From Desulfobacca sp. (GTDB lineage: Bacteria; Desulfobacterota; Desulfobaccia; Desulfobaccales; Desulfobaccaceae): 40,709 nucleotides of DNA. Below are positions 1 through 40,709 of this stretch, piece after piece; position 1 is the first letter of the stretch; every line of letters starts with the position of its first letter. The translations under genes and the position numbers were made by a program. The notes under the pieces are model-generated. The model did not search any database. It was not told the DNA's origin and worked only from the letters and a program-made list of their open reading frames with translations. Where the stretch lies: NCBI GenBank assembly GCA_028695935.1, contig JAQVHY010000012.1, positions 1-40,709 on the forward strand, in the 5' to 3' direction.

Positions 1-207
1 AAACTGGCGGGCTACTGCGGCGGTGGTGGCCCCGATAGCCTCAGCTTCGGATTCTTTGACGTTGCCGAAGAATTTCAGGGTCAGATGAATGTTGCCTACC
101 GGCACCCAGCGCACGTCGGCATTGCTCTTTTTCAGTTGTTCCTGAACCTGGGTCAAGCCTTTCTGATGACTGCCAGGTAGATCAATGGCCAGAAAGGCGC
201 GAATCAT
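1..207 (-). CDS. thpR: RNA 2',3'-cyclic phosphodiesterase (ThpR/LigT family), C-terminus outside window
   Basis: Only the first 69 codons are present; the rest lies beyond the left edge. The protein begins MIRAFLAIDLP and carries NIHLTLKFFGN at about residues 42-52, which holds the first of the two HxTx catalytic motifs of the 2H phosphoesterase family. The family hydrolyses 2',3'-cyclic phosphates on RNA ends and can ligate tRNA halves in vitro; the cellular role is not settled. The ATG at 207 lies inside the end of cinA (26-base overlap), so the two are translationally linked. The pgpA-cinA-thpR order is common in related bacteria, often with recA next, but that cannot be seen here. The second HxTx motif is also outside the window. 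Confidence 0.9.
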   Translation of the reverse strand, partial: MIRAFLAIDLPGSHQKGLTQVQEQLKKSNADVRWVPVGNIHLTLKFFGNVKESEAEAIGATTAAVARQF

Positions 208-1438
208 GCTGTAACTCCCGTCGCAGCCAATCCAGCGCGGTCTGCGCGGTCAAGGTTTTGATCTGCTCCCGGTTGCCATGGAACTGGCAGTGCCGGGTCT
301 GGACCTGGTCAGACTTAGCCAGACCGAGATAGACCGTGCCCACCGGCTTTTCCGGGCTGCCCCCGCTAGGCCCGGCAATCCCGGTCACCGCCAGGGCTAC
401 CGGGGTGTGAAACAGTTCTTTAACTCCCAGGGCCATGGCCCGGGCGGTTTGCGCGCTGACCGCGCCATGCTGGTCCAGGGTTGCCGGGGAGACCTGAAGT
501 AGTTCCATTTTGGCCTGATTGCTGTAAGTTACCACGCCTCCCATGAAGTAATCCGAGGCCCCCGGGACGTTGGTCAGCCGATGGCTGATCAGGCCGCCGC
601 TGCAAGACTCGGCCACCGCCAGGGTGAGGTGCTGGGCGCGTAGGCTCTGGCCCACCAGTTCTTCCAGGGTAACGGCATCGGTCCCCAACAGGGCATCGCC
701 GGCCGCGTCCGCCAAATCTTGGGTCAGCCGGTCTAAGGTGGCTTCTAGAACCCGCGGTTCGGGTCCGCGCATGGTCAGGCACAGGTGGTTTTCCGGGAAA
801 TTGGGGTATAAGCCGACGCTAACCATTGGATTATCTTTGCACACCTTATCGAGCAAGACCTCTAATTGGGTTTCGGTCAGTCCAAACATTCTTAAGGTCC
901 GTTGACAGACACTCTGTCCGCCCGAAGACAGACTAAGCAGGGGGGGCAAGACAAAGAGATCGAACAACATCTGCATCTGCTCCGGCACTCCGGGTAAAAA
1001 GTAGAGCCAGGTATTCTCATATTTTAAGGAAAACCCGCAGGCCGCCCCGCCCGGATCCAAAATTAGCGCGCCCTCCGGCACCAGGGCCAGGCGGGCATAA
1101 CGCTCTTCCCAAGGCAAGCCCCGCACCTGGAGGCAATCCTTAATCCGCCGCAGCAGGTAGTCATCAAGGCGTAAGGGGAGGTTTAAGGTTTGAGCCGCGG
1201 CGGCTACCGTAATATCATCTTCGGTTGGTCCCAGGCCGCCAGTAATAATGATAAATTGCGAGCGTTGCAGCCCCTGACGTAGAGTCTCCTGAAACCGGGC
1301 CACCTCATCCCCCAAGATAGTGACGCATTGCAATATCAGGCCGGCATCATGGAGCCGGGCCGCGGCGTACGGGGAATTGGTATCGGCGACTCGACCACTG
1401 ATTAATTCAGTACCGGTGGCAATAATTTCTCCGTGCAT
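182..1438 (-). CDS. cinA: CinA: competence/damage-inducible protein with nicotinamide-nucleotide amidohydrolase domain
   Basis: The 418-residue protein has the two usual CinA domains. The N-terminal molybdopterin-binding-like domain (about 1-170) starts MHGEIIATGTELISG and has GGLGPTEDD at 67-75; in homologues it shows ADP-ribose pyrophosphatase activity. The C-terminal PncC-type domain (about 260-410) contains AESCSGG, GGVVTYSNQAK and GIAGPSGG, and in the family it deamidates nicotinamide mononucleotide for NAD recycling. I chose the ATG at 1438 because homologues begin at this MxGEIIAxGTE motif; an in-frame start nine codons upstream would overlap pgpA. It sits 5 bases after pgpA and overlaps thpR by 26 bases, so all three are probably one operon. 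Length is normal and both domains look intact. Confidence 0.96.
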   Translation of the reverse strand: MHGEIIATGTELISGRVADTNSPYAAARLHDAGLILQCVTILGDEVARFQETLRQGLQRSQFIIITGGLGPTEDDITVAAAAQTLNLPLRLDDYLLRRIKDCLQVRGLPWEERYARLALVPEGALILDPGGAACGFSLKYENTWLYFLPGVPEQMQMLFDLFVLPPLLSLSSGGQSVCQRTLRMFGLTETQLEVLLDKVCKDNPMVSVGLYPNFPENHLCLTMRGPEPRVLEATLDRLTQDLADAAGDALLGTDAVTLEELVGQSLRAQHLTLAVAESCSGGLISHRLTNVPGASDYFMGGVVTYSNQAKMELLQVSPATLDQHGAVSAQTARAMALGVKELFHTPVALAVTGIAGPSGGSPEKPVGTVYLGLAKSDQVQTRHCQFHGNREQIKTLTAQTALDWLRRELQHDSRLSGH

Positions 1439-1443
1439 GCTTA

Positions 1444-1863
1444 TCAAATTAATTTCAGGACCCATGCCAGCAGAGCCAGCACGATCCAGGCATAGATTCC
1501 GGCCAGGACATCATCCAGCACTATCCCGAGGCCGCCCTTAACTTGGGAATTAATAAGATCAATAGGAAAGGGCTTCCAGATATCCATTACTCGAAACAGC
1601 AGCAGGCCGCCCAGCATCCAGCCCCAGTGACGGGGACAGCCTGCCAGGGTAATTAACAGTCCGACGACTTCATCGATGACAATGGCCGAGGCATCGCTCT
1701 GACCCAGGTAGAATTCGGCCTGCCCGGCCACCCAGATACTCGAGAGCAGCAGGCCTCCCAGCACCGCCCCATATTTGATCGGGGTCAATCCGGCCAGGAA
1801 CCACCACACGGGCAGCGCGGCCATCGAACCCCAGGTGCCGGGCATTAAGGGAAGATAACCCAC
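1444..1863 (-). CDS. pgpA: Phosphatidylglycerophosphatase A (PgpA)
   Basis: This small membrane protein should dephosphorylate phosphatidylglycerophosphate to phosphatidylglycerol at the inner membrane. Family marks are GYLPLMPGTWGS near the start, VIDEVVG in the middle and VLDDVLAGIYAWI near the C-terminus, with four hydrophobic segments. The start is uncertain. GTG at 1863 is the first standard start in frame, but it gives a shorter N-terminus than usual. The frame stays open upstream to 1953 and encodes a plausible helix (ISEAIWAGLTGLTRKLILGW) preceded by an AGGAGA sequence near 1950, with only ATA (1938) or ATT (1926) as possible starts. The stop is 5 bases before cinA. Confidence 0.92.
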   Translation of the reverse strand: MGYLPLMPGTWGSMAALPVWWFLAGLTPIKYGAVLGGLLLSSIWVAGQAEFYLGQSDASAIVIDEVVGLLITLAGCPRHWGWMLGGLLLFRVMDIWKPFPIDLINSQVKGGLGIVLDDVLAGIYAWIVLALLAWVLKLI

Positions 1864-2056
1864 TCCCCCGACCGTAGCCCACCCCAGGATGAGCTTCCTG
1901 GTTAATCCTGTCAGCCCTGCCCAAATAGCCTCGCTTATCGCCCTATCTCCTAATTAACACTTTAAAAATACATGGATTAACTAAAACTGTCAAGCTCGCC
2001 CCTGGGCCGCGGTAGTGTTTCTGATATCGGTCGAGACTGGCTTAACTTAAGCCGGA

Positions 2057-2839
2057 TTAGAGCCGCAAGCCTTCCAGAATCTGGGCATGCAGCAGGCCGT
2101 TGCTGGCCATGACATTGGCCGCGGTGATCTGAAACGGGTCGCCGCTAAAGGTGGACAGTTGCCCCCCGGCTTCGGTAACCACCAAGGCCGCAGCCGCGGT
2201 GTCCCAGGGCTTTAAATTTTCCTCCCAGAACCCATCAAAGCGACCGGCCGCCAGGTAGCACAGGTCCAGGGCGGCGGACCCGGCCCGTCGCACCCCCTGG
2301 GCCCGAGCTACGATCTGACCGAAGCGGCGCATGGTCTCATCAAGGCGCAGTCGGACATCGTAAGGAAAGCCGGTGGCCAATAGCGCCTTGTTCAGCACGG
2401 CAATATCCGATACCCGGATGGGTTGGCCGCCCAGCCAGGCCCCTTGACCGGCCCGGGCCTCAAATAGCTCTTCCCGCAACGGATCGTAAACCACGCCATA
2501 CTGGAGCACACCCTCCTGTTCAAAGGCAATCGACACCGCAAACATCGGGAAGCCATGGGCAAAATTCACGGTGCCGTCCAGGGGGTCGATAATCCACCAA
2601 GGCCCCGGTCTCGCGGCCGAGGTCTGGGGGGTGGTCTGCTCTTCGGCCAGGATCTGATGATCGGGAAAGTGTTTCCGGATTTCGCGGATAATCAATTCCT
2701 GACTTTGCAAATCGCTTTGGGTGACTGGATCGATAACCCCCTTATAAGAGATCTGCTTGGGTTGAAAAAAACCCTGGCGTAAAAGCTGGCCGGCCGCCAA
2801 TGCTGCCTGGCGACCCACCTGCTGAACTTTGTTGAGCAT
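2057..2839 (-). CDS. Inositol monophosphatase family phosphatase (SuhB-like)
   Basis: The 260-residue protein is a full-length member of the Mg-dependent, Li-sensitive inositol monophosphatase family. It shows the metal-binding set: EEQ near residue 60, WIIDPLDGTVNFAHG near 82-96 and PWDTAAAALVVTEAGG near 207-222. Possible substrates in the family are inositol-1-phosphate, fructose-1,6-bisphosphate, 3'-phosphoadenosine 5'-phosphate and NADP; the sequence does not decide between them. A GGAG ribosome site lies 7 bases before the ATG. The gene follows asparaginase by 17 bases and precedes pgpA by about 190 bases, so it probably ends the prenyltransferase-asparaginase transcript or continues into pgpA. 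Confidence 0.93.
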   Translation of the reverse strand: MLNKVQQVGRQAALAAGQLLRQGFFQPKQISYKGVIDPVTQSDLQSQELIIREIRKHFPDHQILAEEQTTPQTSAARPGPWWIIDPLDGTVNFAHGFPMFAVSIAFEQEGVLQYGVVYDPLREELFEARAGQGAWLGGQPIRVSDIAVLNKALLATGFPYDVRLRLDETMRRFGQIVARAQGVRRAGSAALDLCYLAAGRFDGFWEENLKPWDTAAAALVVTEAGGQLSTFSGDPFQITAANVMASNGLLHAQILEGLRL

Positions 2840-2856
2840 TTAAAGGCTCCATTAGA

Positions 2857-3870
2857 TTACTTGGTTAAGTTAAATGCCGGCTTCACTTCACCTACGATAT
2901 TTTTTAGATGATTTTTGATTGACGGGTGATGATAATTGGCTAAGGCGGTGGCCGCGGTTGGGGTCAGGACGCCCAGTTGGTTAAGGATTTCGATGGCGGT
3001 GGGATTAAGGCCCCGGGGCTGGCCATCCGAAATTTTGATTCCCACCCCTAGTCCGGAATCGAGCAGGGCCATGGCATAGCCCCCTTCGGCGCCGGTCTTG
3101 GCAAAGACTTTGCCGGGCAGGGCCTGCATAATATCGGTACAGAGACGGCCGTCCCCGGCAACCAGGCGGGGGTGGGCCAGACTGGCTTGCATCAGGGTAG
3201 CCAGCCCCGCGGTCACCGGGTCGGATGCATCCTTGGTGACCGCGGCCTGGGCTAATCGGGCATAAGCCCAGGCCATCTGGCGCAGGGGCACATAAAATAC
3301 CGGTACCCCGCAGCCATCAATGGCCACGGTAATCTGCTCCCGGGGCACCCCGGTGACCTGGGCGATGGTATCCAGCACCAGTTGCTGGACCGGATGCTGG
3401 GGGTCGGGATAATTATCCACCGGCCAGCCCTGATGCACACAAAGGGCCAGCATGGCCACATGTTTTCCGGCACAATTGTTGTGCATCGGGGTGGGCTTTA
3501 ATCCGGCCTGAGCCAGGGCCTGGGCTGTAGGTCGGTGCGAGGGGGGGTGAATACCGCATCTTAAATGGTCAACGGTCAGACCTAGCCGATCCAGGACTTT
3601 TTGCACCAGGGCGACATGAAAGTCCTGGCCGCTCAAAGAGCCGCACATAATGGCCAACTCCTCGGGACCGAAGTCAAAGGCCGCGGCAGCGCCGGTCAAG
3701 AGCACCGGCAAGGCCTGGATCGGTTTGGCGATCGAGCGCAGGCAGACCCACAGCTCCGGGTCTCCCAGATGATATACCACGCGGCCGGAACCATCGACCA
3801 CCGCGATATGGCCGTGATGCACACTTTCGACCCGGTCCCCCCGGGTAACTTTTACTAGGATTTCTGACAT
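2857..3870 (-). CDS. Asparaginase, Rhizobium etli AnsA-type
   Basis: This 337-residue cytoplasmic protein belongs to the thermolabile asparaginase family typified by Rhizobium etli, unrelated to the E. coli AnsA/AnsB fold. It would hydrolyse L-asparagine to aspartate and ammonia. Seen in the sequence: RSIAKPIQALP at 45-55 with the S-x-x-K pair (Ser46, Lys49), MCGSLSGQ at 75-82, NNCAGKH near 133 with the conserved Cys and Lys, and AKTGAEGGYAM in the C-terminal third. The ATG at 3870 is preceded by GAGGAGA at good spacing; an upstream in-frame ATG at 3888 is less likely. It lies 46 bases after the prenyltransferase gene and 17 bases before the inositol phosphatase gene. Confidence 0.9.
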   Translation of the reverse strand: MSEILVKVTRGDRVESVHHGHIAVVDGSGRVVYHLGDPELWVCLRSIAKPIQALPVLLTGAAAAFDFGPEELAIMCGSLSGQDFHVALVQKVLDRLGLTVDHLRCGIHPPSHRPTAQALAQAGLKPTPMHNNCAGKHVAMLALCVHQGWPVDNYPDPQHPVQQLVLDTIAQVTGVPREQITVAIDGCGVPVFYVPLRQMAWAYARLAQAAVTKDASDPVTAGLATLMQASLAHPRLVAGDGRLCTDIMQALPGKVFAKTGAEGGYAMALLDSGLGVGIKISDGQPRGLNPTAIEILNQLGVLTPTAATALANYHHPSIKNHLKNIVGEVKPAFNLTK

Positions 3871-3916
3871 GATGCTCTCCTCAAACAATCCTTGACAACC
3901 CGAAGTCGTCGGTCGT

Positions 3917-4819
3917 TTATCTGAACCAGACCGCGTAGAGCAGGGCCGTAGTCATGGTCAACCCAAAGAGAAAGTGGGTCAAGATAGTCAAGGCCTGAGC
4001 CGGAATAATTTCCTCATAGGTTTGATAATGACGCCACAGCCGGCGAATGGCCCGAACGGCCAGGGGCAAGGGTAGCAAAGCGGCGAACAGCAGGTCCGGC
4101 AACCAGTAAACCTCCACCAAAAATAGTAAAAAGACAAAGGGTCCCAACATCAGCCCGGCGTAAACCCAGCGGGAGGCCGCTAAGCCGAGTTGCGCCACTA
4201 GATGGTACTTACCCACCTGTCGGTCGGCCTCAAAATCCGGGAACTGGTTGATCCAGATGACCGCGGCAATCAAGAACCCGAAGGGGATGCCGGCCATAAA
4301 GGCCACGGTCTTCAACTTGCCGACCATGACATAATATGTCCCCCAGGTGATCAGCGGCCCGAACACCAGAAAGATGTCCAACTCTCCCAGCCCCCGGCTC
4401 ATTAATTGCAACGGCTGCGCCGAATAGTAGTAGCCGCCCAGCAATCCCAACAGTCCCAAAACCGCCACCAGCGGGCGGCCCAGATAGATTAAGATCAAGC
4501 CCGCGGCAATGGCCAAGCCAAAGAAGGCCAGGGCCATGATTTTAATAGTATGCGCCGAAAATTGCTGATTCTGGATAACCCGGCTGCCGCCACTGAACGG
4601 GGTTATTTTTAGATTGAGAGGATCACTGCCCTGAGCGTCGAAATAGTCGTTGATCAGGTTGGCCCCCAAATGTAAAGAGCCTACCCCCAGCAGGGTCAGC
4701 CCCAGCAAGAGCAAATCGCCGGTCTTTTCGGCCCAATAAGCCAAGGCCCCGCCGGCCAACACCGGCATCAGGGAGCCGGTCAGAAACGGCAATCGCAAAG
4801 CTTGCACATAGATATTCAT
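3917..4819 (-). CDS. UbiA-family prenyltransferase, MenA-like
   Basis: The 300-residue integral membrane protein has about eight or nine hydrophobic helices and both aspartate-rich motifs of the UbiA family: NDYFDAQGSD at 57-66, and NQFPDFEADRQVGK near 190-203. These bind Mg-diphosphate of the prenyl donor. The second motif resembles 1,4-dihydroxy-2-naphthoate prenyltransferases (MenA), so menaquinone synthesis is the likeliest role, but no other men gene is near. The start at 4819 has AAGGAG 6 bases upstream; an upstream in-frame ATG at 4894 would add 25 residues unlike the family. It is the first gene of the minus-strand run. Confidence 0.88.
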   Translation of the reverse strand: MNIYVQALRLPFLTGSLMPVLAGGALAYWAEKTGDLLLLGLTLLGVGSLHLGANLINDYFDAQGSDPLNLKITPFSGGSRVIQNQQFSAHTIKIMALAFFGLAIAAGLILIYLGRPLVAVLGLLGLLGGYYYSAQPLQLMSRGLGELDIFLVFGPLITWGTYYVMVGKLKTVAFMAGIPFGFLIAAVIWINQFPDFEADRQVGKYHLVAQLGLAASRWVYAGLMLGPFVFLLFLVEVYWLPDLLFAALLPLPLAVRAIRRLWRHYQTYEEIIPAQALTILTHFLFGLTMTTALLYAVWFR

Positions 4820-4904
4820 CTGCTTCTCCTTCGGCAAGGTGATTATAAGGGGAATCGACCAAGGCGTCAACGCTTGAGCGGCGTCGGTGTCCATTATTTA
4901 ATCA

Positions 4905-4932
4905 TTGATAAATCAGTAGGCCTAAATATAAT
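4905..4932 (+). promoter_or_regulatory. Candidate sigma-70 promoter
   Basis: TTGATA at 4905-4910 and a perfect TATAAT at 4927-4932 are separated by 16 bases. It points to the acyl-CoA synthetase gene about 265 bases downstream, which would give a long leader containing the paired-hairpin repeat at 5031-5084. No start site is shown, so this remains a prediction. Confidence 0.4.
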
Positions 4933-5030
4933 AGCTTTAAATACATTAGGTCACAGATAACCTGATATGCTAACTATTTGTAAAGCATTGATTGCTGTTT
5001 ACCCTGGGTTGTAGAAAATTTAATAAGACA

Positions 5031-5084
5031 AGTGGAACAGGCTTCCAGCCTGTTCGAGTGCACCGGCAAGATGCCGGTGCCACT
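5031..5084. repeat. Paired-hairpin, REP-like palindromic element
   Basis: Two perfect hairpins stand side by side. The first has 8-bp arms AACAGGCT/AGCCTGTT (5036-5054, 3-base loop). The second has 8-bp arms GCACCGGC/GCCGGTGC (5060-5080, 5-base loop). The whole unit is bordered by AGTGG (5031-5035) and CCACT (5080-5084), which pair with each other. This cruciform-like layout is typical of dispersed extragenic palindromes. Only one copy is in the window. It lies between the divergent prenyltransferase and acyl-CoA synthetase genes. Confidence 0.7.
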
Positions 5085-5196
5085 AAAAAAAGTTAGTAGA
5101 TAAATTAAGAAACAACCTAAGTTTTGACGGCGTGATGCTTCATGCCAGGGTAGGATTAGACAAATCCGTCCCTAACCAATAGTCCAAAGGAGGAAA

Positions 5197-7287
5197 ATGG
5201 TGCGTGCCTTATTCTCGCCCCAATCGGTGGCCTTGATCGGAGTGCCACGGCAGACCGGCGTGGGAGCCTATAATGGTTTAGAAATGCTGTTGCGTTATGG
5301 TTATCAGGGGAAAATCTTTGTAGTCCATCCCAAGGCCACCGAAATTCTGGGTTATCCGGCCTACCCCCGAGTCCTGGAGGTGCCCGAGATCCCGGAATTA
5401 GCGGTCATTGCCGTGGGTCGGGACCGGGTCTTACCGGTCCTGCAAGACTGTCTGGTCCACGGCATCCGGTGGATTATCATTATCTCGCAGGGCTTTGCCG
5501 ATGCCGATGATCAAGGCCGGGAATTGCAGTCCCAATTAGTAAGCGAGGCCCGGCGCTATGGCGCCCGGATCCTGGGGCCCAATACCATGGGCAGCATGAA
5601 CGCCTTTGCCGGGTTTACCACGGCCTTCGTGGATCGGCCCCGTGACCCCAATCCGCCGCGGGTCACGTTGGTGGCTCAGAGTGGCGCGCCCCAGGTCGGG
5701 TCCGAGTCTTTTATCGGCCCTCTGGGCCAGGGCATTGACCTGGGCAACGCCGCTGATTTAGGATTCGTCGAGCTGTTGGAATATTTGGAACATGACCCCG
5801 AAACCGAGCTGATCGTGTTGCATATGGAGGGTTTAGTCGAAGGCCGGAAATTTTTGGAGGTGGCCTCCCGGATCAACCGGCGCAAACCCATTATCGTCTT
5901 TAAAACCGGACGCAGTGAAGCCGGGGCGCAGGCCGCGCTGTCGCATACCGGCTCGCTGGTAGGGGAGGACGCGGTATTTAGTGCCGCCTTTGCCCGGGCC
6001 GGTCTGGTCCGAGTTTTTAGTGCCACCGAGCTGTTGGATACGGTCCAGGCCTTCCGTAAACTTCCGCCGTTAAAAGGCCCCCGGCTGGGGGTAGCGACGG
6101 CCAGTGGTGCCTTGGGCATCATGGCGGTAGATGCCCTGAGCCAGGAGGGGCTAAGCCTGGGACGGTTAAACAAGACCACCCGTAAAATGTTGGAAGATAA
6201 AGGTCCTTACTGGCACCGGCTGCACAATCCGGTAGATCTGTGGCCCATCGGCATGGTCAGCGGTGATTTTATCGGCTGCGTGGAAACCGCGCTCAGCGGC
6301 TTTCTGGCTGACCCGGAAATTGACGGGGTTGTGGGCCTGTTACCGGCTCTGGCCTCGCCTTTGCATCAGGACCTGTTGACCACGCCCAAGATGATCAATC
6401 GCCTGGGCCCGGAGCGGGTCGCCAAACCCCTGGTGCTGTCGGTCTATGGCGATCACCGCGAGCAGACCTGCCGGGATTTAGAGCCGGTGCCGGGAGTAGC
6501 CTGCTATCCTAGCGTCGAGCGGGCCATGGCGGCCTTAGGCCAGCTGTACCGTTATCACCAGGCCGTCAATTCTAGGCCGGAGACGCTATTCCAGGAGAAA
6601 GTAGTTGCTACTCATGTCCAACCGCCGCGCCTAACCAAAGAGCCGGTGCTGCTGGGCCAGGCCGCGCTGGATTTTCTGGCCGCCTTTGATATTCCCATCC
6701 TTGCCAGCCGCTTGACCCAGACCGAATCGGAAGCGGTGGACATTGCTGAAAATTATGGCTACCCGGTAGTTCTCAAGGTGGTGTCGCCCCAGTGGCTCCA
6801 TAAATCTGATCTGGGTGGGGTGCTGCTCAATCTTTCCGGTCCGGACCAGGTGCACCGCGGGTTTCAGCGCCTGCAAGCCGCGGTCGAATGCCACACCCCG
6901 GGGGCCACCCTGGAAGGCATCCTGGTGCAAAAGCAGCTCCAGGGCAAGGAGCTATTGTTGGGTATCAAACAAGATGCCACCTTTGGCCCGGTAATAGTCT
7001 GCGGTTTGGGCGGTATTTATACCGAAATCTTACAGGATGTGGCCCAGAATCTGGCCCCGGTGACGGTCGCCCAGGCGCAGGCCATGCTGGTCAGCTTAAG
7101 GGCCTATCCGCTGCTCTTAGGCGTGCGCGGCGAGCCGCCGGTGGCCCTGGAGGAACTGGCCCAGGCCATTGCCAAACTGTCGGATTTGGCGCTAAGCGTG
7201 ACCGACCTGAAGGAACTGGATATCAACCCCCTGATTGCTACCCCGCAAGGGTGCTGGGCGGTAGATGCGCGCCTGGTCTGGCAGTAG
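5197..7287 (+). CDS. NDP-forming acyl/acetyl-CoA synthetase, fused alpha and beta subunits
   Basis: The 696-residue protein matches ADP-forming acetyl-CoA synthetase with both subunits in one chain. Residues 1-130 form the CoA-binding domain (SPQSVALIGVP near 7-17), followed by the ligase CoA domains with ARILGPNTMGSMN near 123-135, VAQSGAPQVG near 159-168 and SHTGSLVGEDAVF near 249-261, where His250 is the expected phosphorylated residue. An ATP-grasp domain fills about 480-696 (PVVLKVVSPQWLHKSDLGG, ELDINPL). The reaction interconverts acyl-CoA, ADP and phosphate with free acid, CoA and ATP; in anaerobes this often makes ATP from acetyl-CoA. AGGAGG precedes the ATG by 5 bases. It is transcribed alone, divergent from the prenyltransferase operon. 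Substrate range cannot be read from sequence. Confidence 0.93.
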   Translation: MVRALFSPQSVALIGVPRQTGVGAYNGLEMLLRYGYQGKIFVVHPKATEILGYPAYPRVLEVPEIPELAVIAVGRDRVLPVLQDCLVHGIRWIIIISQGFADADDQGRELQSQLVSEARRYGARILGPNTMGSMNAFAGFTTAFVDRPRDPNPPRVTLVAQSGAPQVGSESFIGPLGQGIDLGNAADLGFVELLEYLEHDPETELIVLHMEGLVEGRKFLEVASRINRRKPIIVFKTGRSEAGAQAALSHTGSLVGEDAVFSAAFARAGLVRVFSATELLDTVQAFRKLPPLKGPRLGVATASGALGIMAVDALSQEGLSLGRLNKTTRKMLEDKGPYWHRLHNPVDLWPIGMVSGDFIGCVETALSGFLADPEIDGVVGLLPALASPLHQDLLTTPKMINRLGPERVAKPLVLSVYGDHREQTCRDLEPVPGVACYPSVERAMAALGQLYRYHQAVNSRPETLFQEKVVATHVQPPRLTKEPVLLGQAALDFLAAFDIPILASRLTQTESEAVDIAENYGYPVVLKVVSPQWLHKSDLGGVLLNLSGPDQVHRGFQRLQAAVECHTPGATLEGILVQKQLQGKELLLGIKQDATFGPVIVCGLGGIYTEILQDVAQNLAPVTVAQAQAMLVSLRAYPLLLGVRGEPPVALEELAQAIAKLSDLALSVTDLKELDINPLIATPQGCWAVDARLVWQ

Positions 7288-7344
7288 AGGAGTAATGAAT
7301 CAAAAAACCCGGTTCCCGCTTCACTATGATTCAAAATGTTGGTG

Positions 7345-7812
7345 TTAAAAACTTAGCGGCTTTCCAGGGACTTCCAAAGTACCTTTGACCATCTCAGTCA
7401 TAGTCTGGGGCCGGCAGATGGTGGGGCATAAAAGTTCTTTGACGCCCCTGCGAAACTCTTGTTTCTCGATTGGCTTGTGGGTTCCGAAGACAATCTCTAG
7501 ATCAGGATAGGACTCATTAATAAATTTTTGATATTTTTCGATGAAAGGGCAAAGCGCGGTCATACAATAGGAAAAATGGAGAGCGTCTAGTTTGAACTCG
7601 GCGACCGCTTGGACTCGCCTTAAAATCTTTTCCGGAGCAGCAAGAGTTGGACATCCTGCACAATTGATGAGTCCGATAAGGTCAAGCGGCTCTTCTTTGG
7701 CGTAGCGGGCAAACAAACCCCGCCGTTTTCTAAGATCGCCGAGGCATACCACCGCAGCACAGTTGGTTTCCTGGGTACAGTTTGAGCAGGTGAGAATTGC
7801 AATGCGAGCCAT
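7345..7812 (-). CDS. CGGC-domain protein with a CAGC variant motif
   Basis: The 155-residue protein is cysteine-rich and matches the CGGC-domain family, small putative metal- or cluster-binding proteins of anaerobes with no proven function. It begins MARIAILTCSNCTQETNC, with cysteines at 9, 12, 18 and 23. The namesake motif is present as NCAGCPT (Cys51, Cys54), with Ala in place of the first Gly. Further cysteines follow in FSYCMTALCPF and near the C-terminus. AGGAGA lies before the ATG. The gene converges on the acyl-CoA synthetase gene and stands about 180 bases downstream of the Fe-S/DUF3786 gene on the same strand, so it may share its transcript. Confidence 0.82.
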   Translation of the reverse strand: MARIAILTCSNCTQETNCAAVVCLGDLRKRRGLFARYAKEEPLDLIGLINCAGCPTLAAPEKILRRVQAVAEFKLDALHFSYCMTALCPFIEKYQKFINESYPDLEIVFGTHKPIEKQEFRRGVKELLCPTICRPQTMTEMVKGTLEVPGKPLSF

Positions 7813-7990
7813 AGACGTTCTCCTTTCAAGAAATCAATGCGGCTAGATCAATCATGATCTTTAAATAACCCCTAGTAATTTATAAGCATTTATGAATTTT
7901 GATAAATAAACTTACCAACCTAATATTTCAAGGTTAGACAGGCCCTCTCCGCCCCCTGAGCGCTAACCTGGCCTTAAGCCCCTGGCCAGA

Positions 7991-8797
7991 TTATTGAATA
8001 AGCCGCTCGATCAACTTTTCCACCAGAAACAGGCTGGATTCCAGGTCCAGGTAAGATCCGATCTGGGTGTCAAACAGCATCTGCGCCTGCGCGCCGAAAC
8101 CCTCGGCGGCATCGGCTTCATAAAACATCAGCAGAATCGGCACCCGGGGCAGCGGCCAGAAGACCAGCGCCAGATCTGCGGCCGCGGTCTGGGAAGCTGG
8201 TTGGGCTCCCAGTGCTCGGGCCCGCTGCCGTAGTTCCTCGATTTTACCGCTAGCCCAGTCAGCCAGCTTCTGTTCTAAGCGGTTTAGGGTTTTGACCTTG
8301 GAGACCGAGTTGGGCAAGGCATTGAAGGCAATCCACTCCCCGGTCGGAGGCTGGTGGCCCTGGGACGCGATATAATTGTAAAGCAGGATGGCATCCCAGG
8401 GGTCTTCGGTTACTCCGGGGGGATACCGCACCTGATCTTTGAAAACCTGGAGCGGCTGACCGAAATAGTTAATGATTAAGTGAGGCCTGCCGTGGTCTGC
8501 GCCATAGGTCGCTCCTAATCCCGGAGCCAGGGCGGCGAAATCCAGGGGCGCGACCTTGTCGTGCAAGGCCTCGGCGGCAATCGCTACCGATTCCCGACGT
8601 CGGCCCACTCCGGCTTCCTGTTGATTTTTTATGGTTGGCGCCAGCTTTCGGGCCTGGGCCGATAAGTGGTGGCATTTTTCCAGGTCTTCGCCTTCCTTGA
8701 TCACCGCAGTGGCAAACGCCAGACAGGACTTATACCCGCAATCCCCACAATTATTCTGGGGCAGGACTTTATAAATATCCAGTACCGATAGTGCCAT
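7991..8797 (-). CDS. Fe-S domain plus DUF3786 protein
   Basis: Residues 1-45 form an Fe-S domain like the one at the N-terminus of corrinoid/Fe-S and Rnf-type proteins: NNCGDCGYKSC gives Cys17, Cys20 and Cys25, and Cys42 completes a four-cysteine site for a [4Fe-4S] cluster. The remaining 220 residues match DUF3786, with YFGQPLQV, PWDAILLYNYIA, GEWIAFNALPNS and VLFMFYEAD-like segments (here PILLMFYEADAAEGFGA). The family is common in sulfate reducers and acetogens, and its function is unknown. It is 17 bases downstream of the universal stress protein gene, so the two are probably co-transcribed. No strong ribosome site precedes the ATG, in line with coupling. Confidence 0.82.
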   Translation of the reverse strand: MALSVLDIYKVLPQNNCGDCGYKSCLAFATAVIKEGEDLEKCHHLSAQARKLAPTIKNQQEAGVGRRRESVAIAAEALHDKVAPLDFAALAPGLGATYGADHGRPHLIINYFGQPLQVFKDQVRYPPGVTEDPWDAILLYNYIASQGHQPPTGEWIAFNALPNSVSKVKTLNRLEQKLADWASGKIEELRQRARALGAQPASQTAAADLALVFWPLPRVPILLMFYEADAAEGFGAQAQMLFDTQIGSYLDLESSLFLVEKLIERLIQ

Positions 8798-8814
8798 AGT
8801 GCCGCGCGCCGAGG

Positions 8815-9657
8815 TTAATGATTGCAGATCAGAAAGGCCAGGGGCAGATCGTGGAGGATGTTTTCCGTAGTCGTCCCTAATAAGATGTCTTTCAGGCGAT
8901 GGTGACCCTGCGCTCCCAGAGCTATCAGGCCGAATTGTTGCTGGCGGCTCAACTCCAGGATGACTGCTTCGGGTTTTCCATCCCGGTCCTCCAGGCTGAC
9001 CTTTAGCCCATAAGGCTGCAGGTAGGTTTGGGCTTCCTGCAAGCGACTGGCGTTGGTCTCCGGATCGCCTACCGACAGGATGGTGAGCGCCGCGCCAGTC
9101 AGAGCCGCTAAATGAGCCACCTGTCGTAACCCACAGTTGGCCGCGGGACTGCCATCATACGCCAACAGATAAGGACCGTTCAGCGGCGAGGCAGCCTCTA
9201 CCGAAGGTAGCAACACCGGGGCCCAAGATTTTTTCAGGACCCGGCGGGTAGTATCGCTTAACCGCCAGCTTGCTGATTCGGGGGCGCGGATACCTCGACC
9301 CATGACCAACAGATCGGCAGTGCGGGCCGCCCTCACCAACTGCTCTACGACATCTCCCCGGACTACTTCCAGGCCCGGAGTTTCGTTGACCAACCGGGAG
9401 AACCAGGCGGCCACCCGTTCGGCGGTACGTTCCTGTTCGGCTTCGATCTCGGCGATCAGGGCCGGATCCAGCAGCGGCGGTGATTCCGCTCCCATCTCCA
9501 GCCCGGTCGGCCAGGCGACAATCTCCGGGCCTAGTAACCTTTTTACCAATAGCCCCCGGACCCGACCAGAGCTTAGACCAGCCAAGGAGACCGCCAATTG
9601 CAGACTCTGCTCGGTTTCGGTCCCGCCATCGCAACACACCAGGATATTTTTTAACAT
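8815..9657 (-). CDS. Tandem universal stress protein (two UspA domains)
   Basis: Two UspA domains lie in tandem in 280 residues. The first (about 1-150) starts MLKNILVCCDGGTETEQS and has LLVMGRG; the second (about 163-280) starts YLLAYDGSPAAN and has LIALGAQGHHRLKDILLG. In the second domain the G-x2-G-x9-G-(S/T) nucleotide-binding signature is close to canonical (GAQGHHRLKDILLGTT), suggesting ATP binding. The first domain is degenerate at this site (GRGIRAPESASWRLSDTT). GGGGAG precedes the ATG. These proteins are usually induced by starvation or stress; here it leads a two-gene unit with the Fe-S/DUF3786 gene. Confidence 0.93.
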   Translation of the reverse strand: MLKNILVCCDGGTETEQSLQLAVSLAGLSSGRVRGLLVKRLLGPEIVAWPTGLEMGAESPPLLDPALIAEIEAEQERTAERVAAWFSRLVNETPGLEVVRGDVVEQLVRAARTADLLVMGRGIRAPESASWRLSDTTRRVLKKSWAPVLLPSVEAASPLNGPYLLAYDGSPAANCGLRQVAHLAALTGAALTILSVGDPETNASRLQEAQTYLQPYGLKVSLEDRDGKPEAVILELSRQQQFGLIALGAQGHHRLKDILLGTTTENILHDLPLAFLICNH

Positions 9658-9751
9658 ACTCGCTCCCCTAATGGCCGCCTCGCCAGCCTAAATTGGAGTT
9701 GATTAGAGCTGATGATAACCACATGGCCTGATGATAACCTGGAAAATGGGC

Positions 9752-9780
9752 TTGACAGATGCCGGTAATTTCCCTAAATT
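9752..9780 (+). promoter_or_regulatory. Sigma-70 promoter of tRNA-Glu
   Basis: A perfect TTGACA (9752-9757) is followed by a 17-base spacer and TAAATT (9775-9780). The expected start is about 5 bases before the first tRNA base, which is usual for a tRNA gene. Confidence 0.8.
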
Positions 9781-9791
9781 TAGATCTACAT

Positions 9792-9867
9792 GGTCCCATC
9801 GTCTAGTGGCCTAGGATACTGCCCTCTCACGGCAGAGACACGGGTTCGAGTCCCGTTGGGACTACCA
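9792..9867 (+). tRNA. tRNA-Glu (anticodon CTC)
   Basis: The 76-base gene folds as a standard cloverleaf and includes an encoded CCA. The acceptor arm GGTCCCA (9792-9798) pairs with TGGGACT, with one G-T pair. The anticodon stem CTGCC/GGCAG flanks a loop with CTC at 9826-9828, reading GAG. The T arm is CGGGTTCGAGTCCCG. The 3' side is followed by decayed mobile DNA, consistent with past use of this tRNA as an integration site. Confidence 0.97.
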
Positions 9868-10182
9868 TTATACAACATATAAAATCAATATGATAGCTTT
9901 TAATCAACCCTTCTTTTTTGTATCCCCAATCTGTCCCCAGCCGTCCCCAAACTAATCGGAATTTTCTAATACCTCAGCGACCTCTCATGCAGTCCTCCGC
10001 ATTAAATTGATCTTGGCCAAGATAGCGGCCACAAGGGGGAGCAACTGCGCCGTCAACCGGGTGATGAGAACCGAGGCTTTAGAAATTGCTCCCGGACAAT
10101 CCGTGTATTAAACTATTCAGAGAGGGGGATGAGGTATAATCAAACAATGGGGCGGGTAGATCTGGTCGTGGAACAGTTATAG
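9868..10182. other. Gene-free stretch 3' of tRNA-Glu with G-rich tandem motif
   Basis: No intact gene is seen. On the minus strand at 9904-9951 there are three GGGGA blocks at 10-11 base steps, which encode a 15-codon tail (FGDGWGQIGDTKKKG, then stop) directly beside the tRNA. It could be the last trace of an integrase C-terminus, or just a G-rich repeat. The rest shows nothing recognisable. Confidence 0.35.
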
Positions 10183-10335
10183 TTAAACGACATTGCAACC
10201 TAGCATTTGGGGCGTACACCTCTTTAACACCTCAGAGGGGATTTTAGATAGGGAGGCAATGAAGCCCCGAAAGAAAAACTTTAGGTTTTCCAGGGCCTTC
10301 CAACACCAGCTATAAGACAAGACGCTCTTTGCCCA
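10183..10335 (-). pseudogene. Possible degraded transposase C-terminus
   Basis: A minus-strand frame ending at 10183 encodes about 40 residues ending in SEVLKRCTPQMLGCNVV. The ending LGCNVV and the preceding basic helix resemble C-termini of DDE-type transposases, but I cannot name the family. Upstream of about 10335 this frame runs antisense to the IS110 remnant, so any original gene is cut there. It could also be chance coding. Confidence 0.25.
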
Positions 10336-10728
10336 GGCGAGAAGGCCCGGGTGGCCAACCGCCTGCAGCAGGTGCTGGAAGACGCCAACATCAAGTTGGG
10401 CACCGTGGCCACTGACATCCTGGGGGCCTCGGGCCGGGATCTGCTGCGGGCCCTGATCGCCGGCGCAACCGACCCCGAGCGCATCGCGGACTTGGCCCGA
10501 CGGCAGTTGCGCAACAAGCTGCCGGAACTGCGCCTGGCCCTGGAAGGCCGGGTCACGGAGCACCACCGCTTCTTGTTGGCAGTTATCTACCATATGCTAA
10601 CCCGTGACTCCAGCTTCAAAGACCTGGGCGGCGACTACTTCGAGAAACTCAACGCCAAGCGCCTGTTGCCTCACCTCGTTAAACGCATCAGCAACTTGGG
10701 ATACCAGGTGACCCTTGAGGCCGCCTGA
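10333..10728 (+). pseudogene. IS110-family transposase remnant with internal deletion
   Basis: The frame encodes pieces of an IS110-type transposase. Residues up to about EHHRFLL (near 10575) match the linker region following the DEDD catalytic domain (VLEDANIKLGTVATDILG, DPERIADLARRQLRNKLPEL, LEGRVTEHH). The frame then jumps to the extreme C-terminus (HMLTRDSSFKDLGGDYFEKLN, LVKRISNLGYQVTLEAA). The N-terminal DEDD nuclease domain is absent, and so is the Transposase_20 domain, which carries the catalytic serine in this family and normally lies between these parts. The deletion joint near 10575-10595 keeps the frame open. The product cannot be an active transposase. No IS end or bridge-RNA region was identified. 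Confidence 0.8.
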
Positions 10729-10820
10729 CGAACTTTTCAAGACAGCCAGACAGTAACTTTAATTCCGGAATTTAATTTCCAGCTAAGATGAGGCTGATGC
10801 TATAGCCATAATGCAGTATT

Positions 10821-10847
10821 AAAAAATCTTTACTGGTGTAGCACCAG
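10821..10847 (-). terminator. Weak terminator-like hairpin after the TIM-barrel gene
   Basis: On the minus strand CTGGTG-CTA-CACCAG (10847-10833) forms a 6-bp hairpin, followed 6 bases later by a run of six T (10826-10821). The stem is short and the T run is displaced, so this is only a candidate end for the tusA-to-TIM-barrel operon, which stops about 95 bases upstream. Confidence 0.35.
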
Positions 10848-10941
10848 GTCAGTTGCCATAACCAAGCAGCCTTATAGCTGGGAAATTGACAACAGAAAGA
10901 GGCACAAACGGGTGATGATCATGGTGATTATCTTAAAATGG

Positions 10942-11736
10942 CTAGTCGTTATTGAAAAAATCTCGTACAACGCTAAGAGTATCCAGCAATGCTTTTTCTT
11001 CTCGTAGCTCCAAGACCCACCAGTCACACAAGGGAAGCTCGCTTAAGAGATGCAGACGATCCTTAATATCTGCCAGGGTTTTCGGAGGTATATGCCCGTT
11101 TTCATTCTCTTCGTGATAGATATGGGCATTTAAGAAACGTTCCCGCTGTGGAAAAACAAAATCTTCTACCTCATAATACCCACTCATAATGGACGGACTT
11201 ACCCGGGCATGGCCGATATCCAAGGTGGCCCAGCATCCCGATTTTCGAATAAGCTTTTCAAACAGTTCCGGTCGGCTGGTCCAACCCCAGGCCAGGTTTT
11301 CCAGACAAAGCCGTAATCTGATGTTATTAGCAAAGCGGACCAAATCGGCCAAAGCTATAATGGTACTATCCCAGGAAAGATCAATGGTTGAATCCCGGCC
11401 CAGGCCCACATGGATAGTGAGATACCGTCCTCTCAGCTTGGAGACCAGACGGCAGACATCATAAAAGATCTGCCTGGCTTTCCTGGCTTCTTCAGCATCA
11501 CCATCTCCCAGGTCCGTTTTACTGAAAGCACAGTGATAGCGGACCTCTAAAGGATAAAGGCCGGCAATGCCCTTGACCAGATCAGTTAGTTGGGACCGGG
11601 TCTGAGGCATACTTGGCGAGGTAAAGGTCCAGTCTATCCCAGCAAATCCATATTCCAGGGCAAACTGTCGCAGCTCTTTGAAGTTGGGGATAAAGTTGCA
11701 GCAGGCCAGCTTAGGACGACTCATGGGATTAGTCAT
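10942..11736 (-). CDS. TIM-barrel protein, sugar phosphate isomerase/epimerase (xylose isomerase-like) family
   Basis: The 264-residue protein has the layout of the AP endonuclease 2/xylose isomerase-like TIM barrel: GFAGIDWTF early, LTIHVGLGRD near 105, LCLENLAWGW near 145, TLDIGHARVS near 170, FLNAHIYHEENENGHIPP near 200 and WWVLELRE near the end. Conserved Glu, Asp and His residues in these strands normally bind a divalent metal. Members isomerise or epimerise sugars or inositols, or cleave DNA; the substrate here cannot be told. The ATG overlaps the stop of the DUF1858 gene (ATGA), so translation is coupled. It is the last gene of a six-gene minus-strand operon. Confidence 0.83.
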   Translation of the reverse strand: MTNPMSRPKLACCNFIPNFKELRQFALEYGFAGIDWTFTSPSMPQTRSQLTDLVKGIAGLYPLEVRYHCAFSKTDLGDGDAEEARKARQIFYDVCRLVSKLRGRYLTIHVGLGRDSTIDLSWDSTIIALADLVRFANNIRLRLCLENLAWGWTSRPELFEKLIRKSGCWATLDIGHARVSPSIMSGYYEVEDFVFPQRERFLNAHIYHEENENGHIPPKTLADIKDRLHLLSELPLCDWWVLELREEKALLDTLSVVRDFFNND

Positions 11737-11969
11737 TTATTTGTTTCACAGCTGATATTGATAACCGACTCTAACTCGGCCAGCAGCTGCTCGAGGTTCA
11801 ACCGGTAATTTTGGGCCACCTCCGCGAGGGAGTCAAACAGGGCCTGGCAACAGAGGCACACGCCGGCTGCCTGGTCATATTTGCGGAAAACCTGCTCGGT
11901 CCGCCGGTTTAGACTGATAACTTCCAAGATGGTCATCTCTGGACGGATTTGGCTCTTTTGCATGGACAT
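11733..11969 (-). CDS. DUF1858-like small cysteine protein
   Basis: The 78-residue protein resembles DUF1858, short domains near hybrid-cluster and redox proteins in anaerobes. MTILEVISLNRRTEQVFRKY matches the family's opening, and LAEVAQNYRLNLEQLLAELE its ending. The usual cysteine pair appears as CLCC (Cys38, Cys40, Cys41) in place of the common GCxGC. A ligand-binding or redox role is plausible but unproven. It lies 16 bases after the 38-codon ORF and overlaps the TIM-barrel gene by 4 bases. A start at 11963 is also possible. Confidence 0.7.
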   Translation of the reverse strand: MSMQKSQIRPEMTILEVISLNRRTEQVFRKYDQAAGVCLCCQALFDSLAEVAQNYRLNLEQLLAELESVINISCETNK

Positions 11970-11985
11970 AACCTAGTATTTTCGG

Positions 11986-12102
11986 TTAGGCAGAGAGAAT
12001 TTTTTCCATGGCCTGAGTAAGGTGGTGAATGATCTCCAGAACCTGGGAGGCCGGGCTGGGCTGGGCAATCTCTCGGAAACGTTTAAAAAAAGGGTTAAAC
12101 AT
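11986..12102 (-). CDS. Small ORF of 38 codons, unknown function
   Basis: I read MFNPFFKRFREIAQPSPASQ at the start, continuing to a helical tail that ends AMEKILSA. The ATG overlaps the last codons and stop of the nucleotidyltransferase gene (8-base overlap, ATGTTTAA), and the stop is 16 bases before the DUF1858 gene. This tight fit in an operon argues that it is translated. The sequence is an amphipathic helix with no cysteine or known motif. I do not recognise a family. Confidence 0.5.
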   Translation of the reverse strand: MFNPFFKRFREIAQPSPASQVLEIIHHLTQAMEKILSA

Positions 12103-12652
12103 TTGTCAGCTTCTTTATCTGCTCAATGAGTCCCAGGTTTTTCATCACTTGGGTTACGGCCAGTGGGACTAGATGCTCCCAGGGCTGGTCCAGAGCAATA
12201 TACCGGCGAATTTCCGTGGACCTAAGGCCTTTCTCGGCTTTTGGTTTACGCCACAAGACCTCAGTTTGAAGACCTAAGGATTTAAACTGCTGTAGCTTCT
12301 TTTCCCCCCAGGGGTCGTAAATGGTCAAGAAGAAGGTGGCATCCAAGGGAACATAATACCGGTAGAGTTCGGGAAAATTGATGGGAAATGGCACTACCGA
12401 ATAATCACCCTGGCCAAATCCTTGTTCTCCCAGTGCCGCTTTAACTAGCTGGTAACGCTCGTAATAAGTCAGGGGGTTGCACTCTGGACTGCTTCGGTGG
12501 GGATCAGCGGCATCATATTTGGTCAGGGTGGGATCGGGGTTGGTAATGGCCACGACCAGATGCTGGCAACGCCCCTTGGCAGCCAAGAGGTATTTAAGGT
12601 GGTCATGGTGCAATACCTGAAAGCGACCGTGGGCGACTCCGTTAGCAATCAT
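12095..12652 (-). CDS. NadM-like nucleotidyltransferase (NMN adenylyltransferase-related)
   Basis: The 185-residue protein has the two hallmark motifs of HxGH nucleotidyltransferases. GRFQVLHHDHLKYL at 9-22 is the GRFQPxHxGH motif of archaeal-type NMN adenylyltransferase, but with Asp in place of Gly (HHDH, His15 and His18). GLRSTEIRR near 142-150 is the ISTTxxR-type motif. The fold transfers a nucleotidyl group from an NTP to a phosphate: NMN in NadM, other phosphates in relatives. The start at 12652 has AAAGGGA upstream; a start at 12688 would add residues outside the family. It follows the phosphoglycerate mutase-like gene by 43 bases. The substrate could be NMN or something made by its operon partners. 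Confidence 0.82.
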   Translation of the reverse strand: MIANGVAHGRFQVLHHDHLKYLLAAKGRCQHLVVAITNPDPTLTKYDAADPHRSSPECNPLTYYERYQLVKAALGEQGFGQGDYSVVPFPINFPELYRYYVPLDATFFLTIYDPWGEKKLQQFKSLGLQTEVLWRKPKAEKGLRSTEIRRYIALDQPWEHLVPLAVTQVMKNLGLIEQIKKLTNV

Positions 12653-12695
12653 ATTGTTTCCCTTTAATAACCATTCTGTCCATAACATCCACTAA

Positions 12696-14033
12696 TCACT
12701 TAATTTTTAAGGGCTTATATTTGCCCGGAAAGTAGGGTTGGTCAATGGGGGAGTCCATAAGACCGAAAAGTTTCCCCCGATCAAGAAAATTTAAAATCAA
12801 GTACATCAGTTCCTTTCCTCTCACCAAGGCCAGAGCGCCATGGGCGCAGCTTATTTCATTGAACTGTTGGACATCATCCCGGCGGGTATATTTCCCGAGC
12901 ATAGTAAGTGGGACGGTTTCTCCAGAGTGAATCATTTCCCCGGCGCTATTGGTAGAATGATCGGCAGTTATAACCAGAAGTATATCCTGGTCAGTAATGA
13001 TCTCGTCTAGGGCGTAAGCAAAGGCGCGATCAATCGATTCTATAACAGACTTTTTTATTTGCGGATCCTTAGTGTGGGAGGCCTCGTCGGTGGCCTTGGT
13101 ATGGACGAAGATAAAATCAAAATCTGCTGCTGCTTTTGCCAGCTTCAACCTTTCCAGGAGGTCTGCCCCCGGACTGCCGGTGTCCTTTACCATCTGAGTA
13201 GCCATACCAAGATGGCGGCTTAAGCCCTGGTAGAGAGCGCCCGAGGAAATGGCTAGAGCCCGAAGTCCCCATTTTTCTCCGAAGGACTGGACTGATTTCA
13301 TCTGACCGGGGCGCTGCGTGCCCACCGCGTTGATTGGTGCTTGCCCGGCTTCTTTCCTCCTTTTATTGATCGGATGGTGTGAGAGCCGTTGATAGCACCA
13401 TGTTAGATAACTATTTAAAATTCTGGCGGTTCGACCGGCGCTCTCATCATGTTGGTTGCTTTCCCAAGGAACAACCTCCATCAACGGGCGTCCTTCGTAA
13501 ATCGGGTTAGAGTCGGTTAGGGCGGCCGAAATCTCACCTCTGATCAGCACCAAGCCCCTGATTCCCTTCGTAGGGATAAATTCTATTTCTACCCCGTCCT
13601 GGCTAAAATTTCTGATTTCGTTTTGTAATTCCAGGCAGGATTTTTGGTCTAGCTCGGGATTTTCTACCTCCAAGACCAACATTTTATCCATTTCTTTGAC
13701 GGAAAATATTCTGGCCAGCAGCGCCACTTCATTGTTTTGCAGGCGAATATTGTCTCCCCGAGCTTCAATATAGCCCCGGCCGGGGAATTCATGAAGGTCA
13801 TAACCAAACATGAGGAAATGGGCAATTTCACTCGGCATGGCCACACCCTGCAGCCAGGAATGATAGAGGCCGTTCATCCCCAGCGCCGCCAGGCGGTCAA
13901 GGTTGGGGGTCTGCGCTACCTCTAAAGGCGTTTGCCCTTTAAAGACCGCATGTCCTCTGTCTCCCAGTCCGTCCAGAATTACCAATATACATTTCATTTT
14001 ATTTGTCGGGAAAGCCGATAATTTTTTTAACAT
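12696..14033 (-). CDS. apgM: Cofactor-independent phosphoglycerate mutase, archaeal (ApgM) type
   Basis: The 445-residue protein belongs to the alkaline phosphatase superfamily and matches archaeal-type phosphoglycerate mutase. It has ILVILDGLGDRG (metal ligands), TPNLDRLAALG, MPSEIAHFLMFGYD (holding the phosphorylated Ser), EFPGRGYIEARGD, FVHTKATDEASHTKDP, and ITADHSTNSAGEMIHSGE near the C-terminus. The family interconverts 3- and 2-phosphoglycerate using two Mn ions; members outside archaea may act on other phosphates. ATG 14033 has AAAGGG 8 bases upstream, while homologues start nearer the ATG at 13997; both are possible. The position between TusA-like and nucleotidyltransferase genes, away from glycolytic genes, suggests a dedicated phosphomutase, which is my inference. 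Confidence 0.83.
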   Translation of the reverse strand: MLKKLSAFPTNKMKCILVILDGLGDRGHAVFKGQTPLEVAQTPNLDRLAALGMNGLYHSWLQGVAMPSEIAHFLMFGYDLHEFPGRGYIEARGDNIRLQNNEVALLARIFSVKEMDKMLVLEVENPELDQKSCLELQNEIRNFSQDGVEIEFIPTKGIRGLVLIRGEISAALTDSNPIYEGRPLMEVVPWESNQHDESAGRTARILNSYLTWCYQRLSHHPINKRRKEAGQAPINAVGTQRPGQMKSVQSFGEKWGLRALAISSGALYQGLSRHLGMATQMVKDTGSPGADLLERLKLAKAAADFDFIFVHTKATDEASHTKDPQIKKSVIESIDRAFAYALDEIITDQDILLVITADHSTNSAGEMIHSGETVPLTMLGKYTRRDDVQQFNEISCAHGALALVRGKELMYLILNFLDRGKLFGLMDSPIDQPYFPGKYKPLKIK

Positions 14034-14092
14034 GATTTTGGCCCTTTGAAATCAAGGGTATGTTCGATCCCTGAAATCCTCGAGCGCCAGAA

Positions 14093-14311
14093 TTAGTCTT
14101 TCTGCAAGCTGAGCCGGGATTCCAGACCTTCCTGGTGCATCTCAGTCAACTGCCAACCCTGGCTGGCTGCGGCCCGAATGACGTTCTCCTTGGAAGTATC
14201 GGTATCCACCAGGACCATAATTTGCCCCTTATTCAGCTTCTTAATCGCTTGTAAGGTCAGCAGCACCGGCTGGGGGCAGGACAGCCCCCGGGTGTCGATC
14301 ATGGTGCCCAT
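14093..14311 (-). CDS. TusA/SirA-family sulfur carrier protein
   Basis: The 72-residue protein has the TusA fold signature: MIDTRGLSCPQPVLLTLQAI, with the CPxP motif at Cys12-Pro15, and a C-terminal half with DTSKENVIRAAASQGW. The cysteine carries a persulfide in characterised members, passing sulfur to tRNA thiolation, molybdenum cofactor or sulfur-oxidation enzymes. AGAGGTGAT precedes ATG 14311. It leads the minus-strand operon (apgM-like, NadM-like, small ORF, DUF1858, TIM barrel), 59 bases ahead of the next gene. No thiolation or Moco gene is nearby, so its partner is unknown. Confidence 0.9.
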   Translation of the reverse strand: MGTMIDTRGLSCPQPVLLTLQAIKKLNKGQIMVLVDTDTSKENVIRAAASQGWQLTEMHQEGLESRLSLQKD

Positions 14312-14398
14312 AATATCACCTCTCAATCTAACTTAATGCGCATGGTGGGTAGTGTAAATTAAATTGTGTAAATTGCTAACTATTAGAAAAAAGGGTAG

Positions 14399-14458
14399 AA
14401 AAAAGGCGTATCTCCCATAGACTGGGTTGTGGAAAACTAACCAGAAAGGAGATACGCC
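14399..14458 (-). terminator. Rho-independent terminator after the prepilin peptidase remnant
   Basis: On the minus strand GGCGTATCTCC (14458-14448) and GGAGATACGCC (14415-14405) form a perfect 11-bp stem with a 32-base loop, followed directly by six T (14404-14399). The stop codon of the remnant lies in the loop. It should block read-through into the tusA operon. The loop is longer than usual for a terminator. Confidence 0.6.
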
Positions 14459-15066
14459 CAGGACCCCAACGCCAAAAACGGCCCATAAGGCAGGGAGACG
14501 GTACGCCACTGCCCCTGAGCCTCGGAGCCCTTTGCCAGGACATAAATCAGTCCGGTCAGAACCCCCAGGCTGAGCCTATCAAGATGACCAGCGGCAGCGC
14601 CCCCACTCCCAGAAAGGCCCCGATCATGCCCATCAGCTTTACGTCGCCTCCACCCAGACCATGCCGGTCCGTCAGTTTCTGATAGAGCCATCCGATGCCG
14701 TAAAATAAGACCGCGGCCACCCAAGGCCCCGGCCAGGGCTTCACCAGGTGACAGGTGGGGCGACACCAAAGACAAAAAAATTCCCAAGATAATGCCGGGG
14801 ATGGTAATCACGTCGGGTAGAAGCCGGTGCTCCAGGTCAATGACGGTTAAAGCCAGCAGCGCCAAGCAAAACGGGCCGTAGGCAATGAGGAGAAGCTTGT
14901 CGGGGAAGGTGCGCCACAAGGCCAGGGTCATCAGCCCCCCCGCCAACTCCACCATCGGATAACGCCGGGAGATGGCGGCGCCGCTAGGGCTAAAGCTCTC
15001 ACTTCCGCGAGAATACGGCCAGCTTTCACCTGCCTTATTATCACCGCCATGGTTTGCACCTCTCAA
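14437..15066 (-). pseudogene. Prepilin peptidase (A24 family), truncated and twice frameshifted
   Basis: Pieces of a type IV prepilin peptidase are spread over two frames. In the first frame, GAAISRRYPMVELAGG and VIDLEHRLLPDVITIPG hold the first catalytic Asp. Around 14710-14722 the reading must shift into the frame that gives AAVLFYGIGWLYQKLTDRHG and GLGGGDVKLMGMIGAFLG with the second catalytic Asp. Near a run of five G (14562-14566) it must shift back to reach GVLTGLIYVLAKG and the C-terminus. The N-terminal methylase-like domain and its cysteine motifs are absent: SFSPSG stands where family members have a Cys-containing segment. The protein would be non-functional unless both shifts are sequencing errors, and the N-terminal loss remains even then. 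Confidence 0.8.
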
Positions 15067-15446
15067 GACCCGTGGACAATGGGCCTACCTCTGGTCTCGG
15101 CCTCAAATAGGCCTTTGGCTTCTTATCAACCGACGGCCGGTTGTAGTTCTATTATTGATACCTCCGCTCCCCAAAAACTTTCTTTCCTCTAACTCAAAGA
15201 TAACATTGGCTATTTACATTACTTCAGAGAACCGCGGAGAACCTTTAGCACCCTTGAAAATGCTTTCCCAAAAATTACTTTTTTTTTCTGAAAACTGTCA
15301 AGGCATAAACCCCGCCAACTGACGGAACTTAGTGAGCAGGCCTAACCATGACAGAAAACCTGCTCTGAAAATGTCTTTAAGCGGCCTCCTACCAGAGGCG
15401 GGGAAGTTTCCAGATGAAAACTAGCTAATCTAACCTGCTTGGCCCC
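15067..15446. other. Gene-free stretch between copA and the prepilin peptidase remnant
   Basis: No gene is supported in these 380 bases. A minor hairpin GCCTC/GAGGC lies near 15387-15402 on the minus strand, about 45 bases after the copA stop, without a T run. The nine-T run near 15271-15279 has no stem beside it. I see no coding match to the missing N-terminus of the prepilin peptidase. Confidence 0.4.
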
Positions 15447-18029
15447 CTATAAGCTAACCCCCCGCAGGCGGAGGGCGTTGCCTACCACTGACACCGAACT
15501 GAAGCTCATGGCCGCCGCCGCGATGATGGGGCTGAGTAAAATCCCGAACCAGGGGTAAAGCACACCCGCGGCAATGGGCACTCCCAGGCTGTTGTAGACG
15601 AAGGCGAAGAACAGGTTCTGTTTGATGTTGCGCATGGTGGCCCGGGACAGGAGCCGGGCCCGGACGATGCCGCGCAGATCGCCCTTGACCAGGGTGACCC
15701 CGGCGCTCTCCATGGCCACGTCCGTGCCGGTGCCCATGGCGATGCCCACCTGGGCCTGGGCCAGGGCCGGGGCGTCATTGATGCCGTCACCGGCCATGGC
15801 CACAAAACGGCCACCCCGTTGAAGCTCCCTTACCTTTTCGGCCTTCTGGTCCGGGAGCACCTCGGGCATGAGTTCATCAATGTCCAGGTTTCGGGCCACT
15901 GCCTCGGCGGTGGTGCGGTTGTCGCCAGTCAGCATGACCACCCGAATGCCGTCGGCATGGAGCCACTGGATGGCCGCCGGGGTGGTGTTCTTGACCGGGT
16001 CGGTCACCGCCACCAGGCCGGCCGCTTGGCCATCTACCGCCACCAGCATGACGGTTTGGCCTTCCTGCCGCAGGGCCTCCGCCTGATCCGCCAGTTTGCC
16101 GGCCTCAATGCCCAGTTCTTCCAGCAGCCGAATATTGCCCAGGGCGACCTGGTGGCCGTCCACCTTGCCGGTAACCCCCTTGCCGGTGAGATATTCAAAG
16201 TCCTCGGCATCCTGCAGCTTGATTTCCCGCTCCTGCGCGCCTTTGACGATAGCCGCGGCCAGGGGATGCTCGCTGCCCTTCTCCAGGGTGGCGGCCAGGC
16301 GGAGCAAGGTTGGTTCATCCATACCGTCCACGCCGGTCACACTCACCAACTTGGGCTTGCCCTCGGTGAGGGTGCCGGTTTTATCCACCACCAAGGTATC
16401 CACCCGGCGCATCACCTCGATGGCCTCGGCGTTCTTAAAAAGCACTCCCAAGGTAGCGCCTTTGCCGGTGGCCACCATGATCGACATGGGGGTAGCCAGC
16501 CCCAAAGCGCAGGGACAGGCGATGATCAGCACCGCCACCGCGTTGATGATGGCATGAGCCATGCGGGGCTCGGGGCCGACCAGGGCCCAAACGATAAAGG
16601 TGATCACCGCGATCCCCACCACTGCGGGGACAAAATAGGCGGCCACCAGATCCACCAGTTTCTGGATCGGGGCCCGACTGCGCTGGGCCTCGGCCACCAT
16701 CTGTATGATCTGAGCCAGGAGGGTGTCGCCGCCCACCCGTTCGGCCCGCATAATGAGGGAGCCGCGACCATTTACTGTCGCCCCGATTAGCTGACTGCCC
16801 GGTTCTTTTTCCACCGGGATAGGTTCCCCGCTGACCATGGATTCATCGATTGAGCTCTTACCTTCCAGAATCACCCCGTCGACTGGTACCTTTTCTCCGG
16901 GACGGACCCGAAGGCGGTCACCTATCCGGACCTGGTCCAGAGGGATGTCCTCTTCTGTACCATCATCCCGAATGATCCGGGCGGTCTTGGGGGCCAGGCC
17001 GAGGAGCGATTTAAGCGCGGCGCTGGTCTGGCCCCGGGCCTTGAGTTCAAGAACCTGGCCTAAGAGAACCAGAGTAGTAATTACTGCCGCGGCTTCAAAA
17101 TATACCGCCGCCTTTCCGGTTTCGCCGCGGAAGGACGGGGGGAAAATCTCCGGAACTAGAGCCGCCACCAGACTGTAAATATAGGCCACCGAAACGCCCA
17201 GCCCAACGAGGGTAAACATATTGAGGCTGCGATGGATGATTGATTGCACCGCCCGCACCAGAAAGGGCCAGCCGCCCCAGAGGACCACCGGTGTGGCCAG
17301 GCCCAGTTCCACCCAACCCCAGACCTGAGCCGGGGCCAGTTTTTCCAGGAACGTTTGCAACTCCGGCACCATGCCGCCCATGACCATGGCCACCAGAGGG
17401 ATAGTGAGTCCCACTGAAATCCAGAACCGGCGGCGCATGTCCACCAACTCGGGATTTTCCTCCTCTTCGGCATAGACAGTGCGGGGCTCCAGCGCCATGC
17501 CACACTTCGGACATGATCCCGGGCTGTCCTGCACCACTTCCGGATGCATCGGGCAGGTCCACTCGGTGCGCGTCAGGGGGACCGCCGGTGCCGCCAACTC
17601 CAGAGCCATGCCACACTTGGGGCAGGTGCCGGGTTCTTTTTGACTAACCTCGGGATCCATTGGGCAGGTATAAACTGACCCGGCAGCGGCCGGCGCCTGC
17701 TTCTTGGCCTCCATCGGTTTTTTGCCATCTTTTTCCGGCACTTGGATAAACATGCGGCATTTGGGGCAGGGAGGAGCGGGTTCTTTTACTTCAGGGTGCT
17801 GGGGACCGGCGGCCCCTTCGCCCTCTGTAGTGGTCGGAACCTCAGCTTTTTCAGGTCTCTCGATGCCAGGCTCCAGATACCGCCCCGGCTGATTTTGAAA
17901 CAATTCCAGGCATCGGGGACTACAGAAGGCAAAATCCTGGCCTTCATACTGGATCCGGAAGGGACTGTTAGGCCGCACCCGCATGCCGCAGACCGGATCT
18001 AGAAGATCATCTTTATCGGGAATACTCAT
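15447..18029 (-). CDS. copA: Cu+-exporting P1B-type ATPase with YHS and CPKC-type metal-binding N-terminus
   Basis: The 860-residue inner-membrane pump has all P-type motifs: SGEP at 400-403, CPC at 505-507, phosphorylated Asp549 in DKTGT, SEHPL near 586-590 and GDGIND at 747-752. YN in the seventh helix and MSFSS in the eighth mark the Cu(I) subclass. The usual ferredoxin-like HMA domains are absent. Instead there is a YHS domain (about 10-55, Cys14, Cys36, Cys40), a lone CPKC (88-91), and two repeats of the type TCPM(D/H)PEV-x9-CPKCGMALE (121-144 and 158-181). GGAGG 5 bases before ATG 18029 fixes the start, rather than an upstream ATG at 18041. It probably exports copper to the periplasm. 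It diverges from sixA. Confidence 0.95.
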
Positions 18030-18052
18030 GCATGCCTCCATAATGTGGAGAG

Positions 18053-18081
18053 ATTTTCTTGAATATGGATAAATTTTCTTG
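18053..18081. promoter_or_regulatory. Direct repeat upstream of copA, possible operator
   Basis: ATTTTCTTG occurs at 18053-18061 and again at 18073-18081, exactly 20 bases apart, which puts both on one face of the helix. The repeat begins 24 bases before the copA start. A regulator such as a metal sensor could bind there, but the motif matches no operator I know, and AT-rich DNA makes chance possible. Confidence 0.3.
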
Positions 18082-18243
18082 TAGTAAAAAATTAATCATG
18101 ATGATTAGGGTTGCAAGGTCACAAGCCTATCGGAGATTGGGGTTTCTGCCCCTGAGGAATGAGGAGTTGAAGGGTAGATGGCCATTTCAGCACTTATGCC
18201 CATCCCCTGAAAAATCGCCGAGACGATATGATTATCAAAATAA

Positions 18244-18249
18244 TATAAT
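18244..18249 (+). promoter_or_regulatory. Candidate -10 box for sixA
   Basis: A perfect TATAAT lies 30 bases before the sixA ATG. No good -35 box is found at the right distance. The box sits in an inverted repeat GATTAT/ATAATC (18230-18250). Confidence 0.35.
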
Positions 18250-18279
18250 CAGCAATCACATGATTGGAGGAGGTTAAGT

Positions 18280-18744
18280 ATGATCCTTTATCTAGTCCAG
18301 CACGCTGAAGCTAAAAGAGAAGAAGAAGACCCGGGACGGGATCTAACCGAAAAAGGCCGCCGAGACATTGAACGCGTGGCCCAGTACCTGGGAAGGCTTA
18401 AGATCCAGGTCGGGCAGATCTTTCATAGCGGCAAGAACCGGGCCTTAAGCACTGCCAATGTTCTGAACCGGCATTTAAAACCAGCGGCCAGTGTGGCAGA
18501 AGCCCCGGGGTTGAAACCGTTGGATGACCCCGAGATCTGGGCCGGCCGGATCGCCAACCTGGATGAGGATATCATGCTGGTAGGACATCTGCCCCATCTG
18601 GGGAAATTAGCCGCCCTACTCGTGAGTGGGGATAAAGAGAAAAGTGTAATAAATTTCCAGATGGGCGGCGTGGTCCGCCTGCGACACATGGCGGCGGGAC
18701 ACTGGGCGGTTGATTGGCTAGTTGTCCCCGAAATCATCCTTTAA
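18280..18744 (+). CDS. sixA: SixA-like histidine phosphatase with QHA in place of RHG
   Basis: The 154-residue protein is a small histidine phosphatase of the SixA branch, which removes phosphate from phosphohistidine in signalling or phosphotransfer proteins. It begins MILYLVQHAEAKREEED, where His8 is the expected nucleophile. The usual RHG reads QHA, so the Arg that contacts phosphate is a Gln. DLTEKGRRDI, FHSGKNRALSTA (Arg54) and VGHLPHLG (His103) follow the family. GGAGGAGG precedes the ATG. It diverges from copA and stands alone. Confidence 0.88.
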   Translation: MILYLVQHAEAKREEEDPGRDLTEKGRRDIERVAQYLGRLKIQVGQIFHSGKNRALSTANVLNRHLKPAASVAEAPGLKPLDDPEIWAGRIANLDEDIMLVGHLPHLGKLAALLVSGDKEKSVINFQMGGVVRLRHMAAGHWAVDWLVVPEIIL

Positions 18745-19073
18745 CCTGCTTGAAACGGCGGTTTGGAAGCCGATTGGGGGTCTCCGGGTATTGGAAGCAG
18801 CCCTGATCATAAGGCAACCAAAAAGCTTCGATATGGATCAGGGCTGCCAATTCAGCCGTAAATAATTTATCAACAAGTTGAAACAGCAAGATCTGCGCAT
18901 CAGCAGGGAGGAGCGGGGGCAACGCCGGTGCTTCTTAAACTCCTGGCCCCGGGCCGTCAAGATCATCTCAAGATCTTCTGCTCACTTATAGGGCAGAGGT
19001 TCCTTGAGCAAGGCCAAGCGACGGTCAAGTATTTAAGGGAATGATAAACGTTGATCTGCAGTTCAGCATGACC
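18745..19073. other. Convergent intergenic region with a long inverted repeat
   Basis: No gene is confidently present. A 12-bp perfect inverted repeat GCAGCCCTGATC/GATCAGGGCTGC spans 18797-18808 and 18836-18847 with a 27-base spacer; there is no T run, so it is not a classic terminator. A minus-strand 62-codon frame (18734-18922) runs over it, containing IEAFWLPYDQGCFQYPET, and overlaps the end of sixA. It looks protein-like but matches nothing I recognise, and I do not call it a gene. Confidence 0.4.
18797..18847. repeat. 12-bp perfect inverted repeat
   Basis: The arms GCAGCCCTGATC (18797-18808) and GATCAGGGCTGC (18836-18847) pair perfectly around 27 bases. It lies between convergent sixA and the small membrane protein gene, where a bidirectional transcription barrier would be expected, but neither side has a T run. 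Confidence 0.55.
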
Positions 19074-19454
19074 TTATGCTGAGGAGAAAACCGCCAACAG
19101 AACATAAATCGCCCAAACACCCCAGATTCCTAAGAGCCACCATAGATTTGCCAGGTTAATTTGTTTAATTTCTTCAAGGTATTTCGATAATAAGTCGCCG
19201 CATGACAATAACCCCAACCCGATCAGCAGGGAAGTCCACAGCATGACCGCCGCGACTTCAACAATATCAATATAGAGGAGAACCGGTAAACCTACAATAG
19301 CCGCCCCGATGCCATAAATCTTCATGGCTCGTTGGCGGTCCTGAAGGAACTTCTCGGAGATCTGGAACAAAAAATTTCTCCTAAAGGCCAATAAGATGAT
19401 TTTTGTCAGGACTGCCACGGCAAACAAAACAGCCAAAATTTTAATGAAGATCAT
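19074..19454 (-). CDS. Small four-helix membrane protein, unknown function
   Basis: The 126-residue protein has four hydrophobic stretches (about 3-22, 47-65, 68-85 and 104-122), with a basic loop RRNFLFQISEKFLQDRQRAMK between the first two. No catalytic motif is visible. GGAGG lies 7 bases before the ATG, which supports translation. It is divergent from the cupin gene and convergent with sixA. I do not recognise the family. Confidence 0.7.
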   Translation of the reverse strand: MIFIKILAVLFAVAVLTKIILLAFRRNFLFQISEKFLQDRQRAMKIYGIGAAIVGLPVLLYIDIVEVAAVMLWTSLLIGLGLLSCGDLLSKYLEEIKQINLANLWWLLGIWGVWAIYVLLAVFSSA

Positions 19455-19608
19455 TGAACGTTCCTCCGTGGTTCTTAAAAGAAAGCATTGTTGGATGACA
19501 TATTATACCCCATCCGGCAAGAAGGGGTGGCAGTTGCAAACATTATTAGATAAAGAGATATCCTGAAAACCACTTATCCAAACCAGGAAAATTGCCCAGA
19601 CTGAACAT

Positions 19609-19656
19609 CGTCGCGTTCATCCTCAGCATAGCCGGCCCCGCGACCTGAACGCGGCG
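19609..19656. promoter_or_regulatory. Long-stem inverted repeat upstream of the cupin gene
   Basis: CGTCGCGTTCA (19609-19619) pairs with TGAACGCGGCG (19646-19656) over 11 positions, one a G-T pair. It sits between the divergent membrane protein and cupin genes. It may be an RNA leader structure or a binding site. Confidence 0.4.
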
Positions 19657-19681
19657 ATTCTATATTGGCTTTCAATCTAAA

Positions 19682-19709
19682 GAGCTTAGCCCCGCATGCG
19701 GCTTAGCTC
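19682..19709 (+). promoter_or_regulatory. Hairpin just before the cupin ribosome site, possible attenuator
   Basis: GAGCTTAGCC (19682-19691) pairs with GGCTTAGCTC (19700-19709) with one mismatch, around a GC-rich loop. TTTTT follows about 5 bases later, then the GGAGG of the cupin gene. The arrangement could end or stall transcription ahead of the cupin gene. Confidence 0.4.
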
Positions 19710-19741
19710 CCCACTTTTTAAAGCCCGGAGGACAATAAGTA

Positions 19742-20074
19742 ATGATATTAGAGCTGGATATGCCTAATCTATTCTCATCTCTGCCCGAACAGCTTCCTGA
19801 AGAGCTCGAGGAAACCATACTGGAAACTGAGAATCTGCGCCTGGTGAAAATCGTTTCCACCGGGCAGGCTACCCCCGCGGGCGAGTGGTACGATCAACCG
19901 ACCAATGAATGGGTAATCCTCTTGACTGGCCGGGCGGGGTTGTTATTTGAAGGAAGATCAGAAGTAGTGATCATGGAACCAGGGGATTACATTAATATTC
20001 CGGCCCACCAACGGCATCGGCTGGAATGGACCGCACCCCGGCAAGCAACCGTTTGGCTCGCCTTGCATTACTAA
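19742..20074 (+). CDS. Cupin-domain protein
   Basis: The 110-residue protein is a single small cupin barrel. EWVILLTGRAGLLFEG and IMEPGDYINIPAHQRHRLEWT give the two cupin motifs. The second motif has PAHQRHR with two His, so a metal site is plausible; the first motif keeps a Glu but lacks the usual HxH, having DQPTNEW instead. GGAGG lies 13 bases before ATG 19742; the ATG at 19760 is an alternative. Similar stand-alone cupins are widespread with no firm function. A hairpin lies directly upstream. Confidence 0.85.
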   Translation: MILELDMPNLFSSLPEQLPEELEETILETENLRLVKIVSTGQATPAGEWYDQPTNEWVILLTGRAGLLFEGRSEVVIMEPGDYINIPAHQRHRLEWTAPRQATVWLALHY

Positions 20075-20191
20075 TGATCTCCTCTTGGTGCTTTAGGGCG
20101 GTGAGAAGGTCAACATCGGGAAGTATCTCAGCGATATTGTCCCAGAGAGGGTTGACCGCTTCGCCCCAAACGTTAAAGGCTAATATTTTAG

Positions 20192-20347
20192 ATAAGGAAA
20201 AAAGAAATCTTAAGTTGGGTTGCTGAGGCTGTTATCTCGGCAATGCACGCCCAGGCAGCCGTCCTGGGCCATCTTTCGTACAACCCCTGGGCCGAAGTGA
20301 ACCACCAGAAAAAGCAGGGCTTGGTCGAGCCTTTTAAAGAAGGGTGA
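20192..20347 (+). pseudogene. Short decayed coding trace, C-terminal fragment of an unknown protein
   Basis: Fifty-one open codons end with a stop at 20347 and read like a real protein end: KKEILSWVAEAVISAMHAQA, then HLSYNPWAEVNHQKKQG. There is no proper start upstream. The only in-frame ATG (20243) would give 34 residues without a clear ribosome site. I cannot name the parent family. Confidence 0.3.
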
Positions 20348-20525
20348 TTTCCAAATCACGTAAAAAAAATTGAACCGTTATGTTAATAAACCTGAACAAT
20401 ACTTCTATCAATAATATCATCCAGATATGCGTTGCCCAGTCATCGCTGTTTCAATATATTGACAACCCATTGGCTGATTTAAAAATAATAGGAATATGAA
20501 ATGGTTATAATTTGTAAGGCTCATT

Positions 20526-20560
20526 TGGGCCGCTGGTTTACGTTGCGGTGGCCCAGTTTT
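20526..20560 (+). terminator. Terminator-like hairpin
   Basis: TGGGCCGCTG (from 20526) pairs with CGGTGGCCCA (to 20555) over ten positions including two G-T pairs, followed after one base by TTTT (20557-20560). It could end transcription arriving from the cupin side and insulate the exopolysaccharide locus. Confidence 0.45.
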
Positions 20561-20940
20561 AGGGGTCAAGTCGACGATATTAAGGGTATTTATTAAACGT
20601 GCTCCGGGGGCGGAGCTATTCAGAAAATACTTCTGGCCGATATGGTAAATTATTATTTGGCACAGGCTTTGAACTTGATCTTTTGACCAGCCATGGGTTT
20701 CATGGCGGCTTTAGACCAGGAAAAAAGTGGTCCGCAACTGGGCAGTCAACCAGCCCAACTGTAGTTATGAATTAAAAAAAGTTATTAAACAATTAGGTTT
20801 AAGCAGGCAAAATCAGGCGGCCTTCTAATGCTCCTTAAAACCTGGGTTAATACTTAGGGTATTATAGTTTGAGACCGAGGGAGGTAATAATGTAGCCCGG
20901 CGCTTAATTAAGGTTTTTGAACTACCGGTGAATTAAATTC

Positions 20941-20970
20941 TTGACATTCTAGCGGGAAATTACGTAAATA
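20941..20970 (+). promoter_or_regulatory. Probable sigma-70 promoter of the exopolysaccharide locus
   Basis: A perfect TTGACA (20941-20946) is followed after 18 bases by TAAATA (20965-20970), much like the TTGACA/TAAATT of the tRNA-Glu promoter. The expected start near 20977 is just upstream of the first gene and argues against the GTG at 20984 as its start. Confidence 0.5.
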
Positions 20971-21055
20971 TCAAAATTATGGAGTGAAATCCGATATTAT
21001 GAAGATAATCCCAAGTCTTAAAAAAGGCCAATGCTCTGAGAACGGGAATACTATC

Positions 21056-21670
21056 ATGAAAATCTTAGGGAGAATTTTGTTCTGTGGCACCTGGGGGTTG
21101 GCGCTGATCGCGCTGGTGGCGGGGTGTGGTCATCGCCTGAACCCCTCAGTGGCAGCTGAGGCCGCGGTGGCGCAAGCAGTGGACGTGGAAAATTATCAAC
21201 TAGGGCCGGAAGACCTAATTGAGATTTCGGTCTGGAAAGAGCCGGAATTGACCAAGCAGCTTATCGTCCGACCCGACGGTAAGATTTCCTATCCCCTTAT
21301 CGGGGAGGTCCAGGCCGCGGGTAAGACGGTGAAGGAACTCCGCGATGAGATTCATAAGGGCCTGGAAAAGTTCGTCACCGATGCCCAGGTCACGGTGCTG
21401 CTCCTCAAGGCCCAGCATTACAAGATCTACGTGGTGGGGAAAGTAAATAAACCGGGGGAATTCGTCGTCGGACGCCCAACCACCGTCATGCAGGCCCTGG
21501 CCATGGCCGGGGGGCTGACGCCCTTTGCTTCCCCGGGTAACATCGCCGTGCTTCACCGGAGTGGTGATCAGGAAATGGTTTTCCCCTTTGACTATAAAGA
21601 TGTATCGCGGGGATACAATCTGGAAGAGAACCGGATACTCTTGCCCGGAGATGTGGTAGTGGTACCCTGA
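21056..21670 (+). CDS. Polysaccharide export outer-membrane lipoprotein (Wza/PEP-CTERM export type)
   Basis: From ATG 21056 the 204-residue protein starts with a lipoprotein signal (RILFCGTWGLALIALVAGC, lipid-bearing Cys24). A polysaccharide biosynthesis/export domain follows (YQLGPEDLIEISVWKEPEL, VRPDGKISYPLIGEVQAAGKT, ending VTVLLLKAQ), then a SLBB domain (YKIYVVGKVNKPGEFVVG to ILLPGDVVVVP). It should form the outer-membrane channel for the polymer, with a ring of subunits and no further helix domain. In-frame starts at 20984 (GTG) and 20999 (ATG, GGAG 14 bases upstream) would add residues before the signal; the promoter position favours 20999 or 21056. It is the first gene of the locus. 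Confidence 0.93.
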   Translation: MKILGRILFCGTWGLALIALVAGCGHRLNPSVAAEAAVAQAVDVENYQLGPEDLIEISVWKEPELTKQLIVRPDGKISYPLIGEVQAAGKTVKELRDEIHKGLEKFVTDAQVTVLLLKAQHYKIYVVGKVNKPGEFVVGRPTTVMQALAMAGGLTPFASPGNIAVLHRSGDQEMVFPFDYKDVSRGYNLEENRILLPGDVVVVP

Positions 21671-21684
21671 GGACTCAAAAAGCC

Positions 21685-22899
21685 ATGCGAATTCGCTCTG
21701 TTGTGGTTATCTTATTGTCTGTCTTCTGGTGGATAGGTCACCCGGTTGTGGCTCTGGCCGCGGACTGGTCGGTGGTCCCGGCGGTAACCCTGAGGGGAGA
21801 ATATGACTCCAATCTAAATTTCTCCTTTGGGGAGAAGCGAAGCGATTATATCGTGCGCCTATCTCCAACTACTGATTATAACTACAAATCCGAGACCTTA
21901 CAACTGACGGGACGCCTGGCCTGGCATGCAATGCATTATTTTGCGAACAGCAACGTGGATAAAATTGATCAAAATTATTCGATCTTGAGCCGTTACCTGA
22001 CTACCCCGCGTCTCAGCCTGACTTTTAATGGCTCCTACATAGTGGATTCCACTTTACAGGAGGAGCTGACCGCCTCCGGGTTGATCATGACCCGCACGCC
22101 CCGGGAGTTTATCCGGGCGACACCGGGACTGGCCTACAATCTAACCGAACGCGCCGTGCTTACGTGGGATTATGGCTATGACCAGGTCAATTATCAAGAT
22201 CCAGATTTCACAGATTATTACCAACACCGAACCTCCCTGGGGTTGAATTACCTCATGAAAAACGAGAAAACTACCTTACGCGGCAATATCTTGGGGCGGA
22301 TGACTAAATATCCTGATATCGACAATGACTATCGCATCCTGGGGACCTATGCTGGTGTGGAACATATGTTTTCGGAAAATTGGAGCGTATCTCTGATGGG
22401 AGGGCTAAACTTCGCTTGGTATAATTTTCAAACCGCAGTCTTGGATTTCAGCGATTTCCCCTTTTTGGTCTTTGTGCGCCAACAAGAAGAAAAGACCTTC
22501 GAAGTAAGCCCTTATTTTTCCCTTTCCACTACCCGGCGTTGGACCAATACCAGCCTCGATTTGGGATATAGCCGGGATCAATCCGCTTCCGCTGGTGGCA
22601 CGGTTTTTGAAGCTAATCGGGCTTATGTAGCACTTAGTCACGCTTACAGTGAGAAGTTAAGGGGAGTTTTACGGGGTCATTTATATTTAAGTGAGTCAAC
22701 CGGAGCAAATAGCAATTATCAAAGTCTGGTGATGAGTATTGCTCCCGAGTTAACGTACAAACTAACCGAAAAATTATCTGTAGGCTCTGGTTACAATTTA
22801 AGTTGGCGGCAAGCCGAAGAAAAGATCCGACAGAGCGCCAACCGACATCTGGTATGGGTTTTCTTGAATTATTCTTATCCCGTGCATTATCAAAAGTGA
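21685..22899 (+). CDS. Outer-membrane beta-barrel protein, exosortase/PEP-CTERM locus type
   Basis: The 404-residue protein has a signal peptide (VVVILLSVFWWIGHPVVALA, cleaved near residue 25). A long series of alternating amphipathic strands follows, such as LSLTFNGSYIV, YQHRTSLGLNYLM and WSVSLMGGLNFAW, ending HLVWVFLNYSYP with aromatic residues typical of a barrel C-terminus. It fits the putative beta-barrel family found in exosortase-linked polysaccharide loci (TIGR03016/BBP2-like). It may work with the export lipoprotein in passing or anchoring polymer at the outer membrane; that role is inferred. It starts 15 bases after the lipoprotein gene. Confidence 0.87.
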   Translation: MRIRSVVVILLSVFWWIGHPVVALAADWSVVPAVTLRGEYDSNLNFSFGEKRSDYIVRLSPTTDYNYKSETLQLTGRLAWHAMHYFANSNVDKIDQNYSILSRYLTTPRLSLTFNGSYIVDSTLQEELTASGLIMTRTPREFIRATPGLAYNLTERAVLTWDYGYDQVNYQDPDFTDYYQHRTSLGLNYLMKNEKTTLRGNILGRMTKYPDIDNDYRILGTYAGVEHMFSENWSVSLMGGLNFAWYNFQTAVLDFSDFPFLVFVRQQEEKTFEVSPYFSLSTTRRWTNTSLDLGYSRDQSASAGGTVFEANRAYVALSHAYSEKLRGVLRGHLYLSESTGANSNYQSLVMSIAPELTYKLTEKLSVGSGYNLSWRQAEEKIRQSANRHLVWVFLNYSYPVHYQK

Positions 22900-22932
22900 C
22901 CAAAAAATTGGCTCCCAGATAGCCCGAGAGAC

Positions 22933-24672
22933 ATGGAACAAGAAAAAGATCTACGCTTTTACTGGCAAACCTTGCTGGCTCGCAAGCATTACTTTATCTG
23001 GCCGGCGGTGGCGGTGTTATTACTGTCCGTTATCGTGGCCTTAGCCCTGCCACCGACCTATGAATCGAAATCCACCATTCTGATCGAAGAACAGCAGATT
23101 CCCCAAAATTTCGTGCAGACCACCGTCACCGGACTCGCGGATGAGCGCATTCAGAGTCTGAGCCAACTAATTCTGTCTCGCACGCGCTTGCTCGAAGTCA
23201 TCAAGCAGTTCAATCTTTATCCCGATATGCGCGATAAGTACGCGGTAGAAGAAGTTATCGAGAAGATGCGGAACGACATCAAGGTTGATTTAATCACTGC
23301 TGAGGTAGGCACGGGGAGAAAAAATCAGGGCGTCACTATTGCCTTTACCGTGGCCTACCAAGGGAGAAATCCGGAAACGGTGCAACGGGTCGCGGGTACC
23401 CTGGCCTCACTCTATTTGGAGGAGAATCTGAAAATTCGCGAACAACAGGCCAAGACCACCACACAATTTTTAGAAGCCGAACTCAAAGAGATTAAGGAAC
23501 GCATCCGCACCATTGGAGATAGCATCTCAGAATTCAAGACCAAGCATGGTGAAATTTTGCCAGAGCTACAGCAGTTCAACCTATCCCAGGCGGAGAGTTT
23601 AGAACGGTCGATTGATCAACTTAATGCCCAAATCCGCGCGGTGGAGGATCGCAAGATATATCTGGATAGCCAGTTGTTGATGATCAATCCAGACTCCCCG
23701 TTGATCAGCGGTACCGGGGAAAGGATTTTGGACCCCCATTCCCGGCTCCGCACCCTCAAGGTCATCCTGGCCGAATTGCAGGCGCGCTACTCCGATGACC
23801 ATCCCGACATTTCCAGGGTCAAGCAGGAGATGGCCGAGTTAGAAAAAATGGTGGGCGCCAGTGAGGGTAGTCCCTCCATGAAGAGACAGAAATTAACCAA
23901 CCTCAAAGCCGAGCTGGCACAAAAACAGAGTCGCTATTCAGACCAACATCCCGAGATCATAAAACTTAAAAGGGAAATTGCGGAACTAGAGAGTATCCCG
24001 GAGGTAAATAGCCCGGCCCCGGCGGTGGCTCAGCCAGATAATCCAGCTTACATCAATTTGCTCACCAATATCCAGTCAGCTACCAATGACATTAACATGT
24101 TGCGAGGCCAGAAGGCCGAACTGGAGGCAAAACTCAAGAACTATCGCCAAAGGCTGGAGGATGCGCCCCAGGTCGAACAGGAGTACCTGGCCCTGGTCCG
24201 AGATTACCAGAACGCCCATGATAAACATCAAGAGATCATGAACAAAATTTTGGAGGCTCGCATCGCCGAAGGCATGGAGGCTTCGCAGAAGGCTGAGAAG
24301 TTTACCCTGATCGATCCGGCAAGCTATCCCGAGAAGCCGGTATCGCCTAACCGGCCACTGATCATGCTGGCCGGCCTGATCCTGAGTGGCGGCATGGGGT
24401 TTGGCCTGGTGGCCTTAACCGAACATTTGGACCACTCGGTTAAGAGTGCTGATGAAGTGGCTTGGCTGACCGGGGTGCCGGTTTTGGGTCGGATCACCCG
24501 TATGGTGACCGCGGAAGACCTGGCCCAAAAAATTCGGCGGCGGCGTCTGCTCTGGTATCTGGTGGGCTTGGCAATTCTGATGGGCTTCGTCAGCCTGCAT
24601 CTGTTCATTATGGATTTGGGGATACTCACCGCGCAAATTTGGCGGACCGTGGGTAAAATATACCTAATCTAA
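22933..24672 (+). CDS. Wzz-type chain length determinant, PEP-CTERM locus subfamily
   Basis: The 579-residue inner-membrane protein has a Wzz domain, with a first helix near 20-38 (IWPAVAVLLLSVIVALALPP) and a long periplasmic coiled coil (about 165-440, rich in Glu, Lys and Leu). The proline-rich PEKPVSPNRPLIMLAGL motif precedes the second helix near 470-495. A third hydrophobic stretch (about 540-562) lies near the C-terminus. Two related segments, ARYSDDHPDISRVKQEMAEL and SRYSDQHPEIIKLKREIAEL (about 285-355), look like an internal duplication. There is no kinase domain; that is the next gene. It sets polymer length together with the tyrosine autokinase. Confidence 0.93.
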   Translation: MEQEKDLRFYWQTLLARKHYFIWPAVAVLLLSVIVALALPPTYESKSTILIEEQQIPQNFVQTTVTGLADERIQSLSQLILSRTRLLEVIKQFNLYPDMRDKYAVEEVIEKMRNDIKVDLITAEVGTGRKNQGVTIAFTVAYQGRNPETVQRVAGTLASLYLEENLKIREQQAKTTTQFLEAELKEIKERIRTIGDSISEFKTKHGEILPELQQFNLSQAESLERSIDQLNAQIRAVEDRKIYLDSQLLMINPDSPLISGTGERILDPHSRLRTLKVILAELQARYSDDHPDISRVKQEMAELEKMVGASEGSPSMKRQKLTNLKAELAQKQSRYSDQHPEIIKLKREIAELESIPEVNSPAPAVAQPDNPAYINLLTNIQSATNDINMLRGQKAELEAKLKNYRQRLEDAPQVEQEYLALVRDYQNAHDKHQEIMNKILEARIAEGMEASQKAEKFTLIDPASYPEKPVSPNRPLIMLAGLILSGGMGFGLVALTEHLDHSVKSADEVAWLTGVPVLGRITRMVTAEDLAQKIRRRRLLWYLVGLAILMGFVSLHLFIMDLGILTAQIWRTVGKIYLI

Positions 24673-24690
24673 AATAGAGGAGCCGAATCC

Positions 24691-25599
24691 TTGGGCTTTA
24701 TCGACAAAGCACTGGAAAAAGCTAAGACCGTAAAACCGACAACCGAAGAGTCCCAGATTCATCCCCTGCCAAGGGTTACTCCGGTTGAGAGCCACTTCTT
24801 ATTTACTGGTATGGAAATGCCGGTAGAGGAGATTCAATACCACGTTACTCGCAGTGTGCCGGTGAAGGCGGATTGGTTACGACGCCAGAGAATTATTACT
24901 GAGGCCGAAGATGACTTCGTGAAAGAAGCCTTTAAGGTGTTGCGAACCCATATTGTGCAGCGCACCAGGCCGGCCAACCAAAACGTCTTAATGGTAACCG
25001 GCCCCCTTCCCGGCGAAGGCAAGACCCTAACGGCGATTAATTTAGCCATCAGCCTGGCCCAAGAAGTGGACAAGACCGTACTACTGGTGGATGCCGATTT
25101 GCGCCGTCCTATGGTCCATGAATATTTTGGGATTCCCCGTGGTCCGGGATTGGTGGATTATCTCAATGGCAACCTGCCTATCCACGAGCTCCTGGTGCAT
25201 CCGGAAGGTATTCCCAAGTTTGTGATCCTCCCGGGAGGGCGCCCAATTGGCGAAGCCGCGGAACTTATCGGTTCCCCGATGATGGCGGAGCTGGTGAAAG
25301 AATTAAAACATTTTTATCCAGATCGGTATGTGTTGTTCGATGTCCCGCCTTTGTTATCCTACGCTGATTCGTTAGCCTTCGCGCCGCTGGTGGACGGCAT
25401 TATTTTGGTGGTCGAAATGGGGAAAACTACCCGGGAAGATCTCCAGAGCTGTATGAAACTGCTGAAAGAATTTCCTCTTCTGGGCTCGGTGTTAAATAAA
25501 GTAGATAAGGAGGACACTTCTTGTTATTACTGTCAGCGGCCCAGTAGTAATGAAAAACCCGCAGCGAAAAAACACTTCCTGGATTGGCTAAGGCTCTGA
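24691..25599 (+). CDS. Tyrosine autokinase (BY-kinase), PEP-CTERM locus type
   Basis: The 302-residue cytoplasmic kinase has GPLPGEGKT (Walker A, 104-112), VLLVDADLRRP (Walker A', 130-140) and YVLFDVPPLL (Walker B), the three motifs of bacterial tyrosine kinases. It opens with GFIDKALEKA, as PEP-CTERM-locus autokinases do. The start is TTG at 24691 with GAGGAG upstream. The C-terminus lacks a clear tyrosine cluster: only CYYC is seen near residue 275, so its autophosphorylation sites are few or elsewhere. It controls the chain-length protein coded just before it. It overlaps the next gene by one base (TGATG). Confidence 0.92.
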   Translation: MGFIDKALEKAKTVKPTTEESQIHPLPRVTPVESHFLFTGMEMPVEEIQYHVTRSVPVKADWLRRQRIITEAEDDFVKEAFKVLRTHIVQRTRPANQNVLMVTGPLPGEGKTLTAINLAISLAQEVDKTVLLVDADLRRPMVHEYFGIPRGPGLVDYLNGNLPIHELLVHPEGIPKFVILPGGRPIGEAAELIGSPMMAELVKELKHFYPDRYVLFDVPPLLSYADSLAFAPLVDGIILVVEMGKTTREDLQSCMKLLKEFPLLGSVLNKVDKEDTSCYYCQRPSSNEKPAAKKHFLDWLRL

Positions 25600-26774
25600 T
25601 GTATCAAGAATTTTATGGTTTAACGGAACGGCCTTTCACCCTTGTTCCGGATCCTGATTTTCTCTACCTAAGCCCGCAGCATAAACTGGCCCGAGCCTAT
25701 TTGGAGTATGGCCTACATCAGCGCATGGGGGTGGTGGTGCTTACCGGGGAGGTGGGCACCGGCAAAACCACCTTAATAAAGGCGCTGCTCAAGACTCGGG
25801 AGAGAAACCAGCGCCTGGGGGTGCTGTATCAGACTTCCCTAAAGGCGGAAGATTTGCTGGAACTGCTCCTGGCCGAATTCCAGGTGCGGGGCCATTTCAA
25901 TAGCCGGGCGGCGCGGCTCACGGCCTTTAATCATTTCCTGAAGACAGCTCATCAGCGGGGTGAGCACGTCGTGTTAGTCGTGGATGAGGCCCAGAATCTA
26001 GGGGTGGAAGCCCTGGAGGAATTGCGGTTGCTGTCTAATCTGCAGGCCGGGAAAGAGTTCCTCTTGCAAGTGATTCTGGTCGGCCAACCGAGTTTACGTG
26101 AGCGGCTGCGACATCCAGCTCTACGCCAGTTGGCGCAGCGCGTGGCCGTCCATTATCATCTCCGGCCTTTGGACTTTAAGGAAACCAAGGAATACATCAA
26201 TTTTCGGTTGGCCAGGGCTGGCGGCAGTAACATCTTTTCGGAATCCGGCCTGGATAAACTTTATGAATATAGCCAAGGGGTGCCCCGGCGGTTAAATATC
26301 TGGTGTGACCTGGCCCTGGTGGCTGGCTTTGCCGAGGGCCGGCCAGAGATCGACGGAGAGTTTATTGACCTGGTATATGCGGCCCAAGGAGGCAGCCTAG
26401 AGTCTCAAGAAGTCCCGGAAGCACCCACTATCGAGGAGCCCCAACCTGATCTTCTGAAAGCCTGCCAAGCGGAAACTCAGGTGGCGAATAATGGCTTGGG
26501 CCAGGCAGTAGCTGAGCTGTCAGGCCGGTTGACCCGTTTAGAAGGCCTGGTGCTGGAAATGTCAGCCCATTTATTGCCCGTGTTGACCCAAGTATTGGAC
26601 CATAAGCTACAGCCTGAGGCTCCGGTAATGCCTGAGAAAGAGGCTGACGAGCATATCTTGCGGCAGGAGGGGGAGGAAACGGTAAGTGCCACCTTGCCCG
26701 GCTGTCGTCAAGGGCTGCGGGCTTCACTAAGGCACTGGTGGTCAAAAACCCGGAGGCCGGAGCGGCACTGTTAG
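25599..26774 (+). CDS. ExeA/GspA-like AAA ATPase, PEP-CTERM locus type
   Basis: From ATG 25599 the 391-residue protein begins MYQEFYGLTERPFTLVPDP, the standard opening of this secretion ATPase family. TGEVGTGKTT (Walker A, about 49-58) and VVLVVDEAQNLG (Walker B, Asp129-Glu130) follow, with sensor arginines in RQLAQRVAVHYHLRPL. After about residue 270 the sequence becomes acidic and low in complexity and then a likely coiled coil (LGQAVAELSGRLTRLEGLVL). There is no transmembrane helix or peptidoglycan-binding domain as in full ExeA. The family is a regular part of exosortase loci; its exact task is not known. Confidence 0.9.
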   Translation: MYQEFYGLTERPFTLVPDPDFLYLSPQHKLARAYLEYGLHQRMGVVVLTGEVGTGKTTLIKALLKTRERNQRLGVLYQTSLKAEDLLELLLAEFQVRGHFNSRAARLTAFNHFLKTAHQRGEHVVLVVDEAQNLGVEALEELRLLSNLQAGKEFLLQVILVGQPSLRERLRHPALRQLAQRVAVHYHLRPLDFKETKEYINFRLARAGGSNIFSESGLDKLYEYSQGVPRRLNIWCDLALVAGFAEGRPEIDGEFIDLVYAAQGGSLESQEVPEAPTIEEPQPDLLKACQAETQVANNGLGQAVAELSGRLTRLEGLVLEMSAHLLPVLTQVLDHKLQPEAPVMPEKEADEHILRQEGEETVSATLPGCRQGLRASLRHWWSKTRRPERHC

Positions 26775-26848
26775 CATCCAAATGCCCCGGCTGAGAGTAG
26801 CGCATAGGTAAAAAAGCCAAACCAGGTGGAATCAGGTGGCCTAACGCG

Positions 26849-27496
26849 GTGCGAGCCGAAACCCATAAATTTAAACTCGCCCTGGATCAGATTCTGGGGT
26901 GGCTGGCCTTGCTAGCTCTCAGTCCCCTGTTTTGGCTGCTGGCTGCCCTAATCCGCTTAGATACGCCCGGGCCCATATTTTTCCGCCAGGTGCGCATTGG
27001 CCAGGGGGGGCGTCCCTTTGTAGCCTATAAATTTCGTTCCATGGTTGATAAGGCTGTCACCATGGGTTTGGGATTGAATGTCGCAGTCGATGATGCTCGT
27101 ATCACCCGGGTAGGGAAATTCCTGCGTTACACTAGTCTGGACGAATTGCCCCAACTTTTTAATGTCCTGCAAGGTGACATGAGTTTAGTGGGGCCCCGGC
27201 CGACGTTGCCTTACCAGGTAGCAGCCTACAACGACTTTCAGCGCCGCCGTCTGCTAGTCAAACCGGGGATCACCGGTTGGGCCCAAATTAACGGCCGCAA
27301 CGCCATCCCCTGGGAGGAGCGCATCAGGCTAGATGTCTGGTACGTGGAAAATTGGTCATTAAAATTAGATGCGCTAATTTTGTTGAGAACCATCCGAACC
27401 TGGGCTAAACAGGAAGGCCTATACGGCCCTTCAGGCATAAATTATGACTTCAGGCCGCTGGATGCAGAACTAGCCGAGGGGGTGTCTAATATTTAA
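26849..27496 (+). CDS. Priming sugar-phosphate transferase (WcaJ/PglC-like, short form)
   Basis: The 215-residue protein is a bacterial sugar transferase of the short single-helix form. A membrane helix (about 15-35, GWLALLALSPLFWLLAALI) is followed by DTPGPIFFRQVRIGQGG, the KFRSM motif, YTSLDELPQLFNVLQGDMSLVGPRP (about 97-121) and ITGWAQINGRN. It would transfer a sugar-1-phosphate to undecaprenyl phosphate at the inner membrane, starting each repeat unit. GTG at 26849 is the start, with AGGTGG 9 bases upstream. The large N-terminal region of WcaJ/WbaP is absent, as in PglC. The sugar cannot be told; an amino sugar fits the cassette downstream. Confidence 0.93.
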   Translation: MRAETHKFKLALDQILGWLALLALSPLFWLLAALIRLDTPGPIFFRQVRIGQGGRPFVAYKFRSMVDKAVTMGLGLNVAVDDARITRVGKFLRYTSLDELPQLFNVLQGDMSLVGPRPTLPYQVAAYNDFQRRRLLVKPGITGWAQINGRNAIPWEERIRLDVWYVENWSLKLDALILLRTIRTWAKQEGLYGPSGINYDFRPLDAELAEGVSNI

Positions 27497-27678
27497 GGAT
27501 AGTAAATACCTTAACCTTACGGCAACTGCTTAGTCGCCTGGCTAGCTAAGCTGTCAATCACGTTATGCCCCAACCAATATAAGCTCTCTCTTCTGACGTA
27601 ACCTGGCCCAGAGTCCCGCACGTTGTCTTGTTCCCCAAAAAACTAAATACAACACTATTTGTTGAGTAAAGGATAAAA

Positions 27679-28860
27679 ATGGAATTTTCTACAAAAGCTC
27701 ATCACCCTGAAAAAGCCAGGACCGCACCCTCACCCTCTGCAATTCCCATCGTCCATCCCACCTTGCATGACTTCGAGGAGGTCGTCGCCGAATTTCGCCA
27801 GGCCTGGGACCAGGGCCAGGTCACCACCGGGGTGTTTACCCGCCGCTTTGAAGTCGCGGTGGAGGAAAAACTCCAGGTGCCTCATGCCATCATGGTCCAA
27901 TCCTGTACCGCCGGACTGATGCTGGCGTTACGGGCCCTGGACTTGACTGGCGAAGTGATCCTGCCCGCCTTTAGTTGGACCGCTACAGCCCATGCCGTGG
28001 TCTGGAACGGCCTTACCCCGGTGTTTGCCGATATCCTCCCCGGAACCTTAACCCTAAATCCTGAGGCGGTGGCCAAAGCTATCACGCCCCAAACCGCAGC
28101 TATCATGCCGGTAAATGTCTTCGGTTGTCCGCCAGAATACCAAGCGTTTGCCCGGCTGGCCAACGAGCATAAGTTGCCTTTAGTATATGATACGGCCCAA
28201 GGCCTGGGTTCCCAGGTTCAGACCCCCGACGGCAGTTGGGTCTATGCCGGGGGATTTGGCCAGGCCGAGGTTTTTTCGATGAGTCCTACCAAGGTGGTGA
28301 GCGCCATGGAAGGGGGTCTGATTACTACTACTGATGCGGAACTGGCCCAAAAACTCCGCCAAATGCGGGACTATGGTAAAACCGCGGACGCCTCCGACAT
28401 CGCCTGGCTGGGGTTATCGGCGCGGGTCCCCGAAATCAATGCCATTACCGCCCGCCATAATTTTGCCCATCTGGAGGACTTGATTTCCCGCCGCCAGGCC
28501 CTGGTGGCATTATACCAGGAATCGCTTCAGGGTCTGGCCGGAACTAGCTGGCAGCATGTTCCGACGGCCTATCGGTCCTCTTGGAATTATCTCACCATGT
28601 TTATCGACGAACAACAGGCCCGAGCCCCCCGGGATGCCGTTTATGAGCATCTCCAAAGCCGCAATATCCAGACTAAAAAATATTTTTATCCGGCCTTACA
28701 TCTCCAAAAAGTTTATCGCCAACTGGGTGAACCGTATCGGGGGACCCTGCCGGTCACTGAGGCCGCCGCCGTTGCCGGATTGGCCCTGCCCCTGTACAGC
28801 CACATGACCGAAGATACGGTCCAGCGGGTGGTTCATGCCGTGAGGGAAATTTTAACATGA
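27679..28860 (+). CDS. DegT/DnrJ/EryC1 family sugar aminotransferase
   Basis: The 393-residue PLP enzyme has the family core: SCTAGLMLALRAL near 75-87, LPAFSWTATAHAV near 95-107, VYDTAQG with Asp171 for the pyridine nitrogen, and SMSPTKVVSAMEGG with Lys205 as the Schiff-base lysine. The family aminates keto-sugar nucleotides (3- or 4-keto) to amino sugars for polysaccharides. No dehydratase or epimerase making the keto-sugar is in the window. AAAGGAT precedes the ATG. The stop overlaps the next start (ATGA), coupling it to the methyltransferase. Confidence 0.92.
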   Translation: MEFSTKAHHPEKARTAPSPSAIPIVHPTLHDFEEVVAEFRQAWDQGQVTTGVFTRRFEVAVEEKLQVPHAIMVQSCTAGLMLALRALDLTGEVILPAFSWTATAHAVVWNGLTPVFADILPGTLTLNPEAVAKAITPQTAAIMPVNVFGCPPEYQAFARLANEHKLPLVYDTAQGLGSQVQTPDGSWVYAGGFGQAEVFSMSPTKVVSAMEGGLITTTDAELAQKLRQMRDYGKTADASDIAWLGLSARVPEINAITARHNFAHLEDLISRRQALVALYQESLQGLAGTSWQHVPTAYRSSWNYLTMFIDEQQARAPRDAVYEHLQSRNIQTKKYFYPALHLQKVYRQLGEPYRGTLPVTEAAAVAGLALPLYSHMTEDTVQRVVHAVREILT

Positions 28861-29657
28861 AAAATTCTGATGTTACAATGAGCACTGGTAAACCGGATAT
28901 CAAAGCAAAGGATAAATTAGCTTACAAAAAAATCGTAAGTTGGATTATAGGAAAAACTTATACTTCACACAATAAGTCTCGCCCTATTTTGAAAGCAATA
29001 TCTTCATGTTTGAAAGGCCTTAAAAATAATGATATTGGCTTAAATATTGGCGCAGGTGGTACAAATTATGGTCACGCTATTATTAACTTAGATCTTCGCG
29101 CAGGCAAAAATATTGATGTGTGTGGAGATGCACAAACTTTACCATTTAAAAACGGGACCTTTGCCCTTATTATTTCACAAGAAACTTTAGAACACATTCG
29201 CTATCACTATAAAGCAATAACAGAAATGTGGCGAGTGCTAATAGAAGGTGGTACTTTATATTGCCAAATTCCATTTATAATAGGTTTTCACTCTAGACCA
29301 AACGATTTCTGGAGATTTACCAAAGAAGGAATACATGAACTTTTTTGTAACTGTGGTTTTAAATGTACAGAAATAGGGATTGCAGTAGGACCGGCGATGG
29401 GCTTTTATAGAATAACTGTCGAGTTTATTGCAATATTGTGTTCTCGAATGTTCTCTTTTTTATATCTTCCCGTTAAGGGCTTAACCGCTTTAATTCTATA
29501 CCCCATTACCTTTTTAGATTTCTTTCTAATTAAGGCGGAACAAGCAGAAAGGATTGCAGGAGGATTTTATATCATCGCTACCAAAACAGAGGGGAGCCAG
29601 AATCTCGCCGGAATAGCCCAAGCATTAGATTCAGAGAAGCCGCTGTTGGCAAAATGA
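28857..29657 (+). CDS. SAM-dependent methyltransferase, class I
   Basis: The 266-residue protein has a Rossmann methyltransferase core: IGLNIGAGGTNYG (motif I) near 60-72, NLDLRAGKNIDVCGDAQTLPF, then ISQETLEHIRYHYKAITEMW and GGTLYCQIPF. Its substrate is probably a sugar or other small group on the polymer, but that is inferred from position. Near the C-terminus (about 195-225) is a hydrophobic stretch, so it may touch the membrane. The gene is distinctly AT-rich (about 38% GC in one sampled stretch, against about 55% in the aminotransferase gene before it) and uses many AT-ending codons, which points to transfer. Starts and stops overlap neighbours on both sides (ATGA). Confidence 0.83.
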   Translation: MKNSDVTMSTGKPDIKAKDKLAYKKIVSWIIGKTYTSHNKSRPILKAISSCLKGLKNNDIGLNIGAGGTNYGHAIINLDLRAGKNIDVCGDAQTLPFKNGTFALIISQETLEHIRYHYKAITEMWRVLIEGGTLYCQIPFIIGFHSRPNDFWRFTKEGIHELFCNCGFKCTEIGIAVGPAMGFYRITVEFIAILCSRMFSFLYLPVKGLTALILYPITFLDFFLIKAEQAERIAGGFYIIATKTEGSQNLAGIAQALDSEKPLLAK

Positions 29658-30811
29658 GGGAATATTCCATGGCTGAGAAAGGAAAAACTCCATGTATAGT
29701 CGGTCTCCAAGGCAAACAGACGAAGGCCAGCCCCAGTTATGAAGTCCTTTCTTATGATAATCTGGCAGAACGGGAAAAATGGCGGTCCCTGTGCCAGCGC
29801 TTCAAAGACATCGACATCTTTTATTATCCCGAGTACGCTTACCTATTCCAATTGAAAGGCGATGGTCAGGCGAAGTGTTTTGTATATTACGAATCAGACG
29901 AGGATGTGGTCATCTATCCTTTTCTGCAACGGCCCATTAATGAATTATCAATTTTTCATGACTTGCCAGATTATTTGATTGATATTGTCACGCCATATGG
30001 CTATGGCGGCTATTTGCAAAGCAGTTCTCGCGTCGATATGGAAAAATTTTATGCGGTCTTCAAACAATATTGTCGCGAAAATAATATAGTGTCAGAATTT
30101 ATCCGCTTTCATCCTCTATTAGAAAATCATGCTTATTGTCCTTTTGGGGTTAATATTCAACAATGGAATAACACCGTGGTAATAGATCTTACTGCGAATG
30201 AAGATATTTTATGGCAAGCCATGACTCCCACGTGTCGTAATAAAATCCGGAAAGCCCGTAAGCATGGAATAAACGTAGCTCTGGACACAAATTGTGAACG
30301 GCTAACCGAGTTTTATAACCTATATACAACTACTATGGACCGGGTTAAAGCTCAGAGTTATTATTATTTTTCCAAATCTTGGTACAGCAATATTGTTAAG
30401 TTGCTCAGTGGCAAACTCGCTCTGTTTCATGCTTTCCAGCAAGCACAAATCCTAGCTTCGGGACTGTTTTTGTTTTCTAATAATTATATTCATTACTTTC
30501 TATCCGGTTCGCTCTACGAAATGCGATATTTGGCAGCTAATAATCTCCTGCTCTATAATGTGGCGCTTTGGGCCAAGGCCAAAGGCTTAAAGTATTTTTA
30601 CCTGGGGGGCGGATATCAACCAAATGATAGTTTGTTCAGGTTTAAGAACTCATTTGCACCCTTAATAAAACCTTTTTACATCGGCACAGTGATCCATGAT
30701 CAAGAATACTATGATTATCTTGCCCAGAGAGCACCTTGTTTAGAATACGCTGCTAATGATATTTATTTTTTTCCGAAGTATCGTAAGACGAGCAAAACTG
30801 TTTTAAGTTAG
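29654..30811 (+). CDS. GNAT/FemAB-like acyl or aminoacyl transferase
   Basis: The 385-residue protein matches the GNAT fold family that includes BioF2-like and FemAB-type enzymes. DIDIFYYPEYAYLFQL near 50-65, TPTCRNKIRKARKHGINV near 192-209 (the typical basic strand-turn of FemAB-like enzymes) and GLKYFYLGGGYQPNDSLFRFKNSF near 312-335 are the clearest marks. FemAB proteins add amino acids from aminoacyl-tRNA to cell-wall amines, and relatives use acyl-CoA. XrtA-type loci regularly carry a FemAB-like gene, so a role in decorating the polymer or its protein is plausible. The donor cannot be read from sequence. It overlaps the methyltransferase by 4 bases. Confidence 0.78.
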   Translation: MREYSMAEKGKTPCIVGLQGKQTKASPSYEVLSYDNLAEREKWRSLCQRFKDIDIFYYPEYAYLFQLKGDGQAKCFVYYESDEDVVIYPFLQRPINELSIFHDLPDYLIDIVTPYGYGGYLQSSSRVDMEKFYAVFKQYCRENNIVSEFIRFHPLLENHAYCPFGVNIQQWNNTVVIDLTANEDILWQAMTPTCRNKIRKARKHGINVALDTNCERLTEFYNLYTTTMDRVKAQSYYYFSKSWYSNIVKLLSGKLALFHAFQQAQILASGLFLFSNNYIHYFLSGSLYEMRYLAANNLLLYNVALWAKAKGLKYFYLGGGYQPNDSLFRFKNSFAPLIKPFYIGTVIHDQEYYDYLAQRAPCLEYAANDIYFFPKYRKTSKTVLS

Positions 30812-30817
30812 GCAAAT

Positions 30818-31810
30818 ATGAAAAAAAACGACAAGTTAAATATTCTTTTTACTAACGTAGGTCGCAGAGTATCTGTTATTCACGCCTTTAAAGAGGCTAT
30901 GACCAGATTAGGAGTCTCTGGGCAAATCTTAGGGGTTGATGCAAATCCATTGTCACCAGCCTATTATGTTACTGATCAATCCTTTCCGATATGTCATATA
31001 TCCAATGAGGAATATATCCCGGCTCTGTTGGATATCTGCCGTCGGGAAGAAGTGCAAATATTAATCTCTCTAATAGATACTGATTTACTGAAATTAGCGG
31101 AAAATCGTAAGCTGTTTTCTAACCATGGTATTTTTGTGGTAATTTCTTCTCCCGAGGTGATACGTTTAGCTAGAAATAAGGTTTTGACCGCTAATTTTTT
31201 TAAAGAAAACGAGATACCGACCCCCCGTATTTTATCATATGCAGAGGCCTGGCAAGAAAATTGCTTTCCTCTTTTTATTAAACCTCTGGATGGCAGTGCG
31301 AGCAATTTTGTTTTTCGAATTGAGAGTCATCGGTGTTTAGAATTCTTATACCAATATGTCCCCAATCCATTGGTCCAGGAATATATTCCCGGACAAGAAG
31401 TTACGCTAGATCTTTTTATCGACCTGAAAGGTAAAGTCAGGGCAGTGGTCCCCCGAAAACGCCTGGAGGTTCGGGCTGGAGAGGTAAGCAAATCGCAGAT
31501 CGTTCTTGATGCAAAAATCCTGGCTGATGGCCAAAGGGTAGCAGCAGCCTTAGCCAAGCGAGGTGGAATCGGGGTTATCAATGTCCAGGCCATTTATACC
31601 ACCGAAGGGGAGGGAAAGTTTATCGAAATTAATCCCCGTTTTGGTGGTGGCTCTCCCTTAAGTATAAAAGCCGGGTACCCCTTTCCCCAGTGGATAATCG
31701 AAATGGTGTTAGGTAAAGACCTGGCAAGTATACCAGGGAACTTGGGAGATGGTCTCACCATGCTGCGTTATGATGAAGCTATTTTTATACAACATGACGA
31801 GAAAGCCTAA
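30818..31810 (+). CDS. ATP-grasp ligase (carbamoyl-phosphate synthase-like)
   Basis: The 330-residue protein has a pre-ATP-grasp Rossmann domain (LNILFTNVGRRVSVIHAF, VDANPLSPAYYV, ISLIDTDLLKLAENR) followed by an ATP-grasp core from about 120: RNKVLTANFFKENEIPTP, FPLFIKPLDGSASN, QEYIPGQEVTLDLFID, ending FIEINPRFGGGSPLSIKAG with the metal-binding Glu and Asn. Such enzymes join a carboxylate to an amine with ATP. Placed next to the aminotransferase and FemAB-like genes, it could make an amide on an amino sugar or build an amino acid conjugate; this is inference. It is separated from its neighbours by only a few bases. Confidence 0.85.
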   Translation: MKKNDKLNILFTNVGRRVSVIHAFKEAMTRLGVSGQILGVDANPLSPAYYVTDQSFPICHISNEEYIPALLDICRREEVQILISLIDTDLLKLAENRKLFSNHGIFVVISSPEVIRLARNKVLTANFFKENEIPTPRILSYAEAWQENCFPLFIKPLDGSASNFVFRIESHRCLEFLYQYVPNPLVQEYIPGQEVTLDLFIDLKGKVRAVVPRKRLEVRAGEVSKSQIVLDAKILADGQRVAAALAKRGGIGVINVQAIYTTEGEGKFIEINPRFGGGSPLSIKAGYPFPQWIIEMVLGKDLASIPGNLGDGLTMLRYDEAIFIQHDEKA

Positions 31811-31812
31811 TA

Positions 31813-32502
31813 ATGCCGCTAAGGTTGATAGTTTTTGATTTAGATGACACTCTTTACCTGGAAAGAGACTTTGTTAAAAGTGGATTTAAAGCGGTTGGCG
31901 ATTATTTGCATAGTTTAGGGACTATTGATTCTGACGCTTTTTTTAAAACCGCTTGGGCTTTATTTGAAGACGGAGCGCGTGGCAGTATTTTCAATCAGGC
32001 GTTAGATATTTTAGGCAATCCTGTTTCTAATGAGCTCATAGCTGAACTGATCGCAGTCTACCGGCAACATCAGCCGGCTATAATAGCTTTTGAGGATGCT
32101 GGAAATTTGTTGCAGATGTTAAAAAGGCAAAAAATCATTCTCGCCTTAATTAGTGATGGTCCTGTTCAAACTCAAAAAAATAAACTTGGTGCCCTGGGCC
32201 TGACGGGCTTCTTTGAACATATCATCTTGACTGAATATTATGGTATTACATGGCGGAAGCCGAGTCCAACCTCGTTTTTAGCAGTCATGCACTCTGCCCA
32301 GGTAGAAGCCCACCAGTGTAGCTATGTGGCTGATAACCCTAGAAAAGACTTTTGGGCTCCCAATATTTTAGGTTGGCATAGTGTTCGGCTCCGTGATAAA
32401 CAAGGCCTTTATTATCAAGAGACCAGCCCCCCAGGCGGAGAACCGCAAGATACAGTTGGAGACTTTAAAACCCTATGTCAACTACTTTTAAAAAATATTT
32501 AA
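31813..32502 (+). CDS. HAD-superfamily phosphatase
   Basis: The 229-residue protein has the four HAD motifs: VFDLDDTL with nucleophile Asp9 and acid Asp11, ISDGP (motif II), WRKPSP with the conserved Lys (motif III), and SYVADNPRKDF (motif IV). The cap insert between motifs I and II is helical, as in type C1 caps. It probably dephosphorylates a small sugar or sugar-nucleotide precursor. It starts 2 bases after the ATP-grasp gene and overlaps the exosortase gene by 28 bases, so these are one translational unit. Confidence 0.88.
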   Translation: MPLRLIVFDLDDTLYLERDFVKSGFKAVGDYLHSLGTIDSDAFFKTAWALFEDGARGSIFNQALDILGNPVSNELIAELIAVYRQHQPAIIAFEDAGNLLQMLKRQKIILALISDGPVQTQKNKLGALGLTGFFEHIILTEYYGITWRKPSPTSFLAVMHSAQVEAHQCSYVADNPRKDFWAPNILGWHSVRLRDKQGLYYQETSPPGGEPQDTVGDFKTLCQLLLKNI

Positions 32503-34010
32503 CTTCAAAATTTAACTTTTCGTTAGTAACCCTTATTGCCGGGCTGGGCCTGGTAGCGGGATTGCTCTACTTGTATTGGCCCGTCCTCACTAGGTTGATT
32601 GTGAGTTTGGCGGAAAGCGAAGATTACTCCTATGGGTTGCTAATTCCCCTGATTAGCGGTTATATTGTCTATCGCAAGTGGCCGCAAATCCGCGCCCAGG
32701 CTGGGCAACCTTCCTGGATAGGCCTGGCGGTTATGGCCTTAGGGATCAGCCTTTATATCCTGGGAGAATTGGCTGCTGAACTATACACCACCCGCTTTTC
32801 CTTCGTGATCGTTTTGAGTGGCTTAGTTCTGCTAGTGGGCGGATGGAGGTTCTTGCGGTTGCTGGCCTTCCCCCTTATCCTCCTGGTTCTGATGCTGCCG
32901 CTCCCGGAGCTAATCACTTATAAGCTTACCCTGCCCCTGCAATTAATTTCTTCTCGCCTGGCCACCTGGTTTCTGCAAATTTCTGGAGTACCGGTTTTCC
33001 AGCAGGGGAATATCATTGACTTGGGTTATAAGCAACTCCAGGTGGTCCATGCCTGCAGCGGCCTGCGCTATATCTTACCTATTCTAGCCTTGGGTATAAT
33101 TTTTTGCTATTTTTACCAACGCCGCCTGTGGAAGGTGGTCGTCCTGTTAGCCAGTCTGGTACCCCTGGCCATTGTCGCCAACGCCCTGCGGGTGGCCGCG
33201 ATGGGCCTGTACCCGGCTCTGATCGAGGGCTTCTGGCACGGATTCTCGGGATGGCTCATTTTCATATTTTGTTTAGAGATTATCGCCCTGTTTAATTGGT
33301 TGTTAAACTATCTTTGGCCCTCCCCCCCCTCGGCTCTGGCCGTTCTAGGGACCTTTGTGAAAAATCCCCAAGCATATCCCCAGTTGAATTTAAACCTCTA
33401 TCTGCTGGGGGGTCTAGCGTTGGTACTCCTTGCCATTCCCTTGACCCAGCGGGCCGCGATCGCTCCTCCGGTGGCCCTTAAACAAAGCTTTGCTCATTTT
33501 CCCATGCAACTTGGCTCCTGGCAGGGACATCATACGTACGTTGACCCCGCGGAACTCAAGGCCACCAAGTCCCATGCTCACCTGAGCGCGGACTTTATCA
33601 ATCCTGATCATGGCCAGGTCAACCTGTGGATTGCCTATTATGAAACTCAGAAAAAGGCCGGCGGCTTTGTCCACTCCCCTAAAGGCTGCTTGACCGCGAG
33701 CGGCTGGCGACTCCTAAAAAGCGGGATCTATGAGATAACTCCAGAGCTCCCGGTAAATTATCTGCTAGTAGAGAAAATGGGAACCAAACTCATAGTTTTT
33801 TACTGGTATATGCAGCGGGGGCGTTGGCTCACCAGCGAATATCTCAATAAGTTTTATATGGCGTACGATGGCTTCTTACACCGGCGCACCGACGGAGCAC
33901 TTATTCGACTGAGCACCATCGCGCATCCGGATCTCAAGGCCGGGGAAGAAAGACTAGCATCCTTTGCCCAATTGCTGGCCCCAGAATTGCATAAATTTAT
34001 TCCAGATTAA
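32475..34010 (+). CDS. Exosortase fused to an EpsI domain
   Basis: The 511-residue protein is an exosortase: about eight membrane helices in residues 15-285, with the catalytic triad in place: Cys194 (VVHACSGLRY), Arg239 (VANALRVAAMG) and His255 (EGFWHGFSGW). Exosortases cleave PEP-CTERM-type tails from exported proteins and attach the proteins at the cell surface, coupled to exopolysaccharide. After another helix (about 307-325) a periplasmic EpsI domain follows (PMQLGSWQGHH, VNLWIAYYETQKKAGGFVHSP, CLTASGW, YWYMQRGRWLTSEY). The fusion resembles XrtA/XrtD-type enzymes; the exact subtype is not decided. No PEP-CTERM-type substrate is coded in the window. Its start overlaps the HAD gene by 28 bases. 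Confidence 0.92.
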   Translation: MSTTFKKYLTSKFNFSLVTLIAGLGLVAGLLYLYWPVLTRLIVSLAESEDYSYGLLIPLISGYIVYRKWPQIRAQAGQPSWIGLAVMALGISLYILGELAAELYTTRFSFVIVLSGLVLLVGGWRFLRLLAFPLILLVLMLPLPELITYKLTLPLQLISSRLATWFLQISGVPVFQQGNIIDLGYKQLQVVHACSGLRYILPILALGIIFCYFYQRRLWKVVVLLASLVPLAIVANALRVAAMGLYPALIEGFWHGFSGWLIFIFCLEIIALFNWLLNYLWPSPPSALAVLGTFVKNPQAYPQLNLNLYLLGGLALVLLAIPLTQRAAIAPPVALKQSFAHFPMQLGSWQGHHTYVDPAELKATKSHAHLSADFINPDHGQVNLWIAYYETQKKAGGFVHSPKGCLTASGWRLLKSGIYEITPELPVNYLLVEKMGTKLIVFYWYMQRGRWLTSEYLNKFYMAYDGFLHRRTDGALIRLSTIAHPDLKAGEERLASFAQLLAPELHKFIPD

Positions 34011-34496
34011 ATCATGCCAGCGAGGGCCTAATACCTGGTGGAAAGGAAAATTAGCACAGCAGACCGGTGGTCTGAGGCGAATGTCCGCTCAATGCATTTA
34101 TAAATATGTTCAAGGTCTTAAATTTATTTTTTACCGAACAGATTGACCTTTCAGCAGAATTTGAGCAATCTTGGTAGCCGCTTGCTGTGGCATAGATTTC
34201 CAGCTTATATGGACATAAACTAAAGCTCGGCAATCACTAAAGCCAGCTAATATTGTAAGAAGCCCTCATTTATCTCTACTCCGCGAATTTTGTCGTTAAG
34301 CATTTAACCTGACCACCGAGACGGGAGCAAAAAATTTTGTCATCTCGGACCGATCCTGATCATGCGAGGGCAGTTAATCCTCCAGTTTATAGGATTGAAT
34401 AACTCCCAATGTTTCAAGTAGATTAATTTATTTTAAAATTCTTAATTTAGGGGGAAAGACCACATTCCTCGGCCAAATTCACAATCCCGGACTGTT
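34011..34496. other. Gene-free leader before the flippase gene
   Basis: No gene is supported in these 486 bases. A hairpin CAGACC/GGTCTG (34060-34074) and an imperfect stem-loop CCGAGAC to TCTCGG (near 34316-34355) lie in it, and the last 150 bases are AT-rich, where a promoter for the second half of the locus could sit. I could not fix -35 and -10 boxes. Confidence 0.4.
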
Positions 34497-36047
34497 GTGC
34501 TTGATGATATACCTCAGTATCTCTCCAATAGGAGGTTAGTGCGCAACACCTGTTATAACTTCCTAGGCAAAGTTCTACCACTGGGAGTGGGACTTATCTC
34601 CATCCCCATCTTAATCCAAGGTCTGGGGATTGAACGTTATGGTGTTCTTATCCTGACCTGGATGGTAATCGGCTATTTCGGGATTTTTGATCTAGGGATT
34701 GGCCGTGCCACCACCAAGTTTGTTGCCGAATATCTGAGCCGCAATAAGTCGGCAGAATTGCCCTCCTTGATCTGGACCTCGCTATCTTTGCTGTTCGGGT
34801 TGGGTCTAGTGGGAGCAGTAACAGCTTATCTGGCGACGCCGATGTTGGTTGAGAAATTTTTCAATATCTCTGGTCCACTGATCGGAGAAACCCGTCTCGC
34901 CTTTTACCTATTGGCTTTCTCCATACCTTTTGTGGTTTGCACCGCCGGCATGTCTGGGGTGTTGGAGGCTCAACAACGTTTTGGCCTGATCAACGCCATC
35001 CGCACCCCGGCCAGTCTGGCTACTTATCTAGCACCCCTGCCGGTGTTGGCATTTACTAACAGCTTATATCCTATCGTAGCCCTGACGGTTGGCATTCGTT
35101 TGCTGGTCTGGTTAACATTTGGCTATTTTTGCCTGAGCTCTCTGCCCGGCAGGATTCGCCCGAGCCGGCCCCACCTTGACGATATCAAAAGACTTCTGGG
35201 TTTTGGGGGGTGGTTGACGGTTAGCAATATCATCTCCCCGGTCATGGTTTACATGGATCGCTTTCTGATCGGCGCCCTGCTGACCATGCAAGCCGTGGCT
35301 TATTATGTTACTCCTTATGAAATTGTAGCCAAACTCTGGATTATCCCTCAGAGCCTGGTGCCCGTCTTATTCTCGGCTTTCAGCGCCTATGCCATAGAAC
35401 AAAAGGATAAACTCGTTAGCTTGCAGCACCGAGGCGTTAAATATACCTTTCTCGTCCTTACCCCTATTACTGTTGGTGTCATCATTTTCGCCCGGCCCTT
35501 TCTGGGTTTATGGTTGGGTCCGGAATTTGCGCAAGTCAGTACGCCCATATTACAACTACTGGCAGTAGGAGTGCTGATCAATTCCATTGCCCATATCCCC
35601 TATAGTGCCATCCAGGCCCTGGGCCGTCCCGACCTTACGGCCAAGCTCCATCTCTTAGAGTTACCGGTCTATCTGGCGGTCCTCTGGTTCGCTATCCATA
35701 CCCTCGGGCTTATCGGGGTGGCGTTGGCCTGGGTCTTACGGGTCAGTCTGGATGCCGGCGTGCTGTTCTGCTGGGTACGGCGCTTGCAACCAGAAAAAAC
35801 CGGAAGCCCTCGGCGCCTTAAGATAGGCCTTTGGCTCCCTGCCGGTTTATTACTGGGAGCCACCTATTTCCTGGCTCTGACGCCCCATAATACTCTTAAA
35901 ATCGTATTTTTTCCAGTTATTATAGCCATCTTTACAGTCCTGGCCTGGCTATATATTTTGGATAATTTAGAAAAGACGCAATTTTTTATTATAAAAGCTA
36001 AGCTGGTGAGATTCCTGCTTTATAGGGGGGGAGATCTCTATGGCTAA
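34497..36047 (+). CDS. Wzx-type oligosaccharide flippase
   Basis: The 516-residue membrane protein has about 14 hydrophobic helices and the opening of the PST/MATE-like flippase family: NTCYNFLGKVLPLGVGLISI, GIERYGVLILTWMVIGYFGIFDLGIGRATTKFVAEYL. It moves lipid-linked repeat units from the inner to the outer face of the inner membrane. The start is GTG at 34497 with no clear ribosome site, after a long leader. It opens the second half of the locus, which is separated from the exosortase gene by 486 bases. Confidence 0.9.
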   Translation: MLDDIPQYLSNRRLVRNTCYNFLGKVLPLGVGLISIPILIQGLGIERYGVLILTWMVIGYFGIFDLGIGRATTKFVAEYLSRNKSAELPSLIWTSLSLLFGLGLVGAVTAYLATPMLVEKFFNISGPLIGETRLAFYLLAFSIPFVVCTAGMSGVLEAQQRFGLINAIRTPASLATYLAPLPVLAFTNSLYPIVALTVGIRLLVWLTFGYFCLSSLPGRIRPSRPHLDDIKRLLGFGGWLTVSNIISPVMVYMDRFLIGALLTMQAVAYYVTPYEIVAKLWIIPQSLVPVLFSAFSAYAIEQKDKLVSLQHRGVKYTFLVLTPITVGVIIFARPFLGLWLGPEFAQVSTPILQLLAVGVLINSIAHIPYSAIQALGRPDLTAKLHLLELPVYLAVLWFAIHTLGLIGVALAWVLRVSLDAGVLFCWVRRLQPEKTGSPRRLKIGLWLPAGLLLGATYFLALTPHNTLKIVFFPVIIAIFTVLAWLYILDNLEKTQFFIIKAKLVRFLLYRGGDLYG

Positions 36048-36074
36048 TTCAGGTGAAAATCTCATTAGAGACTC

Positions 36075-36158
36075 GGCTGCTCCCTTTAGGGAGCGGCTTC
36101 TGGCCCAAGATTATTAGTGGCAGGAGTGGCTCCCACTCAAATTTAGCCCCATCTGGGG
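36075..36158. repeat. Three consecutive hairpins between flippase and glycosyltransferase genes
   Basis: In the 142-base gap, GCTCCC-TTTA-GGGAGC (36079-36094, extended by G-T pairs to 36075-36098), GAGTGG-CTC-CCACTC (36124-36138) and CCCC-ATCT-GGGG (36147-36158) follow one another. There is no T run. A dispersed palindromic element or a processing/stability structure is possible. An antisense 69-codon frame across it is judged not to be a gene. Confidence 0.5.
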
Positions 36159-36189
36159 GAGGAACTGGTCTTAATCGGAGAAAAGTAAG

Positions 36190-37167
36190 ATGATCAAACC
36201 ACTCACCATTTCCATTGCGATGACTACTTACAATGGCGAGCGCTTCCTGCAGGAACAACTGGATAGCTTCACAAACCAGAGCCGACTGCCCGATGAATTA
36301 GTGGTGTGCGATGACGGCTCCCAAGATAGCACCATGAAAATACTGCAGGCATTTGCCGAGCGTGCTCCTTTCAAGGTTCGCCTTTACCAAAATCCTGAGA
36401 ATCTGGGGGTTTCCAAAAATTTTGAAAAGGCTATGTCACTTTGCCAGGGAGATATCATTGTACTATCTGATCAAGACGATGTTTGGCGATTTCCTAAGTT
36501 AGCCATAATTGAACAAGCCTTTATTAAATATCCAAATGTTGGTCTGGTATTACATGACGCTGTAATAACCTCAGAGAATTTGTATCCGCTCGAAGACTCT
36601 ATGTGGAAGCATTATGAGCTACTTTACTTACCAGAGTATTTAGCAGCAGGTCATTTTACATGGTTCTTCAAAAAATATTGGGGTATTAATGGAGCATTTA
36701 TGGCTTTATCAAAAAGTCTTTTGGAAATGTTATTACCAATTCCACCATTGTGGTGTCATGATAAATGGATTTCTTTCGCTGGTAGTACGCTATTAGGAGT
36801 AGTCCCGATACCTCTTCAATTAACATTATATCGGAACCATCCAAACCAAACATCCAAGTTTAAGCTCCTGGGCCTAATCGGTAATTTCAATACGGCTAGA
36901 ACTACTACAAGAATTTGTTATCAGGAAAGAGCACTAATGTGGAAAGAGGCTCTTTATAGGTTTTTAGCAGATGCTAAGTTTAGCAAACATAAAGATATAA
37001 TTCCCATGATAGAAACCAAAATTGAGCATTATTTAGAAAGATATAATATGCCTGACTCAGTATTTGGTAGAGTAGCTTATATTTTGGCTAATAAGAGAAT
37101 CAAGCGATACCATGAATACTCACGAGGTTGGTTAAGCATTGCAAAAGATATAGTAAACTATACTTAG
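36190..37167 (+). CDS. Glycosyltransferase family 2 (rhamnosyltransferase-like)
   Basis: The 325-residue protein has a GT-A fold start: ISIAMTTYNGERFLQEQLDS near 8-27, LVVCDDGSQDST near 37-48, VLSDQDDVW near 94-102 with the metal-binding Asp pair, then ALSKSLLEMLLPIP and WCHDKW. It resembles rhamnosyltransferase-like GT2 enzymes of O-antigen and capsule loci. From about codon 110 the gene becomes AT-rich with different codon use from its first third, so it may be a hybrid or an imported piece. It adds one sugar to the lipid-linked repeat unit; donor and acceptor are unknown. Confidence 0.88.
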   Translation: MIKPLTISIAMTTYNGERFLQEQLDSFTNQSRLPDELVVCDDGSQDSTMKILQAFAERAPFKVRLYQNPENLGVSKNFEKAMSLCQGDIIVLSDQDDVWRFPKLAIIEQAFIKYPNVGLVLHDAVITSENLYPLEDSMWKHYELLYLPEYLAAGHFTWFFKKYWGINGAFMALSKSLLEMLLPIPPLWCHDKWISFAGSTLLGVVPIPLQLTLYRNHPNQTSKFKLLGLIGNFNTARTTTRICYQERALMWKEALYRFLADAKFSKHKDIIPMIETKIEHYLERYNMPDSVFGRVAYILANKRIKRYHEYSRGWLSIAKDIVNYT

Positions 37168-37187
37168 CAATCGGTGGTTTTTTATGC

Positions 37188-37193
37188 TATGAT
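37188..37193 (+). promoter_or_regulatory. Candidate extended -10 promoter inside the locus
   Basis: TG-C-TATGAT (37185-37193) is an extended -10 box, with a weak TAGCAA 17 bases upstream. Start is expected near 37200, giving a leader of about 115 bases before the GT4 gene that contains the stem-loop at 37204-37268. Confidence 0.3.
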
Positions 37194-37203
37194 TTTTATA
37201 TGT

Positions 37204-37268
37204 CAGGGCTAATTCCTTATGCCAGTTTCCCAAAGGCAGCTTAATACATAACCTCTCAGCCCTGTTTT
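37204..37268 (+). terminator. Possible terminator or attenuator before the GT4 gene
   Basis: CAGGGCT (37204-37210) pairs with AGCCCTG (37258-37264), directly followed by TTTT (37265-37268). The long loop holds an inner TGCC/GGCA stem (37220-37238). It lies in the gap between two glycosyltransferase genes of the same operon, so it could reduce rather than end transcription. Confidence 0.4.
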
Positions 37269-37313
37269 AGGATTTTTTAACGAGGCTTTGCCTTTACTAA
37301 CTGAGGTAATACC

Positions 37314-38480
37314 ATGTCAATAAATCAACTAGCAAGGCCGATTAAGATCCTGCACGTACCAGGTGATTGTATGTGGGAAGGGAGTATCCATACATGGCTC
37401 GTCCAGGTACTCCGCCATATCGACAGATCGCGGTTTTGCCTCGACTTCGTGGTACATACCAACCGGGAAGGTTATTACCATGCCGAAGTACGTTCCCTGG
37501 GCGCCAAAATCATGCCCTGTTTAAACTATTACCAGCCCTGGTGGTATCAGCAAAACTTGCAAAGAATATTAAAAGAAAATGGCCCCTATGACATTATTCA
37601 CACTCATATAGCGGATTACAGCGGTTGGGTGATGCGGGTGGCTTACAAGGCCGGTGTACCTATACGCATTCCTCATAGTCATAATAACCCTTCGCATTTT
37701 CCAGGGAATTCCCAGTTGTATTGGCGCTTCCGACTGATGGTGATGAGAAGGTGGCTAAGGAAATATTCAACTCATTTTTTGGCTGTTTCCCAAGATGCCC
37801 TAGCGATGTTTGGCGCTGATCGGGTTAAACACCGCCGTTATTATATATTAAACGCCCCCCCAATATTTCAGGCATACCATGAAAAAGTTGATTCGGCAGC
37901 GCTCAGAAATTCGCTGCATATTCCCCCCGAAGCCCCGGTAATTGGGCATGTGGGACGGTTTTGTGATGCAAAAAACCACTTCTTGATCCTGGAGATCGCC
38001 AAAGAGATGGCTAAAAATTTACCCCAGGCGCGCTTCCTTCTAATAGGTGATGGTCCTTTGCGCTCCGCGGTAGAAGCAAAAGCCCACGCCTTGGGCCTCG
38101 GCGACCAGGTGATCTTCGCGGGCTTCCGAAAAGACGTACCTCGTTTATTACTGGGCGCCCTAGACCTCTTTCTCTTTCCATCTTTATATGAAGGACTTGG
38201 ATTAGCCTTGGTGGAGGCCCAAGCCGCGGGCCTCCCCTGTGTTTATTCCGATATCATTCCTAAGGAAGCTGACGTGGTGCCGCTCTTGCTGCATCGACTC
38301 TCACTAAATTCCTCAATCCCCGCTTGGGCTGACGCCATCCGGGCAGCCCTGAACAATCCTCACGCTATCTCACAGCAGGAAGCCCTGAGAATGGTCGAAA
38401 AGAAATTTAATATTGTCGAAAATGTCAAAGAACTGGAAAGAATATACACCATTGCGCTTAATGAGGCTAAGCTAAGGTAA
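37314..38480 (+). CDS. Glycosyltransferase family 4 (GT-B fold, EpsF-like)
   Basis: The 388-residue protein has a GT-B glycosyltransferase layout. The N-terminal half holds ILHVPGDCMWEGSIHTWLVQ (where homologues often have a GG[AV]E motif), DIIHTHIADYSGWVMR and IPHSHNNPS. The C-terminal GT1/GT4 domain holds IGHVGRFCDAKNHFLILEIA, FLLIGDGPL, VIFAGFRKDVP and FLFPSLYEGLGLALVEAQAAG with the E-x7-E catalytic pair. It resembles EpsF-like exopolysaccharide enzymes. GAGGT precedes the ATG. The donor sugar is unknown. It is followed 6 bases later by the next glycosyltransferase. Confidence 0.92.
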   Translation: MSINQLARPIKILHVPGDCMWEGSIHTWLVQVLRHIDRSRFCLDFVVHTNREGYYHAEVRSLGAKIMPCLNYYQPWWYQQNLQRILKENGPYDIIHTHIADYSGWVMRVAYKAGVPIRIPHSHNNPSHFPGNSQLYWRFRLMVMRRWLRKYSTHFLAVSQDALAMFGADRVKHRRYYILNAPPIFQAYHEKVDSAALRNSLHIPPEAPVIGHVGRFCDAKNHFLILEIAKEMAKNLPQARFLLIGDGPLRSAVEAKAHALGLGDQVIFAGFRKDVPRLLLGALDLFLFPSLYEGLGLALVEAQAAGLPCVYSDIIPKEADVVPLLLHRLSLNSSIPAWADAIRAALNNPHAISQQEALRMVEKKFNIVENVKELERIYTIALNEAKLR

Positions 38481-38486
38481 TAATTT

Positions 38487-39359
38487 ATGAACCCTTTAGT
38501 TTCGGTAATTATGGCCGCTTACAACGCTGGTAATTTTATTGGCTCCGCGCTTAACTCTGTTCTGGGTCAGACCTATAGCAATTTTGAATTAATTATCGTG
38601 GATGATGCTTCAACAGACAACACCAGGGGAATAATCGAATCATATAACGACCCACGCCTGGTTATAATAAGAAATACAAAGAACCTGAAACCGGCAGCCG
38701 CCCGAAATATTGCCATTGATGCTGCCCATGGGAAGTATATTGCGTTATGTGACGCCGATGACCTCTGCATGCCTTCCAGGTTGAAGGTTCAAGTAAATTA
38801 TCTAGAAACCCATATAGAGATTGATGTAGTTGGTTCCAATGCTTACGTATTTGACGCCGCCGGCACTATCATCGGCGGATTGGTGCTTAAAGGAACCGAT
38901 CATCAGGCCTTAATTAAAAATATCAACTGGGACATTCCTTTAATTCATCCCAGCATTATGGCGCGGGCAACATGGTTTAAAAAGTATAGATACCGGGATA
39001 CTTATCATCGGGCCCAAGATCGGGAGCTTTTTTTTCGTTCCTATAAGGACAGCATATTTGCAAATATTCCGGAATTCTTATACGCTTATCGTGATCCCGG
39101 CAGGATAAACCCCAAAAAGTTGTTTTGGAATAACTGGTATGAAATTCATATGCGCTGGCGTCACTGGCAGGAATATCAACTGCCAAAGACTAGTGTGTTG
39201 GCTTTTTTACCCTTGTTAGCAGGACGATTGAGCTACTACGGTATTTTAGCCGCACTAGGCAAAAGTAATTATGGGGTCCGTTTAAAGCAGTTGGAAAGGA
39301 ACCCAACTTTTCATCAAAATCAACACTGGCTGCGGGACTGTCTTATTAAAAATGGCTGA
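38487..39359 (+). CDS. Glycosyltransferase family 2
   Basis: The 290-residue protein is a GT-A glycosyltransferase: VSVIMAAYNAGNFIGSALNS at 5-24, LIIVDDASTDNTRGIIESY near 35-53, ARNIAIDAAHGKYIALCDADD near 72-92 with the DxD-type metal site, and HRAQDRELFFRSY near 174-186. It probably adds a sugar in the repeat unit; donor and linkage cannot be read. It starts 6 bases after the GT4 gene and overlaps the polymerase gene by 8 bases, so the three are one unit. Confidence 0.92.
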   Translation: MNPLVSVIMAAYNAGNFIGSALNSVLGQTYSNFELIIVDDASTDNTRGIIESYNDPRLVIIRNTKNLKPAAARNIAIDAAHGKYIALCDADDLCMPSRLKVQVNYLETHIEIDVVGSNAYVFDAAGTIIGGLVLKGTDHQALIKNINWDIPLIHPSIMARATWFKKYRYRDTYHRAQDRELFFRSYKDSIFANIPEFLYAYRDPGRINPKKLFWNNWYEIHMRWRHWQEYQLPKTSVLAFLPLLAGRLSYYGILAALGKSNYGVRLKQLERNPTFHQNQHWLRDCLIKNG

Positions 39360-40590
39360 GATCCAGGCTCTCGAATATAACCAGCTAGTGCTACGGAAAA
39401 AACCAGTCCTGTTAGGGTTTCTCCTAGCGGTGGTCTTTTTCCTGTTACCCATGTACATTTTTCCTTCTGGCAGCTACCAGTTAGTAGATATAGCCATGAT
39501 ATTTGTTTTAATAGCTGCCTTCTGCTATCGGGAAGCCTTGAATAAAGAGCTGTCGAGGCAACTAACCCCCCTCATTCCCTTTGTCATTTGGGTTTTTAGC
39601 ATTAATGGGCTGCGTTTTATAACCGATCCAGAAGACTATTGGTATCTTTTAGCGAGCGCCGTTATTTTTTATGGAGTTGTTTTGGCTTTTTGCTTTTCAA
39701 TTTTATTTAAAAAATTGCTGGATAACCAGGATCAACTATCTTTTTTATACATAGCCTTATTTCTATCCGTAATTGGCTGCTTTTTAGTATCAGGTTATGA
39801 TGAAGCAGGTTTTGAGATAGGGCGAAGAATAGACTTATCATTTAATAATCCTAACCAGTTAGCCTATTTTGCTATTTTACTACTTAGTTATACAATATTG
39901 CTTATGAAAATAAAGCTATTATACAAAAAGACATTACTTTATACCATAATGGACATTTTTTTTATCTTGACAGCCTATTTTTTTATACTCTTAACTATGT
40001 CCAGGGCAGGGGCCCTATCTATGGGAATTTTAACTTTGTATCTGATCATTAGTATGCGGAGTTGGAAAATATACCTTCCTGGGATCTTGGCTATTTTGCT
40101 TTCTTTGTTTTACATAACCTATATCAACCCCGCTTTTTTTCAGGAAAGAATAGAAACCAGGCATAAGGGGCACTGGTCCACTAAAGAAATGATGTTTGGC
40201 CCGACCGGCTTAAGCGTGCGAGTACTGGAGCCTTTTGCCGCCTTTAAGGGTGCCGACCTTATTTGGGGGAAAGGGGCGGCTGCTTTAGAGAAAAGAGAGG
40301 AATCAGGGCTGTTTTTGGGACCACGGAAAGGTGTTATGGAAGTTCATAATATGTTTATGAGCGTTTTACTAAGCTATGGATTAATCGGGTTAGTGCTCTT
40401 CGGGTATTGGCTCGCTCGATTTATCCGCTATACCCTGAGTCTTAGAGACGGCAAGTGGATTATGGCGGCCTTGATTTTATATAATTTTGCTCACAATGGC
40501 ATAAGATTCCGGTCTTTTTGGATTTTTCTGGCTTTTTTGAATGTCGTGATCTATCTGGCAAACCAGGCGAATAAAAATGCGGAAACCTAA
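39352..40590 (+). CDS. Wzy/O-antigen ligase-type polymerase
   Basis: The 412-residue protein has 11 or 12 hydrophobic helices and the large loop of the O-antigen ligase/polymerase family, with SFNNPNQLAYFAILLLSYTI, MSRAGALSMGILTLYLII and EVHNMFMSVLLSYGLIGLVL, where the His of VHN is typically catalytic. It should join flipped repeat units into the polymer on the outer face of the inner membrane. Wzy and WaaL-like ligases cannot be separated by sequence, but a polymerase is expected in this setting. The gene is AT-rich in its middle. It is the last gene in the window; the remaining 119 bases show no gene. Confidence 0.85.
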   Translation: MAEIQALEYNQLVLRKKPVLLGFLLAVVFFLLPMYIFPSGSYQLVDIAMIFVLIAAFCYREALNKELSRQLTPLIPFVIWVFSINGLRFITDPEDYWYLLASAVIFYGVVLAFCFSILFKKLLDNQDQLSFLYIALFLSVIGCFLVSGYDEAGFEIGRRIDLSFNNPNQLAYFAILLLSYTILLMKIKLLYKKTLLYTIMDIFFILTAYFFILLTMSRAGALSMGILTLYLIISMRSWKIYLPGILAILLSLFYITYINPAFFQERIETRHKGHWSTKEMMFGPTGLSVRVLEPFAAFKGADLIWGKGAAALEKREESGLFLGPRKGVMEVHNMFMSVLLSYGLIGLVLFGYWLARFIRYTLSLRDGKWIMAALILYNFAHNGIRFRSFWIFLAFLNVVIYLANQANKNAET

Positions 40591-40709
40591 ATTGATCGAT
40601 TATTATCTTGATCTCTAGCAAAAACCATGATAACCTATAGATATTATTGAGCAATAAACCATTATAGACTTTGCTCCAGCAAACCCCACGGGTGAGAGGT
40701 TATCAGGGT

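Follow-up and report, generated by a model that had tools for sequence, protein, structure and literature searches.

The closest described relatives of the locus analyzed here are found among bacillosamine-type modules, represented by PglC/D/E/F of Campylobacter and EpsL/M/N/C of B. subtilis, and among protein-sorting systems. In the type IX system of Porphyromonas and Tannerella, the Wbp/Vim pathway supplies a linking sugar and the sorter joins C termini to an amine; for exosortases, we know of no acceptor identified so far. In Neisseria, the acetyltransferase PglB leads to diNAcBac and the ATP-grasp PglB2 to glyceramido GATDH (PMC11130364, PMC6959607). In the type IX system, an amide bond joins the cargo to a seryl or glycyl amino sugar whose synthesis involves the FemAB-related VimA (PMC7468200), and the idea of an attachment-point sugar has already been published speculatively in connection with FemAB/VimA-like proteins of exosortase loci (Veith 2020, PMC7468200). 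Our literature search returned Neisseria PglB2 as the only case of N-acyl variation of 4-amino sugars by an ATP-grasp enzyme, and found nothing joining exosortase with ATP-grasp, bacillosamine with ATP-grasp, or exosortase with VPLPA-CTERM.

We analyzed a stretch of 40,709 nucleotides from Desulfobacca sp. (contig JAQVHY010000012.1), called the window below, which contains the following features:

20984..26774, + strand: context genes for a polysaccharide export protein, an outer-membrane protein, a Wzz-like chain length protein, a tyrosine autokinase and a PEP-CTERM-associated ATPase (NCBIfam/Pfam matches)
26849..27496, + strand: PglC/EpsL-like short polyprenyl-phosphate sugar-1-phosphate transferase (Bac_transf, PF02397, 220 bits)
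27679..28860, + strand: DegT/DnrJ sugar aminotransferase (AT) in PglE-like position (PF01041, 314 bits)
28857..29657, + strand: SAM-dependent methyltransferase (MTase), accessory, low GC (PF08241, Methyltransf_11, 43 bits)
29654..30811, + strand: FemAB/FemX-like transferase, probably aminoacyl-tRNA dependent (FemAB, PF02388, 53 bits; Acetyltransf_6, 51 bits)
30818..31810, + strand: PylC-like ATP-grasp carboxylate-amine ligase (PylC-like_N, PF21360, 85 bits; ATP-grasp_3, PF02655, 65 bits)
31813..32502, + strand: HAD-IA phosphatase, partner of the ATP-grasp ligase (HAD_2, PF13419, 57 bits)
32475..34010, + strand: XrtD exosortase fused to an EpsI domain (Exosortase_EpsH, PF09721, 231 bits; DUF3485/EpsI, PF11984, 186 bits; TIGR04152, 432 bits)
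34497..40590, + strand: context genes for a Wzx-like flippase, three glycosyltransferases and a Wzy/O-antigen-ligase-like polymerase (Pfam/NCBIfam matches)

Results confirmed the five ORFs from aminotransferase to phosphatase and the EpsI-fused exosortase at these coordinates and on this strand, and bore out the families and the tight coupling described in the original prediction, with gaps of -4 (AT/MTase), -4 (MTase/FemAB), +6 (FemAB/ATP-grasp), +2 (ATP-grasp/HAD) and -28 bases (HAD/XrtD). The 28-base overlap is supported because XrtD of the congener G002 starts at an equal distance from the conserved GLLYLYWPVL motif. The aminotransferase starts 182 bases after the gene of the PglC-like transferase, which is of the short form (215 aa). 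GC content varies from gene to gene (AT 0.57, MTase 0.36, FemAB 0.40, ATP-grasp 0.42, HAD 0.42, XrtD 0.51), and the block is therefore a patchwork. The exosortase scores over the XrtD model cut-off (TIGR04152, 432.2 vs 400) and has all of the conserved Cys, Arg and His (ACSGLRY at 193, NALRV at 236, FWHGF at 253), and the genome encodes VPLPA-type substrates, of which one exceeds the TIGR03370 cut-off, while several VPLPG proteins score below it. The XrtD-EpsI fusion, the Wzz, kinase, export and ATPase genes and these substrates liken the locus to the PEP-CTERM/exosortase exopolysaccharide loci (Haft 2006; XrtD/VPLPA-CTERM), from which it differs by its ATP-grasp-HAD kit. Among the loci examined, this kit stands next to the exosortase only here and in G011, a genome of the same order.

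We then compared the sugar-modifying genes with those of relatives. The aminotransferase has its Lys in an SPTK motif and scores below every equivalog cut-off, the nearest named model being DesI (254 bits), so that amination may be at C-4 or at C-3. In a tree it falls in a supported clade with relatives from exosortase loci, and this clade is identical whether the neighbouring slot holds PglD or ATP-grasp-HAD; the XrtD proteins of the compared slot-variant loci likewise form one clade. G011 carries, in a single run, PglC-like, AT, ATP-grasp, HAD, XrtD and PglF-like dehydratase genes, with neither methyltransferase nor FemAB, while the order in G003 and G004 is PglC-like, AT, FemAB, PglD, XrtD and PglF-like, and G008 has a FemAB-PglD fusion in that same slot. 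In all four genomes the PglC-like gene lies directly 5' of the orthologous aminotransferase. The PglD-slot protein of L111 exceeds the TIGR03570 cut-off (221 vs 160.8). Thus, in three relatives (G003, G004 and G008) a PglD-type acetyltransferase and FemAB stand where ATP-grasp-HAD stands here, and the present cassette has no PglD. The only full-length PglF-like dehydratase of our genome is encoded outside the window (G000 contig C71) and shares 62% identity with the G011 dehydratase located 3' of XrtD.

The kit itself proved to be widely conserved. The nearest PDB entry of the ATP-grasp protein is 2pn1, and the DxD, Lys and DNPxKD of the HAD protein are invariant in 19 homologues. As a single query in a contig scan, the ATP-grasp protein found no relative; an alignment query did find relatives. 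Within 4 kb of 67 ATP-grasp genes we counted HAD in 53 (43 of them within 100 bases), PglC-like in 41, AT in 42 and PglD in 2, and an exosortase stood beside the kit in just two loci. ATP-grasp-HAD accompanied by PglC-like, PglE-like and often PglF-like genes occurs in many phyla without an exosortase. Paenibacillus, Bacillus-group and other relatives show the order PglC-like, ATP-grasp, HAD, AT, which corresponds to epsL-epsM-epsN of B. subtilis with other genes in the place of epsM. A fusion of ATP-grasp to PglD in locus L041 shows that the two do not always substitute for each other. We found no homologue of the methyltransferase in any other locus examined and, as FemAB is optional and the kit adjoins an exosortase in 2/67 loci, we rejected the view of the five genes as a single exosortase-specific unit, as the original prediction had presented them. 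That prediction had also set against itself a scattering of the genes through unrelated loci with no shared pattern; they are indeed found separately, but the shared pattern is clear.

On this gene content and slot replacement, we consider it likely, at a probability of roughly 65%, that the block encodes a variant bacillosamine-type pathway supplying the polysaccharide of the XrtD locus with an N-acylated amino sugar. This reading is weakened by the sub-threshold model scores of the aminotransferase, by the ATP-grasp-PglD fusion of L041 and by the position of the dehydratase gene outside the window, and it has no step for the methyltransferase. The substrates, acyl group and order of steps that we infer are as follows. 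The PglF-like 4,6-dehydratase encoded elsewhere (on C71) would form UDP-4-keto-6-deoxy-HexNAc, which the aminotransferase would convert into the 4-amino sugar. The ATP-grasp ligase would then couple the amine to a carboxylic acid (glycerate, perhaps, or an amino acid) in place of the acetyl group added by PglD, and the HAD phosphatase would either release this acid from a phosphorylated form or dephosphorylate the product. FemAB may attach an amino acid from aminoacyl-tRNA. Finally, the PglC-like enzyme would transfer the sugar phosphate to undecaprenyl phosphate, so that the chain would begin with the modified sugar. The amination of a keto-sugar followed by acylation of its amine by ATP-grasp, as originally predicted, agrees with a kit that sits with PglC/PglE/PglF-like genes and takes the place of PglD.

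The aminoacyl transferase role foreseen for the FemAB-like protein is in turn supported by its predicted fold. The protein is FemX by sequence, and its AlphaFold model matches FemX in the PDB (E 7e-15) and aminoacyl-tRNA-dependent peptide synthases (about 5e-14) better than CoA-dependent GNATs (about 1e-6 or worse); it is probably an aminoacyl transferase, likely aminoacyl-tRNA dependent. We rejected its identity with the known pep-cterm_femAB (TIGR03019, 51.6 vs a cut-off of 260.35; separate clade in the tree). As FemX acts on a UDP-MurNAc peptide and the ATP-grasp family is broad, one could suppose that ATP-grasp, HAD and FemAB simply adjoin the aminotransferase and act on another substrate, for instance a small metabolite or a precursor of peptidoglycan. 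We consider this very unlikely, given that ATP-grasp-HAD stays linked to PglC-like and aminotransferase genes across unrelated phyla and that FemAB is fused to a PglD domain in G008.

The predicted amino-sugar pathway has its counterparts in known modules. With Campylobacter PglC/D/E/F and B. subtilis EpsL/M/N/C it shares a PglC-like transferase, a DegT aminotransferase and a PglF-like dehydratase, but bacillosamine-type modules have a PglD/EpsM acetyltransferase, replaced in this cassette by ATP-grasp and HAD. The Neisseria pgl system with PglB2 likewise has a dehydratase, an aminotransferase and a phosphoglycosyl transferase, and an ATP-grasp domain stands in for the acetyltransferase (PMC11130364, PMC6959607). 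Here, by contrast, the ATP-grasp protein has its own gene, paired with a HAD gene, and the setting is an exopolysaccharide/exosortase locus instead of a pilin O-glycosylation locus.

We also asked what ties the sugar to the exosortase. Among 9 exosortase-bearing genomes of the order and 20 others, the aminotransferase clade was present in 7/9 and 1/20, respectively (p = 1.7e-4, without correction for relatedness or linkage). FemAB does not track the exosortase in this way (4/9 vs 3/20, p = 0.16), and this candidate association was rejected; outside the order, FemAB and aminotransferase are linked among exosortase loci (6/8 vs 0/61), which we do not use as direct evidence because FemAB there belongs to a different clade. 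The distribution of the aminotransferase fits a linking sugar, in which the amine, or an amino acid put on it by ATP-grasp or FemAB, would be the nucleophile receiving the XrtD-cleaved VPLPA-type C terminus, by analogy with type IX attachment to an aminoacylated sugar. It speaks against the reading that the genes determine only which sugars the exopolysaccharide contains, their adjacency to xrtD resulting from cassette exchange in a surface-glycan locus with no attachment role. The place of the sole dehydratase gene points the same way, as 210 bases separate it from the VPLPG-CTERM gene that precedes it, and in G002 it also lies among such genes. In Nostoc, moreover, the gene immediately 5' of the exosortase gene crtB encodes an aminotransferase (PMC12188702).

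The congener G002 bears on both readings. It keeps xrtD, at 84-88% DNA identity across most of its length, but the gene is preceded by a different ATP-grasp and followed by Wbp-type diaminosugar genes and a GNAT protein, which counts in favor of a linking role, while the sharp edges of xrtD homology, together with the GC patchwork, indicate exchange and favor composition only. In the same sense, another congener (G001) has the aminotransferase clade and FemAB with neither exosortase nor VPLPA proteins, and the wide occurrence of the kit, nearly always without an exosortase, also counts against a linking sugar, as does an aminotransferase within 9 kb in just 6/69 sampled exosortase loci outside the order. 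With the type IX Wbp/Vim pathway the locus shares a sugar aminotransferase and a FemAB/GNAT-type aminoacyl transferase beside a protein-sorting system, the FemAB/VimA-type fold being represented here by the FemX-like model, and the type IX amide bond to an aminoacylated sugar lends the analogy weight. The differences are that the sorter here is an exosortase, that FemAB is of a clade separate from the pep-cterm_femAB type, that no Wbp oxidation genes were identified here and that the window genes scanned included no polysaccharide deacetylase of the VimE kind, which again argues against the linking role.

Weighing these data, we give a role restricted to polysaccharide composition slightly less than even odds, and regard the linking sugar, hinted at in the original prediction as what the sorted proteins are attached to, as a tentative and rather unlikely explanation. 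A broader proposal, in which the amino sugar would be the acceptor for XrtD substrate proteins and lineages would conserve xrtD but swap the acceptor chemistry on either side of it (ATP-grasp-HAD, FemAB-PglD, Wbp-type diaminosugar genes), appears somewhat more doubtful still.

In conclusion, the ATP-grasp-HAD module appears to be a widespread putative means of varying the N-acyl group of 4-amino sugars, even apart from any link with an exosortase. Moreover, if an amine-bearing lipid-linked sugar were the acceptor, this locus and its relatives would name the genes and the adduct to look for.

The six open reading frames at 27679-34010 were confirmed as real, are tightly packed in the same direction, and sit within a complete exopolysaccharide locus:

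Upstream: export protein, outer-membrane protein, Wzz, tyrosine autokinase, PEP-CTERM-type ATPase, PglC-like sugar-phosphate transferase (26849-27496)
27679-28860: aminotransferase
28857-29657: methyltransferase
29654-30811: FemAB
30818-31810: ATP-grasp ligase (PylC-like)
31813-32502: HAD phosphatase
32475-34010: XrtD exosortase
Downstream: flippase, three glycosyltransferases, Wzy-like polymerase

The exosortase matches the XrtD model, and VPLPA/VPLPG-type proteins are present in the genome (G000). GC content falls from 0.57 in the aminotransferase to 0.36-0.42 from methyltransferase to HAD, and is 0.51 in xrtD.

The original prediction treated the five genes before xrtD as one unit. This did not hold, as relatives in the same order (G011, G003, G004, G008) carry subsets and substitutes. 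Transferase, aminotransferase, ATP-grasp, HAD, XrtD and a PglF-like dehydratase form a single run in G011, without methyltransferase and FemAB, while G003 and G004 keep the same frame with FemAB and a PglD-type acetyltransferase in place of the window's ATP-grasp and HAD, and G008 encodes FemAB and PglD as one fused protein. In G003 and G004 the lowest GC belongs to FemAB. No counterpart of the methyltransferase was found in any locus examined; the order's genomes are mostly draft assemblies, with the G002 and G005 loci incomplete at contig ends. G003 also has a second, tandem FemAB copy (L116:12847-13923) with one in-frame TGA within the match, and another FemAB match (G017:C23:99783-100874) has two in-frame stops, which suggests turnover of this gene. 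In the congener G001, which lacks an exosortase, one run (L025:8508-12139) brings together an aminotransferase of the same clade, PglC-like and PHP-domain genes and a distantly related ATP-grasp (26% identity); the HAD position can thus hold another phosphoesterase type.

We also surveyed other occurrences of the ATP-grasp-HAD pair. The set comprised 67 loci, duplicates removed, that encode a close homologue of the ATP-grasp protein (from the top 80 among 416 confirmed relatives); gene labels relied on models made from proteins of the window itself, and close-kin loci were each counted separately. Among the loci listed, HAD lay within 4 kb of the ATP-grasp gene in 53/67 and within 100 bases in 43/67; within 4 kb, 41 loci have a PglC-like gene, 42 an aminotransferase, two PglD and two an exosortase. 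They include Paenibacillus, Ammoniphilus, Metabacillus, Oceanobacillus, cyanobacteria, Rhodobacteraceae, Thiotrichaceae and Planctomycetota, and FemAB accompanies the pair in cyanobacteria and two Bacillota among the matches listed. In a relative of the same phylum (G230, L041:8378-10003), one 541-residue protein is a PylC-like ATP-grasp domain fused with a PglD-type acyltransferase, so replacement of PglD by ATP-grasp is the rule without being a law.

The closest precedent, judging from published descriptions, is Neisseria, where PglB with an acetyltransferase yields diNAcBac, PglB2 with an ATP-grasp domain yields glyceramido GATDH, with exchange between these two alleles (PMC11130364, PMC6959607). 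By analogy with PglB2, the ATP-grasp ligase would acylate the amine made by the aminotransferase. HAD, whose catalytic residues are kept in 19/19 aligned homologues, might, as a guess, supply or trim a phosphorylated acid such as phosphoglycerate. The FemAB structure model (pLDDT 89) matches FemX, aminoacyl-tRNA-dependent peptide synthases, FemA and MprF ahead of CoA-dependent GNATs, so aminoacyl transfer appears more likely than acetylation.

Biosynthesis of an N-acylated amino sugar fits either role of the product, plain polymer decoration or attachment point of XrtD-sorted proteins, and the probabilities of these readings overlap. We consider the attachment point rather unlikely, at roughly one chance in four or slightly better. 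A working example exists in type IX secretion, where cargo proteins are joined at their C termini, through an amide bond, to an amino sugar that is itself aminoacylated; the authors have already suggested that a similar acceptor is made by the FemAB-like proteins found in exosortase loci (PMC7468200). The aminotransferase clade occurs in 7/9 exosortase genomes of the order versus 1/20 others, in a test that ignores relatedness and physical linkage, and in Nostoc an aminotransferase lies directly upstream of the exosortase gene crtB (PMC12188702). However, G001 has aminotransferase and FemAB with no exosortase, and only 6/69 exosortase loci sampled outside the order have an aminotransferase within 9 kb. 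Also in favour of the attachment reading, the single PglF-like dehydratase of G000 follows a VPLPG-CTERM gene at a distance of 210 bases, and its homologue in the congener G002 stands among four such genes. A further supporting sign is that the G002 xrtD shares 84-88% DNA identity with the window's over most of its length, yet its neighbours differ: on one side a different ATP-grasp gene, on the other genes for UDP-GlcNAc 2-epimerase, a fused dehydrogenase-acetyltransferase, an aminotransferase and a GNAT protein.

In G002 (contig C81, L169:5458-6926), XrtD reads as two overlapping frames, exosortase part and EpsI part, owing to a frameshift or because the gene is split, and DNA homology to the window runs from about codon 28 to the stop codon. 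In two congeners (L171:7898-11032, L172:1396-4461), the gene directly before the PglF-like dehydratase encodes a VPLPG-CTERM protein that by sequence looks like a C39-type cysteine peptidase. A second XrtD-EpsI exosortase of G000 (contig C162, L023:2308-6692) overlaps a different DegT aminotransferase by 1 base; a sugar transferase whose N-terminal membrane region resembles that of PglF comes before this exosortase, and three VPLPG/VPIPT-CTERM proteins lie beside the exosortase in divergent orientation. Two exosortase loci (L161:1673-8244, L116:2232-5817) have Wbp-like diaminosugar genes near a FemAB gene, namely 2-epimerase and aminotransferase in both, a dehydrogenase-acetyltransferase fusion in L161 and a 6-dehydrogenase in L116, fitting the published Wbp/Vim linking-sugar idea.

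In the trees, aminotransferases from the window, G001, G003, G004, G008 and G011 group in a single, well-supported clade set on a long branch, apart from those of other phyla's ATP-grasp-HAD loci. The ATP-grasp proteins of the window and G011 are sisters. The order's XrtD proteins form a single clade, in which the window's protein groups as sister to the one from G008, a genome of a different family, indicating that the locus moved between lineages. The most economical account is a resident frame of transferase, aminotransferase and XrtD within which the acylation genes have been swapped.
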